Positions 1-48,823 of a DNA stretch of 48,823 nt are shown in pieces. The notes below the pieces were generated by a model, which worked only from the letters and a program-made list of their open reading frames with translations, was not told the DNA's origin and did not search any database. Made by a program: the position numbers and the translations under genes. The first letter of the stretch is position 1. Every line of letters begins with the position of its first letter. The stretch is from a virus: IMG/VR virus record IMGVR_UViG_3300044960_000518, positions 1-48,823 of that record, one strand, 5' to 3'.

Positions 1-238
1 AGACGGTGAGCGCCTTGATGGCCGGGGCGACGGGCGCCCCCTCGGGCAGCCACTCGGGCACGTCCAGGCCGATCGTCTTCTTGAGCCACTCGGCGACCAT
101 CCGCCGGTGGCAGCGCTTGCCCGGGGCGAGTGGCAGGTAGCGGCGCCCCGACCAGCCGCGCGGCACCCCCCGGCTGATGGCGACCGGCTCCAGGTGGTCC
201 GGGACGTGGCGCAGTCGTCCGTAGCAGCTGGTGAACAT
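1..238 (-). CDS. DUF488-like protein, 3' end outside window
   Basis: The coding sequence starts at an ATG (236-238) preceded by GGGAGG about 7 bases upstream and runs off the left edge, so only about 79 residues are visible. The N-terminus (MFTSCYGRLRHVPD, then PVAISRGVPRGW and LPLAPG) has the shape of small DUF488-like phage and bacterial proteins that begin with a TSY/F strand and carry an 'AISRG.P' turn. Function is unknown. It is the last visible gene of the leftward early operon. Confidence 0.6.
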   Translation of the reverse strand, partial: MFTSCYGRLRHVPDHLEPVAISRGVPRGWSGRRYLPLAPGKRCHRRMVAEWLKKTIGLDVPEWLPEGAPVAPAIKALTV

Positions 239-268
239 CACTGACCTCCCATTGCATTGACTTGCGAC

Positions 269-466
269 CTAATCCGAATTTTTCCGGCGCGGCCGTGCCG
301 GCCTGCCGGGCCGCCGGTCTCGGACTCGGCTCAGGTCGGCCCGCCGGATCATCAGCGACCGGCCGAACCGGCTGGCCGGGAGGCGCCCGGCCTTCACCAT
401 CGCCTGGACGCGCCGTACCGTCACTCCCAGCTCGCGGGCGACCTCGGCGGTCGTCAGATACTCCAC
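269..466 (-). CDS. small helix-turn-helix DNA-binding protein
   Basis: A 65-residue protein begins at GTG 464-466 with GGAG 7 bases upstream. TTAEVARELGVTVRRVQAM followed by KAGRLPASRFGRSLMI is the excisionase/MerR-type winged helix-turn-helix arrangement, followed by a basic tail (RPGRPARPRRK) likely to contact DNA. It sits 2 bases after the gene at 469-900 and is probably co-transcribed. It may be a regulator or an accessory recombination protein; the sequence does not distinguish these. Confidence 0.75.
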   Translation of the reverse strand: MEYLTTAEVARELGVTVRRVQAMVKAGRLPASRFGRSLMIRRADLSRVRDRRPGRPARPRRKNSD

Positions 467-468
467 GA

Positions 469-900
469 TTAGCTCCAGTGACGGACGTGTCGGATCGCTG
501 GCGCCAGCACCTCGGCCGTGAGCGGCACGCCCCGATCGATCGGCATGCACAAATCCACCCAGCCCGATGTCGGGCGGTATCCCTTGGATGCCACGAAGTT
601 GAGCATGTCGGCCGCGTCGGCGGCCGACATGAGGTAAGCGTTCCAGCACCAATTGCCGACCCACCGCCTGGACCCAATGATGGGCCAGCATCGGCGGGCG
701 CCTAGCACCAGATGCCGACGCCCACGCACTCGCACGTCACAGGCGAGCCCGAAGCGCAGGTGTCGATCGTCATAGGGAGACTCCAGGGTCAACATCCCCT
801 CTGCCAGCGCGATCGCGCGGCAGAGGCCGTCGCAGACGCCGTGGCGATAGTCGTTGCACGCGATGGCCAGCTCGACATAGCCATGCACAGCGCTCATCAT
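469..900 (-). CDS. hypothetical protein (143 aa)
   Basis: The start is ATG 898-900 (a second Met follows) with GGAG about 8 bases upstream. The protein is rich in Trp and Cys (for example WVGNWCWNAYLMSAADAAD) and has no signal peptide or membrane segment. No family is recognised. It is the first gene after a 519-bp non-coding stretch with hairpins and repeats, so it may head the final transcription unit at the left of the window. Confidence 0.6.
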   Translation of the reverse strand: MMSAVHGYVELAIACNDYRHGVCDGLCRAIALAEGMLTLESPYDDRHLRFGLACDVRVRGRRHLVLGARRCWPIIGSRRWVGNWCWNAYLMSAADAADMLNFVASKGYRPTSGWVDLCMPIDRGVPLTAEVLAPAIRHVRHWS

Positions 901-1062
901 GCTAGCTCCAGCAAAGGCACTCCAAGTGTACGCCGCAGCGAACGGGAGGCAACTCGCGGTCACACACGGCCAGCCCATGCAGCCGCGGCGTCGGGCCGGG
1001 AAGGGCCTGCGTGCGATTGCCGACGCCGAGGGCGGCGTCGGGAACGGCCGCGGCCCTCCGCC

Positions 1063-1252
1063 CCGATACCTATCCCGAGCGGTGGGCGCGTACCGACCCC
1101 GTGCAGGGTCGGTACAGCGGATACCTGATCCCGGAGGGAGCCGGCGTCCGCCTGGGGGTGATTACTTAACGACGTTCTCCCAGGTCCCCCGTCACGTCGC
1201 CGCTAGCCCCTCACGGGACACCCGGGCCGTGTTTCGGATACCTTACCCGGAG
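1063..1252. repeat. three direct repeats of a ~18-bp motif in a non-coding region
   Basis: The 901-1419 interval has no convincing gene. It holds three copies of a C(C/G)GATACCT..CCCG(G)AG motif, at 1063-1079, 1118-1136 and 1235-1252, all in the same orientation. The second copy follows one hairpin (1090-1115) within 3 bases, and the third precedes another (1262-1289) by 9 bases. The organisation suggests binding sites for a regulator or replication protein between two minus-strand transcription units. The function is inference. Confidence 0.6.
1090..1115. other. perfect 10-bp hairpin
   Basis: GTACCGACCC (1090-1099) and its exact reverse complement (1106-1115) flank the 6-base loop CGTGCA. 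There is no U-tract on either strand, so it is more likely an RNA structure or protein site than an intrinsic terminator. It lies 2 bases before the second direct repeat. Confidence 0.7.
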
Positions 1253-1261
1253 CGCGGAGAA

Positions 1262-1289
1262 CCCGAACGGCCGGTGAAGGCCGTTCGGG
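1262..1289. other. perfect 11-bp hairpin
   Basis: CCCGAACGGCC (1262-1272) and GGCCGTTCGGG (1279-1289) pair perfectly around the loop GGTGAA, and outer bases can extend the stem with one bulge. It lies downstream (minus strand) of the adenine methyltransferase gene ending at 1420. It could act as a factor-assisted terminator or transcript-end stabiliser, but it lacks a clear U-tract. Confidence 0.7.
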
Positions 1290-1419
1290 AGTTCGCCGTG
1301 CCGTCCTGGACGGCGGGCGGCGGGCCCGTCCCCCTTGCCGCTACCTCGTGGCGCCGCGGCCCACTCGCGGGGGCGGAGAGTCTGCCCAACCGGGGGCTAT
1401 GTGTGACCGCTGGCGGCTG

Positions 1420-2502
1420 TCAGCACTCAGCACTCACCTGAGCAGACCCGCCGCCACCACTAGTGTCCTCAAACAGCGTCCGCTCGCGCACGCAGTGCGG
1501 GCTGAACCACAGCCGCTCACGCGCCGCGTTGGCCCCTTTCCGCCCCGTCTTGTTGCTGTATCCCCCCTGCGACTCCCAGGCCACGACCGACCAGCCCTCG
1601 CGCTCGAGCGCCTCGTACCCATCGCCCTCGTAGCCGGCCACGCAGATCCGCAGCAGTGGATCGGCGCCGCGAGCGCGGCAGTAGGAGAGCACCTCGTCGC
1701 GGAGCTGATCGGGCGTCTTGCAGCCGCTGGCAAGGTCCGTGACGTAACACGCTGCGCGGCTTGCTGTGCCGTCCATCCGCCGAATGGGATATGGCGGGTC
1801 CAGGAAGATCGCCGTGGTGCCGTGCGCCGTCGTGACGGCCGGACTGTCGCACACGCGCATCCAGTTACCACAGCAAACGCGCACATATCGAAGCCGATCG
1901 CGCAGGCGCTGGAACCAGTCGATGAGCCAGGTCCGATGGGCGGCGCAGTCGTCCGCCGCCCCTCCCCGAGCATGGACGCCTCGCGCGCCGGCGGCCAGGT
2001 GCGGCCGCCGGCGGCACACTCCCTTGCCGCTCGGCACCCCAATGCCCGGCAGCTTTCGCGGCGGCCGGCCGGCCCGCTCCGCACACCAGCCGCGGCCGAT
2101 CCAGCAGCCCAGGCCCCAGCACCACCAGCCGGCAATCTTCGCGTCGTGATAGTCCGGGTCGGTCTGCACGCGCTCGCGGAAGGCCGCCGTCTCGGCACTG
2201 TGCACCAGCCAGCAATGCCGCGCGTGCAGATCGGCCTCGTTGATCGGCCAGTCCGCCCATGCAGCCACGGCCTCCGGGTCGCGCGCCACGGCCCGCCAGA
2301 AATTGGCGACCATGCAGTCCAGGTCATTGGCTGTCTCGGTCCGCGGGGCGCTCGGTCGCCGGAGCAATACGGCCAGTGAGCCGGCGAACGGCTCGATGTA
2401 GTTGTCCGGGTCCCCCAGGCGATCCCAAATCACCGCGGCCACGCGCGACTTGCCGCCGAAGTACGGGAAGGGGGCCGTCAGCAGCTTCGGCTTGCTGGTC
2501 AC
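1420..2502 (-). CDS. DNA adenine N6-methyltransferase (Dam-like)
   Basis: The GTG start (2500-2502) overlaps the stop of the upstream cytosine methyltransferase as GTGA, indicating translational coupling; this gives 360 residues. PYFGGKS near residues 13-19 is the Dam/MboI-type SAM motif (FxGGK), IEPFAGSLAVLLRR follows, and the catalytic motif IFLDPPYPI is near 232-240. A Cys/Trp-rich insertion lies between them. It probably methylates phage DNA at N6 of adenine to evade host restriction. No partner endonuclease is seen, so it is likely an orphan methyltransferase. Confidence 0.88.
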   Translation of the reverse strand: MTSKPKLLTAPFPYFGGKSRVAAVIWDRLGDPDNYIEPFAGSLAVLLRRPSAPRTETANDLDCMVANFWRAVARDPEAVAAWADWPINEADLHARHCWLVHSAETAAFRERVQTDPDYHDAKIAGWWCWGLGCWIGRGWCAERAGRPPRKLPGIGVPSGKGVCRRRPHLAAGARGVHARGGAADDCAAHRTWLIDWFQRLRDRLRYVRVCCGNWMRVCDSPAVTTAHGTTAIFLDPPYPIRRMDGTASRAACYVTDLASGCKTPDQLRDEVLSYCRARGADPLLRICVAGYEGDGYEALEREGWSVVAWESQGGYSNKTGRKGANAARERLWFSPHCVRERTLFEDTSGGGGSAQVSAEC

Positions 2503-3182
2503 TTCTGCAAGTCCTCCGGTGTCAGGACATGATCCATCAGGTGCCGGCCGATGAACTCCGTGTAGGCGGGCGGGATCGCCTGCCGGGCCTCCCGCGCAGT
2601 CATCCACGGCACCCCGATGGCCTCTCGCCGCTGCGCCTCCGTCGCTCGCGGCGGCATCCGGCGCCCCGCCCGAAGTCGTCCGGCCACTCGGTGGCCTACG
2701 AGCCGACCACTCACGACTCCGTTGCGGCATGCGCACGGGGGCGCCAGGATCAGCCGCGGCGGCCACAGCTCGAAGACGCGATGGCGGCGCACGCGCAAGC
2801 CGAACATGGTGCCGCACAGCAGGACAGAGCCGCGCTCCAGCGGCGCCCCCTCGACATTCTCGATGACGAATGGCTTGCCAAGCTGCCGCAGCCTGCTGCG
2901 TACCGCTCCCACCAGGTCGGGGTAGCTGCGGCCGGTGAGGTGGCGCATGACACTGTAGCCCTGGCATGGCGGGCTGGCGTGGATGGCGTCGATCCGGTGC
3001 TCGACCCGCCCGCACAGCATCATGTCCAGATATTCGAGCGCGTCACAGCAGACGAAGCTGAACGGGTAGTGCGGCTGCGGCCGGTGATCGACGCCGACGA
3101 CAGCAAAGCCGGCCCGGTGATAGCCGACCGAGCACCCGCCGGCGCCGCAGAACAGGTCCAGGAGTAGAGGGCGCTTGCTCAT
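2499..3182 (-). CDS. DNA C5-cytosine methyltransferase
   Basis: A compact 227-residue C5-MTase. LDLFCGAGG (residues 8-16, SAM motif I), the catalytic Pro-Cys loop SPPCQGYS (Cys73), ENVEGAP (108-114, motif VI) and an Arg-rich VRRHRVFE motif VIII equivalent occur in the canonical order. It is much shorter than restriction-system enzymes (about 330 aa or more), as is common in phages, so its target-recognition region is small. It is coupled to the downstream adenine methyltransferase. The likely role is protection of phage DNA from host nucleases. Confidence 0.9.
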   Translation of the reverse strand: MSKRPLLLDLFCGAGGCSVGYHRAGFAVVGVDHRPQPHYPFSFVCCDALEYLDMMLCGRVEHRIDAIHASPPCQGYSVMRHLTGRSYPDLVGAVRSRLRQLGKPFVIENVEGAPLERGSVLLCGTMFGLRVRRHRVFELWPPRLILAPPCACRNGVVSGRLVGHRVAGRLRAGRRMPPRATEAQRREAIGVPWMTAREARQAIPPAYTEFIGRHLMDHVLTPEDLQK

Positions 3183-3285
3183 GCTGCTCTTCCTTCGGGG
3201 CCCGCCGATCCATCGCCGACCACGGTCATGCGGTCACAGCGCCCTCAGCCCACTGGAGGGCATTGCAGCTCGCTGCCACACGGCG

Positions 3286-3870
3286 CTACTCCAGACTTTC
3301 GAGCGCCTCCTCAATCACCTGCGGCTGGACCGGCCAGCGCAGCACTGCCCAACACCCCTCCCGTCGCCAGGCCTGCGTGTCGCCCTCGTCCTCGCCGGCG
3401 ATGGCGACGACGGGGATGCCCCTGCCCGTCAGCCGGCGGGCGAGGCGCAGCCCGTCGCTGCGTCCCCAGGCCCAGCCCACCAGCGCGGCGGCCACGGGGG
3501 CGGTGCTGCATGTCTCCCCGGCCGCGAACGCATCGGCGACCGTCAGGGTGCTCCAGCGCTGCAGCAGGGTGGCCGACAGCAAGAAGTGCGGCGGCAGGGC
3601 AGCCAGCAGCAGGATGCATCCGGCCACTGACCGAGGCCGCCCCGGCGCCAGCCGGGCCAGGGCGTCGGTCATCCCGTTCTGAATCAGGAAGCGCTCGAGA
3701 GCGGCCCGGGTGATGCGGCGGCTCCGGCTCGGGCCGGGAATGCGATAGCCGGGGAGCTGGCCGGAGTCAAACCACTTGCTGACCGTCCGCGGGGCCGCGC
3801 CGGTCAGGGCGGCGACCTGGCCGGTGGTCCAGAGGTCCGTCCCCAGGCGTGCCGCAGTCTCGATACTCAT
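3286..3870 (-). CDS. HTH regulator fused to a receiver-like domain
   Basis: The start is ATG 3868-3870 with GGAGG 7 bases upstream; 194 residues. The N-terminal ~65 residues are an excisionase-type winged HTH (WTTGQVAALTGAAPRTVSKW, then GYRIPG and RRITRAALERFL). The C-terminal ~120 residues resemble a CheY-like fold: SDGLRLARRLTGRGIPVVAI followed by EGCWAVLRWPVQPQVIEEAL. An obvious phosphoacceptor-site DD pair is not apparent, so it may be a pseudo-receiver. This architecture is familiar from planctomycete genomes. A gene-regulatory role is inferred. Confidence 0.75.
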   Translation of the reverse strand: MSIETAARLGTDLWTTGQVAALTGAAPRTVSKWFDSGQLPGYRIPGPSRSRRITRAALERFLIQNGMTDALARLAPGRPRSVAGCILLLAALPPHFLLSATLLQRWSTLTVADAFAAGETCSTAPVAAALVGWAWGRSDGLRLARRLTGRGIPVVAIAGEDEGDTQAWRREGCWAVLRWPVQPQVIEEALESLE

Positions 3871-3910
3871 GACGATCCTCCTGCGCTGCCCGACGGCAGC
3901 GCCTCTTGCT

Positions 3911-4304
3911 CTAGTAGTCATCGCCCTCTTCCTGGCAGTCGAGCGTGATGAACTCGTTCTTCTTGTCGTTGAGGTGGGGGCGCTCGGGGTCGGCGGCCGT
4001 CTGCCGGTCGAGGGGATGCCAGAGGTGCTCGCCGGCGGATGCGCGAGCGCAAAGCACCTTGACCTTTTTCGCTGGAGCCGGGCGGCGCGTCGGTCGGCTC
4101 CGCCGGGAAGCGGCGCGCGGACGACGGCGCGAGGCCGCGGCGGGCGAATTTGCTATCAGACTGATAGCGATGCCGGATGTCGAGGGACTCGTAACACGAG
4201 TAGCACAGGCCTCGCGGTCTGGCGGCGACGCGGCACTGGCAGTGCCGGCAAGGCGGCCGATCGGCCTGGTGACTCAGACGGCGGCATTGACGCTGCGCAG
4301 CCAT
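3911..4304 (-). CDS. Cys-rich zinc-finger protein, interrupted by a +1 frameshift
   Basis: The start is ATG 4302-4304, with GGAGG 10 bases upstream. The first 80 codons carry CRHCQCRVAARPRGLCYSCY and SKFARRG, a C-x2-C...C-x2-C finger followed by the SK(F/Y)ARRG tail that I know from planctomycete proteins. At the A5/G2 run (4063-4069 on the plus strand) the frame becomes Arg-rich nonsense ending at 3918. Moving +1 there continues a sensible tail: KVLCARASAGEHLWHPLD, ending EFITLDCQEEGDDY at 3911. The joined product would be about 130 aa. Either a one-base indel (mutation or sequencing) or a shift is present. Confidence 0.6.
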
Positions 4305-4561
4305 TGACGGAATGCCTCCCACTCCTCGGGGCGCCAGGCGTGGACGATGCCCCCGATCTCCACGGCCAGGGCCGGCACGCCGGCCGGCCAGCTCCACGGG
4401 TCCCACCCCGCGGCAAGCAGCTGTTCGGTGGCGCGGCAGGCCCGCTGCCACGCCAGGTCCTCCGGTCCGGGCTCAGCGTCGGCGGCCCCGGCGGTGCTCG
4501 GGAAAGGGCTGCCCGGTCGCGCCCTCCCACGCGACCACGGCCAGCCGCTCGGCCCGGGCAT
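4274..4561 (-). CDS. hypothetical Trp-rich small protein
   Basis: The C-terminal 65 codons have the strong G/C third-position bias of real genes and encode a Trp-rich chain (WDPWSWPAGVPALAVEIGG, then WRPEEWEAFRQWL). The only canonical in-frame start is ATG 4559-4561, which would make it overlap the RNase H-like gene by 89 bases; the true start may instead be a rare codon near 4470. No family is recognised. It overlaps the start of the zinc-finger gene. Confidence 0.5.
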   Translation of the reverse strand: MPGPSGWPWSRGRARPGSPFPSTAGAADAEPGPEDLAWQRACRATEQLLAAGWDPWSWPAGVPALAVEIGGIVHAWRPEEWEAFRQWLRSVNAAV

Positions 4562-4946
4562 TCTCCGCGCGCGGCACCCATTCCGCCGACCAGGGACAGC
4601 CCAGCTCATCGAGTAGTTCCAGGCAGCGGTCGCGCAGGCGGACCAGGTGGTCGGCGTTGCACTGCCACTCTCCCCTCAGCTGACAGATCACGAGCTGGGA
4701 GCTGCCGCGGAGGAGCAGGCGCCGTGGCCGCGGCTGGCGCTCGGCGATGGCCCGCAGGCCGCGGCCGAGCGCGTGATACTCCGCGACGTTGTTCGTCACG
4801 CCGGCGCCCGAGCCCACCCGGCCGCTATCCTCGACGGCCACCGTGCCGTCTTCCGCAAGCAGCACCCAGCCGTAAGTAGCTGTGCCGCCGGGGTTTACTG
4901 GCTCACATACCCCGCCGAAACAGAGCACCGCCGTCCCGCCGCTCAC
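4473..4946 (-). CDS. RNase HI-fold protein lacking catalytic aspartates
   Basis: From GTG 4944-4946 the 157-residue chain has the full RNase HI pattern: VLCFGGVCEPVNPGGTATYG, TNNVAEYHALGRGLRAI, GSSQLVICQLRGEW and AENARAERLA. Family enzymes have Asp in the first motif (FDG), Glu in NNxAEY, Asp in GDSQLV and Asp near the end (NxxADxL). Here these are Gly11, Glu56, Ser82 and Glu133, so two carboxylates are lost and one is changed. It probably binds RNA/DNA hybrids without cutting them, or has lost function. A TTG start at 4982 inside the inverted repeat is possible. Confidence 0.85.
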   Translation of the reverse strand: MSGGTAVLCFGGVCEPVNPGGTATYGWVLLAEDGTVAVEDSGRVGSGAGVTNNVAEYHALGRGLRAIAERQPRPRRLLLRGSSQLVICQLRGEWQCNADHLVRLRDRCLELLDELGCPWSAEWVPRAENARAERLAVVAWEGATGQPFPEHRRGRRR

Positions 4947-4963
4947 GTTCTGGACCCCGCCAA

Positions 4964-5169
4964 GGCTGCGCAAAAAGCGCAAAAAGCCCCCCTCTGATGA
5001 CGCAAGTGCAGCCCGGATCGCTTGTTACGGCAAAAAAGCCGTTGCGCAAAAAGCCCCCGATCCAGGCCCGTTTGACCCCCTTTTTGCGCAAGTGGTTTTT
5101 TGCCGCAAGTCATTGGAGGCACGCCTCCTGCGTCGCATGGGGGGGGCTTTTTGCGCTTTTTGCGCAGCC
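4964..5169. repeat. nested three-level inverted repeat, candidate replication origin
   Basis: Outer arms 4964-4992 and 5141-5169 are perfect 29-bp reverse complements, built from tandem GCGCAAAAA units ending in CCCCCC. Middle arms CGGCAAAAAA (5028-5037) and TTTTTTGCCG (5096-5105), and inner arms TTGCGCAAAAAG (5042-5053) and CTTTTTGCGCAA (5080-5091), are also perfect. The right outer arm encodes the primase C-terminus (CAKSAKSPP); the interior is non-coding. A/T tracts between GCGC steps next to the primase gene suggest an origin or a complex terminator. No numbers beyond the visible matches are claimed. Confidence 0.85.
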
Positions 5170-7548
5170 CTGGCGCTGTGCAAACCACAGCTGCATCCGC
5201 CGCCCGCCGGTTTCGATTTCCTCCATCGCGGCCAGGCCGTGCTCGACAAGGGCCGCCAGGGCACGGTCGAGCTGGGCCGCGCGGATGTGGCCATTGAAGA
5301 CGTGCGCGCGAATTTCCGACTTGCTCAGGCCCCCCTGGCCGGCTTCGGCCCGGGCCCGCAGCGCGCCGAGGATCTCGTCGGCGTCGGCATCGCCGGTTTC
5401 CGAGCTGCTGAAGACGTAGCGGCAGGAGCGCTCGCAGTAGTCCCAGAGCGCCAGGGCGGCCTGGAGGTGCGGCGCCCGGACGTAGGGGGACTCATCGAGG
5501 AGCGCGTAGAGGCACGACAGGCGGAGCACCTGGGCCTCGGCGCGATTGGTGATGAGCCCCAGCAATCCCGGCTGCTCGCGGGACAGCTCGACGTAGGCGG
5601 AGCGCCACAGCTGCCCGGCCTCGTCGTCGCGGACGAGGAAGTCGGCGCCGCGCGCGAACTCGAGGGCCCGGCCCAGGCGTGCGCGCAGGTCGGACAGCTC
5701 CACCGGGCGTCCCCCCTCGGGGAGCAGCTTGGACCGGCGCACGCAGAGCCAGAGGAAGCGATTGGCGAAGCCGTTGGCCGCATCGCTCTCCGTCAGCAGG
5801 CGCACCAGCTCCTGCCGGGTGACGTGGCCGATGATCGATATGTGAGCCCCCGTCGCGCGCGCCGGGCTGTTCTTCGTCATCGAGCGCAGCCGGCCGCTGT
5901 CCCAGGCCTGCCGCAGGACGGCCGAGAGCGTGTTGCCGTCGCGGCTGGCCGTGCGCAGGACCGAGGCGAATTCCGGCTCGAGGACCAGCAGCCGCTTGTC
6001 CTCGACGCCGTGATCGACCGTGACCTCCTGGTAATCCACCACGCGCCCGCGCTGCTTGACCGGCTCGCGCCTCCTGATCTCGTCGCGGACGGCCCAGATG
6101 AGCCCCTCGCCGCTGGAGAGGCCGCCCTGGATGCGCGTGTCGAGCCACTCGTCGGCGACGCCGCGGAAGAGGGCCTGCACGCGACCGAGGCTCGTCCCCT
6201 TGCGTCCCTTGGCCGTGCGGCCGACCAGCACGCAGTAGAGATTCAGGTGATGCCGATCGGACTCGACGGGGTAGTACGCGCGGCGGCCGATGGCATTGCC
6301 GAACATCACGAGGAACTGTGCCAGGATTGCGACGCGGTCCGCCTCGGTCTGGCTGTCGATGCGATCCACCAGCTCCCCGGCCAGGCCGTGGAAGGCGGCC
6401 GCATCGGGCGGCGCCGGCCATTCCGCGGGGCGGGCCGCGCCGATGGACGCATCGAGCAGCTCCTCGAGGCGAACCGAGCGGGCCGCAGTGCCGTTCTCAT
6501 GTGGAGGGCCGTTGCCATTGCGGTCCGCGCGGCCCGCTCCGCGCCCGGCGGCCGTGCCGTAGCCGCGGCCGGCCAGCTCGCGCGCTGCCGCCGCGAAGTC
6601 GCCGCCGTGCGCAAGCAGCGCCCAGGCCCGGAAGCGGCCATAGGCCTTCCCTTCCTCGAAGGGCGCGGCATTCGACGTGAAGACCCGCAGCAGCTCGACG
6701 CCGCCACTCGTGCAGCGCCCCGTCGTCGCGCTCCAGCCCGGCCCATCCTTGCCGGGCCGCCGCCAGTAGGTCACGGTCCCGGCAGTCCGGGCGACCCGCC
6801 AGCCGTGCGGCTCCAGGATCTCGGCCCAGCCCGGGCCGCGCCGGTCGAAATCCTCGCCGGGGCGCGAGCCGCCGCCCGCCGTCGCGCTGTCCTGCCGTCG
6901 GTCGAAGGAGCGAGCGCAGCGGATCAGGATCGCGCGCTCGGCGGGAGTGATCGTCTGGACCTGGCTGAGCTTCGGGCCAGCATGGTGCTCGTAGGTGCCT
7001 CCCGTTTCATGGCAGGCGCCCGGGCTGCCGGGGGCGAGCGCATAGCCGCCCTCGCCGCGAGTCTCGATGAGCTTGCGTCCCTGCCGGGCGGACCGGGCCG
7101 GGTCCATCGCCAGGTCAGTATTTCCGGGGATGGTAATGGCGGGACAGCGGTAGCGCACGTGATAGGCGCCTCCGTGGCCCGGAGTGCGCACGACATTGAG
7201 CCGCTCGATCAGGCCGGGGGCCTCGGCCTCCACCAGCTCGCACCATGCGGGGAAGATCGTGTCTGCGTCGCCGTCGAAGTCGAGACATTCCAGGCCGCCA
7301 CTGACCCGGCCGCCGACGATGCCGATCCCCGGCGGCTCGTCGCCGGCGAACCATCTGCGGATCTCCGCCTCGGTCGGGAGACGCTCCTGGTAGGGGTCCC
7401 AGGTCGGCTCCATGCGGCCGGTGTCGGGGTTGAGTTTTTCGCGCGGCAGGAGCCGGCCGTCGGGCGCCTTGCTGCCGCCGCGGCGGACGGGGATGAGCGA
7501 CAGGCCGGCCCGAAGATAGGCCAGGGCGGCGCGCAGTGTGTCATTCAT
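5110..7548 (-). CDS. bifunctional primase-polymerase / helicase-like replication protein
   Basis: The start ATG 7546-7548 overlaps the preceding stop (ATGA); 812 residues. The N-terminal ~250 residues form an archaeo-eukaryotic primase (prim-pol) domain: LSLIPVRRGGSKAP, the metal-binding ECLDFDGD (D90/D92) and PGHGGAYHVRYR. The C-terminal ~450 residues match DUF3987-type ATPases: a P-loop variant GRTAKGRKGTSLG near residue 445, LLVLEPEFASVL (Walker B region), and SIIGHVTRQEL. It would prime and help unwind phage DNA at replication. The last residues are encoded by the arm of the inverted repeat. Confidence 0.85.
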   Translation of the reverse strand: MNDTLRAALAYLRAGLSLIPVRRGGSKAPDGRLLPREKLNPDTGRMEPTWDPYQERLPTEAEIRRWFAGDEPPGIGIVGGRVSGGLECLDFDGDADTIFPAWCELVEAEAPGLIERLNVVRTPGHGGAYHVRYRCPAITIPGNTDLAMDPARSARQGRKLIETRGEGGYALAPGSPGACHETGGTYEHHAGPKLSQVQTITPAERAILIRCARSFDRRQDSATAGGGSRPGEDFDRRGPGWAEILEPHGWRVARTAGTVTYWRRPGKDGPGWSATTGRCTSGGVELLRVFTSNAAPFEEGKAYGRFRAWALLAHGGDFAAAARELAGRGYGTAAGRGAGRADRNGNGPPHENGTAARSVRLEELLDASIGAARPAEWPAPPDAAAFHGLAGELVDRIDSQTEADRVAILAQFLVMFGNAIGRRAYYPVESDRHHLNLYCVLVGRTAKGRKGTSLGRVQALFRGVADEWLDTRIQGGLSSGEGLIWAVRDEIRRREPVKQRGRVVDYQEVTVDHGVEDKRLLVLEPEFASVLRTASRDGNTLSAVLRQAWDSGRLRSMTKNSPARATGAHISIIGHVTRQELVRLLTESDAANGFANRFLWLCVRRSKLLPEGGRPVELSDLRARLGRALEFARGADFLVRDDEAGQLWRSAYVELSREQPGLLGLITNRAEAQVLRLSCLYALLDESPYVRAPHLQAALALWDYCERSCRYVFSSSETGDADADEILGALRARAEAGQGGLSKSEIRAHVFNGHIRAAQLDRALAALVEHGLAAMEEIETGGRRMQLWFAQRQGCAKSAKSPPHATQEACLQ

Positions 7549-7841
7549 GCGTTCCCCCCGCGCTTGCCGACCAGCTGCCGCTGGAGGGCCCGGAGGGCCC
7601 GAAGCTCCCTCTTCGTCCGGGCGATCTCCTCCTCGACCACGCCCCGCGTCACCGGTCCGATCCTTTCCAACCGGGGCCGGCCCGTCCGCTCCAGGCCCGC
7701 CTGGAGGCGAGCCAGCGATCCCACGGCCTGGGCGATTGTGCTGCCCAGGGCCAGCGGCAGGCCATAGGCGACGCGCCGCGAGCGCAGGCGCCAGACCGGC
7801 GTGCCGCACCTCTGGCAGCATTCCCGATACAGTCGCGCCAT
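7545..7841 (-). CDS. hypothetical protein with CxxC motif (98 aa)
   Basis: The start is ATG 7839-7841 with GGAGG about 8 bases upstream, and the stop overlaps the primase-polymerase start (ATGA), so the two are coupled. The N-terminus has CCQRCGTPVWRLRSRRVAYG, a possible half zinc-ribbon. The C-terminal half is a charged helix (VEEEIARTKRELRALRALQR) likely to form a coiled coil. It may be a replication accessory protein by position; no family is recognised. Confidence 0.7.
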   Translation of the reverse strand: MARLYRECCQRCGTPVWRLRSRRVAYGLPLALGSTIAQAVGSLARLQAGLERTGRPRLERIGPVTRGVVEEEIARTKRELRALRALQRQLVGKRGGNA

Positions 7842-8323
7842 TCCCCGTCCTCCGGCTCAGCCCGGCCCGGCGCGCACCCTGAGCGCCGGGGCACCAGGTC
7901 CTTTCCTTGCGTCCATCACGACTTGTTTGGCTGGCGACGGCTGCGCTCGGCAGCATTCGGTCAGGCGCCGGCGAGGGAATCGAGCCCTCGGCCCGAGCAT
8001 CGTGCGGCCATCCCCGCCTCCGGGATAGCCAGCTCGGACGCTAACCTGCCCGGCGCATCACGGGCATCCCTGCCCGGCTGGCCCGCGTCTTACCCACCCG
8101 CGGGGGCTCCCTCCGGCACCTGCCCTGGCACCGCTGGTCTCGCAGCCGCGCGCCGTCGCAAGGGGGCAGGGTAATCCCCCTGCCGCGGCCTTTCAAGGAC
8201 AAAGTTTGTCGCTCATTTGGCACGCGCCTTGTGCAGGGGCCTGGAGGCCCCTGCGGAGCGATGGGGCGGGATAGAGGGTCGCCCCGTCGAAGTCTCGTGC
8301 GGAAAAAATTTTCGCCGAAAATC
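7842..8323. other. 482-bp non-coding region with tRNA-like fold, hairpin and mini-ORF
   Basis: No standard gene is supported. On the minus strand 7965-8056 can fold like a 92-nt class II tRNA: 7-bp end stem GCGCCGG/CCGGCGC, 5-bp arm with 7-base loop, GGCC variable arm, and T-like arm GAGGG-CTCGATT-CCCTC. The D-arm is poor and U33 is missing. A 16-codon ORF (8011 down to 7961) with GGAGG upstream overlaps it. A perfect 9-bp hairpin with a TGGA loop lies at 8233-8254. These could form a leader controlling the replication genes. Confidence 0.45.
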
Positions 8324-8575
8324 TCATTCCCGCTCGTCCTCCTCTCCGTCCTCGCCGGCTGGCCCCTCGATGAGCCGGGCCGACAGATGGAGCCAGCAGG
8401 CCAGGTCGAGCCCCGACCAGACGACCGGCCCGCGGCGGCCGAGGGCCGTGCCCCGCGGGAACTGCCCCCGGGCGATCTTCGCGTCCAGCGCCTTCTCCGA
8501 CCGAAACTTGAGGTACGCCACGACCTCGGCCTTCGTGAGCACCTGCTGGTCGGGCCCGGTGATGCGCCATTCCAC
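8324..8575 (-). CDS. small AlpA/excisionase-like HTH protein
   Basis: The GTG start (8573-8575) has GGAGGG upstream; 83 residues. LTKAEVVAYLKFRSEKAL followed by KIARGQFPRGTALGRRGPVVW and a helical segment is the AlpA-type HTH used by phage excisionases and transcription activators. The tail is acidic (EDGEEDERE). It lies between the recombination protein and the replication genes and may regulate them. Confidence 0.7.
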   Translation of the reverse strand: MEWRITGPDQQVLTKAEVVAYLKFRSEKALDAKIARGQFPRGTALGRRGPVVWSGLDLACWLHLSARLIEGPAGEDGEEDERE

Positions 8576-8611
8576 CGCCCCCTCCGTCCTGCGCGATCCC
8601 CGGCGAGTCTC

Positions 8612-9613
8612 TTATTCCTGCGCCGCGTCCGGCTCCTCCTGGAGGGCTTGCATGGCTGCGCGCCACTGTCCCATCGTCAGGCGGTCGAGCGGTGTGTCGG
8701 CGGGGAGCTTCAGCCAGCGCATGACGTGGGCCGGCCCCCGCCCCTTGCGCCGGGCCAGCACCTCCAGCTCGCGGCGGGCCTCCGGGCTGATCGGCTCATC
8801 GGCGGCTGCGAGGGCGAGCTGCTGCCGCCGGTCCCGGAACTCCTCGGCCAGGCGGACCGCCTGGGCAATCCCCTCCCCGCTCAGGCTCTCGACTGGCCCA
8901 AGCCGAAGCGCCGCGAGACCACGACTGACGTGGTCCATCAGGTCCCCGCGGGCACACAGTCCGCGTCCGACCAGTTTGTCCTCGAAGCGCAGCAGCCGCC
9001 CCTGCAGCTCGGCGGCCGAGCGGGGCAGCTCCGCGCTTTCCGGCGCGCCCGGCGCCGGGGCTGGCAGCGCCGGGCCCGGCGCCGTCGGCGGCGCCGGGCG
9101 GACCTCCGGGATGGCCGCGACCTCGGCCTCGTCCAGCATGCCGAGGCCGCAGATGGACAGGGTGACGCGGCGCTTCGCCTTGGTCTCCGCCTTCATGATG
9201 GCGTTGGCGAGCGCCTCCCCCTTGAGCCCGGCCAGGCTCACGGCGCCAATCGACTCATCCTGCCGGCCGTCCGGCAACGTTGCCCGCGCTGTCACGACGT
9301 AGAGGTCCTCCGCGCGCTCGCGGGCGACGATCGTGACGCTGACGCGGTGCAGCTTGCGGAGCTGCTCGGTGCATTCGCGCCGGGCGTAGAGGGTGAGCTT
9401 GTCCTGCAGCCGCATGTAGGCGAACGGCTGCGTCGCCGGGTTGAGCCCCAGGCTTTCGCAGACCTGGAGATAGTAACGGGTGCGCTCGGCGGCCGTAAGC
9501 CTGCTGAGGTCGCCGTGGACGACGAGCTTCTCGATCACTTCGGCCGGCAGCAGCGCCGGCTGGCTGGCCGGCGCCGTCACGGCGCGGGAATCGGGACTGT
9601 CCGGTGCAGACAT
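8612..9613 (-). CDS. phage recombination protein, RecT-like candidate
   Basis: The start is ATG 9611-9613 with GGAG 8 bases upstream; 333 residues. The N-terminal half carries a conserved phage pattern (YYLQVCESLGLNPATQPFAY, KLTLYARRECTEQLRK, then LANAIMKAETKAKRRVTL and CGLGMLDE) that resembles RecT-type single-strand annealing proteins. An Ala/Pro linker and a helical C-terminal region follow. Its position among replication genes fits a role in strand annealing or recombination. I could not confirm the fold, so the name is tentative. Confidence 0.55.
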   Translation of the reverse strand: MSAPDSPDSRAVTAPASQPALLPAEVIEKLVVHGDLSRLTAAERTRYYLQVCESLGLNPATQPFAYMRLQDKLTLYARRECTEQLRKLHRVSVTIVARERAEDLYVVTARATLPDGRQDESIGAVSLAGLKGEALANAIMKAETKAKRRVTLSICGLGMLDEAEVAAIPEVRPAPPTAPGPALPAPAPGAPESAELPRSAAELQGRLLRFEDKLVGRGLCARGDLMDHVSRGLAALRLGPVESLSGEGIAQAVRLAEEFRDRRQQLALAAADEPISPEARRELEVLARRKGRGPAHVMRWLKLPADTPLDRLTMGQWRAAMQALQEEPDAAQE

Positions 9614-9629
9614 GTCGATGTCTCCGATG

Positions 9630-9959
9630 TCAGCCGGCTGCCGCCGTCCGGGCCGCCGGCGCCGGCAGCGGCGGGGATGCCAGGAATGCCCTTAGTGCCC
9701 GGAGGCCGATCTCGTGCTTGCAAGCGGGGCCTCCCCGCCTGCGATAGGTGGCCGCGGGGCAGCTGCAGCGGATCTGTCCCGTCAGCTCTTCCCTCAGGCG
9801 ATAGGTGGAGCCGGTGTCCAGCCGCTGGATCTCCACGGCCCAGCGTGCCAGTCCGGGCGCTGCGGCCCGGATCGCATAGGCGTGCCTTTGCCCGGCGGCG
9901 TCGGCGAGGAACAGCTTGCAGCTGCCGTCCTCGTCCAGGCCGAGCAGCGCTGCGATCAT
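9630..9959 (-). CDS. SWIM-type zinc-finger protein
   Basis: The start ATG 9957-9959 overlaps the csrA-like stop (ATGA); 109 residues. After a beta-rich N-terminus, IRCSCPAATYRRRGGPACKH gives the CxCx(n)CxH signature of SWIM fingers, which bind DNA or proteins. Phages often carry short SWIM proteins beside recombination genes, as here (16 bases before the RecT-like gene). It could assist recombination. Confidence 0.75.
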   Translation of the reverse strand: MIAALLGLDEDGSCKLFLADAAGQRHAYAIRAAAPGLARWAVEIQRLDTGSTYRLREELTGQIRCSCPAATYRRRGGPACKHEIGLRALRAFLASPPLPAPAARTAAAG

Positions 9960-10159
9960 CGTCTCCCTCCCGGCTGGCCGTCCACCCCCTTCGGCTCCAG
10001 CTCGGCGCGGAGGACACGGACCTCGCGGTCCGCCTCGACGAAGACGCGGACCCGCCCGCGCCCGATCTCGCTGACGCCGATGTAGATCACACGTCCGCTG
10101 ATCGTGTCGAGGATCTTGAGACGCTCCCAGGGGCGCCGGGTCACGACGAGACGAGGCAT
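9956..10159 (-). CDS. csrA: CsrA-family translational regulator
   Basis: Start ATG 10157-10159 follows GAGGAGGAG 6 bases upstream, the strongest ribosome site in this operon; 67 residues. MPRLVVTRRPWERLKI, ISGRVIYIGVSEIGRGRVRV and REVRVLRAELEP align with the five-strand CsrA fold (family M-L-x-L-x-R-K-x-G-E..., and R-V-R-x-G near strand 4). CsrA dimers bind GGA motifs in leader RNAs and block or stabilise messages. A phage copy could redirect host or phage translation. The GE pair of typical CsrA is replaced by WE. Confidence 0.82.
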   Translation of the reverse strand: MPRLVVTRRPWERLKILDTISGRVIYIGVSEIGRGRVRVFVEADREVRVLRAELEPKGVDGQPGGRR

Positions 10160-10198
10160 GCGACTCCTCCTCAAGGGATGCCGCCGGGTCGGCGGCTT

Positions 10199-10501
10199 CT
10201 ATTCCCGGGGCGGCGCGGCCGGATGCTCGCGGGGCTGGCCCAGCCGGGCCAGCGCCTCCGACTGCCGCCTCCGCTCCTCCGCCTCGCGGGCCTTGACGGC
10301 CGCGACGGCGGCGTGCCAGAGCTGTTCCCGCCCGGTCGCCACACATGCGCTCCAGCAATCTTCCCGCTGGGCCCGGCTCTCCGCATCGTGGCCGTAGCGC
10401 CGTGGCCAGTCGATGGCCGCCTCGCAAGCAGCCTGCAGCGCGCCGTCCGGCAGGGCGGCGAGGGCGCGGCGGCGCTGCTCCCGCTGAGAGGGTCCTGCCA
10501 T
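10199..10501 (-). CDS. hypothetical protein (100 aa)
   Basis: ATG 10499-10501 has GGAG 8 bases upstream and is preferred to the GTG at 10513. The chain is helical and charged, with the segment CEAAIDWPRRYGHDAESRAQ and two later Cys-Trp residues, then an Arg/Glu-rich helix. No signal peptide or known domain is visible. It lies in the early operon between the 167-aa gene and the CsrA-like gene. Confidence 0.65.
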   Translation of the reverse strand: MAGPSQREQRRRALAALPDGALQAACEAAIDWPRRYGHDAESRAQREDCWSACVATGREQLWHAAVAAVKAREAEERRRQSEALARLGQPREHPAAPPRE

Positions 10502-10513
10502 GATGCACTCCAC

Positions 10514-11017
10514 TCAGAAGGGCGGGCCCTGGCTGGCCTCGTCGAGCTTGCGCCGCCAGGCCTCGGCCTCCCCTTCGTCCCGGAACTCGGCGATGAGCAG
10601 CGCCTCGCCGAGCGGGTAGGGGCCTTCCCTGCCGTCGTTGAGCTTCGCGACGTGCCAGCCCGGCGGGCTGAGCAGCTCCCAGCGTCCGCCAGAGCCGCGC
10701 TGAAGCTCCGCGAAGACGGGGCGATGCCCGGGCGGCTGCAAGCGCCACGGCCAGCGGCACGTCCAGCCGTCGAAGCCGCCGGGCAGGCGGTCGTCGAGCC
10801 CGGCGGTCACCAGCTCGTACACTCCGTCACCGAGCGCCCGGCGTGTCGCCAGCAGCAGCTGCTCCCAGTTCTCGCGCGCGGCCTCGGCAGCCCGGGCAAG
10901 GGCCGCGGTTTGCTCCAGGCGGCGCCGCTCGCGGGCCTCGGCCTTGACGGCCGCGAGAAATGGCGGCAGCGCACTATCGACATCCGGAGTCCTGGCACTC
11001 ACGGGGGGCTTCTCCAT
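10514..11017 (-). CDS. hypothetical protein (167 aa)
   Basis: ATG 11015-11017 is the likely start, although the ribosome site is weak; it overlaps the preceding gene by 44 bases. The N-terminal ~70 residues form a long Arg/Ala/Glu helix (coiled-coil-like). The rest is Trp-rich and beta-rich (GGFDGWTCRWPWRLQ, then WELLSPPGWHVAKLN, EGPYPLGEALLIAEF). No family is recognised; it is a cytoplasmic early-phage protein. Confidence 0.65.
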   Translation of the reverse strand: MEKPPVSARTPDVDSALPPFLAAVKAEARERRRLEQTAALARAAEAARENWEQLLLATRRALGDGVYELVTAGLDDRLPGGFDGWTCRWPWRLQPPGHRPVFAELQRGSGGRWELLSPPGWHVAKLNDGREGPYPLGEALLIAEFRDEGEAEAWRRKLDEASQGPPF

Positions 11018-11228
11018 TCCGCCAGGGCGTCGGCGGCGGCAGGCGCAGCCGGATCGCCAGGGCATTTTCGAGATGCAGATGGTTCAGGCAGCCGATGACG
11101 ATCGGCTGCACGAGCGGGCGACCGGCAGGGAGATTGCGGAAGTCTGGCGCTGCCGGGCCGCTCGCCACGGCCCAGTGCCAGCAGAGCTCGCCCAGGTCCG
11201 GCAGGTCATTGAGGGGCGCGGCGCTCAT
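10974..11228 (-). CDS. hypothetical protein (84 aa)
   Basis: The ATG (11226-11228) overlaps the upstream stop as ATGA. The sequence has LGELCWHWAVASGPAAPDF and PIVIGCLNHLHLENALAIRL, with no clear motif. It is a short member of the early leftward operon and no function can be named. Confidence 0.55.
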   Translation of the reverse strand: MSAAPLNDLPDLGELCWHWAVASGPAAPDFRNLPAGRPLVQPIVIGCLNHLHLENALAIRLRLPPPTPWRNGEAPRECQDSGCR

Positions 11229-11380
11229 CGCTCCTCCCCGGCCCAGGCAGCACCGAGCCCGATCACGAGGTCCGCGACGCCCTCATCCCACCAGAAGGCC
11301 GCCGCGACCGCGGCCAGGACGACCAGCGCCATCCGGGCGAGGAGGCGCCGGGAGATCCGACGCAGGGGGGCCGGGGTCAT
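11225..11380 (-). CDS. small single-span membrane protein (51 aa)
   Basis: The ATG 11378-11380 overlaps the upstream stop (ATGA). A basic N-terminus (LRRISRRLLAR) precedes a hydrophobic segment MALVVLAAVAAAFWW, then an acidic/aliphatic tail. It is predicted to sit in the inner membrane. Early-expressed phage membrane peptides can act in exclusion or host takeover, but nothing here shows which. Confidence 0.6.
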   Translation of the reverse strand: MTPAPLRRISRRLLARMALVVLAAVAAAFWWDEGVADLVIGLGAAWAGEER

Positions 11381-11676
11381 CGGCCGCCCCTCCCGATGGC
11401 TGCGCCCGGCCGATAGGGCCGCATGGCCCGGTCGCCCCGGCGCATCCAGTGAGTCCAGTGCTCGGCCCAGAGCCGCTCGGCGACGGCGGCCAGGGGGCCG
11501 CGCGGGGCGCCGAGGCTCCACCCGTCGCCGCGCAGGAACACGATCTCCCAGCGGACGCCGTAGAGCCGCTCGGCCTGCCGCGCGTCGGTGGCGTGCCCGT
11601 CCGCCGCACAGAGGACGCGGATCGGCCCCTCGGCGTTGATCCGCGCCGCCCGTTTTCGCGATTCCAGCACGTGCAT
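11377..11676 (-). CDS. hypothetical protein, first gene of the early leftward operon
   Basis: ATG 11674-11676 has AGGAGG 7 bases upstream and lies 53 bases downstream of a near-consensus -10 element (11729-11734). The 99-residue protein begins MHVLESRKRAARINAEGPI and has a Trp-rich C-terminal half (LWAEHWTHWMRRGDRAM). No domain is recognised. Its place directly after the promoter makes it an immediate-early candidate. Confidence 0.65.
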   Translation of the reverse strand: MHVLESRKRAARINAEGPIRVLCAADGHATDARQAERLYGVRWEIVFLRGDGWSLGAPRGPLAAVAERLWAEHWTHWMRRGDRAMRPYRPGAAIGRGGR

Positions 11677-11728
11677 CGTCCGTCCTCCTTTTTCGGTGCC
11701 GGGCTCTCCATCGGCCCGACGTCCGACG

Positions 11729-11757
11729 ATTCTAAGGGGCAAGTATCGGAGTGTCAA
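11729..11757 (-). promoter_or_regulatory. near-consensus sigma70-type promoter for the early leftward operon
   Basis: On the minus strand TTGACA (11752-11757) is separated by exactly 17 bases from TAGAAT (11729-11734). The -35 box matches the consensus fully and the -10 matches in five of six positions. It would transcribe leftward from about 11722 into the early operon. Confidence 0.75.
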
Positions 11758-11791
11758 GAGCACAAGTAGCCAAGGCGCACGCATCATCCAG

Positions 11792-11821
11792 TTGCGGAGT
11801 GGCGTTGTGCTGTCGTAGAAT
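11792..11821 (+). promoter_or_regulatory. candidate divergent promoter and operator region
   Basis: On the plus strand TTGCGG (11792-11797), 18 bases and TAGAAT (11816-11821) could drive the gene at 11868. CACAAGT (11761-11767) and its inverse ACTTGTG (11824-11830) flank this promoter. The first lies just upstream of the leftward -35 box and the second just after the rightward -10, so one protein bound to both could control both promoters. Confidence 0.45.
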
Positions 11822-11867
11822 ACACTTGTGACGGCAGCACCAGTGCCCTAAGACAGGCGGGAGCCCG

Positions 11868-12113
11868 ATGAGCGCCCTTGCAGAATCTCTCATACCCCGG
11901 GGACGCGGTGCGGCGACCGCCACGATCAAGGTCGATCCCGAGCTGGTCCGCAAGGCCCGGCAGACGGCCGCCCTGAACGACGAGAAGCTCCAGGACTACA
12001 TCGACCGCATCCTGCGCCCCGCCATCGAGCGCGACCACGCTCGGGCTCTGCGGCGGATCGTCGAGGAGCAGACCCGAAAGTCCGCCGGCGGTCCGCCTCC
12101 CCCCTCTCCCTGA
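11868..12113 (+). CDS. small ribbon-helix-helix-type or antitoxin-like protein
   Basis: One of only two convincing plus-strand genes. ATG 11868 has GGGAG upstream; 81 residues. ATIKVDPELVRKARQTAALN followed by KLQDYIDRILRPAIERDHAR has the strand-helix-helix rhythm of small antitoxin-like DNA-binding proteins. It is divergent from the early operon with paired promoters between them, the layout of a repressor at a genetic switch. No toxin partner adjoins it. The repressor role is inference. Confidence 0.65.
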   Translation: MSALAESLIPRGRGAATATIKVDPELVRKARQTAALNDEKLQDYIDRILRPAIERDHARALRRIVEEQTRKSAGGPPPPSP

Positions 12114-12137
12114 TCGCCGCGCTGCGACGCGCCAGCG

Positions 12138-12407
12138 CTACAGCGCAATCCCCGCCGCTCGCAATTCCTCGAGCGCCTGACGCTCCGCCTCCTCCCACTC
12201 CGGCCTCCTCCGCGGCGCGCCTGCGGCGCCCGTCGGCCGCACGAAGCGCCGCACGGCCTCGACCGAGGTCTTGAGCCGCCCCCCGACCTCGACCCCCTCA
12301 AGCTGCCCGCGACGGAGGTAGGCCCGCACGGTGTCCGGGTGGACGCCCAGCATTCGGGCCGCCCGGGCCATGCCGATCAATTGCTCTCGTCCCAGCTCGA
12401 TCGCCAT
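12138..12407 (-). CDS. HTH protein, candidate excisionase
   Basis: ATG 12405-12407; 89 residues; the ribosome site is weak. MARAARMLGVHPDTVRAYL, RRGQLEGVEVGGRLKTSVEA and VRRFVRP form an excisionase/MerR-like winged HTH with a charged helical tail. It lies two genes from the tyrosine integrase, so an Xis-like directionality role is plausible. It converges with the plus-strand gene ending at 12113. Confidence 0.65.
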   Translation of the reverse strand: MAIELGREQLIGMARAARMLGVHPDTVRAYLRRGQLEGVEVGGRLKTSVEAVRRFVRPTGAAGAPRRRPEWEEAERQALEELRAAGIAL

Positions 12408-12510
12408 GCCCGAACTGTACGGTCCGCCGCCGCCTGAAGGGAACCGGGCTCGCTGCCTGGCCGCTTCCTGCCAGGACCAGACAGCCCGCCGCCGCCGGCG
12501 CCCAGGCATC

Positions 12511-12882
12511 TCAGACAGCGCCAGGCAGGGGCGGATCGCCGAGTCGCCGCGGACCGAGCCGGACACAGCCGTTGACGTACTCCAGGTAGCCCTCGGCCGC
12601 CAGGAAGCTGACCTGGCCGCGGGACCAGCCATTGACCGCATAGCCGGCGGCGCGGATGAGCGCCTTGGTGGGGATCGGCTCCGCGCCGGCCTTCTCGAGC
12701 AGCTTCAGATGGACCCGCCGCAGGCGCTCATCATTGACACGGGCTGTCGGACGGTGCCGGTCGGCGCCGGCTGCTGCCGATGCCGCCGCCTGGAGGATCG
12801 TCGTCAGAGTCGGATCGTGCTCGATGAGCCGATAGAGGATGCGCACCAGGTCGGCGCGCAGGTCGGGGGGGAGAGGGAGCAT
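12511..12882 (-). CDS. hypothetical protein, possible winged-helix (123 aa)
   Basis: ATG 12880-12882; no strong ribosome site. The protein starts MLPLPPDLRADLVRILYRLI, has an Ala-rich middle, and ends with TKALIRAAGYAVNGWSRGQV followed by FLAAEGYLEYVNGCVRLG, which looks like a winged-helix module. It sits 91 bases downstream of the integrase and may be co-transcribed with it. Confidence 0.6.
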   Translation of the reverse strand: MLPLPPDLRADLVRILYRLIEHDPTLTTILQAAASAAAGADRHRPTARVNDERLRRVHLKLLEKAGAEPIPTKALIRAAGYAVNGWSRGQVSFLAAEGYLEYVNGCVRLGPRRLGDPPLPGAV

Positions 12883-12973
12883 GGCGTGGGCTCGAACGGC
12901 AGCTGCCCGCTGGGAGTGGCCGCCTCGGCCCGGGAAGGTAATGGCGTGGCGCGGCCCCTTCCAGGTCAGCAGA

Positions 12974-14317
12974 CTAGCCCGCCACTTCCATCGCGCGGAA
13001 GGCTGCCTCGAGGTCCCGCTGGACGTAGACGAGGGTCGTCCGCGGCGAGCGGTGGCCGCAGACGATCTGCGCGATGCGGAGCCCGAACTCCCGCTCCAGC
13101 CGCGTGGCTGCATTGTGGCGGAGCTGGTGCGGGTGCCAGTGGGGGACCGGCGGCCGCGCCTTGCGCCCGCGAGGTCCGGCCGCGCGCCCCTTGCAGGCCC
13201 GCGCGATGGCGTGGGCGAAGGCCTCGACGGTGTAGCGGTCCCCGGGCCGGCGCTTCGCATCGGGGCGGGAGCGATCGAGCTGGCTGGGCGGGACCTTTGT
13301 CTTGCGCTGCCTGCGCCGCTCGGCGTTCCAGGCCGCCTTCGCCTCGCGCGGCGAAAAGAGCGGCTGATCGGGCGCGCGGCCCTCCAGGTAGGGCCGCAGG
13401 ATTTCCTGGAGCTTCGGACCGATCGGCACCACGCGCCGGTGCCCGTGATGCGCCGTCTTGTGATCTGTCTGGTCGAGCCCGCCGCGCTCGAACTCCGCGA
13501 GGCCCGGCAGGTAGGCCCAGACACGGCCGAGCGGCACCGTCACGCCCAGGAGCCGGGCGAGTCGCTCGCCGGTGAAATCAAAATCCATCGGCCGCATGGC
13601 GCAGACCTCGCCGGGCCGGGCACCGCTGAGCAGCATCGTGTCGATCATGTCGCGGACGGTTGGCAGGACCCGCTCCCGCACGGCCGCGATCGCCGCCTCG
13701 GGAGCCGGCGGCACATCGCCCGTCTCGCGGACGCCATACTGGCCGGGCCGGACCCCCTCGGCCGTCGCCAGGCGCTGCCAGACCTCCAGCGGCACGAGCC
13801 TGGCCTTGACGCCCCAGCGGAATAGCCGCCGCAGTCGTCCGAGGTGCCGATTGCAGACATTGCGGCACCAGCCGGCCCCCTTGCCGCGCCGCCGGCCCCG
13901 CTCCCGCTCCTCCTCCGACATCCAGGAGCCATCGGCCATCGCTGCGCCGACCGCCTCCAGGTCGAGCGGCGTGAAGTCGGCGACGGGGAGAGGGCCGAAG
14001 CGGCGCTGCAGCGGCTTGACCGCCATGCGGTAGCAGGCGAGTTCGCTGCTCGGCCGCCCATCGCGCCGGACATAGCGCGTCGCCGCGTGGCGCAGAAAGG
14101 CGGCGATCAGGACATTGACGGTCGGCCCCTCGGTTGGCCGGCCGGGGAGCCGGCCGGTCCTCTGCCAGTGGTCGAGGATGCGGAGCCGCTCGGCCTCCGC
14201 CCGGGCCTCCGCCTCGGGCCCGCCGACCTTGCCGAGATAGATCGGCTGGCGCCGGATGCGGATGTAGTACTGGCCCGTGGGGGCGTGGGTGCACAGCCGG
14301 GGCAAGCGTCGGGACAT
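12974..14317 (-). CDS. int: tyrosine-type site-specific integrase
   Basis: ATG 14315-14317 has AGGAGG 8 bases upstream; 447 residues. The N-terminus has an arm-binding-like strand set (GQYYIRIRRQPIYLGKVGG). The core-binding domain spans about 100-220. The catalytic domain holds LLSGARPGEVCAMR (first Arg), TDHKTAHHGHRRVVPI (Lys), HPHQLRHNAATRLE (His-x-x-Arg), CGHRSP and TTLVYVQ with nucleophile Tyr431. It would recombine the tRNA-Lys attachment core that lies just upstream (14435-14477). It is longer than average because of a basic insertion near residues 340-390. Confidence 0.93.
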   Translation of the reverse strand: MSRRLPRLCTHAPTGQYYIRIRRQPIYLGKVGGPEAEARAEAERLRILDHWQRTGRLPGRPTEGPTVNVLIAAFLRHAATRYVRRDGRPSSELACYRMAVKPLQRRFGPLPVADFTPLDLEAVGAAMADGSWMSEEERERGRRRGKGAGWCRNVCNRHLGRLRRLFRWGVKARLVPLEVWQRLATAEGVRPGQYGVRETGDVPPAPEAAIAAVRERVLPTVRDMIDTMLLSGARPGEVCAMRPMDFDFTGERLARLLGVTVPLGRVWAYLPGLAEFERGGLDQTDHKTAHHGHRRVVPIGPKLQEILRPYLEGRAPDQPLFSPREAKAAWNAERRRQRKTKVPPSQLDRSRPDAKRRPGDRYTVEAFAHAIARACKGRAAGPRGRKARPPVPHWHPHQLRHNAATRLEREFGLRIAQIVCGHRSPRTTLVYVQRDLEAAFRAMEVAG

Positions 14318-14403
14318 GAGCGCGGCCTCCTGCCGCCTGAAGGGTGTAGCGACTACACCTTTCCGCCAGCTGGGAGAGGCGGCACGGCGCGGCAGGCAAG
14401 GGG

Positions 14404-14430
14404 AAAATCCCCGGAATTCCCGGGGTTTTT
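14404..14430. terminator. hairpin with A- and T-tracts, likely bidirectional terminator
   Basis: CCCCGG (14409-14414), loop AATTC and CCGGGG (14420-14425) are flanked by AAAA on the left and TTTTT on the right. On the minus strand it lies 5 bases after the 3' end of the tRNA-Lys fragment, so after integration it could terminate the rebuilt tRNA gene. It also separates the att region from the integrase start. Confidence 0.7.
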
Positions 14431-14434
14431 GGAG

Positions 14435-14477
14435 TGCCCCTTCAAGGACTCGAACCTTGAACCCGCTGATTAAGAGG
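14435..14477 (-). other. attachment core: 3' fragment of tRNA-Lys (anticodon CTT)
   Basis: The minus strand reads CTCTTAATCAGCGGG (anticodon loop CTCTTAA and 3' anticodon stem), then the T-arm CAAGG-TTCGAGT-CCTTG, acceptor strand AAGGGGC and discriminator A. The 5' half of a tRNA is absent: CTCTTAA is preceded by GTGC, not the expected GCTGA stem. This is the identity segment by which an integrase inserts into the 3' end of a tRNA gene while restoring it. The integrase gene is 118 bases away. Confidence 0.85.
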
Positions 14478-14731
14478 CACGCCCCGCCGCTTCGGTCGCG
14501 TGACGGAAGGGTCCATCCGCGGCAGAGGTTACGCGAAAATCGCTGCGCGCACAAGACCAGGGGAAATGGCCGGAAATCCTGAGAAAATCGGCGTGGTCCC
14601 GGGCTGTGGGCGTAGAAGTGTGTAGTCGGCAGGGCCGGCGCCAGCTCCCCGAAAACGCGGCGGGGATGGCCCTGCCCAGGACCACCCCCGCCCTTGCCGT
14701 CGGAGTCGCCCAGGTCTCCGACGACCTCCCG

Positions 14732-14760
14732 AGAATAGCCGCGACGGGAGCCATCGTCAA
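14732..14760 (-). promoter_or_regulatory. candidate promoter toward att/integrase
   Basis: On the minus strand TTGACG (14755-14760), 17 bases and TATTCT (14732-14737) fit a sigma70-type promoter. It lies in the 14478-14808 non-coding stretch and points through the tRNA fragment to the integrase. The intervening hairpin (14404-14430) could attenuate it. No other feature is seen in that 331-bp gap. Confidence 0.5.
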
Positions 14761-14808
14761 GCACAGCTTTCGATCTGGATCTGCGACGGGGCGCAGAGCG
14801 GGCGGCCG

Positions 14809-15621
14809 TCATTCCACCATCGCGGCGAGCTGCTTTTCGAGCGCCTCCTGCCTGGCCCCGGCGCGCTTCACCGCCTTCTCGATGTGCGCCTCCATCACGG
14901 GGTCCCGGTGCTCGCCGCACGCGATCCCGTGGTGCCGCCGGGCGCGGCGCAGCGTCGCTTCGATTGCCGCATACCACTTGAGGCACCGCAGCAGCAGGTC
15001 GGCGGCCTTCTCGGCGTGCTTGACCTTCCGCTCCAGGTCGCGACGGTCGGCTGCCTTCTTCGCCGCCTCCCTGGCCCTGTTCAGCGCGGCGATCTTCGCG
15101 GCAGGGCTCGTTGCGGCGTGGTATTCCTCCCGGGCCTGGCGCAGCTCGGCGGCTGTCGTCGGCTTCGTGCCGTTGGCGGTGGCCTTGTTGTGGATCGCCC
15201 TGCGAATGACGGGGTCCTTCTCCGCAGCCAGTTCTCGACATTGCCGCTCAGGAATGGATGCAAAGCGAACCGGGTTCGCCTCCTCGGTCTGTAGCTGATA
15301 GGCGGCCAGTACCTGCTGGATGCGGCGAATCGTGACCCCGTACTCCGCCTCGCAGAACTCCCGCCAGCTGGAGTACGCCAGGGCCTTCCAGCCCTCGCGG
15401 GCCTGGAGCGCCGCGATCAGCGGTGCCGCCTTCTGATACCACTGCCCCGCGGCCTGGCGCCCCTGGTCGAGACAGTCGGCGGCGCGGCCCATGTAATCCT
15501 TCGACTGGTCGGCGGCCGCCCGGGCCTCCGCGGCCGTCATCGGCCGGATGTAAACCTCGACGCCGTTCGCCTCAGGTTGATTCGCAGCCGCCTTGTTGGC
15601 GGCGGTCCCGCTCAGCGCCAT
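14809..15621 (-). CDS. hypothetical protein with HTH-like region and long helices (270 aa)
   Basis: ATG 15619-15621. The segment LAYSSWREFCEAEYGVTIRR followed by IQQVLAAYQLQ resembles DUF3102/ParB-like helix-turn-helix regions. The C-terminal ~120 residues are highly charged helices with coiled-coil character (AEELRQAREE-type heptads, then LERKVKHAEKAADLLLRCLK). A DNA-binding or partition-like role is possible. It may be the last gene of a two-gene unit with 15643-16248. Confidence 0.65.
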   Translation of the reverse strand: MALSGTAANKAAANQPEANGVEVYIRPMTAAEARAAADQSKDYMGRAADCLDQGRQAAGQWYQKAAPLIAALQAREGWKALAYSSWREFCEAEYGVTIRRIQQVLAAYQLQTEEANPVRFASIPERQCRELAAEKDPVIRRAIHNKATANGTKPTTAAELRQAREEYHAATSPAAKIAALNRAREAAKKAADRRDLERKVKHAEKAADLLLRCLKWYAAIEATLRRARRHHGIACGEHRDPVMEAHIEKAVKRAGARQEALEKQLAAMVE

Positions 15622-15642
15622 TGCTGCACTCTCTTTCTGGCT

Positions 15643-16248
15643 CTAGTTCGTGGGCTTCGGCCTGACACCGAAGTCGGGGTACGGGTCGGGCTCGGGCTCG
15701 TCATCGCGCCAGTGGGCGTCGGCCAGCTCGCCGCCGCGCGCCGTGTGGTCGGACCCTTCGCGCTGCAGGTCCGGGTCGTCGGCGATGGCGAACGGGCGGT
15801 CGTCCTGCGGGTGCCACAGCCCCGCCTGGATCTCCTGATGGGTGCCGGCCCCGAAGCGGTCTGACATGACGTTGACGGCCGTCCCCGGGTCCGGCATCGT
15901 GGCCGGGGTTTCCGGGCTCCTGGGCTCGGCATAGCCGTCCCAGCGACCGGGGCGGCGATCCAGCTCGCGGAGGATCGCCGCCCACTGACACAGCGACATC
16001 GGCCGGCCGGCCACGGTCGGCCAGCGATCCTCGCTGGAGATCCGCTCGAGCCTGGGCAGCAACCCCCGGATCTCTTCCAGATCGTCAACGGACAGGCCGC
16101 CGCGGCCGGGCGAAAAGAAGCGGGTCAAGAGGACCGAGAGCTGGCTGAGCCAGCCCGGTCCGCGCGACTGCCGACGGCGTGAGGACGGCTTGCCATCGTC
16201 GGGGGCGCGAGAGGTGCGGCGGGACATGGGGGGCGAGGTGCAGTACAT
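15643..16248 (-). CDS. hypothetical protein (201 aa)
   Basis: ATG 16246-16248 has GGAGG 9 bases upstream. The basic N-terminus (SRRTSRAPDDGKPSSRRRQS) is followed by LSVDDLEEIRGLLPRLERIS, then an acidic, Pro/Asp-rich C-terminus (DDEPEPDPYPDFGVRP). No known domain is recognised. It follows strong hairpins and starts a new minus-strand unit running toward the att region. Confidence 0.6.
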   Translation of the reverse strand: MYCTSPPMSRRTSRAPDDGKPSSRRRQSRGPGWLSQLSVLLTRFFSPGRGGLSVDDLEEIRGLLPRLERISSEDRWPTVAGRPMSLCQWAAILRELDRRPGRWDGYAEPRSPETPATMPDPGTAVNVMSDRFGAGTHQEIQAGLWHPQDDRPFAIADDPDLQREGSDHTARGGELADAHWRDDEPEPDPYPDFGVRPKPTN

Positions 16249-16314
16249 GACGTATCGCCTCCGGGGCCGATGCCGGCGTACAATGACGGCGCGGTCGGGG
16301 ACGACACGCATTCT

Positions 16315-16346
16315 GAGCCTCCGGGGTGATACGCCCCCGGAGGCTC
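16315..16346. terminator. perfect 12-bp hairpin followed by a T-rich tract on the plus strand
   Basis: GAGCCTCCGGGG (16315-16326) and CCCCGGAGGCTC (16335-16346) pair around an 8-base loop; GTTTCTTCT follows on the plus strand. With the next hairpin it insulates the late operon from the genes on its left. The 16249-16594 gap otherwise holds no gene. Confidence 0.65.
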
Positions 16347-16511
16347 GTTTCTTCTGGGGACGGCTCGAGGGTAGTGATGGACGGGGGCCGCGAGCAAAAG
16401 TGCCAGCGGCGAACAGGCGCAGACATACTGATGGGAACATGGTGGACACACCCCGGCCAGGCGGCTACGATGGCGCCGGCGCCGAGGGGCCACAAGACGT
16501 GGGCCAGAGAG

Positions 16512-16550
16512 ACGGGCCGGGGGGGGGGCTTGCTGGGCCCCCCGGCCCGT
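16512..16550 (-). terminator. G/C hairpin closing the late/lysis operon
   Basis: ACGGGCC plus G6 and its exact complement, CCCCCC plus GGCCCGT, flank a short loop, forming a 13-bp stem. On the minus strand it lies 45 bases past the stop at 16595 and is followed by CTCTCTGG. It is a good candidate for the end of the long leftward late transcript. Confidence 0.6.
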
Positions 16551-16594
16551 GTGATTCCATGCGAGTGTAGCGGCGCTGAGGCTGCCGGCCCAGC

Positions 16595-16825
16595 TCATCT
16601 GGGGGCCGGGCGCCGGCGGACGGCCTGGCAGGTGCAGACGGACGCCGGCGCCACATGATCCGGCGGCGCCCCCAGCAGCTTCTTTCCGCCGTGGCCCTGG
16701 ACGCTGCAGAAATGCCATGCCTGGCCGCACAGGTCGCAGGTGCAGCAGCGACGGGGGCAGCGACAGACGCGGATGGTCGCGTAGCCGCAGCTCGGGCAGG
16801 ACGTGGGGGCGCTGGAGGTCCGCAC
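16595..16825 (-). CDS. small Cys-rich zinc-ribbon protein
   Basis: The GTG start (16823-16825) has GGGAG 8 bases upstream; 76 residues. CPSCGYATIRVCRC, CCTCDLCGQAWHFC and a C-terminal CTC provide ten or more Cys residues in CxxC pairs, enough for two zinc sites. It is the last gene before the terminator hairpins. It could be a small transcription or DNA-binding accessory protein. Confidence 0.6.
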   Translation of the reverse strand: MRTSSAPTSCPSCGYATIRVCRCPRRCCTCDLCGQAWHFCSVQGHGGKKLLGAPPDHVAPASVCTCQAVRRRPAPR

Positions 16826-16874
16826 GGCTACAGCTCCCGCCGGTGTTCCGGCGGCAGACGATTCTTGTTGCGCG

Positions 16875-17249
16875 TCACGGATCCGCTCGCCCAAAGCGCC
16901 AGATCGGCAAGTGCGGCGGCATCTGCCCGCCGAAGTAGCAGGCGTCTCCCAGCTCGGCCCGCAGCGCCCGCAGCAGCTCGCAGCAGCGCCCCGGATCGGC
17001 CGCCAGATGCGCGTCATCGAGCAGGCCCCAGAGGACCCGGCAGCGCCGGGCATCGTTGATCCACGGCTCCAGGCCCAGGTCCGGGTAGAGGGCGGCCCGA
17101 TCGACCAGCCAGCGCTCGTGCTCGAGCGCCTGCCGCCAGAACAGACCGGTGATGGCGCGGGGCGGGAAGCGCCGCAGGTCCGCCGGCTCGACGTCATCGA
17201 TCGGCGGGACGCAGGCCCAGGCGAGGGCGAAGGCGGCGACGGTGCTCAC
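16875..17249 (-). CDS. hypothetical protein (124 aa)
   Basis: The GTG start (17247-17249) has GGAGGG about 9 bases upstream. The N-terminus is mildly hydrophobic (STVAAFALAWACVPPIDDV), then FPPRAITGLFWRQALEHERW and DLGLEPWINDARRCRVLWGL, both Trp-rich. The ending has CYFGGQMPPHLPIWRFG. No family is recognised. A 118-bp gap separates it from the nuclease gene. Confidence 0.6.
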   Translation of the reverse strand: MSTVAAFALAWACVPPIDDVEPADLRRFPPRAITGLFWRQALEHERWLVDRAALYPDLGLEPWINDARRCRVLWGLLDDAHLAADPGRCCELLRALRAELGDACYFGGQMPPHLPIWRFGRADP

Positions 17250-17367
17250 GGCGGCCCTCCGCTGGGGCCTATCCGACCCGCGGCCCGGCGGGAGCGGTCG
17301 GGCGCCATTGCCTTCCCGCCCCGCCGGGGCCGCTCTCCCGCTCCCGCGGCACACACAGGCCGCGGCC

Positions 17368-17748
17368 TCACACGGACTCCACAGACGATCCGGCCGGCCC
17401 CCGCCGGCCGCCGTCATAGGGCTCTGCACGGCTGGCGGCGAGCAGCTCGGCATTGAGCGACGGGCCGTTGCCGTCGTCCAGGACCACCTCCGCCAGCATC
17501 CGCCCGTACTTCTCGCGCTCGTCCTTGAAGGTGTTGACCCGGACCTTGCTGCCATGCCGGGCCAGGAGATCGCGCACGAACTGCAGGGCCTCCTTGCCGG
17601 CCGTCGTCGATAGCTCCGGTGCGTCAATGCCGCGCAGCCGTATCCGCTGTCGCGTGAGCACCGAGAAGCCCAGGTCGATCTCCAGGTCGAGCGTGTCCCC
17701 ATCCACCACTCGCTGGATCAGTGCGCTGTACTGGTACACGGCCCTCAC
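17368..17748 (-). CDS. Staphylococcal-nuclease-like (thermonuclease) protein
   Basis: The GTG start overlaps the preceding stop (GTGA); 126 residues. RVVDGDTLDLEIDLGF, RIRLRGIDAPELSTTAGKEA and EREKYGRMLAEVVLDDG hold the SNase features: the DGDT turn, the RxRGIDAPE segment with catalytic Arg and Asp, and Glu/Arg in the ExxYGRxLA segment. These calcium-dependent enzymes cut DNA and RNA. There is no signal peptide, so it acts inside the host, perhaps in host DNA degradation or nucleotide salvage. Confidence 0.88.
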   Translation of the reverse strand: MRAVYQYSALIQRVVDGDTLDLEIDLGFSVLTRQRIRLRGIDAPELSTTAGKEALQFVRDLLARHGSKVRVNTFKDEREKYGRMLAEVVLDDGNGPSLNAELLAASRAEPYDGGRRGPAGSSVESV

Positions 17749-17924
17749 TCCTCGGAGGCCGTCCTGTCGATCGCATGCCGCAGGCCCGCAGCAGTCAGGG
17801 CCGCCAGCAGGGTCGTCCAGGCCGTGGCGTACTCGCCGATCGAGAACTGGTACAGCGCCAGTCCGGCCAGGCCGGCGGCCGCCAGGTACGTCTTCCAGCC
17901 ATCGACCCAGCCCAGAGGGTTCAT
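17745..17924 (-). CDS. small hydrophobic phage protein (59 aa), holin-like
   Basis: ATG 17922-17924 has GGAGG 9 bases upstream, and the stop overlaps the nuclease start (GTGA). GWKTYLAAAGLAGLALYQF and YATAWTTLLAALTAAGLRHA are two hydrophobic segments separated by a short turn, typical of small phage membrane proteins near lysis genes. It could be a holin or antiholin. The assignment rests on hydropathy and position. Confidence 0.6.
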   Translation of the reverse strand: MNPLGWVDGWKTYLAAAGLAGLALYQFSIGEYATAWTTLLAALTAAGLRHAIDRTASEE

Positions 17925-17961
17925 CGCAGGCTTGCCTCCGACGGAATGTGCCGCGCGACGG

Positions 17962-18075
17962 TCAGCGCCGCACGAGCCAGCCGAGCACGGTTAACGCTCC
18001 GATCAGATCGAGCGTGCCCCGGCCGGCCAGCGCAGCCAGGGCAGCGAGAAGATCGAGATCCACGGCGCCCGTCAT
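17962..18075 (-). CDS. putative 37-aa membrane peptide
   Basis: ATG 18073-18075 follows GAGGCGGGG closely. The peptide is almost wholly aliphatic (LDLLAALAALAGRG, then LDLIGALTVLGWLVRR) with a basic end. It fits the gap between the secreted repeat protein and the 59-aa gene, and would be a second small membrane peptide. Evidence is limited to the ribosome site and composition. Confidence 0.4.
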   Translation of the reverse strand: MTGAVDLDLLAALAALAGRGTLDLIGALTVLGWLVRR

Positions 18076-18082
18076 CCCCGCC

Positions 18083-18436
18083 TCAAAACACGCGGACGCG
18101 GACGGCCGGCCGACCGACGCGCACGCCGACGGGGGCGCGCACCCGCACGCGCACGGCAGGCGCGACGACGCGGAAGCGACGGCGGACAACGACCGCCGGG
18201 GCCGCGACGGCGGTGCTCCCGACGTAGCCGGTGAAGGCCGGGGCCGTCACGACCGCCGGGGCTACGACGGGGGCGGCCACGACGGGCACGGCGACGGTCG
18301 GCACGAAGGGCGTGACGAGGCTGAAGGCGCTGTAGCCGTAGCTGCCGACGTGGCCGCGGAAGTAGCCGGCGGAGGCGGGCGCGGCGGGGAGCAGCAGCAG
18401 AGCGAAGGCCAGGGCAAGACGGAGCGGACGGCACAT
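18083..18436 (-). CDS. exported Ala/Val/Pro/Arg low-complexity protein
   Basis: Translation from ATG 18434-18436 gives a clear signal peptide (RPLRLALAFALLLLPAAPASA). An earlier ATG at 18454 is possible. The mature part begins GYFRGHVGSYGYSAF, then consists of AVPVVAAPVV-type repeats and an Arg/Val-rich end (RVRVRAPVGVRVGRP). Short repeat-rich exported proteins of this sort are common in planctomycetes. The function is unknown. Confidence 0.65.
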   Translation of the reverse strand: MCRPLRLALAFALLLLPAAPASAGYFRGHVGSYGYSAFSLVTPFVPTVAVPVVAAPVVAPAVVTAPAFTGYVGSTAVAAPAVVVRRRFRVVAPAVRVRVRAPVGVRVGRPAVRVRVF

Positions 18437-18493
18437 GGCAGATGTCCTCGGCATGATCCTGTGTGATCCCCAATGGTCCCCTGCGATCCAGGG

Positions 18494-19081
18494 CTACTCG
18501 ACCGCGAGCCCGTAGCGCTCGGCAACGGCCAGCAGCTCCTCGGTGGTCAGCGGCTCCATGCCGCTCGATTTCGGCGGCATGGTCTGATTGCTCAGGTGCC
18601 GCGCGAGCTTCTGCAGGCTCGGGGCGTCCAGGTCGCGGAAGTCGCGGCCGTCCGTCAGTACCAGCCCGCCGCCCTTCGACTCATTGCCGCTGCCGTGGCA
18701 GGCGACGCACTTGGCTGCGGCCGACTGGAGGGCGCCCCCCTTCTTCGGGGCGGCGGGGGCCTTCAGTGGCTCGGCCGCGGGCGGCGGAACCTGGCGCTCC
18801 AGCGCACCCAGGCGCTGCTCGATGCGCTGCAGGACTGCCGCCAGGTCGCCGGCTGCAGGCGCCTGCACGGCGGCCGCAGCCGGCGCAGCGACCGCCGGCG
18901 CGACGGGGGCGGCCGGCACGACGGCGGCCGGCGTGTAGGCCGCGGCGTAGGTCGGCACGAATACGGCGACCGGCGCGACGGCCGTCTTGACGACCTTGCG
19001 CACGTAGCAGCCCGCATCGGCGGGCAGGGCCAGAGCCGGCACGCCGATGGCGGCCAGCACGAGCAGGCGCTTCACGCTCAT
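18494..19081 (-). CDS. exported c-type cytochrome (one haem)
   Basis: ATG 19079-19081 overlaps the upstream stop (ATGA); 195 residues. A signal peptide (MSVKRLLVLAAIGVPALALP) is followed by an Ala/Pro/Val linker, a short helix (LQRIEQRLGALERQ) and a C-terminal cytochrome c domain with CVACHG (Cys125, Cys128, His129) and NQTMPP, whose Met168 is the expected sixth ligand. It should bind haem c covalently outside the cytoplasm. A cytochrome is unusual cargo for a phage. The coupled upstream gene also has a CxxCH site. Confidence 0.85.
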   Translation of the reverse strand: MSVKRLLVLAAIGVPALALPADAGCYVRKVVKTAVAPVAVFVPTYAAAYTPAAVVPAAPVAPAVAAPAAAAVQAPAAGDLAAVLQRIEQRLGALERQVPPPAAEPLKAPAAPKKGGALQSAAAKCVACHGSGNESKGGGLVLTDGRDFRDLDAPSLQKLARHLSNQTMPPKSSGMEPLTTEELLAVAERYGLAVE

Positions 19082-20496
19082 GGTAATGCGATACCTCGCA
19101 GGGCGGATTGCAGTACGCCGTACAGCTCCTCGAAATGCTCCCGTCGCACGGCGACCGGGGGCTTCTGTATCAGACCGGCGAGGACCGGGTCCAATCTTCC
19201 GGTCGCCTTCAGCTGCGCGTCCAGCGCCGCGACGAGCTGCTGCGGCGTGCAGCCCAGCTCGCGGGCCGCATCCTCGAGCCCCAGGTCGCGCTCGGCGTAG
19301 GCGTGCCAGGCAGCGGCATACGCGCGGGCCAGCTCGGCGGGCTTGAGCCCGCAGGCCCGCCCGAGCGCCCGCGCATAGGCTTCCTGGTCGGCCTTGACGT
19401 GCCCCTCGAGGTCGGAGAGGTAGAGCTGTCGCAGGCGGACGAGCTTCGCGTAATCGGGCGACTGCAGGGAGAGGGCCCCGTGGTAGACCTGCCGCGCCCA
19501 GTCATTGATGGGTCGAATGCCCTCGACATGACAGCGGATGCACGACAGCCCGATATGGACGCGTCGGTCGGTGTCCGTCGCCTGCCCGTCGCCGGCGATG
19601 AAGTCGGGGGCGGTGTCCTGTCGCTCGCCCTTACCGTTCTGCAGCCAGAAGGCAAAGAGCCCGTTGGGCAGCGTGCCGTACTGCTCGCTCGCGTCTCCCT
19701 CCGGCGGCTCGGCATCGCCGTCAAGCAGTCGCAGGGTATTCTGCCGGTCCGTGCTCGTCTTGTAATCCTGGGTGTACCAGTAGCCGCCCGTGACGGCCCC
19801 CAGCCGCTTGATCCCGCGATTGTTGAGTGTCACGCTCGAGCGCGCGACGACGGCCGCGATCTCTTTTCGGGCCTTTCGCGCCAGCCGCTCATCGACGCCG
19901 ACCAGCTCCTGAAAATCCTTTTCCTTCTTCCCCAGGCCGAGGAAATCGTAATAGCCATGCCCTTCCCGCCCAGCCTGGATCGCCGTCCGGTAGAGGAACC
20001 AGTCGGCCCGGACGATCGGTGCTGCGCTCTGCGTCTGCTCGGTCAGCCCGGCGCTTGCACCCGGCGGCAGCCAGGGAGCCGCCGCGTCCACGATCCTGTC
20101 CCGCCGGAATGTCCGGCCCGTGCTCCGCGAGCGGACCGTGACGGTCCGCCGCAGCTTCACGTGGAAGTACGGATCGACCCCGGCCAGTCGCTCCCAGACG
20201 ACCGGGTCCCAGCCGTAGTCGAGGAGGTTGACGCGCCACAGTCCCGGCGCGACCTGCGCGGGCGGAACAAGCTCGGCCTCGCGGCTGAGGCTGTTAACCC
20301 AGAAGCTGAGGACACGTGCGAGTTCAGCGCGGTCGGCCTCGGGGGTCGCGTAGGCGGACAGGTAGCGGAGATGGGGGCGGAGCGCGGGCTGCTGCAGCTG
20401 CAGGTCGGCCCAGGCGCGCACGACATCGGCGGCGGGGCCCGTGACGTCGGCTGCCGCCCCGGCCGGCAGCAGGGCAAGCAGCAGCGCCGTCCGCAT
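19078..20496 (-). CDS. exported protein with a single CxxCH haem motif (472 aa)
   Basis: Signal peptide MRTALLLALLPAGAAA. The long middle region has no domain I can name (LSFWVNSLSREAEL, LWRVNLLDYGWDPVVWERL, KLRRTVTVRSRSTGRTFRRD). HIGLSCIRCHVEGIRPINDW near residue 318 carries one haem-c attachment site, followed by helices. It resembles exported planctomycete haproteins with a single buried CxxCH. It is translationally coupled to the cytochrome c downstream, so the two may form an electron-transfer pair. The role in a phage is unknown. Confidence 0.7.
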   Translation of the reverse strand: MRTALLLALLPAGAAADVTGPAADVVRAWADLQLQQPALRPHLRYLSAYATPEADRAELARVLSFWVNSLSREAELVPPAQVAPGLWRVNLLDYGWDPVVWERLAGVDPYFHVKLRRTVTVRSRSTGRTFRRDRIVDAAAPWLPPGASAGLTEQTQSAAPIVRADWFLYRTAIQAGREGHGYYDFLGLGKKEKDFQELVGVDERLARKARKEIAAVVARSSVTLNNRGIKRLGAVTGGYWYTQDYKTSTDRQNTLRLLDGDAEPPEGDASEQYGTLPNGLFAFWLQNGKGERQDTAPDFIAGDGQATDTDRRVHIGLSCIRCHVEGIRPINDWARQVYHGALSLQSPDYAKLVRLRQLYLSDLEGHVKADQEAYARALGRACGLKPAELARAYAAAWHAYAERDLGLEDAARELGCTPQQLVAALDAQLKATGRLDPVLAGLIQKPPVAVRREHFEELYGVLQSALRGIALP

Positions 20497-20554
20497 GGTT
20501 CCACTCAGGCTCGGACCGGGAGAGCAGTCCCTGCCCCGCCTAACGGCGGGGCAC

Positions 20555-20989
20555 TCATTCGCCAGGGCCGTCCTCCCCCTCCTCGAACGGGGCGAACCAC
20601 GTCAGCGTCTCCTTGCCGTGCGCGCCGTCCTGCGTCGGCAGCTGCGCGGTGATGCCCTCCAGTCGTCCGGGAAGCACGCGATAGACGGCCACGCCGACGG
20701 TGCGGCCCTGCCCGAAGCCGATCGCCAGCGTGTCGCCCTGCAGCACGCCGGCCGCGACCAGGCCGGCGCCACCGTAGTACTCGATTGCACAGGTGCGGCC
20801 GATTCGCCGCACGGCAGCCAGGCCGGCGTAGGGCTGGCCGCCGGGGCCCTCGCCGCGGCAGCGGTAGTAGCCGACGCGCAGCTCGGCGGGGGCCGGGCCT
20901 CGCGGCTCGCGGAGCGCGGGCTCCGGCCGGTGGGCGGCGGCGAGGCCGCAGAGTGACAGGATCAGGGCGGCAGCCGTCTTCGCACGCAT
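20555..20989 (-). CDS. exported small protein (144 aa)
   Basis: ATG 20987-20989 has GAGGAA upstream. Signal peptide MRAKTAAALILSLCGLAAA. The mature part has a Tyr/Gly-rich beta pattern (YYRCRGEGPGGQPYAGLAAV, IEYYGGAGLVAAGVLQGD, AVYRVLPGRLEGITA), as in small exported bacterial proteins of unknown function. It sits between the metalloprotease and the haem protein and may be part of an exported accessory set. Confidence 0.65.
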   Translation of the reverse strand: MRAKTAAALILSLCGLAAAHRPEPALREPRGPAPAELRVGYYRCRGEGPGGQPYAGLAAVRRIGRTCAIEYYGGAGLVAAGVLQGDTLAIGFGQGRTVGVAVYRVLPGRLEGITAQLPTQDGAHGKETLTWFAPFEEGEDGPGE

Positions 20990-21003
20990 GGCGTTCCTCG
21001 GAT

Positions 21004-21789
21004 TCAGGCGGGCGCCGGGTAGACCTGCTTGCCGTCGATCAGGAGCACGACTCCGCGGGGCACCGGGGGCGCGACGGGGGGGAGCGGCGCGGCCGGGCGG
21101 AGCGCGCCGGGGTAGAGCCGCGCCAGGGCCGCGACGTCCTCCGGGGTCGGCCGATCGACCGTCGCCGACACCGTCGGCGCCATCAGTCCTCGCCCCAGGT
21201 GATTGAGGCCGCGGAAGTGGCCATATTCGTGGGCGACGACGCGCAGCAGGTCGATCACTCCGCGCGGCATCGGGCCGAGCTGGATCACGTAGGGCGTGGC
21301 GCGATCGAGGCGCATCCGCTGGGGCCGGGGCCCCGGCAGCTGGCAGTCAGCCAGCACGCCGCCGGGCCCATCGGACGGGTAATCCGTCGTGATGAGCAGG
21401 TCGGGGCGCTCGCCGGCGCCGGCCTCGCGGAGGGTCAGGCCGGGCAGCTCGGCCGTCCACAATCCCGCGGCCTGCAGCACCGCCGCGCGGGCCTGCTCAT
21501 CGCTGATCCCCTGGAGCGGCCGGCCGCCGCTCTCGAAGACGAAGGTGGCGGCGGCCGGCGGCAGCGCCGCCGCCCCGGCCGTGGCCGGCAGCGTGTCCGG
21601 GCAGCCGCAGAAGCGCGGCGCCTCCAGCTCGGCGATCGTGTCCGGGTCGAGATGACCGTGAGCGTCGAGGCCGAAGCGCCGCTGGAAGGCCTCGACGGCC
21701 GCATCGATCGCCTCGATCGTGATCACGCCCTCGGCCGGCAGCCAGCCGTAGCGGCGCAGGCGGGGCACGACGCGCTCGAAGAGCTTCAC
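21004..21789 (-). CDS. matrixin-type zinc metalloprotease with PG-binding prodomain
   Basis: The GTG start (21787-21789) overlaps the upstream stop (GTGA); 261 residues. Residues 1-57 match the peptidoglycan-binding/MMP prodomain (LRRYGWLPAEG, AFQRRFGLDAHGHLDPDTI). A cysteine-switch-like PRFCGCPD (58-65) has one extra residue compared with PRCGxPD. The catalytic domain has DGPGGVLADCQLPG, VVAHEYGHFRGLNH (187-197 HExGHxxGxxH; Glu188) and Met-turn LMAP. There is no signal peptide. Placed after a holin-like gene, it is a candidate lysin acting on the planctomycete envelope. Confidence 0.85.
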   Translation of the reverse strand: MKLFERVVPRLRRYGWLPAEGVITIEAIDAAVEAFQRRFGLDAHGHLDPDTIAELEAPRFCGCPDTLPATAGAAALPPAAATFVFESGGRPLQGISDEQARAAVLQAAGLWTAELPGLTLREAGAGERPDLLITTDYPSDGPGGVLADCQLPGPRPQRMRLDRATPYVIQLGPMPRGVIDLLRVVAHEYGHFRGLNHLGRGLMAPTVSATVDRPTPEDVAALARLYPGALRPAAPLPPVAPPVPRGVVLLIDGKQVYPAPA

Positions 21790-22097
21790 GGGGCCGTCCT
21801 CGGAATCGGAGGGAAAGGGCGGGGCGGGGCTGTCTCCCACCCCCCGCCGTCTCCGCCGCCCCCGACATCGCGGGGGGCGTCGGCGAGGCGGTCCATGCGC
21901 TCGCCGACCCGATGAATCGCTGCAGTCATGGCCGAGAGCTGGCTAGCCCACGTCTCCCGGTTCGCCTTCTCCTGGCGCTCCCAGGCGCGGACCTGGGCCA
22001 GGAAGACGACCAGTAATAGCGCCGACATGGCGCCGATCGCGAACACGGCCACGCCGTACTCTCCGAGCTTGGCCAGGTACGGCAGGATCGTGTCCAT
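21786..22097 (-). CDS. single-span membrane protein, holin candidate
   Basis: ATG 22095-22097; 103 residues. The N-terminal hydrophobic segment VAVFAIGAMSALLLVVFL is followed by a coiled-coil-like charged helix and a Gly/Pro-rich tail. It is translationally coupled to the metalloprotease (GTGA overlap). This layout fits a holin or pinholin paired with a lysin, or a protein that anchors the protease. There is no classic holin signature. Confidence 0.55.
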   Translation of the reverse strand: MDTILPYLAKLGEYGVAVFAIGAMSALLLVVFLAQVRAWERQEKANRETWASQLSAMTAAIHRVGERMDRLADAPRDVGGGGDGGGWETAPPRPFPPIPRTAP

Positions 22098-22183
22098 GCA
22101 CGGGCGCTCGCTACACAGGGCGACGGAGGGACAGGGGGCTCATCGGGGGCGACAGTAGCGAGCGAGGGGGGACGGCCGCAAAC

Positions 22184-23350
22184 CTACGCCCGGGCCAGGA
22201 CCATCAGGCCGTAATCCTCCGGCCAGTCCGACTCCACGCGCCAGCCGCCGGCCGCGACCAGCTCGAGGACCGCCGCGCGGGTCCCCGGCCCGTCATCATT
22301 CGGGCCGAAGACGGAGTTATGGGTGTCGTGGAAGGCCAGGTAGCGCCGCACGTGGCTCGCATGACGGGCCAGCACGGCGGCGACATGCTCATGATTGTGG
22401 AGGGTGTCCACAAAGAGGAGGTCGCACGCCGCGGGCGGAAGCGCGAGGCAGTCTGCGTGGACGAAGCGGAAGGCCACGCCCTCCAGGCGAGCGCACGCCT
22501 GCAGGTCCGCGACGTGCTCATTGGGGCCGGCGCTGTCCACGGCCGTCAGTGAGCCGCCGCCCGCATCGGCGAGTCCGGCGAGCAGCGCGGTGGTACTGCC
22601 GCCCCGGTGGACGCCGAACTCGATGACCGACTGACAGCGTGCGGCCAGCGCCCGGAGCCGGGGCAGATGAGCGCGGATGTGATCGTCCTGTCTTATCAGG
22701 TGCTCGTAGCGCACTTCGAGCCGGCGCCGGCAGCGAAAATCCTTGTCCCAGCCCTCCGTCGTGATGACGCCGTGGGCGCAGACGGACGGCACCTCGTGGC
22801 GGTGCCGCACGAGGGAGGGCCAGTGCTTGTAGTAGCGCCCCGCCTGGTTGCTGCCGGCCAGTCGAGCGACCTTGAGATCGCAGTTGGCCGGGATGTCATC
22901 CCAGTGCTCGAGCAGGAACTGAGCGAAGGTCCGGGTCATCACGGCGCCCTGGAGGCCGTAGACGAGTCGGCTGTCGGGCGTGTACCAGTTGGGGCCCTCG
23001 CCGAAGGAGAGCCGATTGCCTCCATTGGTGCTCAGCCCGCCGCAACCCATCAGCCCGGTCGTCAGCGGCTCCCAGTGCAGCAGGTTGTGCGCGAGGTGCC
23101 GGTTGACCTCGCTGTCGTCCTCCAGAAGGACGAACCAGGGGACGCCGGCGGCCACGGCCCGGCGGATGGCGAGACGAAAATTCTCGTTGCTGCGCCGATC
23201 GGGGATGGTCTCAAGCTGGCCGGCGTGCTCCACGGCTTCCGTGTCCATGGTGACAAGGACCGGCCAGTCCCAGTCCGAGGCGTGCAGGTCGGCAAGCAGG
23301 AAGGACAGTTCCGGCAGTCGGCGGCGGCAGCTGGTGATGACGGCGAGCAT
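22184..23350 (-). CDS. glycosyltransferase-like domain fused to a SAM methyltransferase
   Basis: The ATG 23348-23350 start gives 388 residues (a TTG at 23371 is also possible). Residues 1-200 look like a GT-A-type glycosyltransferase: MLAVITSCRRRLPELSFLLA and WFVLLEDDSEVNRH with an EDD acidic motif. Residues ~225-388 form a class I methyltransferase: VIEFGVHRGGSTTALLAGL, TAVDSAGPNEHVADL, CDLLFVDTLHNHEHVAAVL and YLAFHDTHNS, as in the methyltransferase-24/cephalosporin hydroxylase-like group. It ends the decoration cassette and would add and methylate a sugar. Confidence 0.75.
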   Translation of the reverse strand: MLAVITSCRRRLPELSFLLADLHASDWDWPVLVTMDTEAVEHAGQLETIPDRRSNENFRLAIRRAVAAGVPWFVLLEDDSEVNRHLAHNLLHWEPLTTGLMGCGGLSTNGGNRLSFGEGPNWYTPDSRLVYGLQGAVMTRTFAQFLLEHWDDIPANCDLKVARLAGSNQAGRYYKHWPSLVRHRHEVPSVCAHGVITTEGWDKDFRCRRRLEVRYEHLIRQDDHIRAHLPRLRALAARCQSVIEFGVHRGGSTTALLAGLADAGGGSLTAVDSAGPNEHVADLQACARLEGVAFRFVHADCLALPPAACDLLFVDTLHNHEHVAAVLARHASHVRRYLAFHDTHNSVFGPNDDGPGTRAAVLELVAAGGWRVESDWPEDYGLMVLARA

Positions 23351-23358
23351 GGGCAGGC

Positions 23359-24432
23359 TCAGACGAAACAATCATGGGACCGGGGGGCGCGGAGCAGCTC
23401 GGCGACCCGGCGGTTCTTGGCGTCGAAGAGGCAGCGGCCGCAGCCGCGGGCGTCGAAGGCCTCGAAGTCGCGCTGCTTTGCGGCGCTCGCCCACAGGGAG
23501 CGGAATGATTGCTCCTGGAGCGAGCCGACAAGCCCGCGTCGGGTGTAGCTGGTGTTGCAGCAGCGATAGACGTTCAGGTCGGCACCGATGTACGGCGCGA
23601 AATGCTGCTGGTAGCAGGTGCGGTAATCAGGCGGGCGCATGTGCTCGATGCGCTCGCGGAACAGGTTATAGACGTGAAAATCCGAGCGAGCCAGCGCCTC
23701 GGTCGCCTGGCACAGCGCTTCGGCCTCGCGTCCCCAGCCGTCGAAATAGCGCTCGCCCTCGGCCTGGTACAGGGCCGCGATGCGGAAATTGGCGGCGCCA
23801 GCCTCTCGGGCCAGCTCGCCGGCGGCGAAGACCTCCCGCCAGTTCTCCCGGCTGACGACGAAGCTGACGCCGACGGTCGGACCGGGCCGCGTGCGGGTGA
23901 GCAGCCGCACTCCCGTCCAGGCCCGCGACCAGTGCTGCTCGCTGACGCCGCGTGTCCGGCTGTAGGTCTGGGGCGTCCCGGCGTCAATCGACACGCGCAC
24001 CCAGGCGGCGCAGCGCAGCACCTCGGCCAGCTCGGCCGTCATGCGGACGCCATTCGTCACCAGGCCCAGCTCCATCCCTCGATCGAGCACAGCCTGGCAG
24101 ATCGTCTCGATGTCGGGATGGGCCGTCGGCTCGCCACCGCCTGTCAGCTCAACGGCCCGCACGCCCATCGCCGCGCAGTCATCGAGGATGGCGAGCGCCC
24201 GGGCGGTGTCGATCTGGCGCGTGGGATTGTGCGGCACCTTGGCCGTGGGGTCGGCGAACAGCTCGGCATTGGCCAGCCCCGAGGCGCGGTGCAGGCACCA
24301 GCCGCAATCCTGGTTGCAGAGATCGCTGATCGACAGATAGACGTGGATCGGGGCCGGCTGCTCGCCGGCGCGGAGCGCGGCGAGGTGCAGGGGGAAGCGT
24401 GCGGCCCGGTCCTGGCTGTAGAGCTGCTGCAC
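23359..24432 (-). CDS. radical SAM enzyme
   Basis: GTG 24430-24432 lies directly after the FkbM stop, with GGAGG just upstream; 357 residues. The iron-sulphur motif CNQDCGWC (Cys39, 43, 46; C-x3-C-x2-C), ELTGGGEPTAHPD, LVTNGV and VRVSIDAG are the SAM-radical core. A Cys-rich C-terminal region (CYQQHFAPYIGADLNVYRCC, then CGRCLFDAKN) suggests a SPASM-like auxiliary cluster, as in peptide- or sugar-modifying members. It likely performs a radical modification of a peptide or glycan. Its neighbours point to a virion fibre. Confidence 0.88.
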   Translation of the reverse strand: MQQLYSQDRAARFPLHLAALRAGEQPAPIHVYLSISDLCNQDCGWCLHRASGLANAELFADPTAKVPHNPTRQIDTARALAILDDCAAMGVRAVELTGGGEPTAHPDIETICQAVLDRGMELGLVTNGVRMTAELAEVLRCAAWVRVSIDAGTPQTYSRTRGVSEQHWSRAWTGVRLLTRTRPGPTVGVSFVVSRENWREVFAAGELAREAGAANFRIAALYQAEGERYFDGWGREAEALCQATEALARSDFHVYNLFRERIEHMRPPDYRTCYQQHFAPYIGADLNVYRCCNTSYTRRGLVGSLQEQSFRSLWASAAKQRDFEAFDARGCGRCLFDAKNRRVAELLRAPRSHDCFV

Positions 24433-25245
24433 CTAGCCTCCGATCACCAGGTTCCACAGGCGCCCGGGAGATGCCAGCACCTCGCCGGGGTGCACGGGCC
24501 GCGCCGTGCCGTCTCCCTCGATCGCCCGCAAGCTGCCGGGCAGCATGCCGAGTAATCGTCCAAGCGCCGCCCGCTCGGCATCGGCCGAATCGAAGAAATC
24601 GCTGCAGTGCTCAAACAGTACCAGACAGCCGGGGGAGGCTGCCAGGAGCCCCGCAGCCCCGAGGATCGCGGGAATGTCCCACCCCTCGGCATCCACCTTG
24701 AGCAGCTGGATCGGCGGCCGTACCACGTCATCGACACGGCGCACCTGGACCGGCAGGGCCACGGCGGCGGCCCTCGCGCGGAGCGTCCCGCTGCCAGCCC
24801 GATCCCGGTCACAGTGGAGGGTGGCCGATCCTTCCTGCTCGCCGGCCGCCCACGGCAGGAGAGTGGCGCGCACGCCGTTGAGCCGGCAGTTCGTGGCGAG
24901 GCGGCGCTGCGTGTCGGGGTTGGGCTCCAGGGCGATGACGTGTCCGGTCTCGCCGATCAGCTTATCCAGCAGCAGCGTGTAGTAGCCGAGATGCGCGCCG
25001 ACATCGACGCAGCGCCAGCCCGGCCGGACCGTGCGAAAGAGCCAGAGATTCACCCAGGATTCCCAGAACCCATCCAGCGCCAGGTGTGGTGCGACCTCCG
25101 TGTCATCGGGATCGATCTCGAAGGGGCACTCGCCGAGGACGCGCACGATGGGATCGCGGCCGGCCGGCTGATAGCTCGCAGCCCGCAGCCGGCAGAAGTC
25201 CTCGAACTCGACGCGGCCGCGCTCGGCCGCACGCCGGGCATTCAT
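24433..25245 (-). CDS. FkbM-family methyltransferase
   Basis: ATG 25243-25245 overlaps the glycosyltransferase stop (ATGA); 270 residues. WRCVDVGAHLGYYTLLLDKL (motif I), HVIALEPNPDTQRRLATN, LPWAAGEQEG and IQLLKVDAEGWDIPAILG are characteristic of FkbM SAM-dependent O-methyltransferases. They often cap sugars in surface glycans. The gene is coupled upstream to the GT71-like enzyme, so it probably methylates the sugar that enzyme adds. Confidence 0.88.
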   Translation of the reverse strand: MNARRAAERGRVEFEDFCRLRAASYQPAGRDPIVRVLGECPFEIDPDDTEVAPHLALDGFWESWVNLWLFRTVRPGWRCVDVGAHLGYYTLLLDKLIGETGHVIALEPNPDTQRRLATNCRLNGVRATLLPWAAGEQEGSATLHCDRDRAGSGTLRARAAAVALPVQVRRVDDVVRPPIQLLKVDAEGWDIPAILGAAGLLAASPGCLVLFEHCSDFFDSADAERAALGRLLGMLPGSLRAIEGDGTARPVHPGEVLASPGRLWNLVIGG

Positions 25246-26891
25246 GCGGATTCCTCCGGGCCCAGCGGGATCAGCTCCACCTTGCAGCGCTCATGCTCGA
25301 GCCACTGTCCGTGCCAGGAGCCGTCCCCGTTCTCGGTGGCGAAGAATGTCGGCTTGCCGTCGATGTCGGAGACGCAGAGCGTGCCGCCGACGACCGCCCA
25401 GCTTACCTCGCAGCGGGCCAGGCCGCGGCCGATGCGATTGTCCTCGACGAATCGAAGGACGCGCTCGTCGATGCCGACGCGGCGGTAGCGGAAGGCGCGG
25501 CCGAGCAGCCGGGCCGCCGTATCGGCGTCATCGCCGATCGGCACCTCCGGCTGCCAGAGCCGGCCATTCCACAGGCGGCGCAGCTCGTCGAGATGGGCCA
25601 GGCACTGGCCGGGATTGGTCAGGCACTCGCGACCTTTCGGGTAGCCGGCCAGCGTCGGCTTGTTCTGCGCGCCGTGCTCGAACAACAGCCGGCCCGCCAG
25701 GTCGTGCTGCAGGATGGCGCCGCCGTTCCAGCCGGCCGCCTTCGGCGGCATGGCGTAGGGCGCGCCGCACCTGGCCCAGGCCAGGTGAAATGTCGATTTG
25801 TCGCCGAAGATCTGCTTGTACCAGTAATCGCTGTGCTCATTGATCGCGCGCGTGACCTGGAGCGGCCGCCAGCATTTCGCCTTGTGGATGAGCAGTTGGC
25901 CCGACTCGAAGTCCACCTCGTCGCGGTACTCCAGGCCGGCGTTGCGCCACACGACTTCCGGCAGCCACTCCTTGCGATCGTAGGGAGGCAGGTCGGGCCA
26001 GAAGACCGCGCCGGCCGCGCGATATTGCGGATGGTCGAAGAGGAAGGTCGGGTCGGCGACCGGCACGTTGTCCGCGTCGAGGAACAGCACCTCCTCGTAG
26101 CGGCACGCCAGGATCGCAGCGATCTTCGATTCCCAGCCGGCGAGGATGCGCATGCCGTTGCCGGGCTGCCGCTCCCAGGCTCGCAGGTCGATCACGTCCA
26201 CGCCGAAGGGCTTGACCAGCTCGGTCAGGGTCGGGTCCCATTCGATCGGCCCGAGGTGGCAGAAGGTGATCGGCAGCGTGCAGCCGAGGCGGCGCAGCTC
26301 CTTGACCAGGACCCACGCCCCTGGCAGGTAGCCGTGGAGCAGGTGCTTGCCGCTCGAATGACCGGGCTTGGCCGAGACGCACGAGACGATGCCGCGCCCC
26401 TGCCCGTCGCCGGGGTAGCGCCAGTCCTTATTGGCCGCGCGGTCGAGCAGGATGCGATGGGCTTCCATGACATTGGGCCAGCCGGTCCAGCCGTCCGGCC
26501 AGGGACCGACGGGGCCATGCTCGAGCAGCTCGATGACGGCCTCCACGGGCGTCGTGCTCGTCAGCTCTTCCGGTCGGATCATGGAGTCAGCCTCGAAATC
26601 GGGGCAGGTCGTGCAGCAGCGCACGCCGGCGTCGGGGTCGCCGAGCGTGCAGCGGCCGTGCAGCGTGCAGCGGCGGACGTGCTTGCGGGGGCAGTTGCAG
26701 CCGCGGGGATCGAGGACGGCGCCGAGGTGCGTGCAGAGGGTGCTGCGCGGCGGCGGGGAGGGCGCTGTGCCTGCGCCGAAACAGGGCGCGTAGAAGGCGC
26801 GGTAGTCGTCCCGCGTGCGGTACAGCTCGCAGCGCCGGCAGCCGGTGGCGGCAAGCTGGCCGGCGAGAATGTGTTCGCAACAGGGACTCAT
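25242..26891 (-). CDS. GT71-like glycosyltransferase with Cys-rich N-terminal module
   Basis: ATG 26889-26891 overlaps the fibre stop (ATGA), giving 549 residues. The first 100 residues hold 13 Cys (SPCCEHILAGQLAATGCRRC, CNCPRKHVRRCTLHGRC, CCTTCPDFE), likely zinc- or disulphide-bound. Residues ~120-549 match alpha-mannosyltransferase/MNN1-like GT71: CRYEEVLFLDADNVPVADPT (DxD at 272-274), FWPDL, FESGQLLIHKAKCWRPLQV and FGDKSTFHLAWARC. It would transfer a sugar from a nucleotide donor. It sits directly after the Ser-Gly protein, its most likely acceptor. Confidence 0.85.
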   Translation of the reverse strand: MSPCCEHILAGQLAATGCRRCELYRTRDDYRAFYAPCFGAGTAPSPPPRSTLCTHLGAVLDPRGCNCPRKHVRRCTLHGRCTLGDPDAGVRCCTTCPDFEADSMIRPEELTSTTPVEAVIELLEHGPVGPWPDGWTGWPNVMEAHRILLDRAANKDWRYPGDGQGRGIVSCVSAKPGHSSGKHLLHGYLPGAWVLVKELRRLGCTLPITFCHLGPIEWDPTLTELVKPFGVDVIDLRAWERQPGNGMRILAGWESKIAAILACRYEEVLFLDADNVPVADPTFLFDHPQYRAAGAVFWPDLPPYDRKEWLPEVVWRNAGLEYRDEVDFESGQLLIHKAKCWRPLQVTRAINEHSDYWYKQIFGDKSTFHLAWARCGAPYAMPPKAAGWNGGAILQHDLAGRLLFEHGAQNKPTLAGYPKGRECLTNPGQCLAHLDELRRLWNGRLWQPEVPIGDDADTAARLLGRAFRYRRVGIDERVLRFVEDNRIGRGLARCEVSWAVVGGTLCVSDIDGKPTFFATENGDGSWHGQWLEHERCKVELIPLGPEESA

Positions 26892-28408
26892 TCCGTCACA
26901 GTGACCTGAAGGAGGTTTTGCCCTGTGGCATTGGGACAACAGTTCCCGGGCGGCCCCAAGTTCCACTCCAGTGAAAGGGGAGAGCAGCTCGCGAATGTCG
27001 GTCTCAGGTTCCCTCCGGACAGTACCAGGCAGCCATCGCACTCAAGCACAAAGTCTTGCGGTGTCGTACCCTGGCAGCGCAGGAACAGATAAAGGATGCC
27101 GCCGGGCGTGGTCAGGCTCCCCTCCCATTGGCCCGCCGACGTATTGTAGGTCAGCGCGGCGGATATCGGCTCAAAACAATCGGTCACGCTTACAGTGGCC
27201 GTCAATACTGTCGGCAACGGGTTCGGGCAACACGGACCCGTGATCGCACCTCCTGACCCCGACGCTCCCGAGCCACTGCTGCCGCTGACCGACCCCGGCG
27301 TGCTGCCCGAGCCGGACTGCGATCCGCTCGCCGCGCTGCCGCTTGCGCCGCTGGCCTCGCTCCCCGGTGCCGAGCCCGACTCCGAGCCCGCCGCGCTGCC
27401 CGACGCGGAGCCTCCCTCCGAGCCCGGCGCCTCACTGCCGCTCGCCTCACTGCCGCTCGCCGATCCCGCTTCCGAGCCGCTCTCGGAGCCGGCCGCGCTG
27501 CCCGAAGCGCTGCCGGCCTCGGAGCCGGGCGCTGAGCCACTCGCGCTGCCCGCCTCGCTGCCCGCCTCGGAGCCGCTTGCACTGCCGGCCCCGCTCGCAC
27601 TGCCGGCCCCGCTCGCACTGCCCGCTTCGGAGCCGCTGGCCGATCCCGCCTCGGAGCCGCTGGCGGCCACCGATCCCGATGCGCTGCCCGAAGCGCTGCC
27701 GACCGCGCTGCCCGAGATCGAGCCGCTCACCGAGCCGACCTCGGAGCCGGATGCGGAGCCTGATTCCGAGCCGGCCTCACTCCCCGAAGCGGAGCCGGGC
27801 AGACTGCCCGATGCGCTGCCTGACGCCGAGCCCGACGGCGATCCGGCCTCTGATCCGCTCGCGCTAGCCGAGGCCGAGCCGGGCGCGCTCCCCGAGATCG
27901 AGCCGCTCGCGCTGCCCGAAGCGCTGCCGATCTCACTGCCGGAAGCGCTCCCGGAAGCGCTGCCACTCGCGCTCCCCACCTCCGAGCCGCTCGCGCTGCC
28001 ACTCGCGCTCGCGCTGCCACTGCCGCTCGCGCTCGCGCTGCCACTCGCGCTGCCACTGCCGCTCGCGCTCCCGCTCGCGCTCCCGCTCGCGCTTCCGCTC
28101 CCCGCGCCGCAGCAGACCCCGATGTAGACCGCGCGATCGCTCGCGTAGCCACCGAGCACCGCAGCGATCCGGCCGGGGCCGACGGAGCAGCACTCGCCCT
28201 GGCCGTAGACTGGCCGGTCTTCCGCGTAGCCGGCCAGGACCCCCAGGATGCGGACCGCGCCCCGCGGCGGATGGAAGCCGGTGCAGCCCCCCGCCCCGGA
28301 GCCCGCCCCCGAGCCCGTCGCGGCATTGCACGTCCCGGCGTAGACGGCCCGGCCGGCAGCGTACCCGACCAGGACCGCCTCGAATCGCTGGACCTGCAGC
28401 AGTGGCAC
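26888..28408 (-). CDS. Ser-Gly repeat tail-fibre-like protein
   Basis: 506 residues from GTG 28406-28408. The N-terminal ~110 residues contain three degenerate copies of a GYA(A/E/S)(G/D)R(A/P)VY unit, each followed by Cys. About 290 residues of irregular GSASGSEAGS-type repeats follow, then a globular Cys-rich end (CCPNPLPTVLTATVSV, DFVLECDGCLVLSGG, GNCCPN). Like collagen-type fibres, it is probably a long flexible spike with a C-terminal tip. The Ser-rich shaft is a natural O-glycosylation substrate for the coupled enzymes downstream. Confidence 0.75.
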   Translation of the reverse strand: MPLLQVQRFEAVLVGYAAGRAVYAGTCNAATGSGAGSGAGGCTGFHPPRGAVRILGVLAGYAEDRPVYGQGECCSVGPGRIAAVLGGYASDRAVYIGVCCGAGSGSASGSASGSASGSGSASGSASASGSGSASASGSASGSEVGSASGSASGSASGSEIGSASGSASGSISGSAPGSASASASGSEAGSPSGSASGSASGSLPGSASGSEAGSESGSASGSEVGSVSGSISGSAVGSASGSASGSVAASGSEAGSASGSEAGSASGAGSASGAGSASGSEAGSEAGSASGSAPGSEAGSASGSAAGSESGSEAGSASGSEASGSEAPGSEGGSASGSAAGSESGSAPGSEASGASGSAASGSQSGSGSTPGSVSGSSGSGASGSGGAITGPCCPNPLPTVLTATVSVTDCFEPISAALTYNTSAGQWEGSLTTPGGILYLFLRCQGTTPQDFVLECDGCLVLSGGNLRPTFASCSPLSLEWNLGPPGNCCPNATGQNLLQVTVTE

Positions 28409-28416
28409 CGAAATCT

Positions 28417-28944
28417 CTACTCGTTAGCATCGACGTACCAGCAGTCCGCCCCGTCCGCCCAGGACAGGGTTGCCGGATCATAAATCTGCTCCTTGGCCGG
28501 GTAGCGCCCCTCCACCTTCACCAACGACGTGATCCGAACGAACGTCACGACCGGAGACAGGGGAGCCACGTTAACCAGCCCCGTCTCCGGGTCCGCCGTC
28601 CCGAGCACCCGAAATCCCGGATAGCCCTTGCGAAGCTTCCATTCCCCCTCCTTCGCGCCCCAGATTTCCCCCGCCGCCGGCGTCCCATCCGCCGGATCGT
28701 AGAGCACTCCCGCCGGGAAGGCGGCATGGGCCTGGCCGTAGCTCGCCGCCGCCATGTCGATCGGCCCATTGACCAGGAGCTGCCTCGGATCGAGCCCATC
28801 GACGTCCGGCAGCGCGACGTTGACGGTCCCATCGTCATTTGTCGAGACGACCTGGAGGAGGGCGAAGGCCGGCGCCGTCTCGGCAGCCGTGTTGTACACG
28901 TCCACCCAGTGGACCTGACTCAGGGGCTCGACCGGCGTGTTCAC
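28417..28944 (-). CDS. hypothetical tail/baseplate-associated protein
   Basis: GTG 28942-28944 overlaps the upstream stop (GTGA), with a purine-rich ribosome site (AAGGGAAG); 175 residues. It is beta-rich (VHWVDVYNTAAETAPAFALL, GTVNVALPDVDGLDPRQLLV, then WGAKEGEWKLRKGYPGFRVL) and resembles small virion connector proteins between hub and fibre. It may attach the Ser-Gly fibre to the baseplate; no family is recognised. Confidence 0.65.
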   Translation of the reverse strand: MNTPVEPLSQVHWVDVYNTAAETAPAFALLQVVSTNDDGTVNVALPDVDGLDPRQLLVNGPIDMAAASYGQAHAAFPAGVLYDPADGTPAAGEIWGAKEGEWKLRKGYPGFRVLGTADPETGLVNVAPLSPVVTFVRITSLVKVEGRYPAKEQIYDPATLSWADGADCWYVDANE

Positions 28945-30782
28945 AGGGGCTTCCCTTTCCACAGGCTGGGGTCGCGCTCGCCGAGGCCTCCGGGACGGCC
29001 TCCGGCACCATTGGCCAGGGCGCGCTGCGGCGGGGCGAGGTACTGCAGGCGCAGGCGCTCCGGGAACGTCGGCACATAGAGGTTGTGCTCAAAGTTGAGC
29101 GAGGCGTGCGTCTCGGCGCCGCCGGGTCCGACACTCCAGGTCACCTGCTGCACGGCTCCGCTGAGGGCAATGGGCACGATGCCGTTGTAGACGCGCTCCT
29201 GGCCCAGCTGAGGCGCGTACCTGGCGGCGGCCGCGGCCAGGTAGTAATTCGCCATCACGGCCGCGCGCTGCGCATCACTCACAATGCCCGTCAGCCCGTG
29301 CGTCACCGCGTTGTACAGGCCGATGACATTGAGCTGCACGTCCTCGTGCCGGATCACGGCTGCCGGCGCCCCGGTCTGGACCGCGGCCGGGCCGCTCGCC
29401 GCCTCGAAGCGCACGATCTGGTTGGTCACGGCATCGCGGACCTGGCAGCCTGTCTGAAGGACCAGCTGGGCGGGGGCGCTGATGAGCCGGTCCACGCCAT
29501 TAATCTTCACGGTCTTGCGCAGGAAAACATACTGACTGAAGGTCACCACCATCCAGATCGGATCGATCGAAAAGGCCACCCGTACCTCGTCATCCGTGCC
29601 GGTATTTCCGCTTGGCGCATCCTTATTGTGTCTCACCCCGGTCGCGGGGCGATAGTGCGCGCCGAACACCTGCGCGGGCCGGTCCCTGCTATAGCCGTCG
29701 TAGAACGGCTGATCGAGGGGCCGGCCATCCGGGCCGATCAGGTTCGGATCGTTCGCCTGCGGCACCAGCTGCTCGACCTGGGTGTCCTGGGGGACGATCT
29801 GCTGCACGCGCTGGATGGGTCCGTAGCCGGGGACGGTCAGCGGTCTGGCCTGGCCGAGCAGGCGGGCCGCGGGATCGAGGTTGACGATCTGGTAGCAGCG
29901 ATAGACGCTCTCGGCAGCCAGGGCCTGGGCCTGCCGCTGGCTGAGCCGGTCGGTCCCCTGGATGTTCTTGAAATTTGGCGGATAGCACTCCGCAAAGGGG
30001 TAGCCTTCCAGCGCCCCGAACGTGCCGACGACTGGCGCGTAGCTCAGGTAGCGGAGCGGTCGGTAGCTGCCGTCCCATTCCTTCCCGACCGCCTCCAGGG
30101 CCAGGCGCATCTGGTAGCGGACCGGGGCGCCCTGCAAGAGGATGCGATCGGGGGCGGGCGGCGAGGTGATGCTCGGTCCATCATGCGCGATGCTGCCATC
30201 GGGGAGTGGCCCACCCGAGCCGACCGGCGCCACGAGCACCGTGTTGGTCAGCGGCTGATAGATCACCCGGCAGCCGATCCGCTCGCACAGCTGGGTCAGT
30301 GCGAAGGCTGGATTGGTCCCATCCCATTCCGTGGCCGGATAGATTTCTTCGGTGCTCGTGGCGACCGTCGGCAAATTCAGCGTGTAGGCCTCCTCCCCCA
30401 TCGCGGCGAAGCAGAGCGCGATGAGCTGGGGGACGGTCCGGGCCGACCAGGCCAGAACGCGGCCGTGCGGATCGCGCTGGTTGTAGCTGCCGCGGAGGAT
30501 GCCGAATTCGCTCCAGCGCCAGCGACGATCCTGGATCGTCAGCTGCAATACCCGGCCCGATTCGTCGGCGATCTGATGGACACTGAGGAGCCGGCAGCCC
30601 GGCAGGGCCACGGTCCCGACGCCATCGCTGATGACCAGGGTGCCGAAGGGTGCAAAACCGCCCGACTGGGGCTGGACGCGAAGGACAGCCACACCCGGCT
30701 GCGTGCCGTGCGAGCAGGTGTAGCTGCACGATTCGACGGCCAGGGCCCCAGGCCAAGACGCGACGCCGTGCCGATCGGCCAT
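28941..30782 (-). CDS. tail tip / baseplate hub-like protein (613 aa)
   Basis: ATG 30780-30782 has GGAG 8 bases upstream. The early segment VLQLTIQDRRWRWSEFGI followed by SYNQRDPHGRV and GRVLAW-type strands, then TNPAFALTQLCERIGCRVIY, resembles phage hub proteins of the gp27/tail-associated family (a first beta-barrel domain, then FALTQLCERIGC-type helices). It lies between two tail genes. It would form the ring at the tail tip below the tape measure. Confidence 0.65.
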   Translation of the reverse strand: MADRHGVASWPGALAVESCSYTCSHGTQPGVAVLRVQPQSGGFAPFGTLVISDGVGTVALPGCRLLSVHQIADESGRVLQLTIQDRRWRWSEFGILRGSYNQRDPHGRVLAWSARTVPQLIALCFAAMGEEAYTLNLPTVATSTEEIYPATEWDGTNPAFALTQLCERIGCRVIYQPLTNTVLVAPVGSGGPLPDGSIAHDGPSITSPPAPDRILLQGAPVRYQMRLALEAVGKEWDGSYRPLRYLSYAPVVGTFGALEGYPFAECYPPNFKNIQGTDRLSQRQAQALAAESVYRCYQIVNLDPAARLLGQARPLTVPGYGPIQRVQQIVPQDTQVEQLVPQANDPNLIGPDGRPLDQPFYDGYSRDRPAQVFGAHYRPATGVRHNKDAPSGNTGTDDEVRVAFSIDPIWMVVTFSQYVFLRKTVKINGVDRLISAPAQLVLQTGCQVRDAVTNQIVRFEAASGPAAVQTGAPAAVIRHEDVQLNVIGLYNAVTHGLTGIVSDAQRAAVMANYYLAAAAARYAPQLGQERVYNGIVPIALSGAVQQVTWSVGPGGAETHASLNFEHNLYVPTFPERLRLQYLAPPQRALANGAGGRPGGLGERDPSLWKGKPL

Positions 30783-30786
30783 CAGC

Positions 30787-32070
30787 CTAACTCCGCTGCA
30801 GGGTGAAGGGGGCCTCGCCCAGCGCCAGGCTCCGGAGCGAGGTCTTGTCCGTCACAAATGGATTCGTGAATGTGATCGTCTTGGCCGGGTCAATGAGGAC
30901 CGCGCCGTCGGTGAACTGCGAACTGGTCAGGGTCCGCCCCCGATTGTCGCGGCTGCAATCCAGCACGGAGCCCTGCCCGCGGAACGTCCCCGTCGTGATG
31001 GTCCCGTTGGATTGCCAGTAGAACGTCCCGGCATCATTGGTCAGTGTGCCGACCGTCGCGCTGCCGAGCAGCGTAGCCGTTCCGGCCGTCTTGGTCCAGC
31101 CCGTGACATCGCTGTTGACCGTCACGATCCCGCCCGTCTGCAGGATCGTGCCCAGGGTGCAGCCGGCGCCGCAGAAGAGGGTGACGTCGGTGCCGGGCGA
31201 GGTCTCGTAGCCGACACGGATGGTCGGGAATTGCGCCGCAGCGTTGACTTCCGCCGCCAGGCCGATGTTCCCCTGCACCGCATTGAGGACGTTCGAGGCG
31301 TGCGAGCCCTGGACCATGAGGGCATAGACATTGGCCGACTCGGGGCTGGCCGTGCCCTCGACATTCAACGTGACGGGGTTCGAGCCGAAATCGAGCTTGA
31401 TCCGCTGGGAGCAGCCGCCGATCCCCTTGCCGATGTTGCAGACCGTCGCGGAGATTGCCAGATACTTCGGGCGGTACTCGTAGTAGGTCGTGCCGGAAGT
31501 CGAGTAATTCGGCAGGCCGATCTTGCCGGTGAAGCTCGCAGCGATATTCAGGCTCGCCAGCGTCACAGCGGATTGCCCGAGGCCATAGAGAATGTCGAAG
31601 GAGGAGTCCTCCAGGTAGACGTCGTCCCCGGTCACCGGCACGGTGCCGTCGTCCCAGTTGGCTGGCGTGTCCCAGTGATTGGGGCCGGCGCACGGAGTCA
31701 GATCCGTGCCCGTGCTGCTGGCCGCGCCATCGATGGTCTGATCGTCTGCCGCACCGCCGTCCGTCTCGCTCGTGGAGACGGTGCAGGCGAAGGGGCGGCC
31801 GGGCGTGTCGCCGGTCAGGATCAGCTGATTGCCGCTCCGGCTGGCGGTGATTTCCGCGAATTCCGGATAGGTGGTGGAGGAGAGGGCGTTCCAGGCCGCA
31901 ACGACGGCGTCGAGGATGGCCGGGATGGACGTCGAGCCGGCGGTCACGCGGGCGGTCTTGGTGCCGATCGTCAGGTAGATGACGTCGTCGGCCTCCCAGG
32001 TGCCGCCGAAGATGTAGCCCGTGACCTGCGCCACTGCGGGGGCGCCGCCGATCCAGCGTCGCGTAGCCAT
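30787..32070 (-). CDS. tail protein with probable beta-helix region
   Basis: The likely start is ATG 32068-32070 (a second ATG at 32082 is possible); 427 residues. The N-terminus (ATRRWIGGAPAVAQVTGYI) is followed by a Thr/Ser/Gly/Asn-rich chain with regular short strands (VTLASLNIAASFTGKIGLPN, NVLNAVQGNIGLAAE, ATLLGSATVGTLTNDAGTF) typical of parallel beta-helix tail proteins. WGT/NWDDGTVPVTGDDVYLED also resembles planctomycete exported proteins. It may be a spike or receptor-binding protein. Confidence 0.65.
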   Translation of the reverse strand: MATRRWIGGAPAVAQVTGYIFGGTWEADDVIYLTIGTKTARVTAGSTSIPAILDAVVAAWNALSSTTYPEFAEITASRSGNQLILTGDTPGRPFACTVSTSETDGGAADDQTIDGAASSTGTDLTPCAGPNHWDTPANWDDGTVPVTGDDVYLEDSSFDILYGLGQSAVTLASLNIAASFTGKIGLPNYSTSGTTYYEYRPKYLAISATVCNIGKGIGGCSQRIKLDFGSNPVTLNVEGTASPESANVYALMVQGSHASNVLNAVQGNIGLAAEVNAAAQFPTIRVGYETSPGTDVTLFCGAGCTLGTILQTGGIVTVNSDVTGWTKTAGTATLLGSATVGTLTNDAGTFYWQSNGTITTGTFRGQGSVLDCSRDNRGRTLTSSQFTDGAVLIDPAKTITFTNPFVTDKTSLRSLALGEAPFTLQRS

Positions 32071-32113
32071 GCCAGGCATCATGATCGGCCAGGCGGATGG
32101 CTGGCAAAAGCGG

Positions 32114-32833
32114 CTAGCTCACCCAGACATTCGGGATGCCGAGCAGCGGCGCCGGCGACTCGAACTGATAGCTGTAGGACACGGGGAAGAGGCGATGGCC
32201 GTTCCCCCTGCGCCGGGGGCTGCGGCGCACGAAGCGGCCGGCCTCCTTCAGGGCGCCGGGAAAGAGCGGCGGCGGGGCCGGCGGGTAGGCGGCATAGCCG
32301 ACGATCTCCCCCTCCTGGGAGGCGCCGAATTCGGCGGCCGGGTAGACGAGCTGGCGCTGCGGGGGGCCGTTGAGGGCGCGGCGAGTGATGTAGACCGGGC
32401 CGCCGCCCCAGAGGGCGACCGTCTCCGTCCAGGACCAGAGCAGGAAGGATGAGTTGCCGACGGGGTACTCCGCCTCCGCCGCGAACCGAAAGTCGCGGAA
32501 GGTGCAGTAATCGCCCGGCCGGGCCCCGGGGAAGGAGGCCCCCCGCGTGATGCGCACGCCCGTGAGGCTCCCCGCCGTGCGAAGAGAGACGTGCGACTCG
32601 CTGCCGTCATCGTGCAGCAGGACGATGTCCGGCGAGGCCCCTGCCAGGGCGATTTCCAGGGCCTCGACGGCGCCCTTGAGGGCCCCCTGGCTGTCGCCGT
32701 CGAGGATCCCCTGGACGTCCAGGCGGCGGATCTCGGCGACGGGCTGGTTGCCCTCATTCCAGACCAGCTCGCGGTCGGATGCGACCGTCACCGAATTGGC
32801 CGCCAGCGTCAGGCCACCGATGCGCAGCTGCAC
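32114..32833 (-). CDS. tail protein (hypothetical, 239 aa)
   Basis: GTG 32831-32833 is preferred because GGGGAGGTGG lies directly upstream; ATG 32860 would add nine residues. It begins QLRIGGLTLAANSVTVASDR and has a beta-rich chain with FPGARPGDYCTFRDFRFAAE, SSFLLWSWTETVALWGGGP and PVSYSYQFESPAPLL. It lies directly after the tape measure region and the divergent moron-like gene, where distal-tail proteins usually occur. Confidence 0.65.
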   Translation of the reverse strand: MQLRIGGLTLAANSVTVASDRELVWNEGNQPVAEIRRLDVQGILDGDSQGALKGAVEALEIALAGASPDIVLLHDDGSESHVSLRTAGSLTGVRITRGASFPGARPGDYCTFRDFRFAAEAEYPVGNSSFLLWSWTETVALWGGGPVYITRRALNGPPQRQLVYPAAEFGASQEGEIVGYAAYPPAPPPLFPGALKEAGRFVRRSPRRRGNGHRLFPVSYSYQFESPAPLLGIPNVWVS

Positions 32834-32911
32834 GCGTCCCACCTCCCCACGTGGCACCATAGCCGGCGGGGGGAGGGCCGTGGCAAAGACGGCTGGCCAC
32901 GAATAATTTTC

Positions 32912-32940
32912 TTGCCTCCTCCTCGCGCCCCGGCGACAAT
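32912..32940 (+). promoter_or_regulatory. candidate promoter of the plus-strand gene
   Basis: TTGCCT (32912-32917), 17 bases and GACAAT (32935-32940) lie 30 bases before the ATG at 32971, with AGGAGAGG between. Each box matches four of six consensus positions. It would allow this gene to be expressed independently of the late operon. Confidence 0.5.
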
Positions 32941-32970
32941 CCCCGGGCCCAGTCAGGAGAGGACCCGCTC

Positions 32971-33921
32971 ATGACCGCCTCATTCAGCTGCCCCGCGCGG
33001 GCAACCCGCCAGGCCGCCGCCCTGGTCGTGTTCCTTGTGGCCCTCGGCGGCGCCGACCCGGCCCCGGGCGAGCGCACCGGAATCGATGAGCCCGACGAGG
33101 AGCTGACGAACGAGCAGAGGGCGGACGAGGCCCGCCGGGCCCTGCGGACGCTGCAGGAGTTGCCCCGCGCCGAGCAGAAGGCGGCCGTCGATGCCCTGGC
33201 AAAGCTCCGTCAGCTCGGCATCGATGCGCTTACCGACAGGGACAAGGGGCTGCTGCTGGCCGCCGGTTTCTCGGGCGTGCTCCGGCGGGAGGCCGCCCGC
33301 TCGGCCCGACAGGACCGGCGCTTCGACGAGCTCCGCCGCCTCTTCGGCGTCAGCGACCATCTGCGCCGGCAGCGGGAGGCCTTCGGCCTCCTGGACGATC
33401 GGGCACGAGACGAGCTGCTGCGCAGCGTGCGGGCCCGGCCGGCCGCCGAGCGGACCGGGACCGGCGCGCTCGACAAGGTCCTTGCGGAGGCCGGCCGCAC
33501 GGCGGTCCGCGCGCCGACGCTCAAGCCGCTGACCGAGGAGGTCGAGGAGGAGATGGAGGGGATGGTCCTGGACGAGGGCGAGATCGGCCTGATCCGGTCC
33601 GCGGCACGCATCATCGAGCGGGGCGGGTTCGGGAACCTGGGGCCCCAGTGGCGGGCGGCCCTCGGCCGGCTGCGCGATGGCGCCATCCTGCGCCGCGAGG
33701 CCGTCCGCTTCGCCCGGAAGGACGCCGAGCGCCGGCGCCTCGCCGAGCGCCTGAAGCTCGATCCCGATGATCCGACGACCTGGCTGGAGCTGGGCCTCCT
33801 GGACCTGGCGGACGTCTTCCTGCTGAGGCAGTCGCTGGACAAGCTGGACCGGGGCCAGCCGCTCGATTCGGAAGAAGCGGCGATCCTGAGGCGCTTCGGC
33901 GTCACTCGACGGCCGAAGTGA
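32971..33921 (+). CDS. exported moron-like protein with tape-measure-type repeats
   Basis: It is on the plus strand inside a minus-strand tail operon, with AGGAGAGG 9 bases upstream and its own candidate promoter; 316 residues. A signal-like start (RQAAALVVFLVALGGA) precedes helical repeats. Residues 82-130 (GIDALTDRDKGLLLAAGFSG then VLRREAARSARQD), 218-266 (GGFGNLGPQWRAALGRLRDG) and a partial copy at 293-311 share one pattern. The same pattern occurs at residues 511-560 of the tape measure protein next door. It may be an exclusion factor or a virion-interacting host-surface protein. Confidence 0.75.
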   Translation: MTASFSCPARATRQAAALVVFLVALGGADPAPGERTGIDEPDEELTNEQRADEARRALRTLQELPRAEQKAAVDALAKLRQLGIDALTDRDKGLLLAAGFSGVLRREAARSARQDRRFDELRRLFGVSDHLRRQREAFGLLDDRARDELLRSVRARPAAERTGTGALDKVLAEAGRTAVRAPTLKPLTEEVEEEMEGMVLDEGEIGLIRSAARIIERGGFGNLGPQWRAALGRLRDGAILRREAVRFARKDAERRRLAERLKLDPDDPTTWLELGLLDLADVFLLRQSLDKLDRGQPLDSEEAAILRRFGVTRRPK

Positions 33922-33946
33922 TCGGGAGGGGCATGCGCTCCGTCCC

Positions 33947-35845
33947 TTACTGCTGGCGCCGGATGGCCCGCTGCCGCGCGTCCTCGTCGCGGCGCAGTCC
34001 GACCTCCGTGGCCACGCGCGCCTTGATCTCCCGGACCAGGTTGGCCAACGACCGGTCCAGGGCCCGGGCGATGTCGGCTGCTAATTGGGCCGTGTCGATG
34101 ATGGGCTGCACCTGGACATCGACGGCGAGCTTGCGCTCCTTGTTGCGCAGGGCTCCGAGATCGTCCATCTCGTCGGTGATGCCGAGGAGCTTGCGCGTCT
34201 GCTGTCGCAGCGGATCGTTGGCGGCGGAGCGTTCGGCCTCCTTGGCGAGGACGTCGCCGAAACCGGCCCGCTGCAGCACGGCCCGCTGGTCGGGCGTCAG
34301 CGCGTCGAAGCCGCGGTCCTTCATCCACTGCGCCGCGTGGAGCGCGGCGAAGCGGTCCCCCATCTGCAGCATGCCCCAGGACTGGTGGCGCTGCTCGGCG
34401 GACTGTCGCATCTCGCGGACGTGGGCCAGCTCTTCGCGCTGCTTCGCCACGTCCGCGGCGCGCACGGCGGCCTTCGCCTGGGCGAGCTTGAGCTGGGCCT
34501 CCTCCTCGCGGGTGATCGCCTTCTCGACCTCGGCACTTTTCGCCTGCAGGTCCTGCCCGAGCGCATTCGCGCGACCGGCGGCAAAGAGGAGCTTGTCCGG
34601 GCCAAATTCCCGCTCGACGGCCTTGTGCCGCTCCCAGTCCCGTTTCAACTGGCGACCGGCCAGGAATAATGGCTGCGCGAAGGGGGGGGCCATCATCACC
34701 ATCGCGGCCGCGCCTTCCTGGCGGTTGATCTTTTCGCCGCGAAACATCTTGGCGAACGCGCCGAGAGCGAGGGCCCCTTGCTCCCCGGCGTCCTGCAGGA
34801 TCCCCGGCCCGGCGGGCGGCAAGTCCTCGGCCTTCGGCCCCGCCTTGATTCGCTCGAACTCGGCGGCGGCATCCTTGTACTCCCGTTCCGCCCGGTCCCG
34901 GGACCGGGTTGCACTCGCGCGGGCGGAGCGGGCGGCCGCGAGCTCGTTTTGCGCGGCCTCGAGATCTCGCTCGGCGGTCCGCTTCTGCAATTCCGGCCCC
35001 AGCATCCGCTCGCGGTAGCGATACTCGAGATCGGCGCGCACGCTGGAGCGGTCGGCCGGCAGCTCGGGAGGGCGATGCAGGAGCTGCCGGGCCAGCCGCT
35101 CGCCGGCCTGGAGATTGCCGTGCGCCACGTTCAGCCGGAAGTCCGCGCTGCGCTCGGCCACCTCGACGGTCCGGCTGCCGTGGATGAAGGCTTCCTCCTG
35201 GACCAGGGCATGCTGGGCCCGGGCCAGCCGATCCGGGATCCCCTGCAGGGCGTCCATGAAGCGATGGACAGACTCGATGAGGCCGCCAAAGATCGGCAGG
35301 GCCTCGGCCAGCCCGCGGGCCTTGTCACGGGCGCTGGCGAAACTGTCGCCGGCCACCTGAGCGATCCGGGTGAGCGAGTCCAGTCCGTGCTGGGCGGCGA
35401 GCATTGCTCCCGCGCCGACCGCTCCCACCATCCCCGCCGTCCCCAGCGCCGTCATGCCGCGGACGCCGATGGCGCTCTGGAGCAGGTCCCGCCCGGTCGG
35501 CGCCACCACGCCGCGGCGGATCAGCTCCTGCCGCAGCTGGTGCTGCTCACGGGTCTGCTGGACGGCCAGCTCGACGCGGTCCCGGAAGGTGGCCTGGCGA
35601 AATGCCTGCTGATGGTGCTGCTCCTCGCGGAAGGCCCGCACCCGATCGCCGAAGGTCGCGCGGCGGAAATCCTGCTCGATGCGCTGACTCTCGCGGAAGC
35701 GGTCCACGCGCTGACGCAGCTGCTCCTGATAGTCCTTCTCGGCCCGGGCCAGATCGCGCGTGGCTCCGGCCATGTCGCGGAAGGAGCGGACCGCGTCATG
35801 GCCGGCCGATGAGACGTTGACCCGCAGCGTCAGCTCCCGGTCCAC
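33947..35845 (-). CDS. tape measure protein
   Basis: GTG 35843-35845 has AGGAGG 7 bases upstream; 632 residues. Almost the whole chain is charged helix with coiled-coil character (QRVDRFRESQRIEQDFRRAT and many similar), with a hydrophobic segment VRGMTALGTAGMVGAVGAGA near 130-150 and a second near 390-420. Length, position after the frameshift chaperone gene and composition define it. It sets tail length; by the usual ~1.5 A per residue it would imply a tail of roughly 95 nm. Residues 511-560 resemble repeats in the plus-strand gene. Confidence 0.85.
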   Translation of the reverse strand: MDRELTLRVNVSSAGHDAVRSFRDMAGATRDLARAEKDYQEQLRQRVDRFRESQRIEQDFRRATFGDRVRAFREEQHHQQAFRQATFRDRVELAVQQTREQHQLRQELIRRGVVAPTGRDLLQSAIGVRGMTALGTAGMVGAVGAGAMLAAQHGLDSLTRIAQVAGDSFASARDKARGLAEALPIFGGLIESVHRFMDALQGIPDRLARAQHALVQEEAFIHGSRTVEVAERSADFRLNVAHGNLQAGERLARQLLHRPPELPADRSSVRADLEYRYRERMLGPELQKRTAERDLEAAQNELAAARSARASATRSRDRAEREYKDAAAEFERIKAGPKAEDLPPAGPGILQDAGEQGALALGAFAKMFRGEKINRQEGAAAMVMMAPPFAQPLFLAGRQLKRDWERHKAVEREFGPDKLLFAAGRANALGQDLQAKSAEVEKAITREEEAQLKLAQAKAAVRAADVAKQREELAHVREMRQSAEQRHQSWGMLQMGDRFAALHAAQWMKDRGFDALTPDQRAVLQRAGFGDVLAKEAERSAANDPLRQQTRKLLGITDEMDDLGALRNKERKLAVDVQVQPIIDTAQLAADIARALDRSLANLVREIKARVATEVGLRRDEDARQRAIRRQQ

Positions 35846-35855
35846 GGCCCACCTC

Positions 35856-36628
35856 CTAGCGCCCGCTGCCCTTGAGGATCATTGCCAGCAGCAGGTCGAT
35901 CTTTCCCGCGTACTCCCCGCGGGCGAACTCGTCCTCGACGTCGCGGATGATCGCCGCATTCCTGCGAACGATCGGGTCGTCCGGGAACCGACCGATGGCG
36001 CGGCACTCGCGGTAATGCTGCCAGGCCAGCCAGTTCCGGTCGCTCAGCTCGACGGCCTCGGCCGGCCGCGGGCCGCGGGCCCCGCGCGGCACCTTCGGGC
36101 ACTCGTAACAGGCTGGCACCGTCCCGAGCGGCCGCCGCTGGGGCGGGCCGTGCGGATGCGGCCGGCGCGTGATCTCCCCCGTCTCGCGGTCGTAGAGATA
36201 TCGGTGGCAGTCTTCGCAGGAGCGTCCGGCTATGCGAGGGTGGGCGAGCCAGAGCCAGACGCCCCGGCGGAGTTTCCCGCGTCGGCCGCCTGCTCGGATG
36301 CCGTGTAGCCCAGAATGTGGTTGATGAAGATCTGGATGACCGGCTGCCAGATCCCCCGCAGCGTGTCGGCCTTGATCGGCAGCAGGGCCCCATCCTCGGC
36401 GGTCGCGTCCCAGCGGACGAGGTGACGGGCGACGAGCTCGACGTCGGCCGCCGTCGCTTCCTCGCCATTGCGACGCGGTCTTGTCAGGTAATCGTTCGCC
36501 TGGACCTGCAGGGCCGGGCGATATTCGAAGTGGACCTCGGGCCACAGGCCGGCCCTCTCCTCGATGCGCCCCTTGAAGGTGTAGCCGTCACGGATCAGGA
36601 TGGATCGCTTGCGACCGGTTGCGCTCAT
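35856..36628 (-). CDS. tail assembly chaperone, frameshifted G-T type product
   Basis: The zero-frame ORF (36628 to 36230) and a downstream -1 ORF ending at 35856 overlap. At GGGAAAC (36272-36278) a -1 slip joins them into a 257-residue protein: 119 codons, then 138. The downstream part (LRRGVWLWLAHPRIAGRSC, CHRYLYDRETGEI, CYECPKVPR, LSDRNWLAWQHYRECRAIG) has two CxxC pairs likely to bind zinc. By analogy with lambda gpG/gpGT, the short form coats the tape measure and the long form recruits tube protein. Confidence 0.8.
36230..36628 (-). CDS. tail assembly chaperone, short zero-frame product
   Basis: ATG 36626-36628 has GAGGAG upstream; 132 residues. The sequence RSILIRDGYTFKGRIEERAG, HLVRWDATAEDG and WQPVIQIFINHILGY matches small tail chaperones that lie between tube and tape measure genes. 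It ends in a flexible Ser/Gly/Ala tail in which the slippery heptamer is embedded. It is the counterpart of lambda gpG. Confidence 0.8.
   Translation of the reverse strand: MSATGRKRSILIRDGYTFKGRIEERAGLWPEVHFEYRPALQVQANDYLTRPRRNGEEATAADVELVARHLVRWDATAEDGALLPIKADTLRGIWQPVIQIFINHILGYTASEQAADAGNSAGASGSGSPTLA
36272..36278 (-). other. -1 ribosomal frameshift heptamer GGGAAAC
   Basis: On the minus strand the zero frame reads GCG GGA AAC, so the heptamer G-GGA-AAC is in the correct X-XXY-YYZ register. The downstream -1 frame is open to 35856 and encodes the CxxC-rich extension, while the zero frame stops 40 bases later. The site is between the tail tube and tape measure genes, exactly where siphophages keep this signal. 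Confidence 0.85.
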
Positions 36629-36650
36629 CGGCTCCTCGACGCGGGCGAAA

Positions 36651-37544
36651 CTAGACGGTGCTGTCGCAGGTCACGACCAGCTCGCGGGTCGAGCCGCTCA
36701 TGTACGCCTTGCCCTCGAGCCGCAGCAGCTCCTCGCCTCGTTCGGGGACCTCGATCTGCCGCCGCGGGAAGGCGACCTTTACCAGGCTCCAGGCCAACGA
36801 CACCGAACCGTTGGTCAATGTCCAGACGACGGGGACGCCCCCCGCCCCCGTCCCGTATAGCGCCTCGGCATCACTATAGGGCACGCGGGTGCTGACCGAG
36901 ATGTTCCGCCCCATCGCCTGGAAGGCCGGGCTGAGGGTCAGGCTGTTGAAGAAGCGCTCGGTGTCGAGCTGATTGTCGATCTCGATCGTGAACTCGGGGG
37001 CGCCGACCGCAACGCCATTGATTACGATCGCGCCCGACGAGTCCGGGAAGATGAACGGCCCCGTGGTCGTGTCGATGTTCAGCGCCGGGAACGTGCCGGC
37101 GTTATCGACCGCCTCATCGACCCCGACAATCTCCAGCTCCAGGTCGATCGGCTGACCGGTCCGCCCGATGATGCGAGCGCGGCTGACGGCACAGTTGTCG
37201 TAGGTCATCACCTTACCGTCAGTGTCGTCACTCAGATCGACGGTCACGTAGCGCTTCTGCAAGCGGTCGGCCAGGGCATAGGTGGTGCCGCTGGGATTGG
37301 CGCCGAGGATCCACGGGAGGAGCCCCGCCCATTCAGCGGCGTTGGGTTGCATGCGGATCTGTCCGGTCACCCGACGGATGCCCTGGCGGACGCGCTCGAT
37401 GCTCGGCGACCGGGTGCCGCGCAGCCCGTTGCCATCGACGAATTCCTCCTGCAGGCCGAGCGAGCAGGAGCGGAAGTCGTACCGAGTATCGACGGGATTA
37501 CTGGAGCTGATGCCGAGCTTGCTGATGTATGAGTAGATCGGCAT
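36651..37544 (-). CDS. tail tube protein
   Basis: ATG 37542-37544; 297 residues. The beta-rich chain starts MPIYSYISKLGISSSNPVD and has GLLPWILGANPSGTTYALAD, RARIIGRTGQPIDLELEIVG, FTIEIDNQLDTERFFNSLT and ELLRLEGKAYMSG, typical of phage tube proteins that build a tube of hexameric rings. Its position directly before the frameshift chaperone supports this. No sheath gene follows it, so the tail is non-contractile. Confidence 0.8.
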   Translation of the reverse strand: MPIYSYISKLGISSSNPVDTRYDFRSCSLGLQEEFVDGNGLRGTRSPSIERVRQGIRRVTGQIRMQPNAAEWAGLLPWILGANPSGTTYALADRLQKRYVTVDLSDDTDGKVMTYDNCAVSRARIIGRTGQPIDLELEIVGVDEAVDNAGTFPALNIDTTTGPFIFPDSSGAIVINGVAVGAPEFTIEIDNQLDTERFFNSLTLSPAFQAMGRNISVSTRVPYSDAEALYGTGAGGVPVVWTLTNGSVSLAWSLVKVAFPRRQIEVPERGEELLRLEGKAYMSGSTRELVVTCDSTV

Positions 37545-37630
37545 GGCGACGCCCCGGCCGGAACGGTAGTGCGGCGATGGTCAGGGCTGCATGGTGGCCG
37601 AGACGGGGGATGGCAGGCAAAGGTGCCGGC

Positions 37631-38095
37631 CTAGGCCGGCCGGGCCTCGCGGGTGAAGACACGGATGAGCGCCGGCGAGACGAAGAGGTTGGCGTCCCGG
37701 AAGAGGGGCAGGTCGAGGACGGGGGCCGGCTCCCAGCGGCAGTACTTCAGCGGCACCGACAGCGCAGCGGCCAGGGCCGCCGGCCGGCGGTTATGGAAGG
37801 CGTTGCGGATCTGCTGGCGCCAGAGAAGCTCCCCCTCGACCAGCTGGAGGTCCTGGTTGCTGGCCGCAACGAGGGTGACGCCGCAGGGGTAGCCGTAGTC
37901 TTCGGAACTGTTCTGGGTGCCGTCGAGCAGCTCGGGAATGGGCCAGAGTGAGACGAGGACGCAGGGCAGCGAGGGGAGGTTGCGGTCGAAGGGCAGTTTG
38001 CGGAGCAAGATGTTGCCGCCGGGAATGCCGCTGAGGCCCAGCGACTGGAGGACCGTCTGAACGCCGACCAGCGCTTCGTAGTGATGGGACGGCAT
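37631..38095 (-). CDS. tail completion / neck protein
   Basis: ATG 38093-38095; 154 residues. HYEALVGVQTVLQSLGLSGI, PSLPCVLVSLWPIPELLDGT, YPCGVTLVAASNQDLQLVEG and LWRQQIRNAFHNRR give the alpha/beta pattern of siphophage tail-terminator (gpU-like) proteins. It sits immediately upstream of the tube protein. It would cap the tail at the head end. Confidence 0.65.
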   Translation of the reverse strand: MPSHHYEALVGVQTVLQSLGLSGIPGGNILLRKLPFDRNLPSLPCVLVSLWPIPELLDGTQNSSEDYGYPCGVTLVAASNQDLQLVEGELLWRQQIRNAFHNRRPAALAAALSVPLKYCRWEPAPVLDLPLFRDANLFVSPALIRVFTREARPA

Positions 38096-38099
38096 GCGA

Positions 38100-38561
38100 T
38101 CAGATTACCTGCGCGGCGACGTACTCCGCGAAGCTCTGCGCGATGTCGCTGGCGCACTCGTTATTGATGCCGAGGAACGGACGGGCGGGCACATGTCGGG
38201 TGCCGTCCTGGTGAAAGCCGGCGTACTCGATATTGGTGCCCCAGACCAGCTCGTGGGGGGAGAGGCGCTCGACATGCCCGGCGGCGCCGGAGCCAGCGGT
38301 GAGCGAGGCCATGAGCAGCCCGGTATCGCGGAGCGGCTTCTCGCCGCTGCGGCCGCGGCGCCGGGGCCGCTGCAATGGCGCCCACGGCCGGCCGTCGGGA
38401 TCGTGGGCGCCGTCGAAGCTCTGCCTGGCATAGCTGACCAGGATGATGGCCGACCGACGGAGTGGCGGGCCGAAGTCGAGGCTGGCGAGCTGCCGGCCCC
38501 TGGCCTCGCACCATTCGGCGAAGCGGCTGGGGTCGAGAACCACGGAACGAGCAGCGGGCAC
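38100..38561 (-). CDS. virion morphogenesis protein (Mu gpG / HK97 gp10-like)
   Basis: GTG 38559-38561 is chosen because AAGGAG lies 6 bases upstream; 153 residues. PPLRRSAIILVSYARQSFDG, DPDGRPWAPLQ, LRDTGLLMASLTAG, NIEYAGFHQDGTRHVPARPF and LGINNECASDIAQSF are the conserved segments of phage virion morphogenesis proteins (the W.PL, L..TG.L..S and Y...HQ.G...PARPFLG pattern). It acts at the neck during head-tail joining. Confidence 0.85.
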   Translation of the reverse strand: MPAARSVVLDPSRFAEWCEARGRQLASLDFGPPLRRSAIILVSYARQSFDGAHDPDGRPWAPLQRPRRRGRSGEKPLRDTGLLMASLTAGSGAAGHVERLSPHELVWGTNIEYAGFHQDGTRHVPARPFLGINNECASDIAQSFAEYVAAQVI

Positions 38562-38596
38562 GGAGCGCTCCTTCTGCCGGCGTGTGGGCCGGCGCC

Positions 38597-38935
38597 TCAA
38601 GTGCGCCCCCGGCGCGTCACGCACTGCCAGGTAATACCCAGCGGATCGAGTGTGGCCTCGACAATGTACCAGACCGTGCCGGCAGCGTCGGCGATCGTGT
38701 CGCCGGGCCCGGGTCTGTGGGCGGCCGGGATCTGGTTGCCGCCGAGATACCAGATCTTGTCCCCCTGCTGGAAATAGCCGTTGCTGGCCGCGATCTCGCG
38801 GGCGCTCAGCTCGCGGCCGTCGGCGTCCTCGACCGCGATCACGGTATCGCCGGCGGCCGCCTTGCTCGTGAAGGTAACGGGCTCGAGGCCGTCCATCATC
38901 CGGTAGTCGGCCCCGACGCTGTCGGCAAAGCTCAT
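38597..38935 (-). CDS. small neck/connector protein (112 aa)
   Basis: ATG 38933-38935. It starts MSFADSVGADYRMMDGLEPV, then a beta-rich chain (TFTSKAAAGDTVIAVEDADG, NGYFQQGDKIWYLGGNQIPA, WYIVEATLDPLGITW). It lies between the morphogenesis protein and a small coiled-coil gene, the usual place of head-tail connector proteins. The precise role is not shown. Confidence 0.6.
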   Translation of the reverse strand: MSFADSVGADYRMMDGLEPVTFTSKAAAGDTVIAVEDADGRELSAREIAASNGYFQQGDKIWYLGGNQIPAAHRPGPGDTIADAAGTVWYIVEATLDPLGITWQCVTRRGRT

Positions 38936-38958
38936 GGTCGATCCACCGGCGGGGGCGC

Positions 38959-39222
38959 TCAGGTATAGGCCCGGACGCGCTCCTCGTACAGCCCGCCATC
39001 GCCGCCCGCGGCCAGGACCGCGTCGTTAGCTTCCTTGATGCGGGCGAGCATCAGGGACAGGTAGCCATTCCAGTCCACCTGTTTGCCGGCGACGGTATAG
39101 GTCGCGGGCGGCGGATGGCCGGCGGCCGTCAGCGCGAGGCGCCGGGCCGTTTCGTTCTCGAGCTCGGCCTCGAGGTTATCCCGGATGTTCTTCAGCCGGG
39201 TCAGGCGGTCACTGCTGGCCAC
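38959..39222 (-). CDS. small head completion protein (87 aa)
   Basis: GTG 39220-39222 has AGGAGG upstream. The N-terminal half is a charged helix (LTRLKNIRDNLEAELENETA) and the rest has TYTVAGKQVDWNGYLSLMLA and RIKEANDAVLAAGGDGGLYE. Short helical proteins of this kind occur between capsid and neck genes in many siphophages. The function is inferred from position only. Confidence 0.6.
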   Translation of the reverse strand: MASSDRLTRLKNIRDNLEAELENETARRLALTAAGHPPPATYTVAGKQVDWNGYLSLMLARIKEANDAVLAAGGDGGLYEERVRAYT

Positions 39223-39261
39223 GGCGCATCCTCCTTCCGGGGCGGTGCTCGCGCTGGCGCA

Positions 39262-39714
39262 TCACGCCGTAGCCGGGCGGGGGACGGAGGCGTCGGCGAC
39301 CGGCTGGATGTCGTAGGTTTGCTCGGTGCCGCGGATGCCGTTCCAGGCCTCGAATTTGGAGCGCGCGTCGCCGGGCGAGGTGGCGTCGATCTCCATGAAG
39401 TCCACGTAACGGGCCCGCCCTTCGGCATCGACGATGCGCGACTTGTGGCCGGGGAGCCGGACGCGGTACTTGCGGGGCGTGAGCCCGGCGGTCTCGGGCG
39501 CCGTGAGGACGACGGTCGGCGTCGTCGGCCGGGCGGCGAGCTTCGCTTCCAGCTCGGCGATTCGGGCCAGGGCGGCGGCCAGCTGCTGGCTGGGGTCGGC
39601 CGCCGGCGCCGGCGGCGCCTCGGCGGGCTTCTCGGGGGACGGTGACTCGGGCAGACGGTGAGGCGATGCCAGCCCCGATGTCGGGATCGGGGGGCGGCCA
39701 GGGTCCTTTGCCAC
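39262..39714 (-). CDS. hypothetical head-region protein (150 aa)
   Basis: GTG 39712-39714 with GGAG 7 bases upstream. A Pro/Ala/Ser-rich N-terminus leads to a helix (QLAAALARIAELEAKLAARP), then a compact domain (TPRKYRVRLPGHKSRIVDAE, RYVDFMEIDATSPGDARSKF, EAWNGIRGTEQTYDIQPV). It follows the major capsid gene and may be a virion accessory protein; no family is recognised. Confidence 0.6.
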   Translation of the reverse strand: MAKDPGRPPIPTSGLASPHRLPESPSPEKPAEAPPAPAADPSQQLAAALARIAELEAKLAARPTTPTVVLTAPETAGLTPRKYRVRLPGHKSRIVDAEGRARYVDFMEIDATSPGDARSKFEAWNGIRGTEQTYDIQPVADASVPRPATA

Positions 39715-39818
39715 TATTCATCTCCGCGAATGCAGTGTTACGGGGGAGATCGCGGAGCGGAGGAGAGCGGTGCGGGGGGCGGCGCTCCCGCCGGTTCCCC
39801 GGCGGGAGCGCCCGGGGA

Positions 39819-41135
39819 TTACGCCCGGTTGCGAACCACGTAGCGGGGCTCGCGGGTGTACATCTTGCCGCGGTAGTTGCAGCCGAAGACCGCGATGAGG
39901 CCGCGGTCCTTCATGACGAGCTCATCGGCCGAGGCCATCCAGGGCGTCAGCGGCCAGTTTTCCATCCAGTAGAAAGCCCGCTGGAAGTCGCCGTTGAACC
40001 AGAGCTTATCGGCGTCGCCGCTGGAGAGACCCAGCCCGTCGCTGGCCGTCGCCCGGTTCTTCCAGATGGCGGACATGGTGATGATGGTGTAGTTAGCGAT
40101 CCGGGAGATCGGGTTGCCGCCGACGGTCCAGACGCCGGGGAAGTTGGCGGCCGTGTTTTGCGAGCCGATCTGCACGGTCGGAGCCATCATCTGCTGACGG
40201 ACGAGCACCTCCTTGGCGGGCATTACGAGGAGCGTGGTCCCCTCGACCAGGATTTCCTTGCCGGTCTCCGGATCGGTCATGCCGACGAAGAGGAGGCGGC
40301 TCTGATCCAGGTCGTTATAATCGAGGAACTCGTTGGATTGGTCGTTGACATAGGGCGAGCTGGTCTGGTACGTGTTGTAACTTGTCCCGTTACGGTTGTA
40401 CGTATTCGTCACGCCGAGCACCTCGTCGGCGATGTCCTTCTCCTGGCCGTAGGCCAGCTCCTCGCCGACGGCGCCGGCCTCGTCCATGACCTGGCCGGTG
40501 ATGTCGAAGAAGACGGCCTCGCGCGTGAGCGAGCACTTGAGGGCCTGCTCGACGGTCTGCGGAGTCGTCTGGTAGGCGTCCCCGAAGCCGATCTCGGCGT
40601 GCGTCTCGCCGGGCAGGCGGCCCTTGGCGGCTTTGCTGGCCGACGGCATGCGGGCGACGCTGATGAGCTTCTGCCCGTTCATCTTCGTCGGGACGACGCG
40701 CACCAGGTTGCGGCCGATGAACTGCGGCTGGTTGAACCGCTCCATGATCTCGGCGTTGATGAGGCCGGCCGTGGCCAGGTTGAACGTGTTGATATTGATA
40801 AACGCCGATGGGTCGATCGCCGCCTCGCGGATCGACGTGAAGTTAAAGCCGCTGTTGGGGTGGTAGTACTCCTCGACGAAGTCATGGCCCATGATGGCTT
40901 CGGCGAGGCCACGCAGGCTGAACTCGCGGGCCTGGATGCGGCCAGGCTTGAGCAGCGGCAGGCCGCGCTCGTCGAGCTGGACCTGCGGGAAGCCGCGGGC
41001 GTCCGTGTTCAGGCCGAGCATGTCGTGGAACTCGCGGAGGGCCGCGTACCGGCCGTCGTTGAAGGACCGGCTGTTGCGCCGCGCCTCCTCGAGACGGTTA
41101 GCGAACAGGGAGCGCAGCGACTTGAACTGGATCAC
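39819..41135 (-). CDS. major capsid protein
   Basis: GTG 41133-41135 has GAGG 8 bases upstream; 438 residues. A helical N-terminus (LRSLFANRLEEARRNSRSFN) precedes the HK97-type shell region: ARMPSASKAAKGRLPGETHA, QTVEQALKCSLTREAVFFD, and a C-terminal ATASDGLGLSSGD...RAFYWMENWPLTPWMASADE followed by VMKDRGLIAVFGCNYRGKMY. The tail segment 'AFYWMENWPL...' and the position after protease and decoration genes support it. It polymerises into the icosahedral shell. Confidence 0.9.
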   Translation of the reverse strand: MIQFKSLRSLFANRLEEARRNSRSFNDGRYAALREFHDMLGLNTDARGFPQVQLDERGLPLLKPGRIQAREFSLRGLAEAIMGHDFVEEYYHPNSGFNFTSIREAAIDPSAFININTFNLATAGLINAEIMERFNQPQFIGRNLVRVVPTKMNGQKLISVARMPSASKAAKGRLPGETHAEIGFGDAYQTTPQTVEQALKCSLTREAVFFDITGQVMDEAGAVGEELAYGQEKDIADEVLGVTNTYNRNGTSYNTYQTSSPYVNDQSNEFLDYNDLDQSRLLFVGMTDPETGKEILVEGTTLLVMPAKEVLVRQQMMAPTVQIGSQNTAANFPGVWTVGGNPISRIANYTIITMSAIWKNRATASDGLGLSSGDADKLWFNGDFQRAFYWMENWPLTPWMASADELVMKDRGLIAVFGCNYRGKMYTREPRYVVRNRA

Positions 41136-41271
41136 GGCCAGGCCTCGTGCCCCGCTCCCCGCGCGGGGCCCCCGTGGGATTCAGCGCCGCGCCGGCCGGG
41201 GAGACCGGTGAAAGGGCCCGTCGGCCCCGCGGCGTTGTCGGTCAGAAGTCTCCAGGGACCGGCCGTCCGCC
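41136..41271. other. 136-bp non-coding gap upstream of the capsid gene
   Basis: It holds a perfect palindrome CCCCGCGCGGGG within a larger G/C-rich inverted region, followed by further G/C-rich repeats. Such gaps commonly carry a hairpin that tunes expression of the capsid gene against its neighbours. No gene and no convincing promoter are seen. Confidence 0.5.
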
Positions 41272-41739
41272 TCACGGCAGGCGGCCCGTCAGCAGCCGCG
41301 AGGAGAGGCGGACCTTTACCTTCGTCGTCGCGGCGGTGTACTCCTTGATGACCCGCCCGATGGCCTTCTGGCTGTCGGTCGTCTTCTTCAGCCGCTGGCT
41401 CACCAGCCCGGAGGAATAGTCCGGCGTGACGTAATCGCCGACGGCGAAGGTGCTGGAGGCGCAGGGGAACTCGAAGATGCCATCGACGAGGAGCCGGGCC
41501 CCTCGCCCCGTGTCATCGCTGGCCTGCTGGCGCGAGTTGCTGACGCCGGCGAACAGCGGCGCGAAGGCGAGCTGGTCGGTGGCCTCATCGACGACGGGGT
41601 GGGCGGACGCCGGCCGCACGCAGTGATTGGTCGCGTCCCACCACATGAGATCGCCGATGTCGGCGGCCTCGCTGGCCTTGTGAGTAAACTCGGCGTTGAT
41701 CTGGCTCGGCGGCCAGTACGGGTAGAAGCTGTTCGCCAT
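41272..41739 (-). CDS. head decoration / DUF2190-like protein
   Basis: ATG 41737-41739; 155 residues. IGDLMWWDATNHCVRPASAH, FAPLFAGVSNSRQQASDDTG, ARLLVDGIFEFPC and FAVGDYVTPDYSSGLVSQRL show the small beta-barrel pattern of capsid cement proteins (DUF2190-like), which bind the outside of the shell. It lies between the protease and the major capsid gene as in many siphophages. An upstream in-frame TTG is less likely. Confidence 0.7.
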   Translation of the reverse strand: MANSFYPYWPPSQINAEFTHKASEAADIGDLMWWDATNHCVRPASAHPVVDEATDQLAFAPLFAGVSNSRQQASDDTGRGARLLVDGIFEFPCASSTFAVGDYVTPDYSSGLVSQRLKKTTDSQKAIGRVIKEYTAATTKVKVRLSSRLLTGRLP

Positions 41740-41825
41740 CGTCAACCGTGCCCTTCGTTGGGGGTGCCTGGCCCCGCCGGCAGCCAGGGTGCCGCCGGCC
41801 AGCCGCTTGCCCGGTGGTTCGATCC

Positions 41826-43076
41826 TCAGCAGGCGCCGCGCAGGGCCGCGACGCGCTTGCGCCGGGCCTCCTCGGTGTCCTCGAGCGCCAGCCCCTCGCC
41901 GGCGCTGCGATCCTCGCGGACGGGCATGGTGCCGGCGCCTGCCCAGGCCGTATCGGTCCAGGGAGCAGCGCTCCGCGGCTTCTCGGGCGCAGTCCTGGCG
42001 AGCGCGGCCCGGTGCTCCTCAATCAGCTCCTTCATCTCTGCCGCGGAAGTGCAGGCGTCGAGGGCCTTGCGGAGCGTCCGCGTCGGCACGATGCCGGCCT
42101 CGGCGCAGAGATCGCGCGCGTGGAGACGGAGGCGGAATGTCTCCTGCAGACGGGCGAAGGCGGCCGCGCTCACGGTCCGACCGCTCCGGCGGCTCTCCTC
42201 GGCCTCCGTCTCATCGTCGGTGCTCGTCGGCTCGCTCTCGTCGTCCGCCGCCCCGCCGCTGTCGTCGCCCAGGAGCTTCTCTTCGGCCGCGAGGATGTCC
42301 CGGAACTTGGCGAGCTTCGCCTTGGTGTCGAGGGAATCGTCGTCCAGCACGGCCAGGACCGCAGCGCGGAAGCCATCCTTGAGCGCCTGCTCGTGATCGG
42401 CCTCCTCGGGGACATCACCCTGCTTCATGCCGGGCTCCTCGTACTCGGTGTCCGGCGACATGAGCCCGGCCTCGGCCATCTCGCGGAGGGCACGGGCATA
42501 GCCGGGCCGCGGGCCCTTCAGCGCCTCGATGAGAGCGGACAGCTTCTTCTTCACGGGGGTGGTCCTCGACTCGAACAGGCCGCGGGTGGTGGCCGGGGAG
42601 CTGACCAGATCGACACTGTGACTGCGACGGTCGAAGCGGATTTCCTCGATGATCTGCCGCCCTTCGGCATCGCGGTGCTCGCCGCGCCCGAGCGAGGCGA
42701 TGGAGAAGCCGAGGTTCTCCGGGGCGTTTTCGGCGTCCCAGAAGAGCTGCTCCGCAAGCGGGTGTTTCGGCGGGAAGTGATAGTCGGCGTAGATGCCCGT
42801 GCCGGTCTCCCGCAGGGCACGGACGGTGCCGAAGGCGTCCCGGTAGGAGCGCGTCTCACCGACCTGGCCGCGGGGGGCATGATCGACGTAGACGCGGGCG
42901 CCTTCCATCAGGGGGATGGCCCGGCGCCGCGTGTCCTCGGGGTAGACGGCGTTCCCCTTTTCCCCGAGGATCTTCACGCCGAAGATGATGCCCTTCTCGC
43001 GATCGATCCGGAGAGGCGCTCCGGGAGCGCCGGAGACGTACTCGCGCAGCTCAACGAGGGCAGCAGTAGCGTCCAT
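41826..43076 (-). CDS. prohead protease with scaffold-like C-terminus
   Basis: ATG 43074-43076 (GTG 43082 possible); 416 residues. The N-terminal ~190 residues have the phage prohead serine protease pattern: GIIFGVKILGEKGNAV, IPLMEGARVYVDHAPRG with the catalytic His (DH), GIYADYHF, and HSVDLVSSPATTRGLF, whose SVDLV..PA segment holds the Ser. The rest is acidic, helical and low-complexity (TSTDDETEAEESRRSGRTVS), as in scaffolding proteins, and would guide capsid assembly before being cleaved. Confidence 0.85.
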   Translation of the reverse strand: MDATAALVELREYVSGAPGAPLRIDREKGIIFGVKILGEKGNAVYPEDTRRRAIPLMEGARVYVDHAPRGQVGETRSYRDAFGTVRALRETGTGIYADYHFPPKHPLAEQLFWDAENAPENLGFSIASLGRGEHRDAEGRQIIEEIRFDRRSHSVDLVSSPATTRGLFESRTTPVKKKLSALIEALKGPRPGYARALREMAEAGLMSPDTEYEEPGMKQGDVPEEADHEQALKDGFRAAVLAVLDDDSLDTKAKLAKFRDILAAEEKLLGDDSGGAADDESEPTSTDDETEAEESRRSGRTVSAAAFARLQETFRLRLHARDLCAEAGIVPTRTLRKALDACTSAAEMKELIEEHRAALARTAPEKPRSAAPWTDTAWAGAGTMPVREDRSAGEGLALEDTEEARRKRVAALRGAC

Positions 43077-43160
43077 GAGCACTGACGGTACGCACTGCCG
43101 TCGGCGCGAGGCAAATCTGCGGTGGCGAAGGGCGCACGAAAAATGATGGGCGGCCGCGCC

Positions 43161-43511
43161 TCATCCTGGCGCGGCCTCGGCGTCGGCCTCGTCGGTCTCT
43201 CCCTCGCTGACCACGGCCGTTTCGTCCGGATCGCCGACGCCGAGGTGCTCCTGCAGCGCTGCCGCCGTGGCCCGGACCCCCGCATCCTCGGGCGCGTGAT
43301 CGGCGAGGGCATCCTCCAGGTCCGCGGCCAGCGCATCCGTGCCGTCCCAGCTGCCCGATTGGGCAAGGCCGTGCAGGGCCGGATAATCGTCCTCCGGCAG
43401 TGCCAGCGCCCAGTCCACGAAGCGCCCCCAGGAGCCGATCGAGCAGAGGAAGAATGTCTCCGCCTGCCCGTGCTGGTCGGGGGCGCCCAGAAAGGTGATC
43501 GCGTATCCCAT
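43161..43511 (-). CDS. small acidic protein between head genes (116 aa)
   Basis: ATG 43509-43511, 13 bases after the MuF-type gene stop. It begins GYAITFLGAPDQHGQAETFF and has SWGRFVDWALALPEDDYPAL, SWDGTDALAADLEDALADHA and an acidic end. The compact fold and the position next to a protein with toxin-like domains make it a candidate immunity or accessory factor; this is inference only. Confidence 0.65.
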   Translation of the reverse strand: MGYAITFLGAPDQHGQAETFFLCSIGSWGRFVDWALALPEDDYPALHGLAQSGSWDGTDALAADLEDALADHAPEDAGVRATAAALQEHLGVGDPDETAVVSEGETDEADAEAAPG

Positions 43512-43524
43512 GGAGGGCCCTCCC

Positions 43525-46092
43525 TCACTCCGGGCCGCGGCCGGCGCGGGCGGCGGCCCGCGCGCGGGCCTGGGCTCGCAGCGTTTCGCGGTTCCGGGCC
43601 TTCCGCAGCCGGTCGCGGGCGCGCCGCGCCGCGGCCGCCTTTGCCGCCCGCTCCCGGAGCTGCTTGAGGGGCGGCGGGGGCGGCAGATGGCCGCGGGCCG
43701 CCTCGGGCAGCGCATCGTCCGGTGCCGCAATCAGCCGTCTCAGCTCGGCTTCATCCTTGACCGGGTGCATCTGCGACAGGGAGTAGCGCCCGCTGCCGCG
43801 CTTGTAATAGAGCCTGTGCCCGGAGTAGTTCTCCCTGTTGGCTCCCTTATCGAATGTCTTCCGGTCATCCACGACGACCGTATGGAAGCCGTTACCCGTC
43901 GCGCGCTGGTGCTTTACCTTGCGCAGCAGCGCGTCATCGTGGACGCTGATCGTTTGCTTGGCGCCGACCGTCATCGACTTCACCTCGATGTCGTGCACGG
44001 CGTCGCCGATCCGGACCTGCACGTCATAGGGCTTCTTGTCGCGCTGTCCGGCATCGGCCGTCTCCTCCTCGGGGACGCCGCCGACGGCCCGGGCGATGGA
44101 GTGCTTGACGGCCTCGGCATGCTGATGGATGCGGCGATCGACGCGGGCGCCGATGTACTTGGCCTTTGCCGCAGCGCCTGCGGATTCCGCCGGCCGGTCC
44201 TTCTTCGCCGCAGCATCCTTCTTTGCCGCAGCCGCTCCGCCGGAGCCCTTCGAGGTGAACTTACCATCGCTTGCGTGCTCGTGCCCGCTGGCATCGACGA
44301 CCTCACGCAGCAACCCTTCCGCGAGGACGTCCGCGTAACCGTCGGCAATGCGGGCGCCCTGGGCCCGCAGGCGGCGCCACTGAAACTTGCTGATCGGAAT
44401 GAAGGTGCAGCGGCAGTTGCAGACGTCCCGGGCCTCCGTGCCGCGCACCTCGTTGAAGCTGACCTCCGCCGGGTAGTACCGCCCGTTCCGCGCGGCGTGC
44501 TCGGGCCGGCTGCGGCTGTCGTTCGGGTTGCTGTAGCGCCAGACCGGAAATGTCTCCCGCACGTCCGGCTGCCGGAGCTCCTCCCACGCGCCGGTGTTGT
44601 AGGCGTCCATTGCATTCGTGCGAACGACCATCTCCGCGTACTGCGGATTGCGCAGCGACACGCCCGCGGCATCGAGCATGCGCTCGATCTGGTCAGCCAC
44701 GCCTGTTCGGACCCCGGTGCTGAGCAGGTCAGTCAGCAGACCGTGGACGCGGCCGAGCAGCTCCTGCTCCGTCGTGGCCGCGAGCGTGAAGGCATGGCGG
44801 CGCAAGTCCTCCCCCCAGCGCAGCGGATCGACGGCGCCGAGGAAGTCGGGCGTCTGCACCAGCCGCAGCACGTCCGGGTTGACGACGTTCACGTACTCCT
44901 TGTGGGGCACGGTGATGACGTCGATCCCCTGCGATCGGGCGAAGGTGCCCAGGTCCGTTGCCGGATGCGCCTCGCCGCGAGCGACGGCCGCCGTCAGCAG
45001 GTCCTCGACCTCGGCGGCCGTCCGGATGACGGCCGTCTGGGGGATGACGCCGCGGAGCACGACGCCGGGCGCGTCGCCGGTTGGCCCGGCCGCGTACGAC
45101 GCCGCCATCGTCGGGTCGGTCGTGAAGTAGTGGCCGGTGCCGTAGTCGCCGGGCGTCATCGGCGCTTCGCCGGCGAGCATCTGCGCGGCCCGGGCCGGGT
45201 CCGCGATGCCGCGATAGAGAGGGAGCTCTCCCCGGCGCGGGGGCGGCCGGAAGAGCGAGCGGAAGTAATCGAGGGCCCGCTCGGGCGATAGCAGGGGCAC
45301 AGAACTGCCGACGGCCTCGCGCAGCCGCGGCGGCGGCCCTATGGCGATCCCGTAGCGGACGTAGTCGCGCCCCCCGCCGTCGCGGTCGTGCCAGGCAGCC
45401 TCGAACTCGGCCGCGGGCACCTCGACATGACCGGCGCTGGGGTCCATGAGGACGACGGTCGCCCCGTCGCCCAGGCCGCAGACGACGACCCAGTGGCCGC
45501 CGCCGTGCATCTGCACGGGACAGAGGACCGGCACGCCCTGTGCCAGGCAGTGGGCCAGGTCCTCGAGGGAGAGCCCCTCGCGGTCCTCGACGGGGAGGCC
45601 GAGCGCGCGGGCGGCGGCGAGAATGCCGGCGGGCGGCGTGCCGGCCACGGGCTCGGTGCCGAGCGGCGCCAGGGCTGCGGCCGTCGGCTCGATGCCGTGC
45701 AAGGCCAGGACGGCGGCGAAGGCGGCGCGGCCGCAGCTGTAGCTGGTCGTCTGTCGGACGACCGGGACGGGGAGCGGCCGGCCGGCGCCCTCCCCATCCT
45801 CATGGGCAAGCGCCTCGCGGAGTGCCTCCGTCCGGGCCCGCTGCTGCCAGTCGCGCACCAGAGCCCGGCCGAGCAGCGAGGCCGTCGCTGCGACGGAGGC
45901 CAGGGTGTCGGCCAGTCGCGAGCGCTCGGCAGCGTTGAAGAGGCCTGCCGCCGGCAGCGTGGCGCCCATGCCGTACTGCAGCACGCGCCGGAAGGCCGAG
46001 CGGCAGACCTCATGCAGGACCTCGGCCCCCTCGCGGAGGGCCCGGCGCAGGAGGTCCTCGACCGGGGCGGCCTTGCGCTCCGGCAGCGGCAC
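43525..46092 (-). CDS. MuF-type head protein with peptidase, ADP-ribosyltransferase and nuclease-like domains
   Basis: GTG 46090-46092; 855 residues. After a helical start, residues 110-225 form a C39-like cysteine peptidase (TSYSCGRAAF Cys120, HGGGHWVVV His200, VLMDPSAG Asp217). Residues 290-411 resemble an ADP-ribosyltransferase (LYRGI, YGTGHYFTTDPTMAASYA, KEYVNVVNP). Residues ~440-570 are the MuF head-morphogenesis domain (VVRTNAMDAYNTG, RPEHAARNGRYYPAEVSF, CNCRCTFIP). Then a GKFTSKGSGG linker and a 640-790 domain with DIEVKSM, like PD-(D/E)xK nucleases. It is probably a packaged multi-effector protein. Confidence 0.8.
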   Translation of the reverse strand: MPLPERKAAPVEDLLRRALREGAEVLHEVCRSAFRRVLQYGMGATLPAAGLFNAAERSRLADTLASVAATASLLGRALVRDWQQRARTEALREALAHEDGEGAGRPLPVPVVRQTTSYSCGRAAFAAVLALHGIEPTAAALAPLGTEPVAGTPPAGILAAARALGLPVEDREGLSLEDLAHCLAQGVPVLCPVQMHGGGHWVVVCGLGDGATVVLMDPSAGHVEVPAAEFEAAWHDRDGGGRDYVRYGIAIGPPPRLREAVGSSVPLLSPERALDYFRSLFRPPPRRGELPLYRGIADPARAAQMLAGEAPMTPGDYGTGHYFTTDPTMAASYAAGPTGDAPGVVLRGVIPQTAVIRTAAEVEDLLTAAVARGEAHPATDLGTFARSQGIDVITVPHKEYVNVVNPDVLRLVQTPDFLGAVDPLRWGEDLRRHAFTLAATTEQELLGRVHGLLTDLLSTGVRTGVADQIERMLDAAGVSLRNPQYAEMVVRTNAMDAYNTGAWEELRQPDVRETFPVWRYSNPNDSRSRPEHAARNGRYYPAEVSFNEVRGTEARDVCNCRCTFIPISKFQWRRLRAQGARIADGYADVLAEGLLREVVDASGHEHASDGKFTSKGSGGAAAAKKDAAAKKDRPAESAGAAAKAKYIGARVDRRIHQHAEAVKHSIARAVGGVPEEETADAGQRDKKPYDVQVRIGDAVHDIEVKSMTVGAKQTISVHDDALLRKVKHQRATGNGFHTVVVDDRKTFDKGANRENYSGHRLYYKRGSGRYSLSQMHPVKDEAELRRLIAAPDDALPEAARGHLPPPPPLKQLRERAAKAAAARRARDRLRKARNRETLRAQARARAAARAGRGPE

Positions 46093-46118
46093 GTCAGGCG
46101 CCGGCGCCGCCGACTCCC

Positions 46119-47753
46119 TCAGGCCGGCGGCCGCCTCGGAAAAAAACCGGGGGGCCCTCCCGGCCAGGGCGCCGGCCCTCCCTCCAGGCCGCCCCCCCCG
46201 CCGGGCGATCGCAGCGGCTCCTCCTGGAGGCCCTGCCGCTCCTTGGCGTCGTCCAGGCCGAGCTTGGCCCGCCGCGTCTGCACGCTCATGACGCCGCGGT
46301 CCATGTCGGCATGATCGATCGCCGCCTCCTCGGCCTTGTTGGCGATCGCCACGGCCGGCGGCGTGACGTGGATGTCCACGTACTCCTGGACCTCGCGCTC
46401 AGAGAAGACGCGCCCGCCGACGTGGAAGCGGCCGGCTCGCGCGGCATTCCGCACGGCGATCCAGCGGCTGCGGAGGAAGAAGTCGCCAAAATCGGGCTGC
46501 TCGCCCTCGACGGCGTTGACGAAGGGGCTGCCGGCCACGAGCGTCGAGGCGAAGTTTGCATTGCTGGCGTCGCCCGAGATCATGTACTCGGGCATCCGCC
46601 AGCGGGCGCCGATCGAGCGCAGGGCGGCCTGCACGATCCCGATGTGCTGCGTCGTGTTCGCGGCCAGCGGCGCCGGCTTGTACTCGCGCCCCGGCCCGGT
46701 CTTGACCACGGTGCCCGGCTCGAAGCGCTGGTAATTGACCTCGCGGCCCGTGATGGCCTGCGGATAGTAGGTCCGCCCCTGATCGCGGACCGCCTGGACA
46801 TGGGACTGCACGGAGGCCTGCGTGGCCTGGGAGAATTGCTCGATCCAGGCGATGGCCGCCTGAACGCCGCCCGTGGCGACCATGTTCCGCAGCATCTTCC
46901 AGGTGCCGTCGAGGGCGTCGCCGGTCGAGAAGAAATCGCTCAGGCCGCGCTTGACGCACTCATCGACATTTCGCTTCAGATGGCAGACGTCGCCCGCGGG
47001 CACCGGCTCCCAGTCCTCGGGATTGCCGTAGGAGACGGCATAGGTGAGCGGCATCTCGATATCGTCGGGATCGGTTTCGATGCCGAACAGCCAGTGCGGC
47101 GGCGAGCCGAGGGGCTGGCGGATCTGCTCCGGCTCGATGAAGCGCACCAGCGTCCGGCCGTCGCGCTGATCGAAGTGGCGCCAGAAGACCTCGCCGTCCC
47201 GGACCGCCCGCCAGCAAGCCGAGCGCTCACGCCGCGGCATGGCGTTGAGATCGCTGAACTCGTCGATGACGTCCTGCACCTGCTCGGCCAGTGCCCGGGC
47301 GATGCGGTCGGTGGCGTAGCGCCTGGCGGGCTGGGCCTCGTAGGTGTAGCCCGTCTTGATCGTGTAGTCCCGAATCGTGCTGACGGCGCCGATGGCCAGC
47401 CCGTTGCGCGTCGTCAGCCAGCGGCCGAGCCCGCGGGCCAGGTCGAGGTCCAGGTCGGTGAAGACGAAGGGCCGATTGCGGCCGTCCTGCCGATCATTGC
47501 GAGCGCCGATCGGGAAGGCGCGGAGCTGGTCCGCGTCCCGGTAGGCATCCATCGGATCGACCAGCTCGCCGAAGCCGACGCCGGTGTAGCTCGGAAGGAA
47601 GGACTCCTGCAGCCGGGGAAGGGCCTGCCCGAGCAGCTGGGTCTCGATCTGGAGGCGGCGGATCTCCGCCTGGGCCCGGGCAATGCGGAGCTGCTCGCGG
47701 ACCTCGCGGTAACTCAGCGGCGGCTGACCGGCTGTCCCGTTGGTCGCGCTCAT
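46119..47753 (-). CDS. portal protein (lambda gpB-like)
   Basis: ATG 47751-47753; 544 residues. TRNGLAIGAVSTIRDYTIKT, CWRAVRDGEVFWRHFDQRDG, VRFIEPEQIRQPLG, DVCHLKRNVDECVKRGLSDF, WKMLRNMVATGGVQAAIAWI, VKTGPGREYKPAPLAANTTQ and MISGDASNANFASTLVAGSP are segments of lambda-type portals. It ends in a Gly/Pro-rich tail. Twelve copies form the DNA channel at the capsid vertex. It follows the terminase by 3 bases and precedes the MuF gene, the usual packaging order. Confidence 0.9.
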   Translation of the reverse strand: MSATNGTAGQPPLSYREVREQLRIARAQAEIRRLQIETQLLGQALPRLQESFLPSYTGVGFGELVDPMDAYRDADQLRAFPIGARNDRQDGRNRPFVFTDLDLDLARGLGRWLTTRNGLAIGAVSTIRDYTIKTGYTYEAQPARRYATDRIARALAEQVQDVIDEFSDLNAMPRRERSACWRAVRDGEVFWRHFDQRDGRTLVRFIEPEQIRQPLGSPPHWLFGIETDPDDIEMPLTYAVSYGNPEDWEPVPAGDVCHLKRNVDECVKRGLSDFFSTGDALDGTWKMLRNMVATGGVQAAIAWIEQFSQATQASVQSHVQAVRDQGRTYYPQAITGREVNYQRFEPGTVVKTGPGREYKPAPLAANTTQHIGIVQAALRSIGARWRMPEYMISGDASNANFASTLVAGSPFVNAVEGEQPDFGDFFLRSRWIAVRNAARAGRFHVGGRVFSEREVQEYVDIHVTPPAVAIANKAEEAAIDHADMDRGVMSVQTRRAKLGLDDAKERQGLQEEPLRSPGGGGGLEGGPAPWPGGPPGFFPRRPPA

Positions 47754-47756
47754 CGC

Positions 47757-48823
47757 TCAGGCCCTCACGACCAGCGGCCGCTCGCTGTCCGGCGTCTCCG
47801 GCACGTCCATTCCGTAGACCGCGTAGCGCAGGGCGTCCATGCCGTGATCGTGCTGCTTGACCGGCTCCTCGCCCGGGGACCGTCCCTGTCGCACGTCCCA
47901 GACATAGCCGTCGAACTCCTCCTCCGTGCAGCAGGGCAGCTTACGGTCTGCCAGCTCCGGGTCCCGTGCGTCAAGACTGTCGCGCAGGAAGAACAGGCGT
48001 GGCCGCCCGTCGCCGGCCTTGCGCAGCCGCGCCTGCACGGCCTGGATGCCCGGCGATTTTGCCTTGAGGGCCGGCACCGTCGCCAATCCCAGGTGCCGCT
48101 CCAGGGTCGCCCGGTCCTCGGCGTCGTGGTCGCAGATCACGCACGCGAGCGGCGGCTCGCCGGCCGACAGCTCCAGGATGCGGCGGGCATGGTCCTCGAC
48201 CAGTCGCTGCGTGTGGTAGATCTCGCGGTAGCGATAGAGTCGCCCGTCCCCATCGACCGCCCACCACTGGGCAACGAAGGGGTTGGTGTAGCCGAAATCG
48301 ACGGCCAGAAACCGCGGCCATTCCGCCGGAATGGCAAAACGGTCCACCCGATGGATCGCCGGGTCCCAGTCCTCGTAGACGACGCCTTCGGCCTGGACCC
48401 AGCGGCCATGCCGCAGACGATGGTAGCGGGCCCCGGTCAGGGCATCGAGCTTGGCCACATAGGTCCGGCCAAAGGGCGTCCAGTCCCCGGCGGCCGCGTC
48501 CCACAGGAGCGGATTATCCTCGTGCCGGCTCTCCAGGAGCACGGTCCGCCCGGCATCGCAGCGGCGCTTCAGCCAGTGCCGCGGCGCGTCGGGGTTGGTG
48601 TCGGCGAGCAGCTGCTGGTAGGAGAGCCGGCCGCTGCGGAGCCGCGTCGTCACCGCCTCCCAGGCGCCCTCATCGACCTCGATGGCCTCCTGGATGTAGA
48701 CCAGGTCGAACTCCGTTGACATGACCTTGCCGGGCTTGTCGAGGCCGCCGATGACGATCTCGCTGCCGTTGGGGTAGCGATAGGCCTGGCGGAGGCGGCG
48801 CTGCGGGCCGCGCCGCGCCGGGT
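47757..48823 (-). CDS. terminase large subunit, 5' end outside window
   Basis: The frame is open to the right edge, so the first part (including the Walker A site) is missing; about 355 residues are visible. YRYPNGSEIVIGGLDKPGKV and FDLVYIQEA (Walker B with Glu) close the ATPase domain. The nuclease domain has FLAVDFGYTNPFVAQWWAVD (first Asp), YRYREIYHTQRLVEDHARRI, LACVICDHDAEDRATLERHL (second Asp) and KQHDHGMDALRYAVYGM (third Asp). It cuts and pumps DNA into proheads. The small subunit should lie just outside. Confidence 0.93.
   Translation of the reverse strand, partial: PARRGPQRRLRQAYRYPNGSEIVIGGLDKPGKVMSTEFDLVYIQEAIEVDEGAWEAVTTRLRSGRLSYQQLLADTNPDAPRHWLKRRCDAGRTVLLESRHEDNPLLWDAAAGDWTPFGRTYVAKLDALTGARYHRLRHGRWVQAEGVVYEDWDPAIHRVDRFAIPAEWPRFLAVDFGYTNPFVAQWWAVDGDGRLYRYREIYHTQRLVEDHARRILELSAGEPPLACVICDHDAEDRATLERHLGLATVPALKAKSPGIQAVQARLRKAGDGRPRLFFLRDSLDARDPELADRKLPCCTEEEFDGYVWDVRQGRSPGEEPVKQHDHGMDALRYAVYGMDVPETPDSERPLVVRA

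Follow-up and report, generated by a model that had tools for sequence, protein, structure and literature searches.

Pairing of a Ser-Gly rod gene with a GT71-type glycosyltransferase gene in tailed phages suggests glycosylation of the virion by its own enzymes

The glycans on mycobacteriophage virions are attributed to glycosyltransferases that the phages themselves encode. As far as the citing source relates, they lie at the C-termini of capsid and tail-tube proteins (Freeman 2023, as cited in PMC12619734), and a shielding role has been proposed for them. In staphylococci, adhesins with Ser-Asp dipeptide repeats (SDR adhesins) are glycosylated by the dedicated glycosyltransferases SdgA and SdgB, which protects them against proteolysis (PMC3794999). 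Those adhesins are bacterial cell-wall proteins, and SdgA and SdgB are GlcNAc-transferases of a family other than the one described below. We know of no FkbM or radical SAM enzyme in that system. The serine-rich repeat glycoproteins (SRRPs), served by GtfA/B and GlyE (PMC7661464, PMC5207161), combine a long Ser-rich rod, nearby enzymes and a variable glycan with features of their own, namely the initiating enzymes GtfA/B, accessory Sec export and a wall anchor. Ser-Gly repeats carry dense glycans in the proteoglycan serglycin (PMC7570499), but this is a vertebrate protein whose glycosaminoglycan is initiated by a xylosyltransferase, and the likeness extends to the acceptor only. Glycosylation of phage virions is thus known and so, separately, are Ser-repeat glycoproteins served by dedicated glycosyltransferases (PMC12619734, PMC3794999); our literature search returned nothing relevant on phage Ser-Gly repeats or tail-fibre glycosylation.

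The locus analyzed here shares features with these systems. As in the mycobacteriophages, so far as the source describes them, glycans would be carried by virion proteins, but the candidate acceptor is a dedicated Ser-Gly rod, and the enzyme is of GT71 type and paired with an FkbM methyltransferase. A dedicated glycosyltransferase (GT) linked to a repeat protein recalls the SRRP and SDR systems; unlike in the SRRPs, the GT71 gene lies in a phage structural operon and the repeat protein has neither signal nor anchor. The window, that is, the whole stretch of DNA analyzed, is the complete 48,823-base IMG/VR virus record IMGVR_UViG_3300044960_000518. The first-pass annotation had described a fibre-decoration cassette of five genes joined by ATGA overlaps or near-zero gaps, and all five are exactly where it placed them, on the minus strand at 22184-28408 (Table 1). 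In the direction of reading they encode the rod protein, the GT71 enzyme, the FkbM enzyme, a radical SAM/SPASM protein and a GT-like/Methyltransf_24 fusion. An ATGA overlap joins the end of the rod gene to the GT start (26891), the GT71 and FkbM genes overlap at 25242-25245, the FkbM and radical SAM genes abut (24433/24432), and the end of the radical SAM gene overlaps the TTG start of the last gene (23359-23371), which has an alternative ATG seven codons inside.

Table 1. The cassette genes and the gene directly upstream, with the basis of each assignment
Feature	Position	Strand	Basis
Ser-Gly rod protein, 506 aa	26888..28408	-	three-repeat head, rod, C-terminal domain
GT71-type glycosyltransferase, 549 aa	25242..26891	-	PF11051; alignment; AF2 model; Foldseek
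FkbM-family methyltransferase, 270 aa	24433..25245	-	PF05050, TIGR01444 over cut-offs
Radical SAM protein with SPASM domain, 357 aa	23359..24432	-	PF04055, PF13186; CxxxCxxC
Fusion of GT-A-like N-terminal half (putative) and Methyltransf_24	22184..23371	-	PF13578; weak PHROG 854 match; LEDD motif
Gene directly upstream of rod	28417..28962	-	reading of translations

The structural genes of the window, from a terminase-like protein, portal and capsid through to the tail tube, are also on the minus strand, and the cassette sits past the tail genes, ahead of a small 103-aa gene and a gene for a protein with peptidoglycan-binding and matrixin metallopeptidase domains (21004-21840, minus strand), which lies just past the cassette. 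Reading of the translations shows that the gene directly upstream of the rod has a C-terminus (VRITSLVKVEGRYPA...) resembling that of the gene at the same place in a related contig, L005, with a looser likeness to the counterparts in L002-L004. An integrase domain (12974-15241) and a Prim-Pol protein are encoded beyond the cassette, and the phage is therefore probably temperate. Past the lysis region, an overlapping gene pair on the minus strand has c-type cytochrome features (18494-19081, with a Cytochrome_CBB3 match just under the cut-off, and 19078-20496, with a CxxCH motif seen by eye). At 43525-46092 (minus strand), a Phage Mu F-like protein carries a Peptidase_C39 domain, an unusual fusion. 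The search against Rfam gave no match.

The rod protein begins with a head of three imperfect repeats of ~30 residues with conserved Cys, continues with a Ser-Gly(-Ala/Glu) rod of ~320 residues, and ends with a domain of ~110 residues common to the window and L005. Ser accounts for 116 and Gly for 80 of the 321 residues in the Ser-Gly region, with AGY and TCN codons mixed for Ser, and Ser-Gly rods are present in relatives spanning 35-71% GC. A high-GC composition artefact as the source of the Ser-Gly reading could be discarded, given the mixed Ser codons and the rods found also at 35-55% GC. Between groups of relatives the C-terminal domain varies, from none to at least five kinds, as does the length of the rod. 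The translation, which starts MPLLQVQRFEAV and ends VTVTE, shows no signal peptide or LPXTG anchor. The structure model of the rod head is poor (pLDDT 48), so that the case for attachment to the virion is built on gene order. In L002 and L021, capsid, major tail and tape measure genes are followed by two genes and then the rod, with the GT next in L002; the tape measure of L002 matches its PHROG at 7.6e-45, and that of the window was not identified by PHROGs. From this gene order only, we infer that the rod sits at the tail tip. In two low-GC phages (contigs of ~49-210 kb), the Ser-Gly protein ahead of the GT also has a HELGH metalloprotease-like motif (L008 8475-9932, L013 8506-9954).

The GT71-like enzyme with a Cys-rich head that the first-pass annotation had recognized is well supported: PF11051 (Mannosyl_trans3) matches at 79.5 bits against a cut-off of 22, and the N-terminal ~100 residues are rich in Cys, a feature confined to the window and L005 among the loci compared. 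Each of the 37 GTs aligned has a PF11051 match at E <= 0.01, and the catalytic residues are conserved, with DAD (D272-A273-D274), K256, G363-D364, H406 and K411 invariant in the alignment. The AF2 model has a mean pLDDT of 84, mostly over 90 in the core. Foldseek placed the yeast alpha-1,3-mannosyltransferase MNT2 (PDB 7xjv) first, at 1.1e-12, followed by UGGT, glycogenin, XXYLT1 and the streptococcal SRRP enzyme GlyE; MNT2 was also first in a profile search of solved sequences (3.4e-8). The window enzyme is thus predicted to have a GT-A fold with an intact metal-binding DxD, nearest in its model to MNT2, with which it shares fold, DxD and Pfam family. MNT2, however, is a eukaryotic Golgi enzyme that extends O-glycans, whereas the phage GT would need either to start on Ser or to extend a first sugar. 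The nearest protein in BFVD comes from an uncultured member of Caudovirales and bears a methyltransferase-domain annotation. A scan of genome contigs with the GT yielded one fragmentary match, from a MAG classified under Bacillota; across the remaining genomes of a Bacillota sample of 297, there was none.

Searching viral contigs with one GT sequence recovered three loci, and searching with the alignment recovered 60. Of the 56 GT71 loci with at least 0.9 kb upstream, 41 have a Ser-Gly gene directly ahead of the GT on the same strand (39 by scripted count, plus L007 and L024, added by hand because the GT envelope ran into the preceding gene). Many of these loci are close relatives, and single linkage at 85% GT identity reduces the set to 29 clusters; at this level, 11 of 25 clusters have the rod next upstream. 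Across the 970 predicted genes of the loci and the window, 50 are Ser-Gly rich, 42 of them immediately upstream of the GT. On the GT tree, the rod label changes 3 times against a shuffled mean of 13.4, a difference that near-copies make easier to obtain, and the rod-less GTs are mostly long-branched. The reciprocal scan with rod-head sequences found 55 viral loci, and a GT71 gene comes next after the rod in all 35 contigs with at least 700 nt beyond it (these fall into 21 groups when heads are compared at 95% identity and into 8 at 80%). Judging from these contigs, the link between rod and GT71 is a conserved gene pair and not a local accident. The first-pass annotation had named homologues routinely lacking the fibre as evidence against its proposal, and such enzymes do exist in part: the GTs of 15 of the 56 loci are divergent homologues without a rod, so the GT71 family as such is not tied to a Ser-Gly acceptor. 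Queried by tblastn, the INPHARED phages gave no match with three GTs, at E limits of 1e-5 or 1e-3, and none with two heads at a limit of 0.01; PHROGs had no match for the window GT or two rod heads. In a freshwater clade, ~0.5 kb between rod and GT contains a Cys-rich open frame (L021 9475-9950, L027 6708-7060); in the window and L005 a different Cys-rich extension is on the GT itself instead of in a separate open frame.

The FkbM and radical SAM/SPASM identities assigned at first pass hold, both over curated Pfam or NCBIfam cut-offs. The FkbM protein scores 54.1 with PF05050 (cut-off 22.7) and 75.5 with TIGR01444 (cut-off 37.7). Where there was enough sequence, FkbM follows the GT in 20 of 22 rod-bearing loci versus 5 of 14 rod-less ones; in L036 and L040, both rod-less, it is fused to the GT. 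The radical SAM protein scores 56.2 with PF04055 (cut-off 29.5) and 23.3 with the SPASM family PF13186 (cut-off 21.5), and has the motif CNQDCGWC. It belongs to no named maturase equivalog, the best being TIGR04317 at 75 bits against 380 and all 25 families listed falling under their cut-offs, and its nearest solved sequence is BlsE, a sugar-nucleoside decarboxylase (2e-8). One relative was found in viral contigs, in L063, which carries it within a large sugar-nucleotide and glycosyltransferase cassette. Distant relatives occur in eight phage records; in MW202801, the radical SAM gene follows the major capsid gene and a small gene and precedes genes for a glycosyltransferase, PhyH, a methyltransferase, NodB and a glycosyltransferase. 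As to the proposed GT-methyltransferase fusion, the methyltransferase stands (Methyltransf_24, 37.5 against 26.3, residues 250-348), while the GT half, residues 1-235, reaches no family cut-off and has no Pfam match, its indications being a weak match to the PHROG 854 glucosyltransferase (E 0.0029) and an LEDD motif seen by eye. No viral relative of this gene was found.

Neither the radical SAM protein nor the GT-methyltransferase has a homologue that we saw in the other GT71 loci, and we therefore regard both as accessory, not conserved with the pair as judged from the loci compared. The co-occurrence of fibre and enzymes predicted at first pass is accordingly borne out for GT71 and mostly for FkbM, and not for the other two; on the loci compared, we reject the exact five-gene set as one fixed, conserved unit. 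Other genes for glycan enzymes take the downstream positions in relatives, such as a hexapeptide transferase and a DegT aminotransferase (L005) or a GT4 (L003), and in L012 a GT2 domain is fused behind the GT71. Soon after the phage cassette, L003 also encodes a 2014-aa RHS-repeat protein with an LEDRSVPG-type start (13860-19904), which suggests host flank.

As a control, we scanned with the major tail protein of these phages and recovered sister phages with neither the rod head nor GT71. Seven of them nevertheless have a Ser-Gly rod (L166, L168-L171, L173, L186). In the six whose loci we read (L171 excepted), this rod is a C-terminal fusion to a tail protein that resembles the one ahead of the rod in L002. 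A GT4 gene is next after this rod in all five loci with at least 900 nt beyond it. Overlapping genes continue the series in L168 and L169: one for a radical SAM protein, then an open frame of 168 aa that looks like a methyltransferase on reading, lacks a Pfam match and is disrupted in L168, and lastly one for a GT2 protein. We saw no radical SAM gene in L170 or L173. No significant similarity links the radical SAM proteins of L169 and the window, or the sister GT2 protein and the last protein of the window. As rod-then-GT recurs here with non-homologous enzymes, cassettes joining a rod to glycan enzymes seem to have formed on more than one occasion, and the general idea of rod glycosylation is stronger than the first-pass annotation could know.

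The coupling of the rod with GT71, and mostly with FkbM, fits virion self-glycosylation. We think it probable, on balance, that a tail rod of the virion is O-glycosylated by the phage's own GT71 and that its glycan is O-methylated and varied by exchangeable enzymes. The Ser-Gly protein would be a tail-tip or fibre component, with its head binding the tail, its rod serving as an extended, disordered acceptor and its C-terminal domain as an exchangeable tip. Late in infection, before assembly, GT71 would use a nucleotide sugar, GDP-mannose or a similar donor, to glycosylate many rod serines, and the FkbM enzyme would O-methylate the sugar so attached; in the window phage, the radical SAM and GT/methyltransferase proteins may further alter or extend the glycan. 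The tail would thereby acquire a mucin-like brush of glycans, the chemistry of which shifts as accessory enzymes are swapped, and the benefit may be shielding, stiffening or adsorption.

Other substrates have to be weighed. The rod might be an unmodified flexible linker, with capsid, tail tube or some other virion protein as the target of the enzymes, as in the mycobacteriophages; the described glycosylation does concern these proteins, as far as the source covers it (PMC12619734 citing Freeman 2023), the radical SAM relative of MW202801 comes after a major capsid gene and a small gene, and rod-less GT71 homologues exist. Yet rod and GT are inseparable in the sampled contigs and a GT comes after both rod types, which makes this reading unlikely. 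Phage glycosyltransferases that alter host glycans are well known, and in a probably temperate phage (integrase domain at 12974-15241) the enzymes could modify a host surface glycan for receptor masking or serotype conversion, adjoining the rod since both are receptor-related. We find this quite unlikely: the GT71 pairing is reciprocal, and the GT gene is adjacent to the rod gene and overlaps it within the structural block, the second rod type has an adjacent GT of its own, and no cassette protein matches the GtrA family of GtrABC serotype conversion.

For the radical SAM protein, the SPASM domain, the weak matches to peptide maturases (all far under cut-off) and the conserved Cys of the rod head would suit modification of the Ser-Gly peptide rather than of a sugar, by epimerisation or a Cys crosslink to the head, in the manner of ribosomal peptide maturation. 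The same head Cys, however, is present in relatives whose loci showed no radical SAM gene, the viral relative lies in a sugar-nucleotide cassette, and BlsE acts on a sugar-nucleoside; peptide modification is in our view distinctly improbable. Many phage glycosyltransferases glycosylate DNA (PMC12619734), and the GT and SAM-dependent enzymes might likewise modify phage DNA, but no base-hypermodification gene was seen among the window genes scanned and the enzymes are positioned with the rod. FkbM enzymes, moreover, act on sugars or small-molecule hydroxyls, and a DNA target seems to us extremely improbable.

Glycosylation of the rod thus remains our preferred reading, and it may extend well beyond the window, whose many relatives have come to light through environmental DNA only. 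In L034, a DUF1559 protein (8e-44) is encoded ~6 kb past the GT; since we take this family to be typical of Planctomycetota, at least some of these phages are probably prophages of that phylum. We put at about even chances the broader proposal of a widespread and so far undescribed class of tailed phages, with hosts probably in part Planctomycetota, in which a mucin-like Ser-Gly tail rod is accompanied by its own initiating GT and by exchangeable tailoring enzymes, including radical SAM proteins, and which would have arisen at least twice with non-homologous enzymes and would diversify the glycan coat of the virion. The pair, in at least 35 contigs, offers a specific and testable acceptor and enzyme for protein O-glycosylation in phages, and could serve as a compact module for glycoprotein engineering. 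If the proposal is true, the tail proteins of many environmental phages would be densely and variably glycosylated, with consequences for adsorption, for shielding and for the evolution of phage glycosyltransferases that are now often annotated as DNA-modifying.
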